Source: a virus | DNA length: 39,738 nucleotides | Direction: 5' to 3' (one strand) | IMG/VR virus record: IMGVR_UViG_3300047277_000115 | Location: 1 to 39,738 of that record | Shown here: one piece after another, positions 1-39,738 of the stretch | How the letters are laid out: each line of letters starts with the position of its first letter | Position numbering within the stretch: the stretch's first letter is position 1 | Notes under the pieces: generated by a model | Told to the model about the DNA's origin: nothing | Database searches by the model: none | The model's input: only the letters and a program-made list of their open reading frames with translations | Made by a program: the position numbers and the translations under genes

Positions 1-49
1 GAAGGAGAATGTACAGCTGAAGAAGTATGGGGTTGTGTTGGAGGGGTGA
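1..49 (+). CDS. 3' fragment of a replication initiator gene (second rep copy, cut by the window edge)
   Basis: Reading from base 2, this encodes KENVQLKKYGVVLEG followed by TGA at 47-49. It is identical at protein and DNA level to the C-terminus of the Rep protein encoded on the opposite strand at 35186-36007. The rest of this copy lies outside the window, so I cannot tell whether it is a complete second rep, a truncated duplicate, or the overlap left by an assembler at a collapsed inverted repeat. It reads toward the early operon, whereas the intact copy reads away from the iterons toward the fiber module. Confidence 0.7.
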   Translation, partial: KENVQLKKYGVVLEG

Positions 50-91
50 GGAGGGAGGGGAGGGGTTTTTGATGTTGTTCGTGGCTCTCCC
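1..91 (+). repeat. 91-bp inverted repeat, left copy (rep 3' end)
   Basis: These 91 bases are the exact reverse complement of 35144-35234. Identity stops abruptly at 92/35143, and the window starts inside the repeat, so its real length is unknown and could extend leftward through the whole rep gene and beyond. The copy contains the last codons and stop of rep plus about 40 bases of flanking sequence with an unusual G-rich run (43-65). Confidence 0.97.
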
Positions 92-113
92 ATAAAAAAA
101 TAAAATAAATAAA

Positions 114-143
114 TGGTCATAACGCGGTCAAATATGGTATAAT
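114..143 (+). promoter_or_regulatory. Putative sigma70 promoter of the leftmost operon
   Basis: A perfect -10 box TATAAT lies at 138-143, with a weak -35 (TGGTCA, 114-119) 18 bases upstream. The predicted transcript starts near 150, before the first gene at 210. GGTCA-type words at 115, 126 and 158 overlap and follow the promoter, which suggests repressor control. The -10 is clear and the -35 is inferred. Confidence 0.6.
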
Positions 144-157
144 ATCCGTTCTAAAAT

Positions 158-170
158 GGTCAAACAGACC
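158..170. promoter_or_regulatory. Putative operator, GGTC-N5-GACC dyad
   Basis: An inverted repeat GGTC AAACA GACC sits just downstream of the predicted start of transcription. Related half-sites (GGTCATA at 115, GGTCAAA at 126) overlap the promoter. Similar GGTCA words also lie near the rep promoter on its coding strand. No repressor gene is recognisable in the window, so the binding protein is unknown. Confidence 0.4.
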
Positions 171-209
171 GTTGATGGACGAATTTAACACGCTAATAAG
201 GGGGAAAAA

Positions 210-503
210 ATGATCGAAGCTGGCTATACATACAGTAATAAAAAATCTTTGATGGCAGAGATAGTACAACAAAATCTACAACAACTAGAGTCTACAGGTA
301 AGTTTATACTAACAGTAGAACAAATACGTGAAGGACTAGGTCTAAAAGATACCGAGTATAAGGTATTTACACAGTTAAATAAGGTTGTGATAAAGAGTGT
401 ATTACAAGAATTTGCCACTATCAAAGATATTTATATAGTAGCTAAGAAAACAAGTCTAGGTGTAGTATTTACACAAGTTGATGCTAAAGACTTTAATAAG
501 TAG
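210..503 (+). CDS. Hypothetical early protein, 97 aa
   Basis: This is the first gene after the left promoter. Its ATG is preceded by a strong purine-rich ribosome site (AAGGGGG, about 6 bases upstream). The product is a soluble, charged 97-residue protein with no transmembrane segment, no cysteine and no motif I recognise. The pattern of a basic N-terminal half followed by a short strand-rich C-terminus could suit a small DNA-binding or regulatory protein, but nothing in the sequence proves that. It begins a run of closely spaced same-strand genes (next start 8 bases after its stop), so it is probably co-transcribed with 512-2806. Coding confidence comes from the ribosome site, promoter and tight packing. 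Confidence 0.75.
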   Translation: MIEAGYTYSNKKSLMAEIVQQNLQQLESTGKFILTVEQIREGLGLKDTEYKVFTQLNKVVIKSVLQEFATIKDIYIVAKKTSLGVVFTQVDAKDFNK

Positions 504-511
504 AGAGTATA

Positions 512-799
512 GTGAAAGAAACTGTAATACAAACACTAAGAGATAAGTTGAAGCCGCAAGGTGGGTCTACATTTATACCCTTATACTTAAACGATAAGTG
601 GTTCAATGAGAATTTTATAACCCTCTGTATAGAGGAGCTAGGACGAATGGAAATTAGAAATGTACTAGGGCAACCTGCTACTAACTTAGAGAAGTTAGGT
701 CTTATCTTACTGTTAGATAGTGCTGGTATTGATCATAGAGATAGTTATAGTATTGAACTTAAAGAAGGAGAGGCAGATGTTAGTAGAAGTGAATGGTAA
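512..799 (+). CDS. Hypothetical early protein, 95 aa (GTG start)
   Basis: The gene starts with GTG at 512, eight bases after the previous stop, and its last 23 bases overlap the next gene. The 95-aa product is rich in leucine and isoleucine (for example a stretch reading LEKLGLILLLDSAG) and has an acidic C-terminal tail. No known domain is evident. The weak GTG start and overlap with the following gene point to translational coupling inside the operon. It could be a small regulator or an accessory replication or host-takeover protein; I cannot choose between these from sequence. Confidence 0.65.
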   Translation: MKETVIQTLRDKLKPQGGSTFIPLYLNDKWFNENFITLCIEELGRMEIRNVLGQPATNLEKLGLILLLDSAGIDHRDSYSIELKEGEADVSRSEW

Positions 800-1358
800 A
801 GTATATAGAAGAGTTAGTAACATAACAGAAAGTATTTGTACAGATGAAATAAACAGTGCTTACAATAAGAAAAGAATTAAACTTGGGCTTTGCTCAGAGC
901 CTCGTGGCACTTATGAAGAAGTAACTTATTTCAAAACAAATAGAGAATATTGGGAATGGCTACTTGAAGGTAATAAAGTATGCCCAATAGAGTCACCAAA
1001 TGATACTATATTGTATATGCGTGAAGATGTACTATATTTATACAATAATAATATGGAGTTTGAAATTACAATAAACTATAATATACCGTATATGTACAAG
1101 CCCTATATTGAACCAAGCTGGTATACTAATATCCCAGAAAAAGGTATATTTTGTTGGGTAAATAACTTTCACAATGATAGAAAAGATTATATAGCTTTAA
1201 TAAAAGAATATGATATAACTAGAGATAATAAGTTTGTAGAATTTAGAAGTGAAGCTAGAGTAGTTGCTTTTAAGTTTGCAACACCATTAACAAAAGAAGA
1301 GTTATTAGAGAGATGTTATGCTAGTCTTACTGATCGTGATTTTGAAAGGAGTAGATAG
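777..1358 (+). CDS. Hypothetical protein, 193 aa
   Basis: The frame is open from a GTG at 720, but I place the start at ATG 777 because a good ribosome site (AAGGAGAGG, 765-773) sits right in front of it and the GTG has none. The product begins MLVEVNGKVYRRV and is rich in aromatic and charged residues (many Tyr, Trp and Asn, typical of AT-rich coding). It has three cysteines and no signal peptide or membrane segment. I recognise no family. Its stop abuts ATG 1359 of a truncated gene, in keeping with the packed operon. Confidence 0.7.
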   Translation: MLVEVNGKVYRRVSNITESICTDEINSAYNKKRIKLGLCSEPRGTYEEVTYFKTNREYWEWLLEGNKVCPIESPNDTILYMREDVLYLYNNNMEFEITINYNIPYMYKPYIEPSWYTNIPEKGIFCWVNNFHNDRKDYIALIKEYDITRDNKFVEFRSEARVVAFKFATPLTKEELLERCYASLTDRDFERSR

Positions 1359-1397
1359 ATGAGTAAAGAACGAGAACTACACTATGCCGAAGTGTGA
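1359..1397 (+). pseudogene. Truncated duplicate of the 1635-2048 gene start
   Basis: The ATG directly follows the stop of the preceding gene and opens MSKEREL, the same seven residues that begin the complete gene at 1635. The frame then runs HYAEV and stops at 1395-1397. This looks like the decayed 5' end of a tandem copy of the 1635 gene, left behind where the small gene at 1406 was inserted or formed. It is unlikely to make a functional product, though translation through it could reach the next ribosome site. Confidence 0.5.
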
Positions 1398-1405
1398 TAT
1401 AAGCA

Positions 1406-1561
1406 ATGAAACCCCATTTAAAATACCATTGTGGTTTTTGGACATGTAGAATAGGTAAGACTATTCACGGTTGGGGCTATGGATTAACACCAGCAGTCGC
1501 CTATTATGATTACTGGTTTAGGGTTAGAGGAAAAGCACATGGTATTGGAGCAGCTGATTAG
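1406..1561 (+). CDS. Small phage protein, 51 aa
   Basis: This short ATG-initiated frame encodes a 51-aa protein that starts MKPHLKYHCGFWTC and contains GWGYGLTPAVAYYDYW. The layout (basic start, a C-x-F-W-x-C turn, G-x-G-x-T-P-x-x-A-Y-x-x-W) is a pattern I know from many small uncharacterised phage proteins. That resemblance is the main support, because the ribosome site is weak. Its last residues, KAHGIGAAD, match the KAHGIGVKV tail of the neighbouring 1635-2048 gene at both protein and DNA level, so the 3' end seems to have been acquired by recombination with that gene. Function unknown. Confidence 0.6.
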   Translation: MKPHLKYHCGFWTCRIGKTIHGWGYGLTPAVAYYDYWFRVRGKAHGIGAAD

Positions 1562-1634
1562 TGATGAAGATATATTTTGCGTATGTTTGATGATTGTATC
1601 TATCGCGCTTTTGTTATGTTAAGGGGAAAACTAA

Positions 1635-2048
1635 ATGAGTAAAGAAAGAGAGTTATTACAGCGAGCAGTTGATCTATTAGATGATTACTGGAAGGGTGGA
1701 AAAACAAGTGATAGAAACCGCAAGTTATTTTATGATATAAAAGAACTACTAACACAACCTGAGCAAGAACCTGTTGCTTGGATTACAGAGTGGGTACAGA
1801 GATATAGATATGACAGCACTCCAATTATAAATAGAACTGTGTCATTTATAAAAGAAGATGTACCTGCTGTTTCAAATCCCAATTACATACCACTCTATAC
1901 AAAACCACCAAAGCGTGAGCCTTTGAGTGATGAAGAAATTATAGCTAGATATAAAGCTATAGATGTAGAAAATGCACTATATGTGCCAACTTATTATGCT
2001 GGGTTTAGAGACGCAGAAAAAGCGCACGGCATTGGAGTTAAAGTATGA
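1635..2048 (+). CDS. Hypothetical phage protein with QPEQEPVAW and PLYT-PP motifs, 137 aa
   Basis: The ATG follows the ribosome site AAGGGG. The N-terminus (MSKERELLQRAVDLLDDYW) looks like a short helical region. It is followed by QPEQEPVAW, a central variable part, the segment IPLYTKPPKREPLSDEEI and a C-terminal FRDAEKAHGIG. This order of motifs recurs in many early-region proteins of temperate phages of proteobacteria, none with a known function to my knowledge. Its stop overlaps the next start as ATGA (2045-2048), which implies translational coupling. Fragments of the same gene are scattered upstream (its start at 1359, its end at 1535-1561). Confidence 0.75.
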   Translation: MSKERELLQRAVDLLDDYWKGGKTSDRNRKLFYDIKELLTQPEQEPVAWITEWVQRYRYDSTPIINRTVSFIKEDVPAVSNPNYIPLYTKPPKREPLSDEEIIARYKAIDVENALYVPTYYAGFRDAEKAHGIGVKV

Positions 2049-2344
2049 CAGAAGAAACTAACAAGGTTGCACTTATTATAGATACAGTACCAACTTCATG
2101 GACAGCTACTGATAGCTACTCGGGTAAAAGCTTATACTTAGGTAAGTTTAAGGTTTTAAGGGTTGCTTATAATAGTGGGAGACAAAAAGGAGATGATAGT
2201 AAGATGTACATAGTAGAATCTTATCTTCCAGGAGTTAAAGAACATCAAGGTTATTACCCTACCCAAGAATTAGCCCAAAAAAGAGCTGAACTTGTACTTA
2301 ATTATTGGTTAGAAAAAGCACTATTAACTGAAAGGTATGAGTAG
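2045..2344 (+). CDS. Hypothetical protein, 99 aa
   Basis: The start overlaps the preceding stop (ATGA), and the stop lies immediately before the ATG of the phosphoesterase gene at 2345, so it is plainly part of the operon. The product has a strand-rich middle (KFKVLRVAYNSG, KMYIVESYLPG) and a helical C-terminus (TQELAQKRAELVLNYWLEKA). No domain recognised, no membrane segment. Tight coupling on both sides suggests it is made in step with the phosphoesterase, but a shared function is only inference. Confidence 0.7.
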   Translation: MTEETNKVALIIDTVPTSWTATDSYSGKSLYLGKFKVLRVAYNSGRQKGDDSKMYIVESYLPGVKEHQGYYPTQELAQKRAELVLNYWLEKALLTERYE

Positions 2345-2806
2345 ATGAGCATATATATAACAGCAGACTTGCACTTAGGGCATGAAAAAGTAGCACTTGC
2401 AAGAGGATTTACTTCTATAGAAGAACATGATAATGCTGTTATAACTAATATCAACAACATGGTAACTAAACGTGATTGCCTTTATATTCTCGGTGATGTA
2501 GCTTTTAAGCGAACTTCATTAGAACTATTAGCAAACATACCTTGTACTAAGAAACTCGTACTAGGTAATCATGATAGGTACAATATTGAGCTATATAGTA
2601 AGTATTTTAGTCAGATTTTCGGGGCTATAAGACTTAAAGGTTGTATTTTAACCCATATACCTGTAGCAACATCAGAGTTTCCTCGTTACAGGTTAAACAT
2701 ACATGGGCATTTACATAGTAAAACTATTCCAGACAGCCGTTATAGATGTGTAAGTCTGGAACAGAATGCTTTAAGACCTTTTAAACTAGCTGATCTACTA
2801 GACTAA
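2345..2806 (+). CDS. Calcineurin-like metallophosphoesterase, 153 aa
   Basis: The signature motifs of the superfamily appear in order: ADLHLGH (metal ligands Asp and His, residues 7-13), GDVAF (50-54), GNHD (74-77), a conserved His in ILTHIP (about 101-106) and HGHLH near residue 120. At 153 aa it is a minimal single-domain enzyme of the phage and bacterial YfcE-like size class. It should hydrolyse phosphomonoesters or phosphodiesters using two metal ions; the substrate cannot be read from the sequence. It is the last gene of the rightward operon and overlaps the convergent GIY-YIG gene by 9 bases. Confidence 0.9.
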   Translation: MSIYITADLHLGHEKVALARGFTSIEEHDNAVITNINNMVTKRDCLYILGDVAFKRTSLELLANIPCTKKLVLGNHDRYNIELYSKYFSQIFGAIRLKGCILTHIPVATSEFPRYRLNIHGHLHSKTIPDSRYRCVSLEQNALRPFKLADLLD

Positions 2807-3196
2807 CGGTACAGAATATAACTCTGTATTGCCTGAATTAAGTAGATTAATACCATTATATTTAAAATCTTTAAATCTTTTATGTAACAGTTGTTCAAGA
2901 TAGAATGCTTTAGCCGCAGAGGAGCATTTAATACTTGTAATAACTGTTACCTTAATAGAGTTATCTAAACACATCCATGCTATACGAGAACGTACACTTG
3001 TGCTTGTATATCCTATCTTCCATACAGTTACATCAGCAAACTCTATCTTTATATAATACACATAAGCAGGTTTAGTTTTTATAACTCTCATACCACAAAC
3101 ATATCTACTTATATACTTATTTTTAGGGTAACTCTTATTTATATAACTCTTATGAAAGGGATTAGCGGCTAATAAACTAGCCGCTATATTTCTCAT
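2798..3196 (-). CDS. GIY-YIG-type nuclease-like protein, 132 aa
   Basis: The domain core reads YVYYIKIEF, then VWKIGYTSTSVRSRI, a helix, and LEQLLHKRFKDFKYNG with a later GNTELY. This matches the phage T5orf172/MUG113 branch of the GIY-YIG superfamily: first strand with tyrosines, K-I-G-x-T-x-x-x-x-x-R, the E-x-x-L-H metal-site region and the terminal Asn/Glu segment. The start overlaps the i-spanin stop as ATGA (3193-3196), so it is the last cistron of the late/lysis transcript. It might be a homing-type, host-DNA-degrading or junction-trimming nuclease. The assignment rests on pattern, and the classic GIY and YIG tripeptides are degenerate. Confidence 0.65.
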   Translation of the reverse strand: MRNIAASLLAANPFHKSYINKSYPKNKYISRYVCGMRVIKTKPAYVYYIKIEFADVTVWKIGYTSTSVRSRIAWMCLDNSIKVTVITSIKCSSAAKAFYLEQLLHKRFKDFKYNGINLLNSGNTELYSVPLV

Positions 3197-3675
3197 ATAT
3201 TACACCCAGATTGTATAAATTTCAGTAGAAAGTTCTTATCTAAAGTTTCTCTATCTGCTCTAGCGGACTCATTTTGAAGTAGTCTACTAAGTTCTTCTGA
3301 AAGGTCACCTGTCCCAGTTGCATTATCTTCACTTGTTCTGGTACTACTACCTTTGGACACTCTGTCTCTACATACTTTACTATTGGGGTCGCGCAACCTT
3401 GCAGTGTATAACATATCCCTATAAGCATTAGTTGTTTTAATAGCATTTTCATTAGCTTCATTCCAATTAGTTAAGTTTATCTGTGCTTGAGTCTTAATTT
3501 CCTCTAGTTTAACTCTATTCTGTTCCTGCAACACGTCTGTAGTAGCATTTATCTTATCTATAACAATACGTAATTCTACTACCTGTCTATGTTCTATCTT
3601 ATAAGCAATACCACCACCTATAAAAATACCTATAGCTAAGATAAGTAATTGTATAATAGCTTGAATACTTCCCAT
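3193..3675 (-). CDS. Rz: i-spanin (Rz-like), 160 aa
   Basis: An N-terminal membrane anchor (residues about 5-26, rich in Ile, Leu and Gly) is followed by a long charged helical periplasmic region that is predicted coiled coil, the architecture of Rz-type inner-membrane spanins. A second gene, the outer-membrane lipoprotein partner, is wholly embedded in another frame at 3240-3461, which is diagnostic. The complex fuses inner and outer membranes in the last step of lysis. The ribosome site AGGAAG lies 6 bases before the ATG. Its stop is coupled to the downstream GIY-YIG gene. Confidence 0.88.
   Translation of the reverse strand: MGSIQAIIQLLILAIGIFIGGGIAYKIEHRQVVELRIVIDKINATTDVLQEQNRVKLEEIKTQAQINLTNWNEANENAIKTTNAYRDMLYTARLRDPNSKVCRDRVSKGSSTRTSEDNATGTGDLSEELSRLLQNESARADRETLDKNFLLKFIQSGCNI
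3240..3461 (-). CDS. Rz1: o-spanin lipoprotein (Rz1-like), embedded in Rz, 73 aa
   Basis: This gene lies entirely inside the i-spanin gene in a different frame. The N-terminus MKLMKMLLKQLMLIGICYT is a basic-hydrophobic signal peptide ending in the lipobox LQGC, which would make Cys23 the lipidated residue. The mature part of about 50 residues is hydrophilic, with a few prolines, as expected for an outer-membrane spanin that pairs with the i-spanin C-terminus. Fully embedded spanin pairs are typical of lambda-like phages. Confidence 0.85.
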   Translation of the reverse strand: MKLMKMLLKQLMLIGICYTLQGCATPIVKYVETECPKVVVPEQVKIMQLGQVTFQKNLVDYFKMSPLEQIEKL

Positions 3676-3683
3676 AAGACTTC

Positions 3684-3968
3684 CTAGTCGCCAGAATCTT
3701 TATTAAAAGTACTATCAGCCACATAACCTGCTGTAAGTATAGCTATGATATCTTGTCCACCTATTACACCGACATGCGCAGAAGCTATTCCAACAGAAGA
3801 ACATACTATAGCCAATACGGCTTTCTTAGTAGATGTGAAGTCAACAGATAGGTAGTGAAAGAAACTATCTCTTGTGGTGTTATCAATATAACGCTTCTTT
3901 AGATAATGTCCTGAACCTCCAAGCAGTCCAAGAATAATATACAACGGGTATAGTGTAAGATCATTCAT
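3684..3968 (-). CDS. Putative holin, 94 aa
   Basis: I place the start at ATG 3966-3968 because it overlaps the stop of the small upstream gene as ATGA; an in-frame ATG four codons earlier (3980) has no ribosome site. The protein has hydrophobic segments near residues 5-22 (YPLYIILGLLGGSGHYL) and 48-85 (two short segments with Gly and Ala), with a charged C-terminus. It sits between endolysin and spanins. Size and position fit a holin that permeabilises the inner membrane. The specific holin class is not certain. Confidence 0.7.
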   Translation of the reverse strand: MNDLTLYPLYIILGLLGGSGHYLKKRYIDNTTRDSFFHYLSVDFTSTKKAVLAIVCSSVGIASAHVGVIGGQDIIAILTAGYVADSTFNKDSGD

Positions 3969-4093
3969 ATCAGTTCGCATTTATATATAGTAGATGAAAG
4001 TATCTCTTCTTTAACATCTACAAACTCAGTTTGTTTTCTATAGTTAAATAAGAGGATATAGTTTATAAGATTAATAGGTGGTAGGTAACTCAT
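3965..4093 (-). CDS. Small lysis-cassette protein, 42 aa
   Basis: This short frame fills the gap between endolysin and holin. Its ATG (4091-4093) overlaps the endolysin stop TGA (4090-4092), and its own TGA (3965-3967) overlaps the ATG of the holin (3966-3968), so both junctions are ATGA couplings. The product begins MSYLPPINLINYILLFNYR and continues with an acidic-basic tail (KQTEFVDVKEEIL). A short hydrophobic stretch at residues 8-17 may touch the membrane. The double coupling is strong evidence that the frame is translated. It could be a holin partner or antiholin, or simply carry translation from endolysin to holin. Confidence 0.62.
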   Translation of the reverse strand: MSYLPPINLINYILLFNYRKQTEFVDVKEEILSSTIYKCELI

Positions 4094-4653
4094 GATACCC
4101 CTAACACATCACAACATAGTTTATAATTAGCTCTGCGAGATTCTTGCCATGTAGTACCACCATTAACTACTCTTGATATCTTATCGAACATACCAATATC
4201 TGCTAGAGTATTGCAGTTATGAGTCTTCCAGAACCATGCGGCACTACGAGCGGAGTTAACAGGTTCAGTTAATAGCTTTGGATTATTTATACAATCAATT
4301 TGTAGAGCAGTACCACAGGCTAGATGATTATCATAACCTGTTATTTGTATTAATCCATGACCTTTATACCACCTACCTGTAGTAGAATGGTTACTATGTG
4401 CAATAGCTAAAGCTTCAGGACGTAAGTTGCCTAAGTCTTTTCTATACTCATAAGCAGAACCATCAGCTATCTCTTCGACATAGTGTAAACTACCAGACTC
4501 ATGAGAAATTTGTGCTATAAAAGCCGCTACTCTTAGTGGTGTGTTAACATTAAATTCAAACATTGCATTATTTAACGGTACTAGGAACTTAGCTATATTT
4601 TTATCAGTAGCTAAAGGTATCATAGCATGTAATTGATCTGTAGTAATATTCAT
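4090..4653 (-). CDS. Endolysin, glycoside hydrolase family 19 (chitinase-like lysozyme), 187 aa
   Basis: The protein shows the GH19 fold pattern: AAFIAQISHESGSLHYVEE with catalytic-type glutamates at residue 52 and near 60-61, then YEYRKDLGN, WYKGHGLIQITGYDNH and the C-terminal AAWFWKTHNCN. GH19 endolysins cleave the glycan strands of peptidoglycan. There is no signal peptide or SAR anchor, so release should depend on the adjacent holin. It has its own promoter and a terminator upstream, and its stop is coupled to the 42-aa gene downstream. Length is normal for a single-domain phage enzyme. Confidence 0.92.
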   Translation of the reverse strand: MNITTDQLHAMIPLATDKNIAKFLVPLNNAMFEFNVNTPLRVAAFIAQISHESGSLHYVEEIADGSAYEYRKDLGNLRPEALAIAHSNHSTTGRWYKGHGLIQITGYDNHLACGTALQIDCINNPKLLTEPVNSARSAAWFWKTHNCNTLADIGMFDKISRVVNGGTTWQESRRANYKLCCDVLGVS

Positions 4654-4681
4654 AACCTATACTCTTAAGTAGACAAATCTT

Positions 4682-4710
4682 AGTATAACATAAAATAGTA
4701 TTTTAGTCAA
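4682..4710 (-). promoter_or_regulatory. Lysis-cassette promoter
   Basis: On the minus strand, TTGACT (4705-4710) and TATACT (4682-4687) are separated by exactly 17 bases; each box has five of six consensus bases. The promoter lies between the terminator at 4725-4749 and the endolysin start at 4653, so lysis genes can be transcribed separately from the structural genes. Confidence 0.75.
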
Positions 4711-4724
4711 TAGGTAATGTTTTG

Positions 4725-4749
4725 AAAAAATACTACATCCTTGTAGTAT
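4725..4749 (-). terminator. Rho-independent terminator upstream of the lysis genes
   Basis: On the minus strand an 8-bp perfect stem (ATACTACA/TGTAGTAT, 4-base loop) is followed at once by six T residues. It would end or attenuate the structural transcript just after the gene at 4758-4991. The stem is AT-rich, so termination may be partial. Confidence 0.7.
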
Positions 4750-4757
4750 ATATATAG

Positions 4758-4991
4758 TTAACTATACATTGTAGTGTCTGTAATATCAGCCTTAGCTTCT
4801 CTAATCTTATTCCCTAGAGCGAAGGCTTTAACAACAGCATCAGTTAGTTCAGGCTCTAGTATAGCAGTTATAGCTACAATTTCTTCCTCTTCAGAAGTAT
4901 AAATACTTTTAGTAGCTGCAACTACAGCAGTAACTACTCTAACTAACTCATCTTGATCTAGTTCTACAGAATGTTTAACTTTTACTTTCAT
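4758..4991 (-). CDS. Hypothetical protein, 77 aa
   Basis: The frame is open upstream, but ATG 4989-4991 (MKVKVKHSVELDQDELV) has the better start context, overlapping the preceding gene by 17 bases. The product is acidic and helix-rich (VRVVTAVVAATKSIYTSEEEE), without membrane segments or known motifs. It is the last gene before the terminator at 4725-4749, so it closes the morphogenesis part of the late operon. It may be a minor virion or assembly factor by position only. Confidence 0.6.
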   Translation of the reverse strand: MKVKVKHSVELDQDELVRVVTAVVAATKSIYTSEEEEIVAITAILEPELTDAVVKAFALGNKIREAKADITDTTMYS

Positions 4992-5370
4992 AATGTTCTC
5001 TATATTGTGTGTAAATCTGACGTAAAATAGCTTTACCCTCTTCAGTTTGTATAAAGTTTCCCATAATAAAGGCATCTACACCACGTAAAACAGCAGGATT
5101 ACATAACCAAGCAACTTCACTAGGTGTAAATACCAGATTAATACATTCTAAAGGGGTTAAAGGTTTATCTATAACTTCAGGAGGTTTAGCTAACTCTTCT
5201 AATCTACTTGCAACACCTTTATTAATCATATCTTGAATCTGTTCCATAGTTATAGAGGCAACTGGAGTATCTGGTATAACAATATTTCCAATAGGTCTAA
5301 TCTGACTCTGTATTTCAAGTATCTTTGCATTAGTTAAAGCTAGTTGTTGTTCAAGAGATAGAACAGCCAT
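4975..5370 (-). CDS. Hypothetical late protein, 131 aa
   Basis: The ATG follows an AAGGAAA ribosome site. The protein opens with a predicted coiled helix (SLEQQLALTNAKILEIQSQI), then a proline-rich middle (PPEVIDKPLTPLECI) and a helical C-terminus. No family recognised. Its location between tail-end genes and lysis in a lambda-like late operon suggests a virion-associated or assembly role, but this is inference. The 3' end overlaps the next gene. Confidence 0.65.
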   Translation of the reverse strand: MAVLSLEQQLALTNAKILEIQSQIRPIGNIVIPDTPVASITMEQIQDMINKGVASRLEELAKPPEVIDKPLTPLECINLVFTPSEVAWLCNPAVLRGVDAFIMGNFIQTEEGKAILRQIYTQYREHYESKS

Positions 5371-5413
5371 ATTATTTTCCTTTATAGTAAACTAAACCAT
5401 ATCGTTTAGTAGT

Positions 5414-6301
5414 TCAACCACCAACATTAGTAGCCGTTTGATTAGGACGATTACCATTACCATTGATTATAGATGTATTGGTAGCATGTTGAGCGGCTAC
5501 TAATTGTCCAACTACATTAGTAAGAGTGGCAAACTGAGCTTGTTGTTGTTGCTGTGCTTGACTGGTAGCAACATTAGTAATGACACTAACATTACCAGAA
5601 TCAATCATACCACGTGTAGTAGTATGTCTATGGTCATCTAAAGCTACTGCTAATTGACGTTGTAGATCAAGTTCACGAGCATTAGGAATAGAAGCGGCAA
5701 GGGCGGCAATTGCCATTCTAGTCTTCTCACCATCATTACTAATAGCTAAACTTGTAGCATAAGTACTGCTAGCAATATTAGTATTAACACTACCGAAAGC
5801 AGATGCAGTAGCCGCCGCCAATGTACCAATAGCATCTGAAACTACACCACCTGTTTCATGTACTTCATTGATTATATCACTTTTAGAATTACCTATACTA
5901 GATAGAATACCTGATTGACCTTGCAGATTAGCAATCTCAGCATTTAAAGTAGCTATTTGATTAGTATTACTTTGATTAGCTAAAGCAGATTGTAGTTGAC
6001 CTTCTGCCTTCCAAATCTCACCTTCAACATTACCTAGAGTCTGCGAGTTAGTATTAGCAGAAACTATATTCTGTACCTCAGAAGCAGTGATCACATGATT
6101 AGCCGCCTGAGCCGCTGTATCATTGTTATTAATGACTTTACCAGCAATAAAGCCAGCTAAAGCACCACCTATCACACCTAAACCAGAACCTGAATTGTCC
6201 ATCTTTGAATCTCCTAAAACATTGGGTAAGACGTTATTAATTAACTTCATAACATCGGGATTTTGTAAAAGAGTAGTTATATTTTCATTACTTATAGCCA
6301 T
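5414..6301 (-). CDS. Putative virion-associated protein with glycine-zipper segment, 295 aa
   Basis: After a short helical start, residues about 39-58 (GSGLGVIGGALAGFIAGKV) form a glycine-zipper-like hydrophobic segment. A long low-complexity Ala/Ser/Asn/Thr/Gln-rich region follows, with a coiled-coil-like stretch (QSALANQSNTNQIATLNAEI), the segment ARELDLQRQLAVALDDHRH and a run of five glutamines. Such long, Ala-rich, membrane-touching proteins are common among tail or ejection proteins of siphoviruses, and I recall loosely similar phage proteins without known function. A strong ribosome site (GGGAGAA) precedes the ATG. Confidence 0.65.
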   Translation of the reverse strand: MAISNENITTLLQNPDVMKLINNVLPNVLGDSKMDNSGSGLGVIGGALAGFIAGKVINNNDTAAQAANHVITASEVQNIVSANTNSQTLGNVEGEIWKAEGQLQSALANQSNTNQIATLNAEIANLQGQSGILSSIGNSKSDIINEVHETGGVVSDAIGTLAAATASAFGSVNTNIASSTYATSLAISNDGEKTRMAIAALAASIPNARELDLQRQLAVALDDHRHTTTRGMIDSGNVSVITNVATSQAQQQQQAQFATLTNVVGQLVAAQHATNTSIINGNGNRPNQTATNVGG

Positions 6302-6340
6302 TATAATATTCTCCCATTTCTAGCATATACCTAGAGTTTG

Positions 6341-6355
6341 TTAGGATTATCCTAA
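6341..6355. promoter_or_regulatory. Palindrome TTAGGAT-T-ATCCTAA
   Basis: A perfect 7-bp-arm inverted repeat with a one-base centre lies in the 94-base gap upstream of the 295-aa gene. A TATAAT box on the minus strand (6382-6387) lies just before it, so the palindrome may be an operator or an RNA stem in the leader. No -35 box is clear. Confidence 0.35.
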
Positions 6356-6395
6356 AGTGGACTGAGTAGCCCACTAGAATTATTATACACCTAAT

Positions 6396-6680
6396 CTAAT
6401 CTAAGGTACTAAGTTTATTAGAAAACTCAGCTTCTATTTGTTTTATTTCTGGCATGTTAGTTGCTGTAGTAATACTATCTTTAGTTTTATTACATAGGGT
6501 TCTAATCTGATTTATCCAAGCATACATAGATATACATTCAGAAGATGTTTGATCTTGAGATAGATTAAGTTGCTTATAAATAGGATACTTCGAGAGTATT
6601 TTATCACTTGCTTGTTTATTGACTTCAAGAATGAACTCTTGTTTTTGTATCTCAAGTGGTTTAGTTATTATAAAAGGCAT
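6396..6680 (-). CDS. Hypothetical tail-end protein, 94 aa (possible fiber assembly factor)
   Basis: The gene starts two bases after the preceding gene ends. The product has a helical layout with the phrases SKYPIYKQLNLSQDQ, MYAWINQIRTLCNK and a C-terminal acidic helix ending FSNKLSTLD. Small helical proteins with a K-Y-P-x-W/Y-K-Q-x-N-x motif just after a tail-tip gene often resemble tail fiber assembly chaperones. The similarity here is weak. Spacing and strand place it firmly in the tail block. Confidence 0.65.
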   Translation of the reverse strand: MPFIITKPLEIQKQEFILEVNKQASDKILSKYPIYKQLNLSQDQTSSECISMYAWINQIRTLCNKTKDSITTATNMPEIKQIEAEFSNKLSTLD

Positions 6681-6681
6681 A

Positions 6682-7080
6682 TTACACCGCAGTTATAGTA
6701 GTTTCAAAAGGAAGATAAGGAAATGATTCAATTTTAATTTTATAAGTACCTGAAATAGTTGTAGCGAAAGTATCAGTACCGTTGATTGTGCCTGATACGG
6801 TTTCATGCGTAGCGGCATTAGTTGCTATAAAAGTACCCTCGGGAGCATTAGTTATAGCGATAACATCAACTCCATTGGCAATTAAGATTGTTGTATCTAG
6901 GGTAGTTAGTTGAGCTGGTCTAGCAGTTATAGTATTAGATACTATATAATCATTATATATATCTGCTTTCCCCTCTAAAATAAATTCATTTTCTTGTTTT
7001 TGAAGTTCAATCATAGTTTCAGGGCAATTACCTGTCCTAATAATAAAACCAGTTGAATCGTAAATTATAAAATTACTCAT
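6682..7080 (-). CDS. Tail-tip associated protein, 132 aa
   Basis: The ATG overlaps the stop of gpJ as ATGA (7077-7080). The N-terminus FIIYDSTGFIIRTGNCPETM with a following EGKADIYNDYIV is a pattern seen in small phage proteins encoded directly after the host-specificity gene. The C-terminal half (residues about 65-132) looks like an all-beta Ig-like domain rich in Thr and Ile. It is probably a minor tail or fiber-decoration component made in step with gpJ. Confidence 0.7.
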   Translation of the reverse strand: MSNFIIYDSTGFIIRTGNCPETMIELQKQENEFILEGKADIYNDYIVSNTITARPAQLTTLDTTILIANGVDVIAITNAPEGTFIATNAATHETVSGTINGTDTFATTISGTYKIKIESFPYLPFETTITAV

Positions 7081-10000
7081 TTCTTAAGACCAATAGCTAT
7101 AATTGAAGTATCAGTACCATACGTTCCCATACCAGCGCCTACACAAGTAAAGGTATTAATACCTGCCGATGGAATATATGAATAAATTAAAGAATTATTA
7201 GCTATATCTTTAATTATAGTACCATTTAGTGCTAAAGATATTCCAGGGGAATTGTAATCACTGCTACCGCCATAGATCTTACAGGTAGTATTACAATTAA
7301 TATATAAAGGAGTAACTCCGTCACAGAACAAAGTAACAGAAACAGTATCACCCGCAGTATATGCACCAGAAGATATAGTTATAGCATTTCCAGCAACTTG
7401 AAGTGTATCAACAGCAAGATTAGCAATCTTACCTGTTGTAACCGCAAGATTAGTAATCTTACCTGTTGTAACCGCAAGATTACTTATATCGGCTTCTACA
7501 ACCTGTAACTTATTAACAGAAGCCCTATCAATCTTAGCGTTAGTAATATTACCATCGGTTATTTTAGCAGTTGTAATAATACTATCAGCAATCTGAGCAG
7601 TACCTGTAATAACAGCATTTGTTGCATCAAGAATACTTGCAGTAACAGAACCAGCTATTAATTGACTTGTACCAACTGTACCTGCTAATAACTGACTTCC
7701 TGATATAAAAGCATCCCCACTACCACCTTTAATAGTAGTATTATCCCCGCCAGTATAAGTAGCTATAGGAAAACAACCTACATCTACAGAAGTCCCTAAA
7801 GATACACCTGCCTGCAATGTAGTAACAGATACCACTGGGTTAAAATAGATATACTTAATCCCACTAGACCAAGTTGTTGAACCTGAAGAGATAGAGTAAC
7901 TAATACCCCCTCTAACTATAGTACCAGAAGTCCAAGACAGAACATGTGTACTAGCATTAGATGTAAAGTTAATACCAGAAGCTATAGCCCAGCCAGCAGA
8001 GTCCATAGATAAAGGCATACCTGTTAAAGGTGATGATAATACAAGATTATCTTTATCAAATGTATCATAAGCCGCCACATAGTAAGTATACTCAGCATTA
8101 CCAGTAGCAGATATACTTATATAAGTATCAGAACCATCATAAACCCAATTAGTACTCGAAGGTGTAAATCCTGTATTAGATGAAAGTCTTTGCCATATTC
8201 TGAACCCAACCATATCATTACTAGCAGTATTAGTCTTAACTATCTTAATATACGCAACACCTACACCGTTGATAACAGTAAAACTAAATTCACTAACTTG
8301 TGGGGTAGTATTAGTTACATTAACCAGACTATATGTAGATAAATCACCTATCATATCTCTACTATAAACTTTAAGTTTAAAATTTCTAGCAGGTGTTCCA
8401 AAAATAGCTCTATTAGTTTCAAAAGGTAAGTGAAAAGTACCACCTAAGTTAGTAGAAGTATCAAAAGTACCAAAAGTAAAATTCTTTAAACCAGACCCAG
8501 AAGATATAAAAGAAGAATCTCCATAAGCTATAGTAAAATTACTCAACGAACCATTTAAGTTTGAAGAATCGCTATCATTCTGAGTATAACTATATACTAT
8601 AACATTATTATAGATGAAGTTTATAACTCCAAAACCTACACCAGTCCATTCGATTTCAAATACATCGTCAGAAGTTACATTATTTAAAATATACCTAGTA
8701 CTAGTACCAACTATACATTCTACAGAAGCATTAGTATTTGATTTAAATCTATAAGGTATATTAACTCCGGGTATACCAGTTAAGTAAGTGCCAGAGTTTA
8801 AACCAAACTTACAACTCTTAGTCACATCTAAGAACTGACTTCGTACTCTACAACGAGAAGTTATACCATTAGAGAAATAGCTTTGACCATCTTCGGCATT
8901 AGTTACACCTGTTTTAGTAACATTTATAACACCATTATCAAGGATAACTTTAGTTATAATAGAAGCAGTAACTACATTAGGTTCATAACCTATATTATTT
9001 ATAAAATCTCTTGTTCTAAGTAGGACAGGTATATTATAAGTTCCTTTAACTACTAAATTAGTATCTGCTACTTCAACTATATAGTCCTGTAAAGTATCTT
9101 CAGCTAAATCGTTAGATAGATTATATTTAAAACTTATAGAAAGATCAGGAGTAGAAAACTCTGTTCCTATAGTTCCTGTAACATATATATTCGTAGGAGG
9201 TAATAAAGAAGAATTAGCTACTGAAGTACGATAACTATAAACTAATGTAGTAACACTAGATGTAATACCAGAGCTAGTATTTACTGCCCATATAGAAAAC
9301 TCATAATTACCTGCTATAGGGTCTATTAGATCATAACTAGCTACCGTTATATCATTCACTACAGTAACTTGTTGGCTATCTCTTTTCCAACTTAACTTAT
9401 ACTTAGGTGTGATAGTAGTACCAGAAGGCATCTCCCAAACAACATGTAGTATAGATTTATTAATTAATCTATCTATAAAGAATTGTGGTGATACCGAAAT
9501 ATTAACCACAGAAGGGCATGTAAAATTAGACTGGCTGACAAAATCATAGGCAGAACTAACTACACTAACACCACTTTCAATATAACTGTATTTATTCTCA
9601 TCATGCTTTGAACATAATATACTATGCACATTATCAGAAACCTCTATCTTAACTACTTTATACACAGTAGCTCCAGTAGAAGCACTAGAAAGTATAAACG
9701 GTGACCCCGCTAATATAGATACATTTCCTGCGACTGTAACAGATTGAATAGTTATATTAGTTTCTTGTATCACTGTAGAGACTATATTACCATCTGAGTT
9801 ATAGTAAGATAAACTAAACACACCTGTAGGTAATGTAATAAGACGATCCAGACTAATTCCAGTTGTATTAAAAACAGTATTGAAATAAGTTGATACTATA
9901 CTACCACTATAACTATTAGTTACTGTATAGTTATCATATACATTAACTAACTCGCCTATCTGATAAGTCATACCAGCAAGTAGAACTTTAAAAGTTACAA

Positions 10001-11483
10001 ATTCTGGTGTATAACTATTAACATACAATGCCCATCTAGCTTTTCTTTTTGCTTGCGCTTCACTTAAACAACCTACAAGTACTATATCAACTGACTGTAG
10101 ACCATACCTAGCAATTAAGCTATCATCAAACTCAGATGTAGTAGATGTAGAGCCTAGATCACCAGAATTATTATAAGTCACATTAGCTATACTATATCTA
10201 GCTTCGATATCATTAGATGAATAGATAAATACACCATCTATAACATTAGTATTAGTTACTTGCTTAGTAATAGCCTGCCCAGCATGGTCATACATAAGAC
10301 TAATCTGACCAAACTCATTAGTAGTAAAGTTAGCATTACATAGACTAAGGATATAACTTAAAAATACAGGTACACTTTCTCTAGCCGAAAACTGATTATG
10401 TAACTCATAACGTCTTTCTGTACCACCAGTAATACTTCCATCAGATACTAAGTTATCTGCATAAACACCTAAGTTATAAAAAGATGTTATATCAATACTA
10501 GAAGTAGGTATTTCTAAACCACCATTAGCTTTACTTCTTGTAAGTACGTTGTATAGACACCAAGCGGGATTACATGAATATAAATAGACTTCGATTCCAG
10601 AACTATTCTTTTTTAACCCACCTAACCAACTACCAGAATATGTATGTGTAACAGAATCATAGTTATCAGGTACTTTAACCTTAATACCTTTCTTTCTAAA
10701 AACTATATCAGGAACTTTACCACTAAACTGTTCTGCATCCGTAAGAGTTAGCGCAAGTAATGCTGTATTATTATATTGATGTGATGTATAGTTAATCCCT
10801 ATTATAGAACTAACATAACTAGAAGACATATACTTAGTATTAGGGTCATCCTGAGTATTACGTATAAAAGCTATTTCCCATGTAGTAGCACTTGGTACTG
10901 TAGACATATCTGGTCTAGGTACTAAGACATCCCAACTGTAAGGGCTAGAACATTTACCAGATTTAACTGAATCTGTAAATAAAGTCCAAGTACCGCCAGT
11001 AATTCTGGTATAGATACTAATAGATACAGAATAACCTACCATATCTCCATTACCATTCACCATTCTTAACTGACCTAATGTTAAAGTAACTCTTGAAGCT
11101 TCATAGTCTTTTGATATTGAGTATCTTCTAGGTGTAGTGATTAGGTCATAAGGTAAAGGTGGTATATAACCAGTATTGGATCTAAATACCTGCTCTGTAG
11201 CACTAGATACAGAAGACTCAGTTACTACAAAGCCATTAATAACAGGTTGATCTGCTAATCCATATCTTGAAGCCGTAACAGTTGTAAAGTTAGTAGAGTT
11301 AATTTTATTTAAATATATAGTAGGAGGTTCATTCTCTACTTCACCTTCAGATAGGGCAAATAAAATCCTAACTACTTGTCTCGAATATAAGGTATCTGAT
11401 GCTTCTACAGGAGTATGCGCCCCACCACCTTTGCCACCGTTACCTTGAATCCATTCACCTTCTAACACTTTATCTTCTATCAT
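7077..11483 (-). CDS. J: Tail tip / host-specificity protein J, 1468 aa
   Basis: I set the start at ATG 11481-11483 because it overlaps the stop of gpI as ATGA; the longer frame from 11546 has no such support. The start MIEDKVLEGEWIQGNGGKGG is Gly-rich. Next comes the conserved tail-hub region (SRQVVRILFALSEGEVENEP), long beta-rich domains, fibronectin-type III-like repeats (residues about 680-860 and 1080-1180) and a C-terminal section with repeated TTGKI(T/A)NLAV units before a jelly-roll-like end. In lambda, gpJ forms the tail tip and recognises the receptor with its C-terminus. Lambda J is about 1132 aa, so this one is enlarged, mainly in the beta-domain and C-terminal part. Confidence 0.92.
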   Translation of the reverse strand: MIEDKVLEGEWIQGNGGKGGGAHTPVEASDTLYSRQVVRILFALSEGEVENEPPTIYLNKINSTNFTTVTASRYGLADQPVINGFVVTESSVSSATEQVFRSNTGYIPPLPYDLITTPRRYSISKDYEASRVTLTLGQLRMVNGNGDMVGYSVSISIYTRITGGTWTLFTDSVKSGKCSSPYSWDVLVPRPDMSTVPSATTWEIAFIRNTQDDPNTKYMSSSYVSSIIGINYTSHQYNNTALLALTLTDAEQFSGKVPDIVFRKKGIKVKVPDNYDSVTHTYSGSWLGGLKKNSSGIEVYLYSCNPAWCLYNVLTRSKANGGLEIPTSSIDITSFYNLGVYADNLVSDGSITGGTERRYELHNQFSARESVPVFLSYILSLCNANFTTNEFGQISLMYDHAGQAITKQVTNTNVIDGVFIYSSNDIEARYSIANVTYNNSGDLGSTSTTSEFDDSLIARYGLQSVDIVLVGCLSEAQAKRKARWALYVNSYTPEFVTFKVLLAGMTYQIGELVNVYDNYTVTNSYSGSIVSTYFNTVFNTTGISLDRLITLPTGVFSLSYYNSDGNIVSTVIQETNITIQSVTVAGNVSILAGSPFILSSASTGATVYKVVKIEVSDNVHSILCSKHDENKYSYIESGVSVVSSAYDFVSQSNFTCPSVVNISVSPQFFIDRLINKSILHVVWEMPSGTTITPKYKLSWKRDSQQVTVVNDITVASYDLIDPIAGNYEFSIWAVNTSSGITSSVTTLVYSYRTSVANSSLLPPTNIYVTGTIGTEFSTPDLSISFKYNLSNDLAEDTLQDYIVEVADTNLVVKGTYNIPVLLRTRDFINNIGYEPNVVTASIITKVILDNGVINVTKTGVTNAEDGQSYFSNGITSRCRVRSQFLDVTKSCKFGLNSGTYLTGIPGVNIPYRFKSNTNASVECIVGTSTRYILNNVTSDDVFEIEWTGVGFGVINFIYNNVIVYSYTQNDSDSSNLNGSLSNFTIAYGDSSFISSGSGLKNFTFGTFDTSTNLGGTFHLPFETNRAIFGTPARNFKLKVYSRDMIGDLSTYSLVNVTNTTPQVSEFSFTVINGVGVAYIKIVKTNTASNDMVGFRIWQRLSSNTGFTPSSTNWVYDGSDTYISISATGNAEYTYYVAAYDTFDKDNLVLSSPLTGMPLSMDSAGWAIASGINFTSNASTHVLSWTSGTIVRGGISYSISSGSTTWSSGIKYIYFNPVVSVTTLQAGVSLGTSVDVGCFPIATYTGGDNTTIKGGSGDAFISGSQLLAGTVGTSQLIAGSVTASILDATNAVITGTAQIADSIITTAKITDGNITNAKIDRASVNKLQVVEADISNLAVTTGKITNLAVTTGKIANLAVDTLQVAGNAITISSGAYTAGDTVSVTLFCDGVTPLYINCNTTCKIYGGSSDYNSPGISLALNGTIIKDIANNSLIYSYIPSAGINTFTCVGAGMGTYGTDTSIIAIGLKK
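7414..7479 (-). repeat. 30-bp in-frame tandem repeat in gene J
   Basis: Two nearly identical 30-base units (7414-7443 and 7444-7473; one base differs) and the start of a third encode a 10-residue period, NLAVTTGKI(T/A). The period is in frame, so unit number can change without breaking J. It lies in the stalk-like part ahead of the receptor-binding end. Confidence 0.85.
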
Positions 11484-12061
11484 ACTGTAACTACTCCAGC
11501 TGAATCTTCTGTAGATAGCCCTGACGATATTAAAACACCAGAACAATAAGGATTACCATAAATTAAAGGAACAATACCTCCCTGCTCTCTAGCTACAGGT
11601 GAGTTATTAAACAACGAACTATGTTTATTTTGTGCCGCAGAAGGGTCTGAACTTATAGTTGCTGTAGGGGACATCATCATCATAACACCAACACCTACAC
11701 CTATTATAGCTATAGTGCCTGCTACGGCTAATATAGTACCAGCGGCGGCAACAGATAAACCTGTAGCAGAAGCTAATGCTATTGCTAGTATAATTGGTAC
11801 AGGTATCTCACCAATAATTTCAGGAAGTATGTATAGGTCTTTACTAGGGTCTAGCTCAGATGTTATAACCTCTAGTATTAATGAAACTTTATCACCAGTA
11901 ACCTTATCTACAAGCATAAAAGCGTGTGGGGTGTATATGATATTATCTGTATAAACTCTACCTTTCTTAAACTTAACTATATTTAAGATTTCTATTAAAT
12001 TAGTAGACTCTATCTCAAAGCTATCAAAGTCATTAACAGATGTAAATATTTTAACTAACAT
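11480..12061 (-). CDS. I: Tail assembly protein I-like, 193 aa
   Basis: The protein precedes gpJ with an ATGA overlap and follows gpK with an 11-base overlap, the lambda gene order K-I-J. An N-terminal alpha/beta region is followed by an Ala/Gly-rich hydrophobic segment (residues about 88-130: PVPIILAIALASATGLSVAA, then VGVGVMMMM), and the C-terminus has PLIYGNPYCSG, the typical VP(V/L)xYG end of this family. It acts in tail-tip assembly and is probably not retained in the mature virion in lambda. Confidence 0.88.
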   Translation of the reverse strand: MLVKIFTSVNDFDSFEIESTNLIEILNIVKFKKGRVYTDNIIYTPHAFMLVDKVTGDKVSLILEVITSELDPSKDLYILPEIIGEIPVPIILAIALASATGLSVAAAGTILAVAGTIAIIGVGVGVMMMMSPTATISSDPSAAQNKHSSLFNNSPVAREQGGIVPLIYGNPYCSGVLISSGLSTEDSAGVVTV

Positions 12062-12773
12062 AACGAAGAATCCTATCTACTTTAGTAATCATACTACTAA
12101 AAGGTACTTTAACACTTAACATATCTTGATGCAATACTTCACCATTTATATATATGCCTAAATGATTTCTAATCCTACCTCTATAGTTAAGTAGTAGAAT
12201 ATCTCCATCTTGTATATCCTCTATCTGAACCACTTTTGTAAATTTATACTCAGTAAGATATTCTGTAAATAGTTCATCTTCACCATTAAGGTCTCTATAG
12301 TCTACTACAGCCTTATGATCTGGTAAGATTATATCTAACTCAAACTTATACCAGTCTTGTACAATACTATAACAATCATTAACAAACCATATAAAAGGTC
12401 TACCTATGTATTCATTACTAGGTATTTTTGGAAACTCTAATGGTTCTGTGACAGTATAACCTTCTGTAGCTACTATTATCCACGGAGTATTAGTCTTTTT
12501 CTGATTAATTATATCAGTAACAGATGGGGTTCTGGTATCGAGTAGTTCTGGATTCTTAACATTTCTACAATGACTATGTACTATTGCTGTAATCATACCA
12601 GCATAAAGAACAAGTTCTGATGCGTCAAATCTGAAACTATCTTCAGGAGATTCGCTTATATTAACTAAAGGTATAAAGTTATCTTCTACTAATATACCAC
12701 ACATCTCATTAGGAAAACATCTTAGAGTTTCTTCTCTTATCTTATCTTGTTGTATTGTATTTAGAGTTATCAT
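12051..12773 (-). CDS. K: Tail assembly protein K-like: JAMM peptidase plus NlpC/P60 domain, 240 aa
   Basis: The N-terminal domain has the JAMM metal site: Glu23 (PNEMCG), His66 and His68 (IVHSH) and the following S-x-x-D (S84, D87). The C-terminal half has an NlpC/P60 cysteine-peptidase triad: Cys134 (NDCYSIV), His204 (NHLGIY) and a polar third residue His215. Both active sites look intact. In lambda-like phages gpK helps build the tail tip, and its NlpC domain may cut peptidoglycan during entry. It overlaps gpI by 11 bases. Confidence 0.92.
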   Translation of the reverse strand: MITLNTIQQDKIREETLRCFPNEMCGILVEDNFIPLVNISESPEDSFRFDASELVLYAGMITAIVHSHCRNVKNPELLDTRTPSVTDIINQKKTNTPWIIVATEGYTVTEPLEFPKIPSNEYIGRPFIWFVNDCYSIVQDWYKFELDIILPDHKAVVDYRDLNGEDELFTEYLTEYKFTKVVQIEDIQDGDILLLNYRGRIRNHLGIYINGEVLHQDMLSVKVPFSSMITKVDRILRYVS

Positions 12774-12775
12774 AG

Positions 12776-13309
12776 TTATCTAATAGTCTTATTTAAACCT
12801 AAACCAGGAAAGTCTTTCTTTAACATCTGTCTAGCAGGTAAAAAAGATCGTTCTTTATCTAATGGAGTTCTTAACTCAAAACTTATACTAGCCTGAGTAT
12901 GAGAAATCTTTCTAGCTATAGTAAATTTTAAAGGTGGTGCAGATATAGAAGAAGAGATGCCTAGATAAGAGGCATAAGTTCTTATATAAGTAACACTAGC
13001 CCCTACTACATCACCATATATAAAAGTATACATACCAATCAATTTATCTACATTGGCGATGTCTAGTATAGGTCTCGGAGGCGCACCATCACTAACAGAG
13101 GCTAGACCTGTAAGTTGTATAGGATATGGTATATATTGATTACCATCAAAACTTATAGGGGTGTTATCAGTATTAACTCCTGATGGTGTTAAATATAAGA
13201 TAGGTAATCCGACACCACCATATAGACCAGAAAGTATTGAAAAATCTAACTTAAATAGTTCAATATATGCTGAAGTAGTTGTAAGATTAGAATCTACTTT
13301 AATTGTCAT
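12776..13309 (-). CDS. L: Minor tail protein L-like, 177 aa, lacking the usual cysteines
   Basis: Position between gpM and gpK, length of the N-terminal region and the conserved segments IELFKLDFS, YIPYPIQLTGLASVSDGAPPRP and LPARQMLKKDFPGLG identify the gpL family. Lambda gpL has a C-terminal domain with four cysteines binding an iron-sulfur cluster. This protein has no cysteine at all and ends right after the DFPGLG segment, so it corresponds to the short N-terminal type. The reading frame ends cleanly two bases before gpK with no sign of a frameshifted remnant. Confidence 0.82.
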   Translation of the reverse strand: MTIKVDSNLTTTSAYIELFKLDFSILSGLYGGVGLPILYLTPSGVNTDNTPISFDGNQYIPYPIQLTGLASVSDGAPPRPILDIANVDKLIGMYTFIYGDVVGASVTYIRTYASYLGISSSISAPPLKFTIARKISHTQASISFELRTPLDKERSFLPARQMLKKDFPGLGLNKTIR

Positions 13310-13313
13310 AATA

Positions 13314-13673
13314 TTAACCTATGTCAAATACTTGTATAAGTTTACAAGATATTTTAAAAGACGTTTTACCTACTTTAACTGCAGTATATCCAGATTTATC
13401 CATACGAAACTTCTTAGAGTAAATTTCATCTATAGGAGTCCATGAGATCAATCCCCATGAACCTACACTATTCAACATAGTTTCTATAGTAGTCTTATCT
13501 GTAAGACCTATACCGCCCCACTCTATAACCCAAGTATCTATCTTATTATTTAAACCTTTAGGTGCTGATTGTCCATAACCATCACCAAACTTAGCTGATA
13601 CTTCTGCAAACATAGTAGACTTATTACATGAAGTTAATAGTTTAGATGTTAAAGGTAGGGCTGTAATAGTCAT
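13314..13673 (-). CDS. M: Minor tail protein M-like, 119 aa
   Basis: Located directly after the tape measure gene (start and stop overlap at 13673) and before gpL, as in lambda. The sequence has the family features: an N-terminal segment around SAKFGDGYGQSAPKGLNNK, then a compact beta domain with WGLISWTP and a C-terminal TSFKISCKLIQVFD. gpM joins the tail tip just below the tube. Length (119) is close to lambda gpM (109). Confidence 0.85.
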   Translation of the reverse strand: MTITALPLTSKLLTSCNKSTMFAEVSAKFGDGYGQSAPKGLNNKIDTWVIEWGGIGLTDKTTIETMLNSVGSWGLISWTPIDEIYSKKFRMDKSGYTAVKVGKTSFKISCKLIQVFDIG

Positions 13674-16600
13674 TATGCGAAGCTCGTAGTTTTATTAAGT
13701 TGATTACCTAACCTAGAGGCATTATTTATTTCTTGTTTAGCTATAGTTCTGATTAATGATTCACCTATTTTAGCACCTAAATCAGATGGATTATCTTGAC
13801 CATTTCCTTGAACTGTTACAGATACATTATACACATTTTTTTGAGATTGTCCACTAGACTTATTACTATCAGCATTTTTCATAAAGTTATTTAAGTCTTT
13901 ATTTTGGTTAGGTGATAGTACACGTTCTCCTTTATTAAGTAAGTAGGTTTGTTCTGCGGGTACATAGTCTAAACCACCATGAGCCGCTGGCATAGGTGCA
14001 GACATTACCATAGCTAGTTGAATAGCTCCCATTGCATAAGCCATAGGCGGACCTAGTTCTGCCATTGCTATACCTACAAATGGTATCATTGCTTGACTTA
14101 GTGATAGTTTCATAGCTAAGCTAGCTGTATCCATTATAATTTCAGCTATCTTAAATACTTTATAAGCCGCAAAAGCTATCTTAGCTTGGGTACTTTGCGC
14201 TCCATATGCTTTAATAGCCATACTAGTCATAGATAGTGCCGCATTAGCCGCCATACCAGTAATACCTGAGTAGTAGTCTAAGTTTAATATGCTTGATTTT
14301 TTACTATAATCAATATCTATTTTCTCTTTATCTGCAACAAACTTTTTATGAGCTTCTAGTGCTGGAAGATTAGGGTCTATAGTAACAGCAGATGTTGCTA
14401 AAAGCCTATCACTTTCTAAAGTAGTTTTCTCACTATTTAACTTAAGACTAGATGTAGCTAAACTACCTAATTCTGAATTACCAAATCTAGTTGTTATATC
14501 ATTGCCTAAACTACTAGGAGCTGATTTAGACGCTATCAGTGCTTTATTAGCCTCTATATCTTGTCTAAGTTTAATCTTCTCTAAAGGGCTTTGAGCTAAT
14601 TCACCTTCTAAGTTTATCTGCTCTTGTAGTCCTTTATTCTTTTCCTTTATAATATTAATTTCTTTCAACTTTAAGGCTGTTACTTCTGCTATATAGGTAA
14701 CTTCACTAATCAGTCCTGATAGATATCTATTACTAATATTATCTTGTTCTGTTATAAGTTTATTACTAGCATCTTTAGCTTTATTATCTATAAGTTGTAA
14801 AGCATAAGCTCTACTTTCTACTATATAAGTACGTTTACCTACTTCTTCTAATTTAAGTTGTGCTTGTGCTTTCTCTCTTAATAGGTCATTATATTTATTA
14901 ACACTAGCAATATCGTTAGAACTCTTAGCAATGTCTAGTAACTTATTAGTAGATTCTATTTGTTGTTGATAGTCTCTATCCTGTAAGACTTTCTTCTGAG
15001 CATAGAAGTCTTTTACTGACATTATTTGATCTTGTCTAGCATATTCTAAACGTAGTAGATCATCCTCTATAGCTAGAGTAGCATCACGTGAATCTCGTAT
15101 GATATCTTTATATAGATCACGACTCTCTTTACGTTGTAGAGCGGCGGCAGACCTACCACTAGCAATACTTTTCTTATTAGCTTTTTCTTCAGCACTTGCA
15201 ATATCATTAGTCTTTACTATAGCACTTTCAGCATAAGTTTGTCTTAAACTATCTAATTGAGCTAACCTATCTTTAGCTATATTTACTTCTGTCATATTAG
15301 CTAACGTAGGTGAAGTTCCAACAGATTTACTTTTTAAACTTTCTTCCTCTTTAGATAAAGTATCTATCTGATTCTTAACCTTAGCTAGACCTTCGCCATA
15401 AGTTTGTTCAAAAGCCATACCAGCCGCTTCACCCATTTTACCTGTAGCACGTAAATAAGCTATATGAAGTTTATCTGTAAATACTGATAGATCAGCTAGT
15501 GCCTGTCCAGTTTCTAAATTAATTTTAATAGTTGCATCATTATTAGCCTGTACTAATGCAGAATCTATTTTTATTATTTCTCTATTAGCCTTATCTAGTC
15601 TAGCTAAGTTATCTGTATAAGCATTAGTTAGATTTTTATCAAACCAGTTAAGATGTTGTAGTTCATATTCTATATCAGCTTTAGATTTCTTAGCTATAGC
15701 AAGAGCTTCTTTACCTGCGATAACCATAGGGTCTAAATCTACTTTCATCTCTAAGGTAGTAGCACTAACTTCTTCAGCTTTAGTTTTCATATTATCTAAA
15801 AACTTTACTATCTTCTTCTCACCTTCCTCACTCCTTGAGATTAATGTTTTTATTTCTAAACCTATTGCTACTACGCCTGCAATTATAGCAGTTATTCTAC
15901 CTATTGGAGTAGCTAAGAAAGCTATTGAAAATGCCTCCAGCTTAACTATAGCAGATACTAAAGCCGCAGTTAGTAATGCTAAAGAAACATTAGCAACTGT
16001 TTCTAAAGCTAAACCAAGATTATTAGCTCCTTCTATATCTTTACGCATAGCATCTGCTATACTAGTAGCAGATTTAACAAAATCAAGCATTACACCAGAT
16101 GTTAAATGGTATATAGATTCTCCTAATAATGTAAAACTTGTATTCATTCTACCTATATTAGCATTAAGACCTTGACTAGCTAAAGCAAATGCAGGTGCGA
16201 AACGATCTGCCATAAACTGTGTAAATCTTTCTACAGTCTCATGTGCAAATACCATACCTTTTTTCATTTGATTGATAAGGTCTATAGAGTTCTTAAACTG
16301 TCCTCCAAAAGCTACATTATTAGCCGCCGCGAAACTAGCAAATGCGCCAGGAATTAAGTTACCTAACTGTTTAACAAGTTCTTCACTTTGTACCTTAGTC
16401 TTATTAAATATCTGAGCCATTGCTAGAAAAATACCACTAGCTTTCTCTGCGGGAAGATGTAGACCTGTAATTACAGTATTAAGGTTAGTAAACATATGCC
16501 AAGTAGATACCATACTCTCGCCCGCAAGACTTGTAGATGCTTGGAATCCTCTAAAAGTTTCTCTTAACGTAGTAATAGATACACCTGTCCTATTAGCTTC

Positions 16601-17845
16601 TTGTTCTAATCCTTGCATAGAACTTGCCATACCAGCGGCAGAACCTGTAGTAGCAGTTAAACTAGCAATAGTAGACTCTAATTCTATACCAATCTTAGGT
16701 ATAGCTTTAAGAGAACTTGTTACTGTATTAAGAGCTATATTCCATATCTGATAACTACCTATAAGCTCACCTACTCGTAAGAACATATTTCTATGACGTT
16801 CAGTCACTGAAGCTATAGAATGTTCATGTTCACGTAAAGCGGCATTACTATTTAAAATAGTTTCAGTATATGTTCTAGTAGCGGTAGCACTTGCGGCAGT
16901 ACCTTGTGAGGGTGACATTCTTCCACCAGATACAGATGATCTAATAGAACTTAATTCTGCCTGTAATGTCTGCTCTGCTTGTCTAGTGATTTCATTAGCT
17001 CTAGCTCGTTGAGCTTGTACTGAATTAATACCATGTACAGCAATAGCTGTTTGAATCTCTATAGATGAACGCATAATTGCTTCTTCTTCACGTAAAGAAG
17101 CATTAAATGCGGTAGTACGTATAGCTTGTATTCTATTAACAGTAGCTATTTGTTCTTGTAACTCTCTTTGAAAATTAGATTGTCTTATACTAGAAGATTC
17201 TTGTATAGAACTTCTTAAAGCGTTTAATTCAATACTACGTAGTCTATTAGCTAAAGTCTCTTCATCAGATATACGTTGTCTAGCATAACCAGCTTGTGCA
17301 TTACCAATAATATCAGTAGATACTTCAGGGGTATTAGATACACTCGTAGTTCTACTATCTAAAGGTGTTTTTAGTTTAGCACGTAAAGCTATACTAGAAG
17401 CTAATATATCTTCTTGTCTCTTTAAGACCTCTAATGCTTTAACTTGTTCATTAGTTTCTGTAGCTAATAACTGACTTAATCTATTATGTTTTTCTATACT
17501 ACGTTGTATACCAGCTTCTACAAGATTCCACCCACGTCCATGTTTTTCTATTGTTATATTACCTTTAGCTATCTTCTCATTTAAGTCATCAAGTAACTTA
17601 GCTTGTTTACTCTTTTGAAGCTCTAATAGGTCTGTTATACCTGAACTATAGGCTTTAGAAATGGCTAAACTATTATTTAAAACCGATACTCTATCGGCAT
17701 CAACATCTTTTAAAGCTTTAGATGTTTTTAATAACCTTTCAGCACTTGTTTCATGCTCTTTAAATAGTTTTGTTATCACAGCACCACTAGAAGCATCAGT
17801 TTCTAGTTTAAGTTTCAGTATTAAATTCTTTGTCTGATCTGCCAT
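13673..17845 (-). CDS. H: Tape measure protein, 1390 aa
   Basis: The length, the very long helical and coiled-coil N-terminal part, a hydrophobic block at about residues 610-665 and a second one near 1205-1285 are typical of siphovirus tape measure proteins. The C-terminus contains AHGGLDYVPAEQTYLLNKGE, a motif shared by many lambda-type tape measures. The protein sets tail length and enters the host membrane with the DNA. If the lambda ratio of about 0.15 nm per residue holds, the tail should be near 200 nm, longer than lambda's (inference). The start lies inside the 3' end of the gpGT frame. Confidence 0.93.
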   Translation of the reverse strand: MADQTKNLILKLKLETDASSGAVITKLFKEHETSAERLLKTSKALKDVDADRVSVLNNSLAISKAYSSGITDLLELQKSKQAKLLDDLNEKIAKGNITIEKHGRGWNLVEAGIQRSIEKHNRLSQLLATETNEQVKALEVLKRQEDILASSIALRAKLKTPLDSRTTSVSNTPEVSTDIIGNAQAGYARQRISDEETLANRLRSIELNALRSSIQESSSIRQSNFQRELQEQIATVNRIQAIRTTAFNASLREEEAIMRSSIEIQTAIAVHGINSVQAQRARANEITRQAEQTLQAELSSIRSSVSGGRMSPSQGTAASATATRTYTETILNSNAALREHEHSIASVTERHRNMFLRVGELIGSYQIWNIALNTVTSSLKAIPKIGIELESTIASLTATTGSAAGMASSMQGLEQEANRTGVSITTLRETFRGFQASTSLAGESMVSTWHMFTNLNTVITGLHLPAEKASGIFLAMAQIFNKTKVQSEELVKQLGNLIPGAFASFAAANNVAFGGQFKNSIDLINQMKKGMVFAHETVERFTQFMADRFAPAFALASQGLNANIGRMNTSFTLLGESIYHLTSGVMLDFVKSATSIADAMRKDIEGANNLGLALETVANVSLALLTAALVSAIVKLEAFSIAFLATPIGRITAIIAGVVAIGLEIKTLISRSEEGEKKIVKFLDNMKTKAEEVSATTLEMKVDLDPMVIAGKEALAIAKKSKADIEYELQHLNWFDKNLTNAYTDNLARLDKANREIIKIDSALVQANNDATIKINLETGQALADLSVFTDKLHIAYLRATGKMGEAAGMAFEQTYGEGLAKVKNQIDTLSKEEESLKSKSVGTSPTLANMTEVNIAKDRLAQLDSLRQTYAESAIVKTNDIASAEEKANKKSIASGRSAAALQRKESRDLYKDIIRDSRDATLAIEDDLLRLEYARQDQIMSVKDFYAQKKVLQDRDYQQQIESTNKLLDIAKSSNDIASVNKYNDLLREKAQAQLKLEEVGKRTYIVESRAYALQLIDNKAKDASNKLITEQDNISNRYLSGLISEVTYIAEVTALKLKEINIIKEKNKGLQEQINLEGELAQSPLEKIKLRQDIEANKALIASKSAPSSLGNDITTRFGNSELGSLATSSLKLNSEKTTLESDRLLATSAVTIDPNLPALEAHKKFVADKEKIDIDYSKKSSILNLDYYSGITGMAANAALSMTSMAIKAYGAQSTQAKIAFAAYKVFKIAEIIMDTASLAMKLSLSQAMIPFVGIAMAELGPPMAYAMGAIQLAMVMSAPMPAAHGGLDYVPAEQTYLLNKGERVLSPNQNKDLNNFMKNADSNKSSGQSQKNVYNVSVTVQGNGQDNPSDLGAKIGESLIRTIAKQEINNASRLGNQLNKTTSFA

Positions 17846-18772
17846 TGCTTATATCCTTTGGAAGTATTATACTAAGATACCCCGAATGAATAAACGGGAT
17901 AGATGCTAAACCATGTGTTATAGCTACATCACTATCTTTAATAAGTTCTATTAAAATAGTTGAGTCGATGGAATGAAATTCATTTACTACGTAGTTATTT
18001 ACTATAGTATATATATCAAATATAGGTTTTAAATCCTCCCATATATAGAAGGTAACTGATTCGTCATCATCAATATCCTCTACCTCTGGTTCTACATCTT
18101 CTACTAACTCTGGAAAAGCTTTAGCAAAAGCATCATCGTCTATACGGTTTTTAGCTAATAGTTCCGCATTAGGTTCAGGTAAACATGCCCAACCTAATGC
18201 TTCGCCAGCCGCTATTAGTTTTTTCTTTCAGAATCCTTTAAAGATATATGAAATACAGACTCTGTAATTGCTTGTATAAGCGAGTCTCTGAAGAAAGGAG
18301 AGTCTAAATACATGTCTAGGAGGACGACTAAACATGAATCTACATCTTCCCAAAGAGACTCAATAGGTTTAACATCACGTGTATCAGGGATTAGAAGATC
18401 AGTTACCTTACCTTCACTATCTTCTGTACTTAGCGATGCATTCTTTATATATAAGATATGTGATTTATAAAAATCTTGTAGAAGATACTTCTGTACTTCA
18501 TTAGCTTTATCAATAAGATCATTTAACTCGATAACTTTTAAGTCAATCTGCTCATAAGATAAATCATTATCCTCTTTAACAACTTCTAGTTCTTTAATAT
18601 AACGTGTTATCTTTGTAGTATCTATAGCTTGTTGAAAATCTTTTCTAATAGATTCTACTTCTGTATTGCTATAGGCTTTAATACCTAAAGTAATATTATC
18701 TTTAACACCTGCAGCTTGTACAAGTTTTTCTGTAAATGGTTTAGATGTTTTAATATATAATTTAACAGCCAT
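17808..18772 (-). CDS. Tail assembly chaperone gpGT, -1 frameshift fusion, 321 aa
   Basis: Shifting -1 at the slippery heptamer A AAA AAC (18218-18224) extends the 185-aa G protein by 136 residues beginning LIAAGEALGWACLPEPNAEL and ending at TAA 17808-17810, 38 bases inside the tape measure gene. The extension frame is completely open over 411 bases that otherwise contain no gene, and it sits exactly where lambda places T. The G-to-GT arrangement is a conserved feature of long-tailed phages: gpG coats the tape measure and the T domain recruits tail tube subunits. Only a minority of ribosomes should shift. Confidence 0.9.
18215..18772 (-). CDS. Tail assembly chaperone gpG-like, 185 aa
   Basis: This is the unshifted product, ending ESERKN-stop just after the slippery heptamer. 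It lies between the tail tube and tape measure genes, the lambda gene G position. The protein is acidic and helix-rich (for example KELEVVKEDNDLSYEQIDLK), as usual for these chaperones, which share little sequence. The ribosome site AAGGAG... (rc of 18781-18787 region) precedes the ATG at 18772. Lambda gpG is 140 aa, so this one is somewhat longer. Confidence 0.85.
   Translation of the reverse strand: MAVKLYIKTSKPFTEKLVQAAGVKDNITLGIKAYSNTEVESIRKDFQQAIDTTKITRYIKELEVVKEDNDLSYEQIDLKVIELNDLIDKANEVQKYLLQDFYKSHILYIKNASLSTEDSEGKVTDLLIPDTRDVKPIESLWEDVDSCLVVLLDMYLDSPFFRDSLIQAITESVFHISLKDSERKN
18218..18224 (-). promoter_or_regulatory. Programmed -1 ribosomal frameshift site A AAA AAC
   Basis: In the zero frame the codons read AGA AAA AAC TAA, so the heptamer A AAA AAC is correctly phased (X XXY YYZ) and lies directly before the stop codon. 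After the slip, the next codon is CTA and the frame stays open for 136 codons. A stop codon right after the slip site increases shifting in some systems. Confidence 0.9.
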
Positions 18773-18810
18773 GATGTGTCCTCAAGGAGTTTGGTAAGGC
18801 AAGTTTGCCT

Positions 18811-18842
18811 AAAAAGTAAAAAAGAGGGCTATTACACCCTCT
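18811..18842 (-). terminator. Rho-independent terminator after the tail tube gene
   Basis: On the minus strand AGAGGG and CCCTCT form a 6-bp stem with an 8-base loop, followed by a T-rich tail (TTTTT, AC, TTTTT). It lies ten bases after the tail tube stop and would reduce transcription of gpG, gpGT and everything downstream relative to the highly needed tube and capsid proteins. Confidence 0.78.
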
Positions 18843-18851
18843 AGGTATTTA

Positions 18852-20120
18852 TTAACTAAATACAATATCAGTATAACCTATACTACGAAAACCTAAGTCT
18901 TGGGCATTATACTTAGCTATCTTACTAGCAGTTACTTTAGTCAATTCAAGTTTATGGAATGTAACAGTTACTACTTTACCAGCAGTATCAGCAATATCTG
19001 CATAGCATAAAGTAAATCTATGTAATGCCTCTAACTTAGTATCTGGATTATAACTAGCCGCAGATGTGTCTTCTAAGATAGTAAGAGTTAAATCAGAAGG
19101 TAATGCACCTTTAGACCAACCATCTACAGATGAAGTCATATATCTACTATATTCAAAACCTGTGGTATTAGGAGATACTACTTTATCAAATACTATATTA
19201 GTAGACCCAGTAGGTAGTGCTGGAGGTGTAAATGTGATATTAGCAGGTTCTGTAGAACCAGACCATAACTCTAATAAGGCTAGATTAACTGTAGTAGATT
19301 TAACACTCTCAGATATAGTAGTTTTCTGATTTTGAAAATCTGGTGTAATAGACGGTTTCTCAATAGAAAGTGTAGAACCTACATTACCTTGATAGTTAAA
19401 CTTTAGTTTAGGTTTACTACCTAAGTTTATGTTAAAATCAAAAGTACCTCTAGCATTAGTAATAGTATATGTTTTTTGAGTAAGTGAAAGATCAGGAGAT
19501 GCTTTACGAATCTCAATGGTCATATACTTATTAGATGCTTGTGAGTTAGTAATTGTATACTTACTAATAGCTGTTACTGGGATTACTACAGCCATACCTG
19601 AAGATTGAAACCAATCTGCCATAGGTATTTCTGATACTAACGGCGGAGAACTTGTAGTACCTTTAACAGGTAAGAAAGTCTCAAAATCAAACTTAGCAAA
19701 ACGATCTGTTATTACAGTAGTTTCATCTCTATTAAGTTCATCGCCTGTATATTCAAAAGCTTCTGATGTTAATTCTACTGTAAAGTTTAGGTTAAGAACT
19801 GCTAAGGCATTTTTAGGACCTAAACCTGTTCTAAAAGCCGCCGCCGATATAAGTACAAGACTATTAGCTTCTAATACAATAGCCGTGTCAGATGTTACTG
19901 TAAGAACTCTACCAGCCGCTACATCAGACCCATTAGTAATATAACTACCTACAGCTACTTCTGTAAGAAACTTAGTACCTACGCCAGTCACAGCAGTAGT
20001 AGATAAAGATGTAGTTATTGTACCAGTAGGTGTTGTATTGATAACAGATACATTCTCTGCAATCTGCGCACAACCATAGATAGCAATTGCTTTTTCATTA
20101 AACTTACCTAACTGAGCCAT
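18852..20120 (-). CDS. V: Major tail (tube) protein V-like, 422 aa
   Basis: The gene precedes G/T and follows the terminator-protein gene, the lambda V position. The N-terminus MAQLGKFNEKAIAIYGCAQIAENV is followed by a Gly/Thr-rich beta region (residues about 30-95) that looks like an inserted Ig-like or beta-sandwich domain. The core includes AFEYTGDELNRDETTVITDRFAKFDFE, typical of tube proteins. A final segment resembles a decoration domain. At 422 aa it is larger than lambda gpV (246 aa), consistent with added surface domains. Its ATG overlaps the previous stop as TAATG. It should polymerise into the tail tube. Confidence 0.82.
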   Translation of the reverse strand: MAQLGKFNEKAIAIYGCAQIAENVSVINTTPTGTITTSLSTTAVTGVGTKFLTEVAVGSYITNGSDVAAGRVLTVTSDTAIVLEANSLVLISAAAFRTGLGPKNALAVLNLNFTVELTSEAFEYTGDELNRDETTVITDRFAKFDFETFLPVKGTTSSPPLVSEIPMADWFQSSGMAVVIPVTAISKYTITNSQASNKYMTIEIRKASPDLSLTQKTYTITNARGTFDFNINLGSKPKLKFNYQGNVGSTLSIEKPSITPDFQNQKTTISESVKSTTVNLALLELWSGSTEPANITFTPPALPTGSTNIVFDKVVSPNTTGFEYSRYMTSSVDGWSKGALPSDLTLTILEDTSAASYNPDTKLEALHRFTLCYADIADTAGKVVTVTFHKLELTKVTASKIAKYNAQDLGFRSIGYTDIVFS

Positions 20121-20284
20121 TAGATTTCCTCATTAAGTGTTTGTTGTATACTACGAGTAGGTTCGATAGGTTCTTTAACTGATGCCTTATCTAACTGTTC
20201 TCTTAACTTTTCTAACTCACCTTCTGAATAGTCTGGACTATGTAGTCCTATCGTACCATCTGGATATTCAATATATACTGCCAT
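20120..20284 (-). CDS. Small protein between tail terminator and tail tube, 54 aa
   Basis: The frame is open to 20323, but ATG 20282-20284 (MAVYIEYPDGTIGLHSPDYS) has a good ribosome site (AGAGGTAG) and is the better start. The C-terminal part is a charged helix (EGELEKLREQLDKASV). Stop and the start of the tail tube gene overlap (TAATG), so it is coupled to that gene. Function is unknown; a tail assembly accessory role is suggested only by position. Confidence 0.6.
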   Translation of the reverse strand: MAVYIEYPDGTIGLHSPDYSEGELEKLREQLDKASVKEPIEPTRSIQQTLNEEI

Positions 20285-20300
20285 AACTACCTCTTTAATA

Positions 20301-20714
20301 TTATGAAATTCTTGGAAATACAAGACCTACTACTTCTTGCCACCATACTTTTGTACCAGTTTTAACTATCATATTGCCTTCTACAAAAAATACACTAGAG
20401 AAGTCAGAGTCATTTACAAATGGAGTAAATCCAGCATATGCTTCAGCTATAGCAGTTCTTGTAGCTACTAGAGAACTTCTTTCACATACAAACTGTATAG
20501 TTGTATATAATATAGAAGGATTCTCTAACCCATTATACATATTAATTGCAACATCTTGTGCATGTTGTGGTTTAATACCTATATGACCTATGTAAACTCT
20601 AGGAGTAGTTACACTCATTGGGTCTAATGTATCTATAGTAGAATCTTCAGCATAGTCTACAATATACCCTGTGTGTAGTGCTATACGTTCTATAAGCAAA
20701 CTCTCATCATACAT
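20301..20714 (-). CDS. Tail terminator-like protein (gpU position), 137 aa
   Basis: The protein has an alpha/beta layout: an N-terminal helix (ESLLIERIALHTGYIVDYAE), central strands (RVYIGHIGI, ILYTTIQFVCE), a helix (VATRTAIAEAYAGF) and C-terminal strands with WWQEVVGLVFPRI. The length (137; lambda gpU 131) and the gene order before the tail tube gene fit the tail terminator that caps the finished tube and joins it to the head. No decisive motif exists for this family, so the call rests on position, size and predicted secondary structure. Confidence 0.65.
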   Translation of the reverse strand: MYDESLLIERIALHTGYIVDYAEDSTIDTLDPMSVTTPRVYIGHIGIKPQHAQDVAINMYNGLENPSILYTTIQFVCERSSLVATRTAIAEAYAGFTPFVNDSDFSSVFFVEGNMIVKTGTKVWWQEVVGLVFPRIS

Positions 20715-20717
20715 AAT

Positions 20718-21038
20718 CTAGTCCTCTATAGAAAGTAGTTTAACTTTTAAATCTACCCAACCCTGAAAATCATAGTTATATGATACTATTTCAAACTTAC
20801 AAGTAGACCTTCCTAACATATATAAAAAAGTATCTTTAACTATAATAACATTCTCATAGAAATCACTATAAGCTATTCTAAAACTTATATCTTGCTTTTC
20901 TATATCATAAGGTGAATTTAGTCCTTGTACAGAATATACATCAGTTGCAGGTATACCATATATACCACCAAAGGAAAATTCTAATAGTTCCCCAGCTAGT
21001 TGTACTACTTGTTGTATCTGTTCATCTGTTTCTATCAT
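20718..21038 (-). CDS. Putative head-tail connector / neck protein (gpFII-like position), 106 aa
   Basis: An acidic N-terminal helix (ETDEQIQQVVQLAGELLEF) is followed by a beta-rich core that ends YDFQGWVDLKVKLLS. Small beta-rich proteins of about this size (lambda gpFII 117 aa) form the ring at the bottom of the head in lambda-like phages. Here the order is capsid, gpZ-like, this gene, gpU-like, while lambda has FII before Z, so the order would be swapped if the assignment holds. Its ATG overlaps the stop of the gpZ-like gene. Confidence 0.5.
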   Translation of the reverse strand: MIETDEQIQQVVQLAGELLEFSFGGIYGIPATDVYSVQGLNSPYDIEKQDISFRIAYSDFYENVIIVKDTFLYMLGRSTCKFEIVSYNYDFQGWVDLKVKLLSIED

Positions 21039-21688
21039 TTACTTTTACTATGTTTAAGTACAGCATCTAATGTTTCAGAAGATAAAGTATCTCTAGCTAC
21101 TTCCATTTGTGGGTCAAAGTCATATACTATACTCGCTAAAGTAGATAAACTAGGTCCGAATAACTCTTTATATGACGCTCGTTTACCCTTGATATCATAG
21201 GTACTAGGTATCTTACTCCATGTAGCATCTTGTAATCGTACATATATCTTACCTGTATTAGGGTTAAAGAACTTAGAATACTTAGTTCTTTGTCTAGGTA
21301 ATGTACGTCCACCAGCTCTACGTATAGTAACTACCGTTTTAACAGCCTTATTAACAGGAGTATATCGGACAAAGCCATTAGAAAACCCAAAAGGTATAGA
21401 GTTCTTAACTGTTACTTCTGTCTCTTTATGCGGATATAGCCCAAGACTTATAGATTTATTAGTATAACTAATACTAAACCCATCTGAAGTATTTTTAACA
21501 CCTGTAAATACACTATCTAAGCTAAACGGTACTTTATAATTCTTTTGTACTTGTGTTGTTAATGTATTATGTAATCTTAAAAAGGCTATACTAATATCAG
21601 GTGCTATAGTTCGCATTGTTTCATTGGAAATTATATTAGATATGAAATTTCCCACTTCAGTATTATCGAAATCTATAGTAAATGACAT
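21035..21688 (-). CDS. Minor tail protein Z-like, 217 aa
   Basis: I start at ATG 21686-21688 (MSFTIDFDNTEVGNFISNI), since the upstream TTG has no ribosome site. The region IAFLRLHNTLTTQVQKNYKVPFSLDS, the basic middle (TVVTIRRAGGRTLPRQRTKY) and ELFGPSLSTLASIVYDF near residues 176-192 match the gpZ-type pattern, in which a conserved LFGPS segment precedes a C-terminal helix. gpZ acts in head-tail joining or tail completion. Coupled to the next gene by ATGA overlap. Confidence 0.65.
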   Translation of the reverse strand: MSFTIDFDNTEVGNFISNIISNETMRTIAPDISIAFLRLHNTLTTQVQKNYKVPFSLDSVFTGVKNTSDGFSISYTNKSISLGLYPHKETEVTVKNSIPFGFSNGFVRYTPVNKAVKTVVTIRRAGGRTLPRQRTKYSKFFNPNTGKIYVRLQDATWSKIPSTYDIKGKRASYKELFGPSLSTLASIVYDFDPQMEVARDTLSSETLDAVLKHSKSK

Positions 21689-21707
21689 TAGCAAGCCTAG
21701 ATAAACT

Positions 21708-22832
21708 TTACATTACAGTCCAACAAGCTACAGAGTTAATATCAGTATGACCCATTAAGTAGTTCATATGAATCTCACTCTCTTGTTTACCAGATTTAAT
21801 ATCTTTCCATGTGTTTACATAACGTGGTAAAGGTGCAAATCCAGCATCAGGGTGCATAATACGACCATATACTTTAATACCAGATTCTTTACTAGGTAAT
21901 ACTAACATTTTACCAGAACCAATATAGCTAGTCTCTACACCAGTAATACGATCATGATAGATAGCACCATAAGTAAAGATATCAACCATAGTACCATCAC
22001 CTAAGTTTAGAGTTCTACGGAAGTTTAAATCCTGATATTTCTCTACTACAGGTAATACGTGTAACATGATTCTGTTATCAACAGCAAGAGTTAAGCTAGC
22101 CGCAGAAGCATAGTTCTTAGTGATATCAGCTTCTAAAGCATCCCAAGCATTACTTGATAAGATAACAGCAGTTACGTTATTACGTCTGCGTACTGTATTA
22201 CAAGCAGTGATAAGGTCTTTATAAGGAGTACCACCTACAGCAGACCAAGCACGTGAGCCTACAGAACCACCAGTAGGAGTTAAAGTAGTTAAATCTACAG
22301 CAGGTACATAACCTTTAGCAAAAGTAGCACCATCAGTTACAGTAGTTCTACCAAAGTCATATAACACTGAAGGATGCATAGATGAGCTTGCAGTATATAC
22401 ACCATTTACAAGAATAGACGCCGCATTAAGTTCAAACAAGTTCTCAAAGTTAAATTCAGTATATGCAAGTTTCTTACGGATATTAGCTACCCAGTTCGCC
22501 ATTACATCTACATTACCAAAGTCATTGCCAATAGCACGTTGGTTAATCTCTTCCCAATCAGGAGATGTTAAACCTTCTTTAACATAAGCAAAACGTAGTT
22601 CTTGAGTACCATAACCTTGTAGTTGCATGATAGGAGCATCCATAGTAGGTGCAACATACATAGCTACAGTGTTCTTAGCTTGAAACTCACGATCAAAGTT
22701 GACTGTTTCAGTACTTTTATACTCTACTCTACTAAACCAAGTCTGTAAGAAGTTAGGACGGGCAATTCTATTAGCTGGAATAACACCATCTAATACTTTA
22801 CCCATTTGATACGGTGATAAAAATTCAGACAT
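21708..22832 (-). CDS. E: Major capsid protein E-like, 374 aa
   Basis: The protein has the family pattern of lambda gpE: an N-terminal arm (SEFLSPYQMGKVLDGVIPAN), the FLQTWFSRVEYKSTETVNFD segment, YAPP-like AMYVAPTMDAPIMQLQGY, a central domain with WDALEADI, and a C-terminal HPDAGFAPLPRYVNTWKD. It forms the icosahedral shell with HK97 fold. It is encoded directly after the decoration protein (TAATG overlap), as D-E in lambda. Length 374 against lambda's 341. Confidence 0.93.
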   Translation of the reverse strand: MSEFLSPYQMGKVLDGVIPANRIARPNFLQTWFSRVEYKSTETVNFDREFQAKNTVAMYVAPTMDAPIMQLQGYGTQELRFAYVKEGLTSPDWEEINQRAIGNDFGNVDVMANWVANIRKKLAYTEFNFENLFELNAASILVNGVYTASSSMHPSVLYDFGRTTVTDGATFAKGYVPAVDLTTLTPTGGSVGSRAWSAVGGTPYKDLITACNTVRRRNNVTAVILSSNAWDALEADITKNYASAASLTLAVDNRIMLHVLPVVEKYQDLNFRRTLNLGDGTMVDIFTYGAIYHDRITGVETSYIGSGKMLVLPSKESGIKVYGRIMHPDAGFAPLPRYVNTWKDIKSGKQESEIHMNYLMGHTDINSVACWTVM

Positions 22833-23653
22833 TAGTATGTCTCCCCAAGTCTTTTAAAGGTTAATGGTTCAAAATCTGTATTCTCTACAAATTTCTTCTT
22901 TAATAGGTTAGATTCAGCAGATGTACCTGAACAACCAGTATTATAAGCAGTACAAGCAGTAGTTCCTGCCGATGTAGTAATAGTATCAACTGTAACATCT
23001 ACAGCCCATACTAAAGCATCTGCCCAGAATGAAGCTTCAGTATAAACAGATGCCTCAACATCACCAGAAGTAGCGTCTACGTCAAATGCTAATACACCAG
23101 CAATCTTATTAAATGCCGCATATTGTACAATAGCTACAGAACCTGCACCTGCACCAGTACCTGTAATAGCTACGTCAGTTGCAGAAGCTGCACCAGTTCC
23201 AGTAGCATCAAATCGTACTTTAGTAGGACTAGCTGATGTTGTACCGTATCCTGCAAGTGTACCAGAAAATACACCAATAGTAGCTACAGGATAACCTTTA
23301 GCTAAGATAATAGCATTAGCTTGCGCAGAAGTAGTACCAGATACTAGACCTGACCAAATATCTGCAAGTTGTGCCGCTGTTACAGAACTAGAACCTGCTG
23401 TAAATGTAAGACCTGCTAAGATTACAGTCTGTCCAGTAGTAATACCAGATGCAAAAGTAACTAAAGCAGATTCAACTAAACCACCATGAGCAATAACTTT
23501 ACCATTAACATCTGATTCAACAAAACTTAATGCTTTGATTACTTGACCAGATTTAACAGTAACAATCTTAGATGCTCTATCTCCTGCTCTAGCAAAGGTA
23601 GCTTTAGGAGTTTGGTCGGGATAAGTAATCCAACCACCGTTATTAGTAGCCAT
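22832..23653 (-). CDS. D: Head decoration protein D-like with inserted domain, 273 aa
   Basis: The ends of the protein match gpD: N-terminal KATFARAGDRASKIVTVKSG with VIKALSFVESDVNGKVIAHGG, and C-terminal NKIAGVLAFDVDATSGDVEA with YTEASFWADALVW. Between them (residues about 62-178) lies an extra Gly/Ala/Thr/Ser-rich beta domain including TTGQTVILAGLTFTAG and FSGTLAGYG, a module I associate with repeats in bacterial surface adhesins and some phage proteins. gpD trimers bind the capsid three-fold axes and stabilise packed heads; lambda gpD is only 110 aa, so this one should project an extra domain from the capsid surface. Confidence 0.85.
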   Translation of the reverse strand: MATNNGGWITYPDQTPKATFARAGDRASKIVTVKSGQVIKALSFVESDVNGKVIAHGGLVESALVTFASGITTGQTVILAGLTFTAGSSSVTAAQLADIWSGLVSGTTSAQANAIILAKGYPVATIGVFSGTLAGYGTTSASPTKVRFDATGTGAASATDVAITGTGAGAGSVAIVQYAAFNKIAGVLAFDVDATSGDVEASVYTEASFWADALVWAVDVTVDTITTSAGTTACTAYNTGCSGTSAESNLLKKKFVENTDFEPLTFKRLGETY

Positions 23654-24042
23654 TATTTAATTCCTGCGAATGGGTTAATATCTTTACCTACTAAATCTAA
23701 TGCTTTATCAAGAGTATCTGCAAAAGATTTAGTAGCGTTTGGTTTATCTAATGAGCCTAAAGCTTCAGTAGTATCTACATGTGTAGAATCTTGTAAAGCA
23801 CCTTTAATAACTTCAAAAGACATAAGCACAGTTTCAATATTAGCATCTTTATCAATAAAAGATGTAGCGGCTTCTTGTAGTTTGATATCTGAACCAAAGG
23901 CTTTTTGAGCTTTGATAATATCTAAGCATCGTTGTTTTTCAGCAATACGGGCAGTAGCGATAGAAAGAGTAATCTCTGACTTAGCTTTACCTAGTTCTTC
24001 TGTAAGGGCGATAATCTTCCCTTGAGCTTCTTCTAATGTCAT
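23653..24042 (-). CDS. Nested scaffold protein (Nu3-like), 129 aa
   Basis: An internal in-frame ATG (24040-24042) is preceded by AAAGGTACAATT, nearly the same leader (AAAGGTATAGTT) that precedes the full-length start, with the same spacing. The product MTLEEAQGKIIALTEELGKA continues as a helical acidic protein ending DINPFAGIK. This reproduces the lambda C/Nu3 arrangement, where scaffold is the C-terminal part of the protease made in larger amounts from its own start. Confidence 0.78.
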   Translation of the reverse strand: MTLEEAQGKIIALTEELGKAKSEITLSIATARIAEKQRCLDIIKAQKAFGSDIKLQEAATSFIDKDANIETVLMSFEVIKGALQDSTHVDTTEALGSLDKPNATKSFADTLDKALDLVGKDINPFAGIK

Positions 24043-24864
24043 AATTGTACCTTTAGGTAGTTGGGTGGATTTTATATTACTTTCTTCATTCCCAATAAAG
24101 GAATCTTGTTGCTCGGACTTAACCGATAGTGTAGGTGTTAATGGATTAGCTCCGAACAATACACATGAATTTTCTCTAATATCTACTTTAGGTATTAGAT
24201 AGAAGTATCCACGTTTATCTACAATGTCTTTATTAATAACTTTAGGGTAGTTAGCATCCCAGATAGCTTTCTCAACTTTATCTTGTTCATTTGAAGAGTT
24301 AATAGCTAATTTAAGTTCTGAGTAGCTCATACCAATACTATGTTGATTGATCTTACCATTACTATAGAACTTAAATACATCTTCATTATAGTCTTTACGT
24401 ACAGTAGACTGCATAATAAGTGCTGTAGTAGTTCCAGACTGGTCGAGACCTAGTTCTTTAAGAGATAGTACTTTTGTATATACTTTAGTAACATCACCTA
24501 CATGAGCTGTAGAACTCTGTCTATGGTCTGCTATATGTGGAATACTTGTACCACGAGTAGCTATACTTTCATCATAAGCTTTATCAGTGATAACATCCAT
24601 CTGAGAATCACAAAACCATGCTGTGTTACATACTATAGTGACATCAAGTGAGTTAGGATCACCTAGTGGGTCAGAAGGAGGGGTTTCTCCAGCATCTTTA
24701 GAACTTTCAGAACTTTCAGTTTTAACTTCTCTAGGTGTTACTACTACAGTAGATACTAAAGAGTCAGAAAACTTTAACCCTTCCTTTTTAGTCTGAAGTA
24801 GGATTTTTTTATTAGTTCTTAGATAGGTAAAGAGTTCTTCACCATGTAAATTATCTAAATTCAT
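23653..24864 (-). CDS. Prohead protease-scaffold fusion, 403 aa
   Basis: I start at ATG 24862-24864 (MNLDNLHGEELF), which has ribosome site AAAGGTA, instead of the longer frame from 24909. Residues about 75-250 form a HK97-type prohead protease domain with His114 (IADHRQSS) and Ser176 in INQHSIGMS. The C-terminal third (from residue about 275) is a helical, acidic scaffold-like region that is also made separately from an internal start. The protease should process scaffold and possibly portal during head maturation. The protease type is the HK97 (U35/S78) style, unlike the S49-type gpC of lambda, so the head module is mosaic. Confidence 0.85.
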   Translation of the reverse strand: MNLDNLHGEELFTYLRTNKKILLQTKKEGLKFSDSLVSTVVVTPREVKTESSESSKDAGETPPSDPLGDPNSLDVTIVCNTAWFCDSQMDVITDKAYDESIATRGTSIPHIADHRQSSTAHVGDVTKVYTKVLSLKELGLDQSGTTTALIMQSTVRKDYNEDVFKFYSNGKINQHSIGMSYSELKLAINSSNEQDKVEKAIWDANYPKVINKDIVDKRGYFYLIPKVDIRENSCVLFGANPLTPTLSVKSEQQDSFIGNEESNIKSTQLPKGTIMTLEEAQGKIIALTEELGKAKSEITLSIATARIAEKQRCLDIIKAQKAFGSDIKLQEAATSFIDKDANIETVLMSFEVIKGALQDSTHVDTTEALGSLDKPNATKSFADTLDKALDLVGKDINPFAGIK

Positions 24865-24956
24865 AACTATACCTTTGTTAATTGTTACGTGATTATCGCA
24901 TAAACACAATATAAAGTCAAATATATATATTATGTTTATGCAATTTATTTACTATA

Positions 24957-26432
24957 CTATGTACCTGTACTGTTACTATTAGCTTGATTATTATTAGCCT
25001 GAGACATACTAGATGAAACTGTACCAGTGTTTAGAAAGATACCATAGGCTTCTAATTTCTTAATCTCTTCACGATCAGCTATTATTTCTTCAGGAGATAG
25101 ATTACGTTCTGCTAGTACATTAGTGTATGTATCCATACCATTTTGTAAGGCAAGTAAGTCTGCTTGATTATCTTTTAAATCATCCATACCTCTCCAACGT
25201 GGTAGTTGAAAATAAGGCACAGCACTAGAACATTTAGAATTATAAACAACTGCAAGTGATTTAAATGCATCTGCTATAGGTTTTTCTCGCAAAGGTATAA
25301 ATATAAAGTTATGTAGATACTCTAGGCGATTACGTGACTGTATAGCCATACCTATAAGAGAACTATAGTTAAGTCCAGCAGTATCACCTGTAAGTTGATG
25401 ATATAAAGCATCTGCTACTGAAGCTACCTTACGTAATTCTGTTTCTATAAGTGTTCCAAAGTTAGCACCTATATCTGTGCCTTGAAACATCTTAGCTGTC
25501 TCACCTTTATTTAGATATAATACCTGTGATTCCTCTGCATTGGTCTTTAAGTGTAATTTAGGACTTTCAGGAGTACCTGTATCTTCTACTTTACCTATAG
25601 GTAGTAAACTAATAGCTCCTGCTGTTTGTTCTATCAAAACTGCTACACTCTGTGCGGCTTTCTGTTTACTCACTGTAGCCGTGATAAGATCATCTAGTTC
25701 ATAAAGTGTTAGTAAAACAGGGGCTAGTAGAGGAATACCTAACCATTGTCCAGCCTCATCTCGTATAAAAGTATGTATGATTTCCTCAGCAGGTACAGTT
25801 ATACGACCTAAAGGTTGATTAGATAGTAAAGTTGTCTCAAGCATACTCTTACGAAAATGATATTTAGTAGGTACTGAGTTAATAAAGGTCATACCATAAC
25901 GTACAGTTTCATTAGGATTATAATCTTCATTAGCTATAGAGTTATAAGTATTAGTATACATCACATCATGAAGGATTGATGGTATTAGCTGTAGTTTTAA
26001 TGGTATTATATTAGAATTACCATCACGTGTTATAAGTAGTCTGATATAGCTTGCACCTGTCTGGAATATAGAGGCGTTAGATATACCTTGTAAAGTTTTC
26101 ATATCACCATGACCATCAAACGATGGGTTAGCAGAGAATTCATCCCAATAGGTTTGCATTAACCTATGTGCTTTACCATTAGGGTATTTCCATACTACTT
26201 TAATATGCCCTGCGTTAGTAATCCAGTTAGTTAATGCTCGTTTACCATAACCATTGTTTCTACATATGTTACGTGAACGATTCTGAAGAAAACGTAGTTC
26301 TTTACCTGCTAGTACATCTGCTTCACCATCGAATAGATGTTTTATACCTGTTTTATAGTTTACAGCCGCTCCTTCAAATGCAGTAGGAAGTTTATTTATA
26401 TTAGACCAGATTGTCTCTGTCTCCGAAGCCAT
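24957..26432 (-). CDS. B: Portal protein, lambda gpB family, 491 aa
   Basis: The segment LRFLQNRSRNICRNNGYGKRALTNWITNAGH near the N-terminus is the conserved family signature. Later come EIIHTFIRDEAGQWLGIPLLAPVLLTLYELDD and DALYHQLTGDTAGLNYSSL, the latter matching the typical G-D-x-S-x-x-N-Y-S-S box of lambda-type portals. It forms the dodecameric ring through which DNA passes. Lambda gpB is 533 aa. It starts just before the gpW stop, in lambda gene order W-B-C. Confidence 0.93.
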   Translation of the reverse strand: MASETETIWSNINKLPTAFEGAAVNYKTGIKHLFDGEADVLAGKELRFLQNRSRNICRNNGYGKRALTNWITNAGHIKVVWKYPNGKAHRLMQTYWDEFSANPSFDGHGDMKTLQGISNASIFQTGASYIRLLITRDGNSNIIPLKLQLIPSILHDVMYTNTYNSIANEDYNPNETVRYGMTFINSVPTKYHFRKSMLETTLLSNQPLGRITVPAEEIIHTFIRDEAGQWLGIPLLAPVLLTLYELDDLITATVSKQKAAQSVAVLIEQTAGAISLLPIGKVEDTGTPESPKLHLKTNAEESQVLYLNKGETAKMFQGTDIGANFGTLIETELRKVASVADALYHQLTGDTAGLNYSSLIGMAIQSRNRLEYLHNFIFIPLREKPIADAFKSLAVVYNSKCSSAVPYFQLPRWRGMDDLKDNQADLLALQNGMDTYTNVLAERNLSPEEIIADREEIKKLEAYGIFLNTGTVSSSMSQANNNQANSNSTGT

Positions 26433-26433
26433 A

Positions 26434-26715
26434 TTATAAATCTCCTTTACATACTACAAGTGGGATACAAGCATTTTGTCTAAATAATGGTCTTATATTA
26501 GGCGTTAATGAATTGATTGTATCAAGAAGTTCTCTACGGTAACTTTTTAAATCTATAAGATTTACATCACCATAGCGGAATAGTCGTTGAAAGTTACCTG
26601 AACCTACACGAAGTTCTACTAAAGACTTACCTTGTATAAGAGTCTCTATAGCTATATTTACTTGTGTAAGTTGTCTTTGTGCTTCATCTAGTGAAATTCC
26701 AGCCATGCTAGTCAT
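26434..26715 (-). CDS. W: Head completion protein gpW-like, 93 aa
   Basis: The protein has the gpW/gp25-type connector pattern: an N-terminal helix with DEAQRQLTQVNIAIETLIQG, then the beta hairpin VELRVGSGNFQRLFRYGDVNLIDL and a second helix YRRELLDTINSL. Lambda gpW is 68 aa and stabilises packaged DNA below the portal. The C-terminus here is longer and contains two cysteines. The start at 26715 has an AAGGAA ribosome site. It directly precedes the portal gene. Confidence 0.85.
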   Translation of the reverse strand: MTSMAGISLDEAQRQLTQVNIAIETLIQGKSLVELRVGSGNFQRLFRYGDVNLIDLKSYRRELLDTINSLTPNIRPLFRQNACIPLVVCKGDL

Positions 26716-26739
26716 ATAAGTTCCTTAGTGTTATGTTAA

Positions 26740-27579
26740 TTATATAGCGCAACCACAACCACCTACATCAAATCTATCAGAGTCAGCTAAATCTTTTTCA
26801 AGATACTCTTCTCTGTAAGTTTTCATAGTTAGGTAATGTACTTTACCATCTATAGTTTTCTTTAAGAAGGGTAGTGTATTAACTTCTTTAGCTAATACCT
26901 GTTCCATATCTTCATGTTCTTTGTACCTTTCTGGTAGTTTTTCATATAGGTTTTTAAAATGTCCTAGACCAGCTTTAACACAGAAACCACCACAGTTATT
27001 GTGACCAAAACCTAAAGTATATAACCTAGGTCTAGCTATACCGAATTTTTCACTAAAGTCTTTAGGTACTATTTTACCCTCTTCAACAAGTGTACTACGG
27101 TATATCCAAGGATTCATATAAGATTGAACTCTTGTAAGTCGATGATGTTCTGAAAAGTCTATACCAAGATGTACTTCTGCGTTAAGATATGTTACATCTT
27201 TAAAACGTATATCTTCTCCATGTATATTTTTAATACCTAAAGATTCTTTAACTATGTAACCATAGTTTTTACCTATCCATCCATTAAGAAGGTCTCTTTT
27301 TAATATGCTAGAACATATATCTACCCTAGAGTTACCTACAAATCTACTATCCCTAAATAATTCCCACGGTGTTCTACCATCAGCTAAAGTAACTAACTCA
27401 CATCCTAGAAAGCCCACTACTTCATCTTTAAATCTATATAAATCCTCATCTTCCATCATAGTATCAGCAAAAAGTAGTAGTACATTCTCTTTACCATACT
27501 TTTCACAACAGCTTTTAGCTTCTGCAAAACTACCCATACCACCTGAAAAACTTACTATATGTTTAATTGCCTCAGTCAT
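26740..27579 (-). CDS. PP-loop ATPase / PAPS reductase-like (adenine nucleotide alpha hydrolase fold), 279 aa
   Basis: The N-terminus has a PP-loop, SFSGGMGSFAEAK (residues 10-22), then LLFADTMMEDEDLYRF, LADGRTPWELFRD and SRVDICSSILKR. Further on come GFGHNNCGGFCVKAGLGHF with Cys196 and Cys200, and a C-terminal GGCGC (Cys275, Cys277). This matches an uncharacterised PP-loop family related to CysH and DndC that occurs in phages and mobile elements. Such enzymes adenylate a substrate and often move sulfur or nitrogen to it. The substrate is unknown. Its start overlaps the terminase stop by 8 bases, so it is expressed within the packaging module, between large terminase and gpW. Confidence 0.85.
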   Translation of the reverse strand: MTEAIKHIVSFSGGMGSFAEAKSCCEKYGKENVLLLFADTMMEDEDLYRFKDEVVGFLGCELVTLADGRTPWELFRDSRFVGNSRVDICSSILKRDLLNGWIGKNYGYIVKESLGIKNIHGEDIRFKDVTYLNAEVHLGIDFSEHHRLTRVQSYMNPWIYRSTLVEEGKIVPKDFSEKFGIARPRLYTLGFGHNNCGGFCVKAGLGHFKNLYEKLPERYKEHEDMEQVLAKEVNTLPFLKKTIDGKVHYLTMKTYREEYLEKDLADSDRFDVGGCGCAI

Positions 27580-29656
27580 AAAAATACTTCTCTTGTGCCG
27601 ACCAATAGTCGTTAGTTAGTCCACGTATACCTACAGCGTATGAAGCATGTAAGGCGTTCTTTTCAGCATCTATAGCTTCTTTTCGTTTACCTGATATAAG
27701 TTTAAAAACACTTTTCGAGTAACTAGAGTTAATATCAATAATCTTTCTACATGATGTCATTTGTTCCTCATACTGACCATAACTTTGTTCATTATGAAAG
27801 TACATATTACTTCTGGCATCTTTATTCTTGTTAAGCATCACTCTGCGTAGTATTTCTTCATGCGCTCTATGTGCGCCTATATAGTATAATGGAACACCCA
27901 TCTTCTCAGCAAGTGACTTTCTTAAATTATTATCAGTAAGGTTTATATCATTACTACTAGGTTCACGATAGATTTCATCTGTACTAAAGCGTAAGTCTCT
28001 AGTACCTTTAGTAGCAAATATAAATCTACCCTTATCACGTAGTTTATCTGCCGCCGCTATAACAAACTTATATACAAGTTCTGTATTATCCCCAGAATCT
28101 ATAGATATAGCAGATATCTGCATAGACTTACCTGAAGCATGAGCTATGCTACCTGTTACTACACTATCCATAAGCTCTTTCCATATACCAGTAAACTCTC
28201 CTTTATCATCTAACTCTTGTACAGTTACATCACCAAAGATTTCTCTCCACGACACTAACCAAGAGTTATTATTCCTACCCCATGCACGAATAACGATAGC
28301 AAATCTATTATCTTGTACATCTATACCACATGTAAGTACTAGACCTTCCATAGGACATATACCTTCAGCATAATTCTTACGTAAAGTCTTCATCTCTTCA
28401 GCTTCTAAGGCTGTTATACCTGATACATAAGGCAGACCAAGAGAGTTATTATACCAATCTTTAGCTAGTGTCTCATCACCTTTTTCTAAAGCTATTTCAG
28501 CTAGTATCTTCTTAACTGCTAATGCTTTAGCATCTGAAGTAGCTTCAAAACATGCTAATATCTCAGGATGTTGAAAGCTATATACTAAAGATGTCTTATT
28601 ATTACGTAAGCTTCGTTTGAGATTGATCTTATCTATAGTAGGTTCAATAAGTTTATACTCTTCTATAGTAATAACTTCTCTTTCTTCTTTTCTAGGATGC
28701 CAACCGTATGAAAAATCCCCACAATCATCTATGAACCCAAAGTCTAACCCTTTGTTTATATTAACAGTTTTCTGTTCAAATGTCCATTCTTCTTTACAAG
28801 CTATACAAACAAATATAGCACTATCAGGGTCATGTTTGCCATAAGTCTCGTCTATAGCACGATCAGGGAATTCACTATATACTATAAATGTTTCCATAGT
28901 CCAACCAGAAAGTTCTACTAATGTCTCACAGTGATGACAATGTGCTTTATATATAAGTTGAAACCCTCTGTTGTATAGCTTCTCCATATTACATATATCT
29001 TTAAACGTAGGTGTAGAGAAACCAAGTACCTTCTTTCTACCTATAGTGAAAGATTTTTGTCTGCCTATAACTAATCCTAATGGGTCACCTTGTTTAGCTA
29101 CATCAGATTTAACCTGAGCAAACTCTTCTAGGATACAAAATGGTATGGGTGATGATAGTACAGATTGTATAGAACCTAGAGTTTTCAATGCTACACTACC
29201 ACCTGGGAATGTAAAATAGTCATGACTAGGTTTAGTGATACCGATATTAAGCTTATCCTTAAGTACCTTAGTACTGTTAAAGAAAGGTTGAAAACGCTTA
29301 CGAGAAAACTCTTTAAGTAGAGATACTCCGGGGAAGAATACTATAGTATGACATGGATCAAGGTCTTGCTTTCTACCTATGATATTATTCTCTAACTCAC
29401 TAGCACCTATCTGAGATGATTTCATCATACCTACTATATGTATAAACCAATTATCTGATACATGATAGATATATTTAAACGCAGGTGTACGAGAACAGTT
29501 AAACTTTCCACGTATAGCTGACTCATCTGATGCTAAAGTTCTTTCAGATTCAGTCCATTCTATTGTAGATAACCTACTAGCTCTTCTAAATAGTTTAAGT
29601 AAGTTTCCGAACAACACTCTTTCGGATATATTACTATAAGTTTTAATTATTTCCAT
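27572..29656 (-). CDS. A: Terminase large subunit, lambda gpA family, 694 aa
   Basis: Family landmarks are in order: the deviant Walker A MMKSSQIGASE (residues 77-87), Walker B CILEEFA (174-180), coupling motif GFSTPTFKD (212-220), two CxxC pairs forming a likely zinc ribbon (Cys240/243 and Cys284/287), and the nuclease motif CGIDVQDNRFAIVIRAWG with Asp446. The enzyme pumps DNA into the prohead and cuts concatemers. The gpA family is mostly associated with cos-type packaging, but I cannot locate a cos site. Length 694 is near lambda gpA (641). Confidence 0.95.
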   Translation of the reverse strand: MEIIKTYSNISERVLFGNLLKLFRRASRLSTIEWTESERTLASDESAIRGKFNCSRTPAFKYIYHVSDNWFIHIVGMMKSSQIGASELENNIIGRKQDLDPCHTIVFFPGVSLLKEFSRKRFQPFFNSTKVLKDKLNIGITKPSHDYFTFPGGSVALKTLGSIQSVLSSPIPFCILEEFAQVKSDVAKQGDPLGLVIGRQKSFTIGRKKVLGFSTPTFKDICNMEKLYNRGFQLIYKAHCHHCETLVELSGWTMETFIVYSEFPDRAIDETYGKHDPDSAIFVCIACKEEWTFEQKTVNINKGLDFGFIDDCGDFSYGWHPRKEEREVITIEEYKLIEPTIDKINLKRSLRNNKTSLVYSFQHPEILACFEATSDAKALAVKKILAEIALEKGDETLAKDWYNNSLGLPYVSGITALEAEEMKTLRKNYAEGICPMEGLVLTCGIDVQDNRFAIVIRAWGRNNNSWLVSWREIFGDVTVQELDDKGEFTGIWKELMDSVVTGSIAHASGKSMQISAISIDSGDNTELVYKFVIAAADKLRDKGRFIFATKGTRDLRFSTDEIYREPSSNDINLTDNNLRKSLAEKMGVPLYYIGAHRAHEEILRRVMLNKNKDARSNMYFHNEQSYGQYEEQMTSCRKIIDINSSYSKSVFKLISGKRKEAIDAEKNALHASYAVGIRGLTNDYWSAQEKYFYD

Positions 29657-30302
29657 CTACTATCTCCTGTAGACTTATATCTAACATAGCTTGTACATAC
29701 TCTGCCCTATCTATCTTAGCTTCTTCTATCATACGTATACCAAGATTATATAAGTTATCCATACCCTCATCTATCGTATCTTGAGATTCTGGAAAATCAA
29801 TAGCAATTCCAAGCAATAAGTCTCGTATTTGATATATAAAAGGTTGTATAAGTTCTAATTTATCTGTAAAGTTGACATATTCTTCGTTCTTTATAGCTAT
29901 CTTTTGCCATAGTTCTACTTCTCTAGCATGTTCTGTTCGTACAGATTGTTCTAACTTAGCCGCCATTAGAGGATGCATTGTATCTTCTAACCCTTCAGAA
30001 TCGCTAAAGTTAAACTTACGTGAGGAACTCTTTTTAGCTTCCTTAGCCTTAGCCTCTTCCTGAGCTTTAAATAGTTTAACTTCCTCATTCTTTAGTAATG
30101 AAGTTACTAGATGGTCAATACATTCTATATAAGTAAATGAACTTGCCCTTATATCGGGTAATCTACCCATAGTCCCCCATTGGTATACTAAAGAAACATT
30201 ACGGTTAAGCAAACTGGCTAATATGGCTGGCGATACTTTATCTCTTGGATTTATAAAGATAACATTAGTATCAACCTTAGTTTCGGGAGTTATATTTTCC
30301 AT
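29643..30302 (-). CDS. Terminase small subunit, 219 aa
   Basis: This is the first gene of the leftward late operon, overlapping the large terminase start by 14 bases. Residues about 20-60 (VSPAILASLLNRNVSLVYQW then GRLPDIRASSFTYIECIDHL) form a Nu1-like winged helix-turn-helix for DNA recognition. A charged linker (KAQEEAKAKEAKKSSSRKFN) and a C-terminal helical region for assembly with the large subunit follow. Lambda Nu1 is 181 aa. It should bind the packaging site, which is usually close to or inside this gene. Confidence 0.82.
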   Translation of the reverse strand: MENITPETKVDTNVIFINPRDKVSPAILASLLNRNVSLVYQWGTMGRLPDIRASSFTYIECIDHLVTSLLKNEEVKLFKAQEEAKAKEAKKSSSRKFNFSDSEGLEDTMHPLMAAKLEQSVRTEHAREVELWQKIAIKNEEYVNFTDKLELIQPFIYQIRDLLLGIAIDFPESQDTIDEGMDNLYNLGIRMIEEAKIDRAEYVQAMLDISLQEIVDGNN

Positions 30303-30387
30303 AAGTAGTTGATTTATTAGGGTTTATGAATAGGTTTAGTTAAAATCCTAGTTGATTTATATATTAAAACGTGTTACTATATTAATG

Positions 30388-30416
30388 ATTATAACATTTA
30401 TCCTAACTAGAGGCAA
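30388..30416 (-). promoter_or_regulatory. Putative promoter of the leftward late operon
   Basis: On the minus strand a perfect TATAAT lies at 30388-30393, with a weak TTGCCT -35 (30411-30416) 17 bases upstream. It would start transcription toward the terminase genes. The divergent region 30303-30415 must also hold a rightward promoter for the fiber operon, but no clear pair of boxes is visible there. Confidence 0.45.
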
Positions 30417-30619
30417 TGACTATGGATGAACTACATGCTAAAGATATACGTATAACAGTAATAGATGACTCTGAAAGTATAACATTAGAAGAGTTACAAG
30501 AGATTAAAAAGTTAGTATCTTTATCTAAAGCTACTAAAATTATTGCAGGAATTGCTTTTGGTATTGTAGGGTTATTAGGCTTACCTACAGTACTTTCTTG
30601 GGTTTCTAAACAACTTTAA
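30416..30619 (+). CDS. Small membrane protein at the head of the fiber operon, 67 aa
   Basis: The ATG at 30416 has a purine-rich leader (CTAGAGGCA). A second in-frame ATG is two codons later. The N-terminal half is acidic and helical (DDSESITLEELQEIKKLVSL) and is followed by a single membrane segment, residues about 43-62 (IAGIAFGIVGLLGLPTVLSW). Similar tiny coiled-coil-plus-TM proteins accompany fiber or lysis genes in many phages. It could be a second holin-like protein or a membrane adaptor; the sequence does not decide. Confidence 0.65.
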   Translation: MTMDELHAKDIRITVIDDSESITLEELQEIKKLVSLSKATKIIAGIAFGIVGLLGLPTVLSWVSKQL

Positions 30620-30639
30620 CTATCTTTAAGGATACTATA

Positions 30640-31068
30640 ATGGCTTCTACCAATTTTACCAATCTTACACGTGCTTTAGTTCAAGGTAACTTAAACTTTG
30701 GGTCTAATACTTTTAAAGTATTACTTGTATCAGCCGCTCCTACAGAAGCTCAATTAGATACTTGGGCTAATAGATCAGATATCACTACTGAAATCACTGG
30801 TACTGGATATACTGCTGGCGGTTTAGCACAAGGATTTACATTAGATGCTATTGATACAGCTAATAATCGTCAAAGTATCACATGGTCTAATATTATCAAT
30901 GGCTGGACAGGTGCTACCTTTAGTGCTTTCGGTGCAATTATTTATAAGAACTCAGGTACTTCTAGTACTGATACACTTTTACATTATATTGACTTTAGTG
31001 CTTTAGTAGCTTGTACTAATGGTACGTTCAGTATCTCATACTCTACACCTTTATATATTAACCGATAG
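30640..31068 (+). CDS. Putative virion structural / fiber-associated protein, 142 aa
   Basis: The protein is beta-rich and starts MASTNFTNLTRALVQGNLNF followed by FKVLLVSAAPTEAQL, with EITGTGYTAGG and a central SITWSNIINGW. This matches a widespread small family of phage virion proteins with the order F-K-V-x-L-x-x-x-A-P, G-x-G-Y-T-A-G-G, then a W in a Ser/Thr-rich context. Such proteins decorate the virion or attach fibers. Its stop is eight bases before the large fiber gene, with which it is probably co-expressed. Confidence 0.75.
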   Translation: MASTNFTNLTRALVQGNLNFGSNTFKVLLVSAAPTEAQLDTWANRSDITTEITGTGYTAGGLAQGFTLDAIDTANNRQSITWSNIINGWTGATFSAFGAIIYKNSGTSSTDTLLHYIDFSALVACTNGTFSISYSTPLYINR

Positions 31069-31076
31069 GTATTAAT

Positions 31077-33122
31077 ATGTCTTTAATAACAGCAGATAGG
31101 GTTAAGGAGACTACTACAGTTGTAGGTACAGGTACTATTACCTTGCTTGGAGCATCTACTGGTTTTCAATCTTTTGCGGCTATAGGTAATGGTAATACTT
31201 GTTACTATGCTATTGCTTCCGTAGATGGTACTTATTGGGAAACAGGTATTGGTACATATACTCTTAGCGGAACTACCTTAGCTAGAACTACAGTATTAGC
31301 ATCATCTAACGCAGGAGCATTAGTTAATTTTATTGCAGGTATTAAAGAGGTATTTGTTACATATCCTGCGAGTAAAAGTGTATTTACTGATAGTATTGGT
31401 TGTATTAATACAGTAGGAAGTAGTCCCTATCCTACAATAAGACCGAGTCTTAATTTAGACTTTGCAAACAGTAAACAGTTAGACCCTAGAGTTACTTTTA
31501 GTAGGTTGTCTACAGCAACATATTATGACGGACAGACAACGGCTAAGGCTGAAGAGAATTTACTTAAAGGTTCTAATGATTTTGGTAATAGTACTTATTG
31601 GACACCTACTAATGCATCAACACCAGTAACGGGTATAACTGCTCCAGATGGTACATCAACTGCTTATATTTTTGCTGCTACAGCGGCTAATGCTACGCTA
31701 TATCAAACATTAACTACAGGTGCTTTACCTTATACACTTACCCTTTATATCCAGCGTGTAACAGGAACAGGTACAGTTAATTTAACGCTAGATGGTACTA
31801 CGCTAACACCGCAAACTACAACGGCTTCATGGGTTAGGTATTCTTTACCTAATGTAACACCTACAGCGGCATCTCATACTATTGGTTTACAGCTTGCGGT
31901 ATCGGGTGATGTGGTAAATATATGGGGCGCACAGCTAGAACAACGCTCCTCAGCTACAGCTTATACACCTACAACTACAGCACCGATAACTAACTACATA
32001 CCACAGTTAATGACTGCACCTGCTGGTATAGCTAGGTTTGACCATGAACCCTTGACGGGTAAGAGTTTGGGGTTGTTGATTGAGGAGGGGAGGAGTAATT
32101 TACTGACTAATTCATTAGGGTATTCAACTCCTACCAACACAACTAAGATTTCAAACTGTGTAATTGCTCTAGATGGTTCGCAAACAGCTTCGTTATACGT
32201 TACAGATACCAATTTGTCTGGTCATTTTGTTGCGTCATATGCATCGGTATCATCAGGTGTTGCTAATACTTCTTTTACATATTCGACCTATATAAGCAAT
32301 AAAGGTATTACAGCCTGTCAGATATGGCTTTATGCTAATAGCAACACTGGCGACAGAGTAATAGCAAGTTTTGACGTATCATTAGTTGATCCGCGCGTCA
32401 GCATTACATCAACTAATACAGTAACCGTACCAACTGCAAATATTAATTATACAAGCACACCCGTAGGAAATGGTTGGTTTAGATTAACAGTAACAGGGAT
32501 GTTTACTGCTGTACCTATATCTATAGGATTTACACAAACTATAGGCAACACAAGTGGAGCAATAGGTAATAATTATGCAGGGGCTATTCTATGGGGCGCA
32601 CAACTCGAAGCAGGTTCATTCGCTACAAGTTATATACCTACTACCACAGCCGCAGTAACTAGATCAGCAGATCAAGCTAGTATGACGGGGGTGAACTTTA
32701 GTAGTTGGTATAATCAGGCGCAGGGGAGTTTTTACTTAGATTTTGAAGTAGCTAGACAAGCGGTAGGTGCTGAATTTCTATTATATTGTGCTAATAACAT
32801 TAGACTTTTATATATTGGTGGTAGTAGTACTAATTTAGTTATGTATGACGGGGTAACTCCTTATTATGCTACAAGTGTACAAAATAATTTATCTTATGGT
32901 GCTGGGGTATTTCACAAAACTATGTCAGCGTATACTACAACAACAAACACACTAGTTACTGATTCTAGTAGTCCATTTACAGCCTCTTTTATATCTGCCT
33001 CTCAAGCAACAGGTATTTATATAAATAGTGTATCTGGTGGTTATTTTAACGGTCACATCCGCAAACTCTCCTACTACCCCAAAGCCCTTTCTACTACTGA
33101 ACTACAGGCATTGACCTCATGA
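31077..33122 (+). CDS. Tail fiber / receptor-binding protein with duplicated jelly-roll domains, 681 aa
   Basis: The N-terminal domain (residues 1-100, TLLGASTGFQSFAAIGNGNT and YYAIASVDGTYWETGIGTY) is a common fiber attachment module. Then comes LDFANSKQLDPRVTFSRLST, two similar beta-sandwich domains each ending in WGAQLE (near residues 282 and 508), separated by the conserved TGKSLGLLIEEGRSNLL, and a C-terminal lectin-like domain starting SMTGVNFSSWYNQAQGSFYL. The repeated domains look like carbohydrate-binding jelly rolls. The conserved connecting segments use a different base composition from the flanking domains, a sign of module exchange. The stop overlaps the next start as ATGA. Confidence 0.82.
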   Translation: MSLITADRVKETTTVVGTGTITLLGASTGFQSFAAIGNGNTCYYAIASVDGTYWETGIGTYTLSGTTLARTTVLASSNAGALVNFIAGIKEVFVTYPASKSVFTDSIGCINTVGSSPYPTIRPSLNLDFANSKQLDPRVTFSRLSTATYYDGQTTAKAEENLLKGSNDFGNSTYWTPTNASTPVTGITAPDGTSTAYIFAATAANATLYQTLTTGALPYTLTLYIQRVTGTGTVNLTLDGTTLTPQTTTASWVRYSLPNVTPTAASHTIGLQLAVSGDVVNIWGAQLEQRSSATAYTPTTTAPITNYIPQLMTAPAGIARFDHEPLTGKSLGLLIEEGRSNLLTNSLGYSTPTNTTKISNCVIALDGSQTASLYVTDTNLSGHFVASYASVSSGVANTSFTYSTYISNKGITACQIWLYANSNTGDRVIASFDVSLVDPRVSITSTNTVTVPTANINYTSTPVGNGWFRLTVTGMFTAVPISIGFTQTIGNTSGAIGNNYAGAILWGAQLEAGSFATSYIPTTTAAVTRSADQASMTGVNFSSWYNQAQGSFYLDFEVARQAVGAEFLLYCANNIRLLYIGGSSTNLVMYDGVTPYYATSVQNNLSYGAGVFHKTMSAYTTTTNTLVTDSSSPFTASFISASQATGIYINSVSGGYFNGHIRKLSYYPKALSTTELQALTS

Positions 33123-33508
33123 AAAGACTACTACTTAAAGCACATAAAGATTTTACAATAGATAGCTTATCTTCTGCAGAACAATACGCTATTAACTCTG
33201 TATTTGCTCAACTTAGTCTACCTATGATAGGTACAGTAGAGTATAACAATAGTATTATTATAGACGTAGTCACTGCCGAAAGTGTAACTTTAGAGAATTT
33301 TAGTGATCTTAAGCTACCTTTAGAGTTGTATGGTATGTGGGATTGTAGGTGTTCAGGCGAACTTAATACAATAGTACCTTTAAATACAGACTTTATTAAC
33401 TTTCTACCTGTTCCAGTTAGTTTTGATTCGGAAGGTAATGAAGTTGTATTAGATAAAGTACTTGCATTGCCACACAACTGGGCTGGCTGGCCTGAGGTGG
33501 TGCTATGA
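33119..33508 (+). CDS. Hypothetical protein of the fiber operon, 129 aa
   Basis: Start and stop are both coupled by ATGA overlaps (33119-33122 and 33505-33508), so the gene is certainly part of the operon. The product has a basic helical start (MKRLLLKAHKDFTIDSL) and a beta-rich remainder including SLPMIGTVEYNNSIIIDVV and a C-terminal LALPHNWAGWPEVVL. No family recognised. It may be a chaperone or attachment factor for the fiber, by position. Confidence 0.7.
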   Translation: MKRLLLKAHKDFTIDSLSSAEQYAINSVFAQLSLPMIGTVEYNNSIIIDVVTAESVTLENFSDLKLPLELYGMWDCRCSGELNTIVPLNTDFINFLPVPVSFDSEGNEVVLDKVLALPHNWAGWPEVVL

Positions 33509-33744
33509 GTAATTATATTTATACTGTTGTAGCCTATCGCTATGGTGAGAAAGATCAGACTAACTATACACCTTTAGTAGATGCGAATATCTACGTAGTA
33601 GGTTGTTTTGATAGTTTTAAAGACGCACAACACTCAGCACATCTTGAAAAAACATGTAGTTCTTTTGAATGTGAGATACTTAAAGTACCAGTTAATGGTG
33701 ATAAAAAGTCTATTGAAATAATACAAGGATTAGATGATGAGTAA
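33505..33744 (+). CDS. Hypothetical protein of the fiber operon, 79 aa
   Basis: Coupled to the preceding gene by ATGA and overlapping the next start by several bases. The sequence is a compact alpha/beta pattern: YIYTVVAYRYGEKDQ, NIYVVGCFDSFKDAQHSAHL, CEILKVPVNGD, with two or three strands and a helix. The size and layout suggest a small soluble domain. I recognise no motif, and the two cysteine positions are not obviously metal-binding. Confidence 0.7.
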   Translation: MSNYIYTVVAYRYGEKDQTNYTPLVDANIYVVGCFDSFKDAQHSAHLEKTCSSFECEILKVPVNGDKKSIEIIQGLDDE

Positions 33745-34108
33745 CTTAATCGGTACAGCACCAGAACAAGTGCCTGTCAATGGTATGCTAGGTAAACTTG
33801 CGACTATGGATAGTGATACTCCATTTTCGGGCGCATTAAAGACACTACAGCAAGCACCTACCCTTGCTTCAGCCACTACTATCATACCTACTACACTAGT
33901 CACCTTTATATCAGGTACAACATCTATAGCTAATATAACTGTACCTGAAGCACTGATTAAGACTGGTGGTGAGATTAGCCTTATTCCTACAGGTTTATGG
34001 TCTACAACTTCGGCAGGTAATATTGCTTTAGCTACCACTGCCGTGGTAGGTAAACTTCTTGTACTTGTGTATGATGCAGGTACTAGCAAATGGTATCCGA
34101 GTTACTAG
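33737..34108 (+). CDS. Putative structural beta-rich protein, 123 aa
   Basis: Two adjacent ATG codons occur; I choose 33737, seven bases after AAGGA, since the first ATG is too close to that site. The N-terminus SNLIGTAPEQVPVNGMLGKLA is a pattern found at the front of many phage tail or capsid-decoration proteins. The remaining region is Thr/Ile/Ala-rich and predicted beta (TTLVTFISGTTSIANITVPE, then GKLLVLVYDAGTSKWYPSY). Probably a virion component attached with the fiber set. Confidence 0.68.
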   Translation: MSNLIGTAPEQVPVNGMLGKLATMDSDTPFSGALKTLQQAPTLASATTIIPTTLVTFISGTTSIANITVPEALIKTGGEISLIPTGLWSTTSAGNIALATTAVVGKLLVLVYDAGTSKWYPSY

Positions 34109-34117
34109 GAGTTTATT

Positions 34118-34834
34118 ATGTTAGGGTTTTCTCCAATAAGTTCTAGTCCTATAGCGTCAAGTAATGGTACTTTTCTACTTACTTGTATAGTACCTAGTGT
34201 AGCACTACAAAGTTCTACTCCTAGTATTGGAGTTAGCTCGCCTAGTAGTGTTAGTCTAAAAATAAGTAATGCAGAAGCTTACTCTTCGAGTGCTATAAAT
34301 GTACTATCACCACAGATAATACTAAGTCTTCCTAATTGTATCATAAATGCAAGTGCAGTTCTTACAGGTAGTGTACCAGTAGTATCTTTAAGTCCTATAT
34401 CCGCTAACTATTCGGCTGGTATGGTTAATAATGTAACTGTTAGTTCTGTTACTTTAACACCTTTTAGTGCTGGGCTGAGTATATCTAGCTCAGCCTTAGG
34501 AGTTGTTGGGCAGATTGGTATGTCAAAGGCTGATGGTATACCTATTAGCTCTGCGGCAAGGACTGGTACACTGATACCTGTAGCTTTAACAGGTGTTATA
34601 GGGAGTATAAATGCTAGTAGTAATCCTATAGCAGGTATAAATAGTATTAATATTATATTACCATCTACGATTGTTAGTGCTACAAGTAATGTTACCGCTG
34701 GATTAGCCTCTATTAACTTCGGGGCAATGGGAATAGCACATACATTTACATATTTTATTAGAAGTAGCTCATATATACTACTTGGTAGTAGAACTACTGA
34801 AGTAAAACTCTTTTCGCGCGGCAAATTTATATAA
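34118..34834 (+). CDS. Putative low-complexity structural protein, 238 aa
   Basis: A good ribosome site (GGAG) lies seven bases before the ATG. The protein is strongly enriched in Ser, Ile, Val, Ala and Pro, with an irregular repeat of about 20-30 residues (P-x-V-x-L-S-x-x-S type strands), and ends in a more complex segment SSSYILLGSRTTEVKLFSRG. It looks like an extended beta fiber or shaft. An antisense frame of 200 codons overlaps it but is a by-product of its composition. Function inferred only from the fiber operon context. Confidence 0.65.
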   Translation: MLGFSPISSSPIASSNGTFLLTCIVPSVALQSSTPSIGVSSPSSVSLKISNAEAYSSSAINVLSPQIILSLPNCIINASAVLTGSVPVVSLSPISANYSAGMVNNVTVSSVTLTPFSAGLSISSSALGVVGQIGMSKADGIPISSAARTGTLIPVALTGVIGSINASSNPIAGINSINIILPSTIVSATSNVTAGLASINFGAMGIAHTFTYFIRSSSYILLGSRTTEVKLFSRGKFI

Positions 34835-34843
34835 GGTAAGTCG

Positions 34844-35131
34844 ATGATTGATAAAAATACAGGGCTTTTATATGTGGTAAAGCGTCCTACACCTGAAAAA
34901 CGTAAGTATAGTTTAGACTTTAGTAGGTTACTTTCTGCTATACAGAGTGTAGTTAGTGTAACAGCAAGCCCTAGTGATCTCATAGTAGGAGTGCCTAGCT
35001 TTACTAACACTGTGGTATTGGTAGACTTAAGTGAAGGTACTGATGGAGTTAACTACTTTCTTGACACTACTGTGCTTGATATTGCGGGTAATAGGGTTAC
35101 AGAACGTATAATGGTTAAGGTATCGTATTAA
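34844..35131 (+). CDS. Fiber-tail adaptor-like protein, 95 aa
   Basis: The layout KYSLDFSRLLSA, SVVSVTASPSDLIVG, VVLVDLSEGTDGVNYFLDTT and GNRVTERIMVKVSY follows the Ig-like pattern of small phage proteins known as fiber-tail adaptors (Y-x-L-D-W/F-x-x-x-L at the front, then A-G-x-x-G-x-x-Y-x-x-x-x-x-x-T, and R-x-x-x-x-x-x-x-V at the end). It is the last gene of the rightward operon and converges on rep. Such adaptors hold fibers at the tail tip or head surface. Confidence 0.65.
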   Translation: MIDKNTGLLYVVKRPTPEKRKYSLDFSRLLSAIQSVVSVTASPSDLIVGVPSFTNTVVLVDLSEGTDGVNYFLDTTVLDIAGNRVTERIMVKVSY

Positions 35132-35143
35132 GGATACGGGAGG

Positions 35144-35234
35144 GGGAGAGCCACGAACAACATCAAAAACCCCTCCCCTCCCTCCTCACCCCTCCAACAC
35201 AACCCCATACTTCTTCAGCTGTACATTCTCCTTC
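35144..35234 (-). repeat. 91-bp inverted repeat, right copy (end of rep)
   Basis: This is the exact reverse complement of 1-91. It covers the last 15 codons and stop of rep and the convergent intergenic region with the fiber operon. On the plus strand it is strikingly C-rich (35170-35192), and G-rich bases just outside it (35138-35146) can pair with it to form a long stem that might act as a bidirectional terminator. Confidence 0.97.
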
Positions 35235-36007
35235 CTCAGCTGTTTTATCACCGTATCCTTCTCATTCTCAGCTTCAACCAACTTTTTACTGACTATCTCA
35301 TAAGGTATGATTATACTAATAGCTTTCCTACCATTCTTCTTACCTATAACTATAGTCTTATGATCTAATAGTATTAAACCTTTCTTAGTCAGTTCCTCCA
35401 TAGCAGGTTTCAACACACCACGTTTGAACTCTTTATACTCTCTATAACTAGAACCTACGTTCCATGAGTCATATAGGTAGACCAAATCAAACTCTTTCTT
35501 CCCGTGCAACCCTTTAAACCTCTCTTGGAATATTAAATCGTATAGTCTACTAGCGTATGTACCATCTATCCTAAGTACATCCATTATATAAAGCCTAGTA
35601 AAGTTACTTTTAATCTCAGAGATATAGGGTAAGATATTTGTACTCCACATAAGTTGTACAGTTTGTGTACCAGCGTCTACTTCTATAGCTTGTATCCAAC
35701 GAAAGTCAGTTCTCTTCTTACCTTCGATCTCTGTGATACTACGGGAGTATAGTTTACTAGCCGCTTCACGTAGGTCTTGATAAGCATAGTGTCTACTAAC
35801 ATTACATAAGTCAGCATATTCATTTACATTCATAGAATACCATTCAGTAGATGATAACTCTTTAGTGCTGTTAAGTCGGGATAAAGTTAATAATATTATA
35901 CGTTTCTCTATAGTGGTCAGAGAGTAGCAGGAATTAAGAAGTTTATTAGATAGGCTAGCATGTGAGTTGGGTATTGTTAAGGTAGATATTGTAGTTATAG
36001 CTTTCAT
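35186..36007 (-). CDS. rep: Plasmid replication initiator, Rep_3 superfamily, 273 aa
   Basis: The N-terminal region SLTTIEKRIILLTLSRLNST is the typical start of Rep_3/RepB winged-helix initiators. It is followed by VNEYADLCNVSRHYAYQDLR (first HTH), the LYSRSI segment, IQAIEVDAG, LPYISEIKSNFTRLYIMDVL and the second winged-helix domain with RLYDLIFQE and EFKRGVLKPAMEEL. The C-terminus is a short coiled coil (ENEKDTVIKQLRKENVQLKK). Iteron-like repeats and a consensus promoter lie directly upstream. Length 273 is normal. This makes the element a replicating plasmid. Its final 15 codons recur at the left edge of the window. Confidence 0.92.
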   Translation of the reverse strand: MKAITTISTLTIPNSHASLSNKLLNSCYSLTTIEKRIILLTLSRLNSTKELSSTEWYSMNVNEYADLCNVSRHYAYQDLREAASKLYSRSITEIEGKKRTDFRWIQAIEVDAGTQTVQLMWSTNILPYISEIKSNFTRLYIMDVLRIDGTYASRLYDLIFQERFKGLHGKKEFDLVYLYDSWNVGSSYREYKEFKRGVLKPAMEELTKKGLILLDHKTIVIGKKNGRKAISIIIPYEIVSKKLVEAENEKDTVIKQLRKENVQLKKYGVVLEG

Positions 36008-36039
36008 ATAGGAATTAATTGTGTAAATTTTAAAATATT

Positions 36040-36068
36040 ATTATACACCTTTTTGGCTAATTTGTCAA
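36040..36068 (-). promoter_or_regulatory. rep promoter, perfect sigma70 consensus
   Basis: On the minus strand TTGACA (36063-36068) and TATAAT (36040-36045) are separated by exactly 17 bases, a complete consensus match and the strongest promoter visible in the window. The 3' boxes lie 33 bases before the rep ATG. The iterons end about 30 bases upstream, so Rep binding could repress its own promoter. Confidence 0.85.
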
Positions 36069-36096
36069 ACCAAAATGACCTGATTTCCGTATATGT

Positions 36097-36136
36097 GGGT
36101 AAACATACACCTTATGGCGGGTAAACATACACCTTA
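36097..36136. repeat. Two 18-bp iterons of the plasmid origin
   Basis: GGGTAAACATACACCTTA occurs at 36097-36114 and 36119-36136, exactly 22 bases apart, about two helical turns, so both copies face the same side of the DNA. Two identical direct repeats upstream of a Rep_3 initiator gene are the normal layout of an iteron-type origin. Two copies is few; degenerate extra copies may exist. Confidence 0.75.
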
Positions 36137-36462
36137 AAACCCCTCAGCCCGCGTATTCCGTGACCTCCAGACCCCTCTAACTATAACTAGCAAATCAAAA
36201 TCAAAATCAAAAGCAAATGTGTATAGTGGGTTATACTAGCTCGCCATACTCTATAACTCTAAACTCTACTATATTATATACAAATAAACAAGTTTCACTA
36301 ACGAAACGAAGTAGGGAAGAGGCTTGCCTTGAACCTACTAGATTGAGTTCCCGACCGACAACTTACACATGTAGCATATAGCTCATCAGGCTCAGTATGC
36401 TAATCGTATATATAGCTCAATAGCATATATAGGCTCATCATGCTCATCCTACTCATAGGCTA

Positions 36463-36493
36463 ACCGTATGGACTCTTGCTACATACGTAGTGA
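36463..36493 (+). repeat. GGACTCTTG-hairpin unit 1
   Basis: ACCGTATGGACTCTTG (36463-36478) is followed by CTAC ATAC GTAG (479-490). With flanking TTG and TGA, the stem can be extended to seven pairs including two G-U wobbles. Confidence 0.6.
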
Positions 36494-36520
36494 TATAACC
36501 ATGTGTAACCGTCTTTGCAT

Positions 36521-36555
36521 ATACTATACTATACTATACTATACTATACTATACT
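36521..36555 (+). repeat. Tandem ATACT, seven copies
   Basis: Seven exact pentamer copies in a row. Pentamer tracts change length easily by slippage. In this context they are part of the repeat-rich gene-free region. Confidence 0.95.
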
Positions 36556-36594
36556 ATATCCTGTCCTGCCCTGTCCTATCAACACTGTGCAACA

Positions 36595-36622
36595 CGTATG
36601 GACTCTTGTCTGTGCCAGACGA
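36595..36622 (+). repeat. GGACTCTTG-hairpin unit 2
   Basis: CGTATGGACTCTTG (36595-36608) leads into a perfect stem GTCTG/CAGAC (36608-36612, 36616-36620) with loop TGC. The stem can be extended by U-G and U-A pairs. Confidence 0.6.
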
Positions 36623-36677
36623 TGTGGGCTATATATATAGCATAGCTCACAGTATAACCATCATATATCATATAACC

Positions 36678-36704
36678 GTGTAACCTGTGTAACCTGTGTA
36701 ACCC
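36678..36704 (+). repeat. Tandem GTGTAACCT, three copies of a 9-mer
   Basis: Two exact units and a third with one change (GTGTAACCC). The 9-base period equals that of the AAACCGTAT array at the right end, and related words (AACCGTGTAACC, TAACCGTAT) occur nearby. Confidence 0.85.
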
Positions 36705-36744
36705 TATCGCCCTGCATATCACCGTATCACCGTGTAACCGTATA

Positions 36745-36773
36745 ACCGTATGGACTCTTGTTAGCTAGCTAAC
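36745..36773 (+). repeat. GGACTCTTG-hairpin unit 3
   Basis: ACCGTATGGACTCTTG (36745-36760) leads into a stem GTTAG/CTAAC (36760-36764, 36769-36773) with loop CTAG. The first 16 bases are identical to unit 1. Confidence 0.6.
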
Positions 36774-36918
36774 CGTATCGCTATATCATCACCGTAGTAT
36801 ATATATACCATCACCTCTTGCTATACACACAGTGATACAGTGATACTATAACCTATATATCATCATCATCGCCCTGACCATAGTCTTTATATATATATAT
36901 ATCGCATCGCATCGCCCA

Positions 36919-36946
36919 ATGGACTCTTAGCTATCATCACCGTAGC
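36919..36946 (+). repeat. GGACTCTTG-hairpin unit 4 (variant)
   Basis: ATGGACTCTT (36919-36928) is followed by AG and then a short stem GCTA/TAGC (36930-36933, 36943-36946) with a nine-base loop that overlaps a copy of the ATCATCACCGTAG repeat. Confidence 0.45.
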
Positions 36947-37020
36947 GTAGCATATCATCACCGTAGGGGACTATCGTATGTACCATACCGTGCAACCATA
37001 TACTGTTACACTATCAACAT

Positions 37021-37150
37021 CGGCGACTTAGGTATCTCCGGCGACTTGTACTATATATAACATATATAACATCGGCGACTTGTACCATCATCATATAACA
37101 TATATATATATCCTCGGCGACTTGTACACTGTATCATCACTGGCGACTTA
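37021..37150 (+). repeat. CGGCGACTT repeat cluster, five copies
   Basis: CGGCGACTT starts at 37021, 37039, 37073 and 37115, and GGCGACTT at 37142 (preceded by T). Copies 2-4 share the longer CGGCGACTTGTAC. They are separated by TA-rich spacers of variable length (9 to 33 bases). A degraded copy may lie at 37382. Confidence 0.8.
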
Positions 37151-37217
37151 GCTATTCTTATATATATACTGTATACTCTCCGCACATAGTATCCCATCCC
37201 ACTCCCACCATATAGTA

Positions 37218-37239
37218 TACTCTTGTTAGCTGAACTAAC
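37218..37239 (+). repeat. GGACTCTTG-hairpin unit 5 (variant)
   Basis: TACTCTTG (37218-37225) leads into GTTAG/CTAAC (37225-37229, 37235-37239) with loop CTGAA. The stem sequence equals that of unit 3 but the loop differs. Confidence 0.45.
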
Positions 37240-37514
37240 TGTATACACCTATACCATCTATATGCAGAACATGTTGATCCGCGTTCCCGCTCAAATAGAA
37301 TATAGCATATTTACGTAGTATTTTTAATAAAATCCGCCCTTATATACTTTATATAGCTTTACTTTAACTAGTAGACTACTATGGCGACCTATAGTATTTA
37401 CACAGTGTAACTGTTTTGGGAAAATTTAGTGTATATAGATATAGGCTCTGTTACTCACACGCATATAGCTACAACCCTACCTAGTACCTTTCTAACTACC
37501 TACCTTATATATAC

Positions 37515-37548
37515 GTTCCCATACCGCCGGTAAAAGTAGTATGGGAAC
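37515..37548 (-). terminator. Hairpin after the last gene of the right-end operon
   Basis: GTTCCCATAC (37515-37524) and GTATGGGAAC (37539-37548) form a perfect 10-bp stem with a 14-base loop, nine bases beyond the stop of the 37558-37791 gene. No T-run follows, so it may act as an RNA 3' stabiliser or a Rho-independent terminator of weak type. Confidence 0.55.
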
Positions 37549-37557
37549 TTTCAAGGT

Positions 37558-37791
37558 TTACTTTAGTCTTAGTTCCAGACGGGTCATAGTTGTCATCGGC
37601 TCGATGATGAGTTCATATTGCGGGTAGATTAGATCTACCAGACGTTCTAATATCTGTATTCGATTGTCGGTTATACTATCTCCATGTATACCTATTACCC
37701 ATACCACTCCGAGTATGGGTAATACTCTAGTAGGGGTTAAGAGGCAAGCTGTACATAGGTCAGCTAATGTTATATTCATGTTCATGTTCAT
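37558..37791 (-). CDS. Hypothetical protein, 77 aa
   Basis: A GGAG ribosome site lies eight bases before the ATG; the first codons repeat ATGAAC three times (MNMNMN), offering several starts. The middle is hydrophobic (ACLLTPTRVLPILGVVWVIGI) and could be a membrane segment or a buried strand pair. The C-terminal part is a helical, Arg/Glu-rich segment. It is the fourth and last gene of the right-end operon, preceded by the same hairpin element as its two upstream neighbours. No family recognised. Confidence 0.6.
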   Translation of the reverse strand: MNMNMNITLADLCTACLLTPTRVLPILGVVWVIGIHGDSITDNRIQILERLVDLIYPQYELIIEPMTTMTRLELRLK

Positions 37792-37823
37792 ATTAATTAC
37801 TCCAAAAAGATTAAAAGATTGTT

Positions 37824-37850
37824 GATTAGCTTATACTATATAAGCTGATC
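37824..37850 (-). promoter_or_regulatory. Intergenic hairpin element H1
   Basis: Arms GATTAGCTTATA and TATAAGCTGATC pair over 12 positions (one G-U in RNA) around a three-base loop. On the minus strand it is followed by a T-rich stretch and the TTTTTGGAG ribosome site of the 77-aa gene. It is one of three copies in this operon. Confidence 0.7.
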
Positions 37851-37865
37851 ACATTATACTATATG

Positions 37866-38144
37866 CTATAACTCTATGCAGTCATCTAGTACTTTATTAA
37901 ATATCCATTGGATAGCAGGAACTGTTTGTATTACTTCATGCGACTGTTTATCACACATAATGGTTAATACACATCCAGCCCATATTAGCACTTTTATAAC
38001 ATGAGCGTTAAATGACCCATTCATGGCTATAGCTAATGAATCACGTATGTCAGTGTAATTAGTGTCTTTAGTTATACTAAAATCACTCTCTCTTATCACT
38101 TTGCCACGCACTGATACAATTAATTTAAAGCTTGTTTTACTCAT
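37866..38144 (-). CDS. Hypothetical protein, 92 aa, paralog of 38214-38474
   Basis: The frame opens further upstream with TTG, but ATG 38142-38144 (MSKTSFKLIVSVRGKVIRES) has the GGAG ribosome site at the proper distance. The protein shares the pattern F-K-x-x-V-x-V-x-G-x-V-x-R-E-x-x-F-S-I-x-x-D-T, then I-R-x-x-x-A-x-x-M, T-I-M-C and S-H-E-V, A-I-x-W with its upstream neighbour, so the two arose by duplication. The alpha/beta layout with a conserved Cys and His-Glu pair might bind a metal or another protein. No known family recognised. Confidence 0.7.
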   Translation of the reverse strand: MSKTSFKLIVSVRGKVIRESDFSITKDTNYTDIRDSLAIAMNGSFNAHVIKVLIWAGCVLTIMCDKQSHEVIQTVPAIQWIFNKVLDDCIEL

Positions 38145-38154
38145 CTCACTCTCC

Positions 38155-38169
38155 AAAAAAAGGGGGGGG
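38155..38169 (-). repeat. Homopolymer pair C8-T7 (minus strand) in front of a ribosome site
   Basis: The plus strand has seven A (38155-38161) followed by eight G (38162-38169). On the transcribed minus strand this reads C8 then T7 directly before GGAG of the 92-aa gene. Such tracts slip easily, so spacing between hairpin H2 and the ribosome site may vary. Confidence 0.8.
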
Positions 38170-38171
38170 TT

Positions 38172-38196
38172 ATCAGCTTATGTTATATAAGCTGAT
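38172..38196 (-). promoter_or_regulatory. Intergenic hairpin element H2
   Basis: Arms ATCAGCTTAT (38172-38181) and ATAAGCTGAT (38187-38196) form a perfect 10-bp stem with a five-base loop. On the minus strand the order is stop codon, hairpin, C8, T7, GGAG, ATG. It could be a partial terminator or a leader stem controlling translation. Confidence 0.72.
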
Positions 38197-38213
38197 TAAG
38201 GTTCACTATAACT

Positions 38214-38474
38214 CTATACTTGTTCTCTTACCCATTTAATGGCTTTTATTATATTATTTACTTCATGTGATGCATGACCGCACATGATTGTAGTCGTAAT
38301 ACCTACCAACTGAAGCGTTTTAATACTTTGTGAGTCAAAACCACTTTCCATCACCCGTGCAATGTAGTACCTAATCTCCAATGCACTAGTGTCATCCTTT
38401 ATACTGAATTGGTCTTCCCGCAGGACACGCCCCGATACCATTACTACTATCTTAAAATCTGTTTTATTGCTCAT
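38214..38474 (-). CDS. Hypothetical protein, 86 aa, paralog of 37866-38144
   Basis: ATG 38472-38474 (MSNKTDFKIVVMVSGRVLRE) has the GGAG site; the upstream TTG start does not. Conserved features shared with its paralog are FSI(K/T)xDT, the central TIMC and the SHEV tetrapeptide, and a final AI(K/Q)W. The two genes diverge most in the middle helix and the last ten residues. Duplicated genes with their own identical leader elements suggest that the whole unit, hairpin plus gene, was copied. Function unknown. Confidence 0.72.
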   Translation of the reverse strand: MSNKTDFKIVVMVSGRVLREDQFSIKDDTSALEIRYYIARVMESGFDSQSIKTLQLVGITTTIMCGHASHEVNNIIKAIKWVREQV

Positions 38475-38495
38475 TATATACTCCAAAAAATGGTT

Positions 38496-38522
38496 ATCAG
38501 CTTATATAAAGTATAAGCTGAT
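38496..38522 (-). promoter_or_regulatory. Intergenic hairpin element H3
   Basis: Arms ATCAGCTTATA (38496-38506) and TATAAGCTGAT (38512-38522) form a perfect 11-bp stem with a five-base loop. On the minus strand it is followed by AACCATTTTTT and the GGAG site of the 86-aa gene. The hairpin followed by six T residues is a canonical terminator shape. Confidence 0.75.
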
Positions 38523-38545
38523 TAAGGTTTAGTTACTAGATGTTA

Positions 38546-39265
38546 TCATTCGCTATCTGATTTAAAAATCACTTGATACACATTATCACTTATAAGTTTA
38601 GTTCCTGACAGCTGATAACCTATCGAACTCAATAGTCCTAGACTGGATAGACTAGATAAGTCTAGGTTACCCACATATTGACCTTTGCCAGTAGGCAATA
38701 TGTCAGTAAAACCATTGTCCGTTAAAGTCTGGAACTTTATTGCAGACTCGATTTCATCTATTTCTTTAATTCTAAATACTTTATAGCTGTCAGCAGGTAC
38801 AAAGCAATCAACTATCTGCTTAAGTAGATCGGTAAGTTCCGCTTTAGTGGTTTTATCAGTAATGGCATAATACGACATAACTATATCACTTATAGCAACC
38901 TGATTTTTATTATCTAATCCTAATTTTATTAAATTATTAAGATATTGCTCACTAGTGATATTAGCTTTCGTCGTTATTAAAGCTTCACCCTTACCAGATA
39001 CTTTACTGCCTGTTTCGTGTTGATCTAAATGATTTTTAGATAGATAACCATCAGCTATGCTTGTGTCAAAAGACACTGGTGTTCCTATGCTTTTCATTTC
39101 AGCGATTGCGGTAAGAAGACTTAAACTTACTGCTTTGCCATGCAAGTAACCATCTTGTACGTGTTCCCATGTTTCGGGAGTCTTACCTGTAGCACCTTGA
39201 CCGGATACCCAATCAAGTAATAAAGATTTTGCAGACAGAGTATTTACATTGTTATTTATAGCCAT
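38546..39265 (-). CDS. Hypothetical protein, 239 aa, first gene of the right-end operon
   Basis: A GGAG site lies about eight bases before the ATG. The 239-aa protein is soluble and alpha/beta, with the phrases LLDWVSGQGATGKTPETWEH, HLDQHETGSKVSGKGEALIT, a long helix (TTKAELTDLLKQIVDCFVPA) and a C-terminal NLDLSSLSSLGLLSSIGYQL. The GATGKT stretch only superficially resembles a Walker A loop. I recognise no family. It is expressed from the operator-rich region to its right, with the duplicated genes following on the same strand. Confidence 0.72.
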   Translation of the reverse strand: MAINNNVNTLSAKSLLLDWVSGQGATGKTPETWEHVQDGYLHGKAVSLSLLTAIAEMKSIGTPVSFDTSIADGYLSKNHLDQHETGSKVSGKGEALITTKANITSEQYLNNLIKLGLDNKNQVAISDIVMSYYAITDKTTKAELTDLLKQIVDCFVPADSYKVFRIKEIDEIESAIKFQTLTDNGFTDILPTGKGQYVGNLDLSSLSSLGLLSSIGYQLSGTKLISDNVYQVIFKSDSE

Positions 39266-39284
39266 GATTATATCTCCAAAGTTT

Positions 39285-39298
39285 TGACAAAATTGTCA
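39285..39298. promoter_or_regulatory. 14-bp palindrome TGACAAAATTGTCA
   Basis: A perfect palindrome 20 bases upstream of the 239-aa gene's start, between that start and the GATACA operator array. It could be a repressor site overlapping the promoter or the 5' leader. Confidence 0.55.
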
Positions 39299-39301
39299 TT
39301 T

Positions 39302-39365
39302 GATACATTATTGTATCTATGAGTATACGATATACATACATATACTCATAGATACAGACTGTATC
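39302..39365. promoter_or_regulatory. GATACA/TGTATC operator array with a large dyad
   Basis: Four half-sites form two inverted pairs: GATACA-N5-TGTATC at 39302-39318 and GATACA-N3-TGTATC at 39351-39365. The inner halves lie on a 16-bp perfect inverted repeat (39312-39327 and 39341-39356, 13-base spacer). This looks like paired dimer sites able to loop the DNA, upstream of the right-end operon. The regulator is unknown. Confidence 0.6.
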
Positions 39366-39474
39366 AGGTTCAAGTTGTTAAAGAGCGGTGGTGCAGGGCT
39401 ATTAGACTATATTACGATACCTATGTCAAATTTTATTTTTATTTATTTTAGTAGATGATAGTTGTATCCCTGCA

Positions 39475-39494
39475 AAGCTATATATATATAGCTT
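39475..39494. repeat. 20-bp perfect AT palindrome
   Basis: AAGCTATATATATATAGCTT is its own reverse complement. It lies between the operator array and the tandem repeats and could extrude as a cruciform or serve as an unwinding element. Confidence 0.7.
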
Positions 39495-39556
39495 ATAGAT
39501 CACTAAGGTATGTACATGCATGCAAAGTATCTTATGAGTGTATATGGTCAAGCTGT

Positions 39557-39586
39557 GAGAGTATCAGCTTAGAGAGTATCAGCTAA
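39557..39586 (+). repeat. 15-bp tandem repeat, two copies
   Basis: GAGAGTATCAGCTTA (39557-39571) is followed directly by GAGAGTATCAGCTAA (39572-39586). The core ATCAGCT is the same as in the arms of the intergenic hairpins H1-H3. Confidence 0.85.
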
Positions 39587-39611
39587 GAGATAACTATATA
39601 TATAGCATGAT

Positions 39612-39651
39612 AGTCCATCAGTCCATCAGTCCATCAGTCCATCAGTCCATC
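39612..39651 (+). repeat. Tandem AGTCCATC, five exact copies
   Basis: Five perfect 8-base units in a row, immediately followed by the 9-base array. Exact identity suggests recent expansion or active maintenance. Confidence 0.97.
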
Positions 39652-39652
39652 A

Positions 39653-39697
39653 AAACCGTATAAACCGTATAAACCGTATAAACCGTATAAACCGTAT
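39653..39697 (+). repeat. Tandem AAACCGTAT, five exact copies, ending in a dyad
   Basis: Five perfect 9-base units are followed by AAACGGTT, which makes the final AACCGT-ATAA-ACGGTT a hairpin dyad (39690-39705). The core ACCGTAT is also scattered in the gene-free region next to rep (36464, 36721, 36738, 36746, 36772), so one protein may bind both regions. It resembles an iteron or centromere array. Confidence 0.95.
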
Positions 39698-39738
39698 AAA
39701 CGGTTAAATGACTGAGATATATACGTTAGCACATGATT

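Follow-up and report, generated by a model that had tools for sequence, protein, structure and literature searches.

A perfect inverted match at the left contig edge

Does an exact inverted copy of the end of a replication gene, lying at the very first bases of a viral contig, reflect a second replication locus, a long repeat or an erroneous join? We addressed this question in a window of 39,738 bases, which constitutes the entire IMG/VR virus record. A repeat search across the whole window retrieved a single inverted pair of at least 30 nt, in which positions 1-91 are 100% complementary to positions 35144-35234 (91 nt); BLAST of the record against itself recovered the same pair. By chance, no exact match of 91 nt is expected in 40 kb. 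The preliminary description had reported this pair and had placed its break at the window edge, inside rep, and both points were borne out. The match is exact from the first base of the contig, its left limit is the window edge, and it comprises the final 49 nt of rep, including the stop codon (35186-35188), together with 42 nt 3' of the gene. Its right limit is sharp, with similarity ending at 91/92 (equivalent to 35144/35143). The right contig end (39738) has no repeat partner anywhere else in the contig. Thus, the record does not carry an inverted repeat at both ends; given that the contig is incomplete, this describes the record rather than the molecule. The features discussed below are collected in Table 1.

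Table 1. Coordinates of features at the rep locus and at the left edge of the window
Feature	Position	Strand	Basis
Exact 91-bp duplicate of the rep 3' end, in the opposite orientation to the rep locus	1..91	+	Repeat search, self-BLAST
Promoter-like region for the gene at 210-503: A-rich stretch, three GGTCA boxes, TATAAT, GGGGG ribosome site	92..209	+	Sequence; putative promoter role
Stand-alone Rep_3 C-terminal (WH2) protein, 97 aa	210..503	+	Domain search, match to G001 Rep
Gene block convergent with rep; place and orientation as G001 block 23496-27482	30416..35131	+	ORFs, synteny
Strong hairpin between convergent genes	35120..35200	-	Folding: -35.7 kcal/mol, z -3.1
Matching segment at the rep 3' end, native position	35144..35234	-	Repeat search, G001 synteny
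rep, Rep_3 replication initiator (WH1+WH2), 273 aa	35186..36007	-	Domain search
Two 18-nt iterons (GGGTAAACATACACCTTA), spacing 22, upstream of rep	36097..36136	+	Repeats seen; putative role
239-aa gene, synteny anchor; its G001 homologue lies upstream of rep	38546..39265	-	Homology

The native rep locus and its relatives

The core of the window encodes a lambda-type virion set (gpA terminase, lambda-family portal, capsid protein E, tape measure, and GH19 lysin), and the window probably represents part of a tailed phage of the lambda type whose Rep_3 initiator is of the plasmid type. The product of rep is a complete Rep_3 initiator with both winged-helix units, WH1 and WH2 (Rep3_N, E = 2e-29; Rep3_C, E = 5e-10). 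Iterons adjoin the gene, as in a Rep_3 replicon, and these two 18-nt repeats likely mark a putative replication origin.

Relatives of the capsid were found in a few metagenome contigs, while a degenerate-pattern scan of GTDB genomes retrieved none and thus indicated neither a host nor an integrated copy. One relative, the 55-kb record IMGVR_UViG_3300020045_002782 (here G001), has a capsid 76% identical to that of the window. The order in G001 is the homologue of the 239-aa gene (19513-20277), a Rep_3 rep (22194-22889), the opposite-strand block (23496-27482), and the small and then the large terminase. The minus strand of the window is collinear with this order (39265-38546, 36007-35186, 35131-30416, and 30302 onward). 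Therefore, the rep locus at 35144 is in its ancestral place, and the 35144 junction is native. The G001 contig contains one rep only and covers the rep region without an inverted copy, the left flank of the window lying outside its coverage. Where the window stops, G001 continues with ∼18 kb of upstream genes (helicase, family-A polymerase, and ligase); thus, the window is probably incomplete, and its ends should not be equated with genome ends. Other searches returned no close relatives of rep or of a 41-mer around its end (IMG/VR), no DNA-level relatives of 35100-39738 (phage and plasmid collections), and no relatives of the 239-aa gene (direct scan).

Several further features were observed in these regions. 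The family-A DNA polymerase gene of G001 (L010, 7400-11105) is split over two open frames, the second with a weak LAGLIDADG-like match, and could possibly harbor an intein or homing element. In the window, two adjacent small genes (37866-38156 and 38214-38486) are paralogous (phmmer E of about 5e-19) and have similar flanking sequence. Two short tandem arrays, with AGTCCATC units of 8 and AAACCGTAT units of 9, lie near the right contig end (39612-39704) and may account for the end of the assembly at this point.

The hairpin between rep and the convergent block is very stable and GC-rich, has a G-quadruplex-like run, and can be folded from the rep transcript. The 91-bp copy stops within the distal arm of this hairpin; folding of the left-hand version was not significant (-13.9 kcal/mol, z -0.2). 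Because the fold is intact at 35144 only and is lost in the left version, the left junction looks derived or artificial.

A second rep-like gene beside the copied rep end

The copied rep end adjoins a small gene (210-503) and runs in the same direction. Its product gave a Rep3_C domain match above the Pfam cutoff (E = 5e-5) and shares 45% identity with the C-terminal portion of the full G001 Rep (E = 1e-21), which is its closest match; the window's own rep matches less well. A search for relatives of this gene gave two matches, both chance matches in repressor-like genes, and none was found in plasmids and phages. Since a random join would rarely bring the copied rep end next to a rep-type gene, we judge a real second locus to be slightly ahead of a chimera.

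Assembly-graph behavior and the favored explanation

Simulations reported with COBRA indicate that, where an assembler meets a repeat, the contig retains a terminal sequence as long as maxK (PMC10914622). To relate the 91 bases to such behavior, we used a toy de Bruijn graph with k = 91, which was error-free, operated without coverage or path extension, and contained random sequence for unseen parts. Exactly 91 bases of rep remained on the left when the genome carried a long inverted repeat or was a linear element with terminal inverted repeats (TIRs; models M1 and M1c), and a 600-bp duplication likewise gave an overhang of exactly 91 bases. Because long and short duplications produce the same overhang, the 91 bp are silent on the duplicated length.

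We tentatively favor, at a probability of about 0.45, a genuine short duplicate of the rep 3' end, inverted, at a second rep-like locus. This preference draws on the exact, edge-cut match, the COBRA simulations, the overhang obtained in the toy graph, the native state of the 35144 junction as indicated by G001 synteny, and the Rep3_C-containing neighbor oriented in the direction of the copied rep. Under this explanation, the assembler would have halted at position 1 because the rep 3' end has two neighbors in the graph, namely, position 35143 (native, leading into the convergent block) and base 92. A one-k-mer overlap remaining at this fork would then account for the 91 bases, and the fork itself would be caused by an inverted second rep 3' end of at least 91 bp located just upstream of the WH2 gene. 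We infer that the assembler used k = 91 and that the left adjacency (rep end to base 92) is present in the DNA, beyond the reads or the assembly. Among the options raised by the preliminary description, a partial rep duplication and an assembler fork overlap survive; its headline, a second inverted replication end, has no positive support. Should the inverted rep end prove genuine, this family of phages would possess two loci for a replication initiator, and the segment that they enclose could be inverted, an uncommon arrangement among phage-plasmids of the lambda type.

Several observations count against a short second copy. The value of 91 is absent from the maxK values of the COBRA benchmarks for metaSPAdes or MEGAHIT (99, 127, or 141) (PMC10914622), and none of the relatives covers the left junction (91/92). 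A copy that breaks within a hairpin arm and loses the terminator-like fold is the kind of product that template switching at a structured, G-rich site would give. The right end of the G001 contig (54774-55027) also looks like an assembly artifact, a fold-back in which the last 76 bases exactly invert 54774-54849, beside a copied 104-bp piece. Such contig ends can therefore arise without biology.

A possible chimeric join at a structured breakpoint

The second copy is closely followed by a chimeric join, to which we assign a substantial though smaller chance. Here, a few reads or an assembly error would connect the rep 3' end to base 92 over a coverage hole, leaving one rep and no inverted copy. 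The breakpoint is suited to such an event, as it falls inside the hairpin, with its G-quadruplex-like run, and beside an extremely A-rich stretch. Chimeras formed during MDA are mostly inverted (PMC10945365). In the CheckV test on IMG/VR, 33.2% of the inverted-repeat contigs with an estimate were of high quality, versus 90.0% for direct repeats (PMC8116208), and this low share also favors a chimera. When 14 IMG/VR contigs, including the window, were checked for terminal inverted matches, the G001 fold-back was the one case among the 13 others, a number too small to yield a rate.

In the toy graph, a chimeric read spanning a coverage hole (M4) yielded an overhang identical to that observed. The overhang was absent, however, when the native sequence upstream of base 92 was covered (M3), such that a chimera demands a coverage hole exactly at base 92. 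The join would also happen to adjoin a gene encoding Rep3_C. If a fork overlap or a chimera is responsible, the case calls for caution: neither the length of a repeat nor the presence of linear ends can be read from a metagenome contig whose terminus has a perfect inverted match.

Unlikely alternatives: long repeats, linear ends, and an invertible core

The headline of the preliminary description was a linear element in which the entire stretch from 35144 to the right end exists twice, as long TIRs around a 35-kb core. More broadly, an inverted repeat from 35144 to beyond 39738 could flank the core twice, either in a linear element, as its TIRs, or in a circle, as a repeat of the chloroplast kind. 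Models M1 and M1c reproduce the overhang for such a genome, and the contig runs from the core into rep on the right and ends one overlap into rep on the left, in the fashion of a collapsed repeat. Nevertheless, we consider this arrangement improbable. The duplication observed is limited to 91 bp, the G001 contig shows no long inverted repeat over the rep region (its coverage does not include the left flank), and synteny with G001 places ∼18 kb of replication genes past the right end of the window. Linear ends are further disfavored by the enzymes encoded. No match to protelomerase (PF16684) was found in the window, G001, G002, or G006, although the incompleteness of these records keeps this result from being proof. 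The G001 polymerase belongs to family A and is not protein primed. The terminase of the window is of the lambda gpA type, and terminases of this type usually package DNA at cos sites.

An imperfect palindrome (39301-39366) upstream of the 239-aa gene has perfect arms of 16 nt, a 13-nt loop, and further shorter arms. We examined it as a telomere candidate, which is unlikely because its center is not palindromic and no protelomerase was found; it is a possible operator.

A related and slightly more doubtful arrangement is a lollipop phage-plasmid, in which two identical rep/origin regions in inverted orientation would enclose the 35-kb structural core, and the stand-alone WH2 Rep fragment after one of them would regulate copy number or switching.

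The preliminary description had also raised an invertible 35-kb core, present as two isomers with a common rep. In a mixture of the two, one rep end would indeed have two neighbors, but we regard this option as very unlikely. In the toy graph (M2), such a mixture broke the core contig at base 92 without a rep overhang, and the 91 bases could be obtained only if the native left neighbor of base 92 were missing from the data. In addition, rep is an alternative neighbor at one end of the core only, an inverted crossover site at both core ends was not seen, and none of the proteins searched was identified as a recombinase. All explanations other than duplication, chimera, long repeat, and invertible core together retain an even slighter chance.

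Comparison with known systems

The left edge of the window resembles the end overlaps described with COBRA (PMC10914622) in that a contig end of fixed length is shared elsewhere in the assembly, here as the reverse complement. It differs in that the partner lies within the same contig and in that 91 is not a benchmarked maxK. Linear phage-plasmids of the N15 type likewise combine lambda-like structural genes (lambda-family portal and gpA terminase) with a plasmid replication gene; in contrast, the window encodes a Rep_3 initiator, with no protelomerase found and no telomere site shown. The rep locus itself has its counterpart in the iteron plasmids of the Rep_3 type (PF01051/PF21205), exemplified by Acinetobacter repM, which share the WH1+WH2 initiator and upstream iterons; identity to plasmid initiators such as RepM is ∼29 to 30%. 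Unlike in these plasmids, the rep of the window resides on a tailed phage, and an extra stand-alone WH2 protein is encoded at the other end of the contig.

Follow-up and report, generated by a model that had tools for sequence, protein, structure and literature searches.

Does a short box that recurs in a gene-free tract of a phage genome, followed time and again by a hairpin whose arms vary while their pairing is kept, reflect selection on a folded single strand, or did the pattern come about in another way? The tract belongs to an IMG/VR phage record of 39,738 bases, all of which was analyzed and is referred to below as the window, and which carries terminase and portal genes of lambda type. 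The original prediction had described five motif sites with five differing paired hairpins beside a plasmid origin, and had read the conserved motif and compensated stems as a sign of selection on RNA or single-stranded DNA structure. We examined the setting of these sites, their association with hairpins, and their distribution among relatives.

The gene-free setting next to a plasmid origin was borne out, as the following features are found close by:

35186..36007, minus strand: Rep_3 family replication initiator, 273 aa (Pfam Rep3_N 2.3e-29, Rep3_C 5.4e-10)
36040..36068, minus strand: rep promoter, perfect sigma-70 type, TTGACA-17-TATAAT (promoter scan)
36097..36136, plus strand: two iterons GGGTAAACATACACCTTA, starting at 36097 and 36119, identical 18-mers 22 bp apart
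36140..37300, no strand: origin flank of 1.2 kb, gene-free and repeat-saturated, holding all units (AA/TT observed/expected 0.26-0.3 at its core)
37022..37149, plus strand: second dispersed word GGCGACTT, five copies (37022, 37040, 37074, 37116 and 37142; word scan)

Both Rep3_N and Rep3_C exceed the Pfam cut-off, and the iterons, which lie about 90 bp upstream of rep, provide the direct-repeat feature of a Rep_3 iteron-type plasmid origin. Gene, promoter and iterons together mark the record as a candidate phage-plasmid, and the sequence supports the view that the array adjoins a putative iteron-type plasmid origin. An exact 91-bp inverted repeat (1-91 versus 35144-35234) relates the record start to the 3' end of rep and the sequence downstream of it; it could be the boundary of an invertible segment or an assembly fold-back. 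Beside its copy at the record start, a 97-aa ORF (210-503) matches Rep3_C, the second winged helix of Rep_3 initiators, and is possibly a partial Rep paralogue.

The flank is unusual in composition. Its cryptic simplicity reaches z = 22, against 1-4 in twelve 1160-nt samples from the first 36 kb, and between 36370 and 37260 the observed/expected ratios show strong depletion of AA (0.32) and TT (0.23) and an excess of TA (1.84). Tandem repeats of TATAC (7.8 copies), TAACCTGTG (3.6 copies) and TATAACCG (4.4 copies) are accompanied by many further dispersed words in three to five copies each. The two ORFs of at least 60 aa inside the flank (36468-36683 and 37051-37248) both cross repeats and look spurious, which leaves the flank apparently gene-free. 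Every listed ORF between 37.2 kb and the end of the record is on the minus strand, the next plus-strand gene lying across the record end; no plus-strand gene is found within 2.4 kb downstream of the array, and the promoter scan gave no plus-strand promoter-like site shortly upstream of it. No defence families were found near the flank. An interpretation as DNA of low stability (DUE) was rejected, the least stable DNA being outside the flank. Small ORFs beginning ATGGACTCT differ in length and lack a Shine-Dalgarno sequence by eye.

Further repeats occur between the flank and the record end. Two long inverted repeats (37516-37550 and 37693-37724) have CCCATAC/GTATGGG in common, with outer arms that are different yet compensated. 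Three similar palindromes (ATCAGCTTAT...ATAAGCTGAT; 37825-37851, 38172-38198 and 38496-38522) each have a small minus-strand ORF immediately downstream, the last palindrome being terminator-like, with T-rich sequence and GGAG coming next; a duplicated stretch of DNA, about 71% identical, overlaps ORFs 37866 and 38214. A long imperfect palindrome (TATCTATGAGTATA...TATACTCATAGATA; 39301-39366) is located upstream of ORF 38546-39265, and tandem AGTCCATC (5.1 copies) and AAACCGTAT (5.4 copies) are found near the record end (39612-39708), where the word ACCGTAT is common with the flank.

The sequence CTCTT(A/G) occurs at six sites on the plus strand of the flank: three exact copies of CGTATGGACTCTTG and one each of ATGGACTCTTA, ATACTCTTG and CACCTCTTG. 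The box of a unit is ACTCTTG, often CGTATGGACTCTTG, and its last three bases open a short stem-loop. The units, with pair probabilities from RNA folding prediction in a 120-nt context, are:

36470..36493, plus strand: unit 1, GGACTCTTG, stem TTGCTAC/GTAGTGA, loop ATAC, seven pairs (two G-U), pair probability 0.86
36600..36622, plus strand: unit 2, GGACTCTTG, stem TTGTCTG/CAGACGA, loop TGC, seven pairs (one G-U), pair probability 0.92
36752..36775, plus strand: unit 3, GGACTCTTG, stem GTTAG/CTAAC, loop CTAG, pair probability 0.67
36812..36835, plus strand: unit 3b, CACCTCTTG, unit 1 paralogue with one broken pair (A-C), unformed in the 120-nt fold
36921..36946, plus strand: unit 4, GGACTCTTA, GCTA/TAGC with a 9-nt loop, outside the common geometry, pair probability 0.48
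37217..37241, plus strand: unit 5, ATACTCTTG (without GGA), stem GTTAG/CTAAC, loop CTGAA, within GTATAC/GTATAC, pair probability 0.86

All five sites described before were recovered, the motif being exact at 36470, 36600 and 36752 and variant at 36921 and 37217, and a sixth copy at 36812 had been missed. Every hairpin arm named earlier is present in the sequence, including the pairing of TTG with TGA in unit 1 and with CGA in unit 2. Units 1, 2 and 3 have unrelated arms; unit 4 pairs only with its long loop, and unit 5 repeats the arms of unit 3, the two being probable copies, so that there are four different hairpins rather than five. Unit 3b is 83% identical to unit 1 over 23 nt and, with one A-C break and one compensated pair, keeps six of seven pairs if G-U is counted. 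Units 1 and 3b probably derive one from the other by copying, as do the pair with GTTAG/CTAAC arms, and within each pair the units are not independent. In four units the named pair is predicted at a probability of 0.67-0.92; the stems are nevertheless short (4-7 bp) and weak, and folding energies over 36 nt are ordinary in four of six units. Spacings are irregular (130, 152, 60, 109 and 296 nt).

To quantify the association, sites were picked by CTCTTR alone and scored in a fixed geometry, a 7-bp stem starting at TTR with a loop of 3-5. The six flank sites score 12, 13, 10, 9, 2 and 10, the 2 being unit 4; five of them form a stem from the TTG of the motif with a loop of 3-5 and six or seven of seven pairs. 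Other CTCTTR sites in the window have a mean score of 3.7 (at least 9 in two of 48), and on other contigs five of 69 GGACTCTTR sites reach at least 9. In a look-elsewhere test, 58 repeated words of the flank competed at 51 offsets (up to 25 nt either way) on two strands against 3000 nulls taken from the initial 35 kb of the window, in which such stems are as dense as in the flank. The top association was ACTCTTG on the plus strand (z 5.34), a level that none of the 3000 nulls matched (largest 4.6). The motif-hairpin pattern is therefore genuine and exceeds chance after look-elsewhere correction. The minus-strand value for ACTCTTG is lower (z 3.58), and the plus strand is favoured because departures from Watson-Crick pairing at the stem base mostly become G-U in that reading.

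Covariation points in the same direction, being 0.63 over the six copies versus 0.34 +/- 0.06 in shuffled and 0.1-0.2 in slid controls, as measured among paralogous copies within one genome. When the six units are aligned with MAFFT, 83% of cells pair, and five of seven pairs are changed on both sides. The first part of the original argument, a conserved motif with compensated stems, is thus upheld; selection on RNA or single-stranded DNA is plausible and stops short of being established, because the copies are paralogues of one genome, relatives either stop short of the region or lack the motif, stem energies are mostly ordinary, the promoter scan gave no plus-strand site shortly upstream, and slippage and copying in the flank are heavy.

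The array is known from this genome alone: searches of phages, plasmids, IMG/VR and genomes found no homologous array. DNA similarity searches with the region against phages and plasmids, both strict and at E 10, gave short chance matches only; the Rep protein and ORF 38546 yielded no relatives in IMG/VR, and terminase and Rep queries no close relatives among genome contigs. In IMG/VR the motif pair matched 13 loci, which among the matches listed look like repeats in coding-like DNA, none being flank-like, and CGTATGGACTCTTG matched 72 loci in single copy, none relatable to the flank by shared words. Scans for the iteron and for the GGCGACTT pair led to no recognised relative, the 33 GGCGACTT loci not being inspected singly. 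A covariance model of the units (R1), as proposed with the original prediction, recovers its six source units; all further matches are weak, the best having E 0.036 in the window (at 6624) and 0.42 in relatives. Rfam returned nothing at gathering score, sub-threshold matches being mostly miRNA families at other places.

The close fragments are L076, L091 and L092. The terminase of L076 is 94% identical, and as its alignment is restricted to 22957-31561 it misses the array region; L091 and L092, with a capsid protein 92% identical, are shorter than 6 kb and contain neither a Rep gene nor the motif. L093 (record G004; capsid protein 76% identical) has a Rep_3 gene and, about 110 bp upstream, a pair of 18-bp direct repeats (21 bp apart); like the window, it has its lowest AA/TT (of 19 kb read) just past these repeats. 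The motif is absent from L093 despite this layout, so that the two have the origin layout in common but not the motif array. The same Rep_3/iteron layout, with a milder AA/TT dip beside the Rep_3 origin, is seen in a relative, L104.

What, then, produced the units? The repeat saturation and AA/TT depletion of the flank make slippage and template switching a serious rival to selection, and a mutational origin, a close second among the readings, is quite possible. In this reading the flank would be noncoding DNA that changes fast: next to the origin, slippage together with template switching over short ranges would have spread copies of words such as TAACCGTAT, ATCACCGTA, GTGTAACC, GGCGACTT and CGTATGGACTCTTG, and quasi-palindrome template switches would have made or perfected the hairpins, single events yielding arms that appear compensated. 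Template switching is a documented non-selective source of compensated RNA stems, and RNA hairpins can arise and become fixed through it (PMC8794818). The extreme cryptic simplicity, the tandem repeats and the many words in several copies agree with such an origin, as does the position of the 3' arms of units 3 and 4 within the common words CTAACCGTAT and CACCGTAGC, respectively. However, the process should also hit other words, and none of the other repeated flank words exceeds chance for hairpins; GGCGACTT, for one, has no adjoining 4-bp stem on its 3' side at the offsets tested. Nor is hairpin density raised, a stem of at least 4 bp occurring at the same offset at 10.5% of flank positions versus 11.1% elsewhere. 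Moreover, copying takes arms along, whereas units 1, 2 and 3 have unrelated arms beside an identical 14-nt box, and template switching gives Watson-Crick pairs, not G-U. Those same unrelated arms, which supply most of the signal, together with the null test, speak against chance, that is, short stems that are easily found and a pattern picked by its reader. We consider chance quite improbable, even though the P value for all four GGACTCTT sites having a stem rises from 4e-5 to 0.006 as the stem definition is loosened, and the GGACTCTT family, which includes unit 4 and leaves out unit 5, attains only z 4.0 (global P 0.06).

Direct-repeat arrays are common near the origins of iteron plasmids, and the box might likewise be a double-stranded site, CGTATGGACTCTTG being bound by a partition, copy-number or regulatory protein whether or not the dyads matter as DNA. 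The three exact copies of the 14-nt box fit this possibility, and so do CGTATGG, found on the plus strand of the window at units 1-3 only, and a pair of long palindromes (around 37519-37544 and 37699-37718) in which GTATGG recurs. Yet CGTATGG is missing from units 3b and 5, ParA/ParB are absent among the scanned ORFs, and hairpins with unrelated arms and a plus-strand preference would be left unexplained, so that we regard protein binding to duplex DNA as unlikely. Least probable of all is nut-like antitermination on a plus-strand transcript. The boxA core consensus includes CTCTT and, as in the boxA-boxB of lambda-type nut sites, a linear box with this sequence precedes a hairpin on one strand. 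In contrast to nut sites, the units have no spacer, the stem beginning inside the box; their loops (ATAC, TGC, CTAG and CTGAA) are not of one class; no plus-strand operon follows; and six copies would be unusual.

Comparison with other known systems likewise sets the units apart. In Cluster K mycobacteriophages the SAS box GGGATAGGAGCCC precedes gene starts genome-wide and ESAS inverted repeats have a consensus sequence (PMC3203893), whereas the units differ in sequence, have free arms and are confined to one gene-free tract; they do not belong to SAS/ESAS. TIGR arrays, known from phages among others, resemble the units in having variable, consistently palindromic stems beside short conserved boxes, but their units are in tandem, carry box C/D and go with a protein bearing a Nop domain (PMC12045711). 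TIGR/Tas identity was rejected, since the units are irregular, 60-296 nt apart, and the Nop domain of Tas (PF01798) has no match in the record (G000), which may be incomplete. Rep_3 iteron plasmid origins match the setting, with initiator, promoter and paired iterons just upstream of the units; the units themselves lie past the iterons and are unlike them.

We tentatively favour, at somewhat less than even confidence, cis-acting box-plus-hairpin elements whose working form is a folded single strand, most probably of RNA. All copies are on one strand, beside the Rep_3 gene, its promoter and the iterons. The plus strand, as nascent RNA or, with less likelihood, as DNA that is single-stranded when the origin fires, would display the box at the base of a hairpin. 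A protein of the phage or of its host may recognise the box together with the fact that a stem follows; by ignoring stem sequence, it would leave the arms free to drift while still pairing. With several copies occupancy would be higher, which might serve to control either the activity of the origin or what becomes of a transcript from its region. That the units represent a new class of origin-linked, shape-read RNA or single-stranded DNA signals, a linear box plus any stem, controlling plasmid-type phage replication is a more doubtful proposition. Should the units be under selection, they would be a case, within one genome and beside the plasmid-type origin of a phage, in which it is conserved that a stem exists but not what its sequence is. 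If they are not, a slippage-prone tract would yield paralogous hairpins that mimic covariation, a warning for covariation-based RNA discovery.
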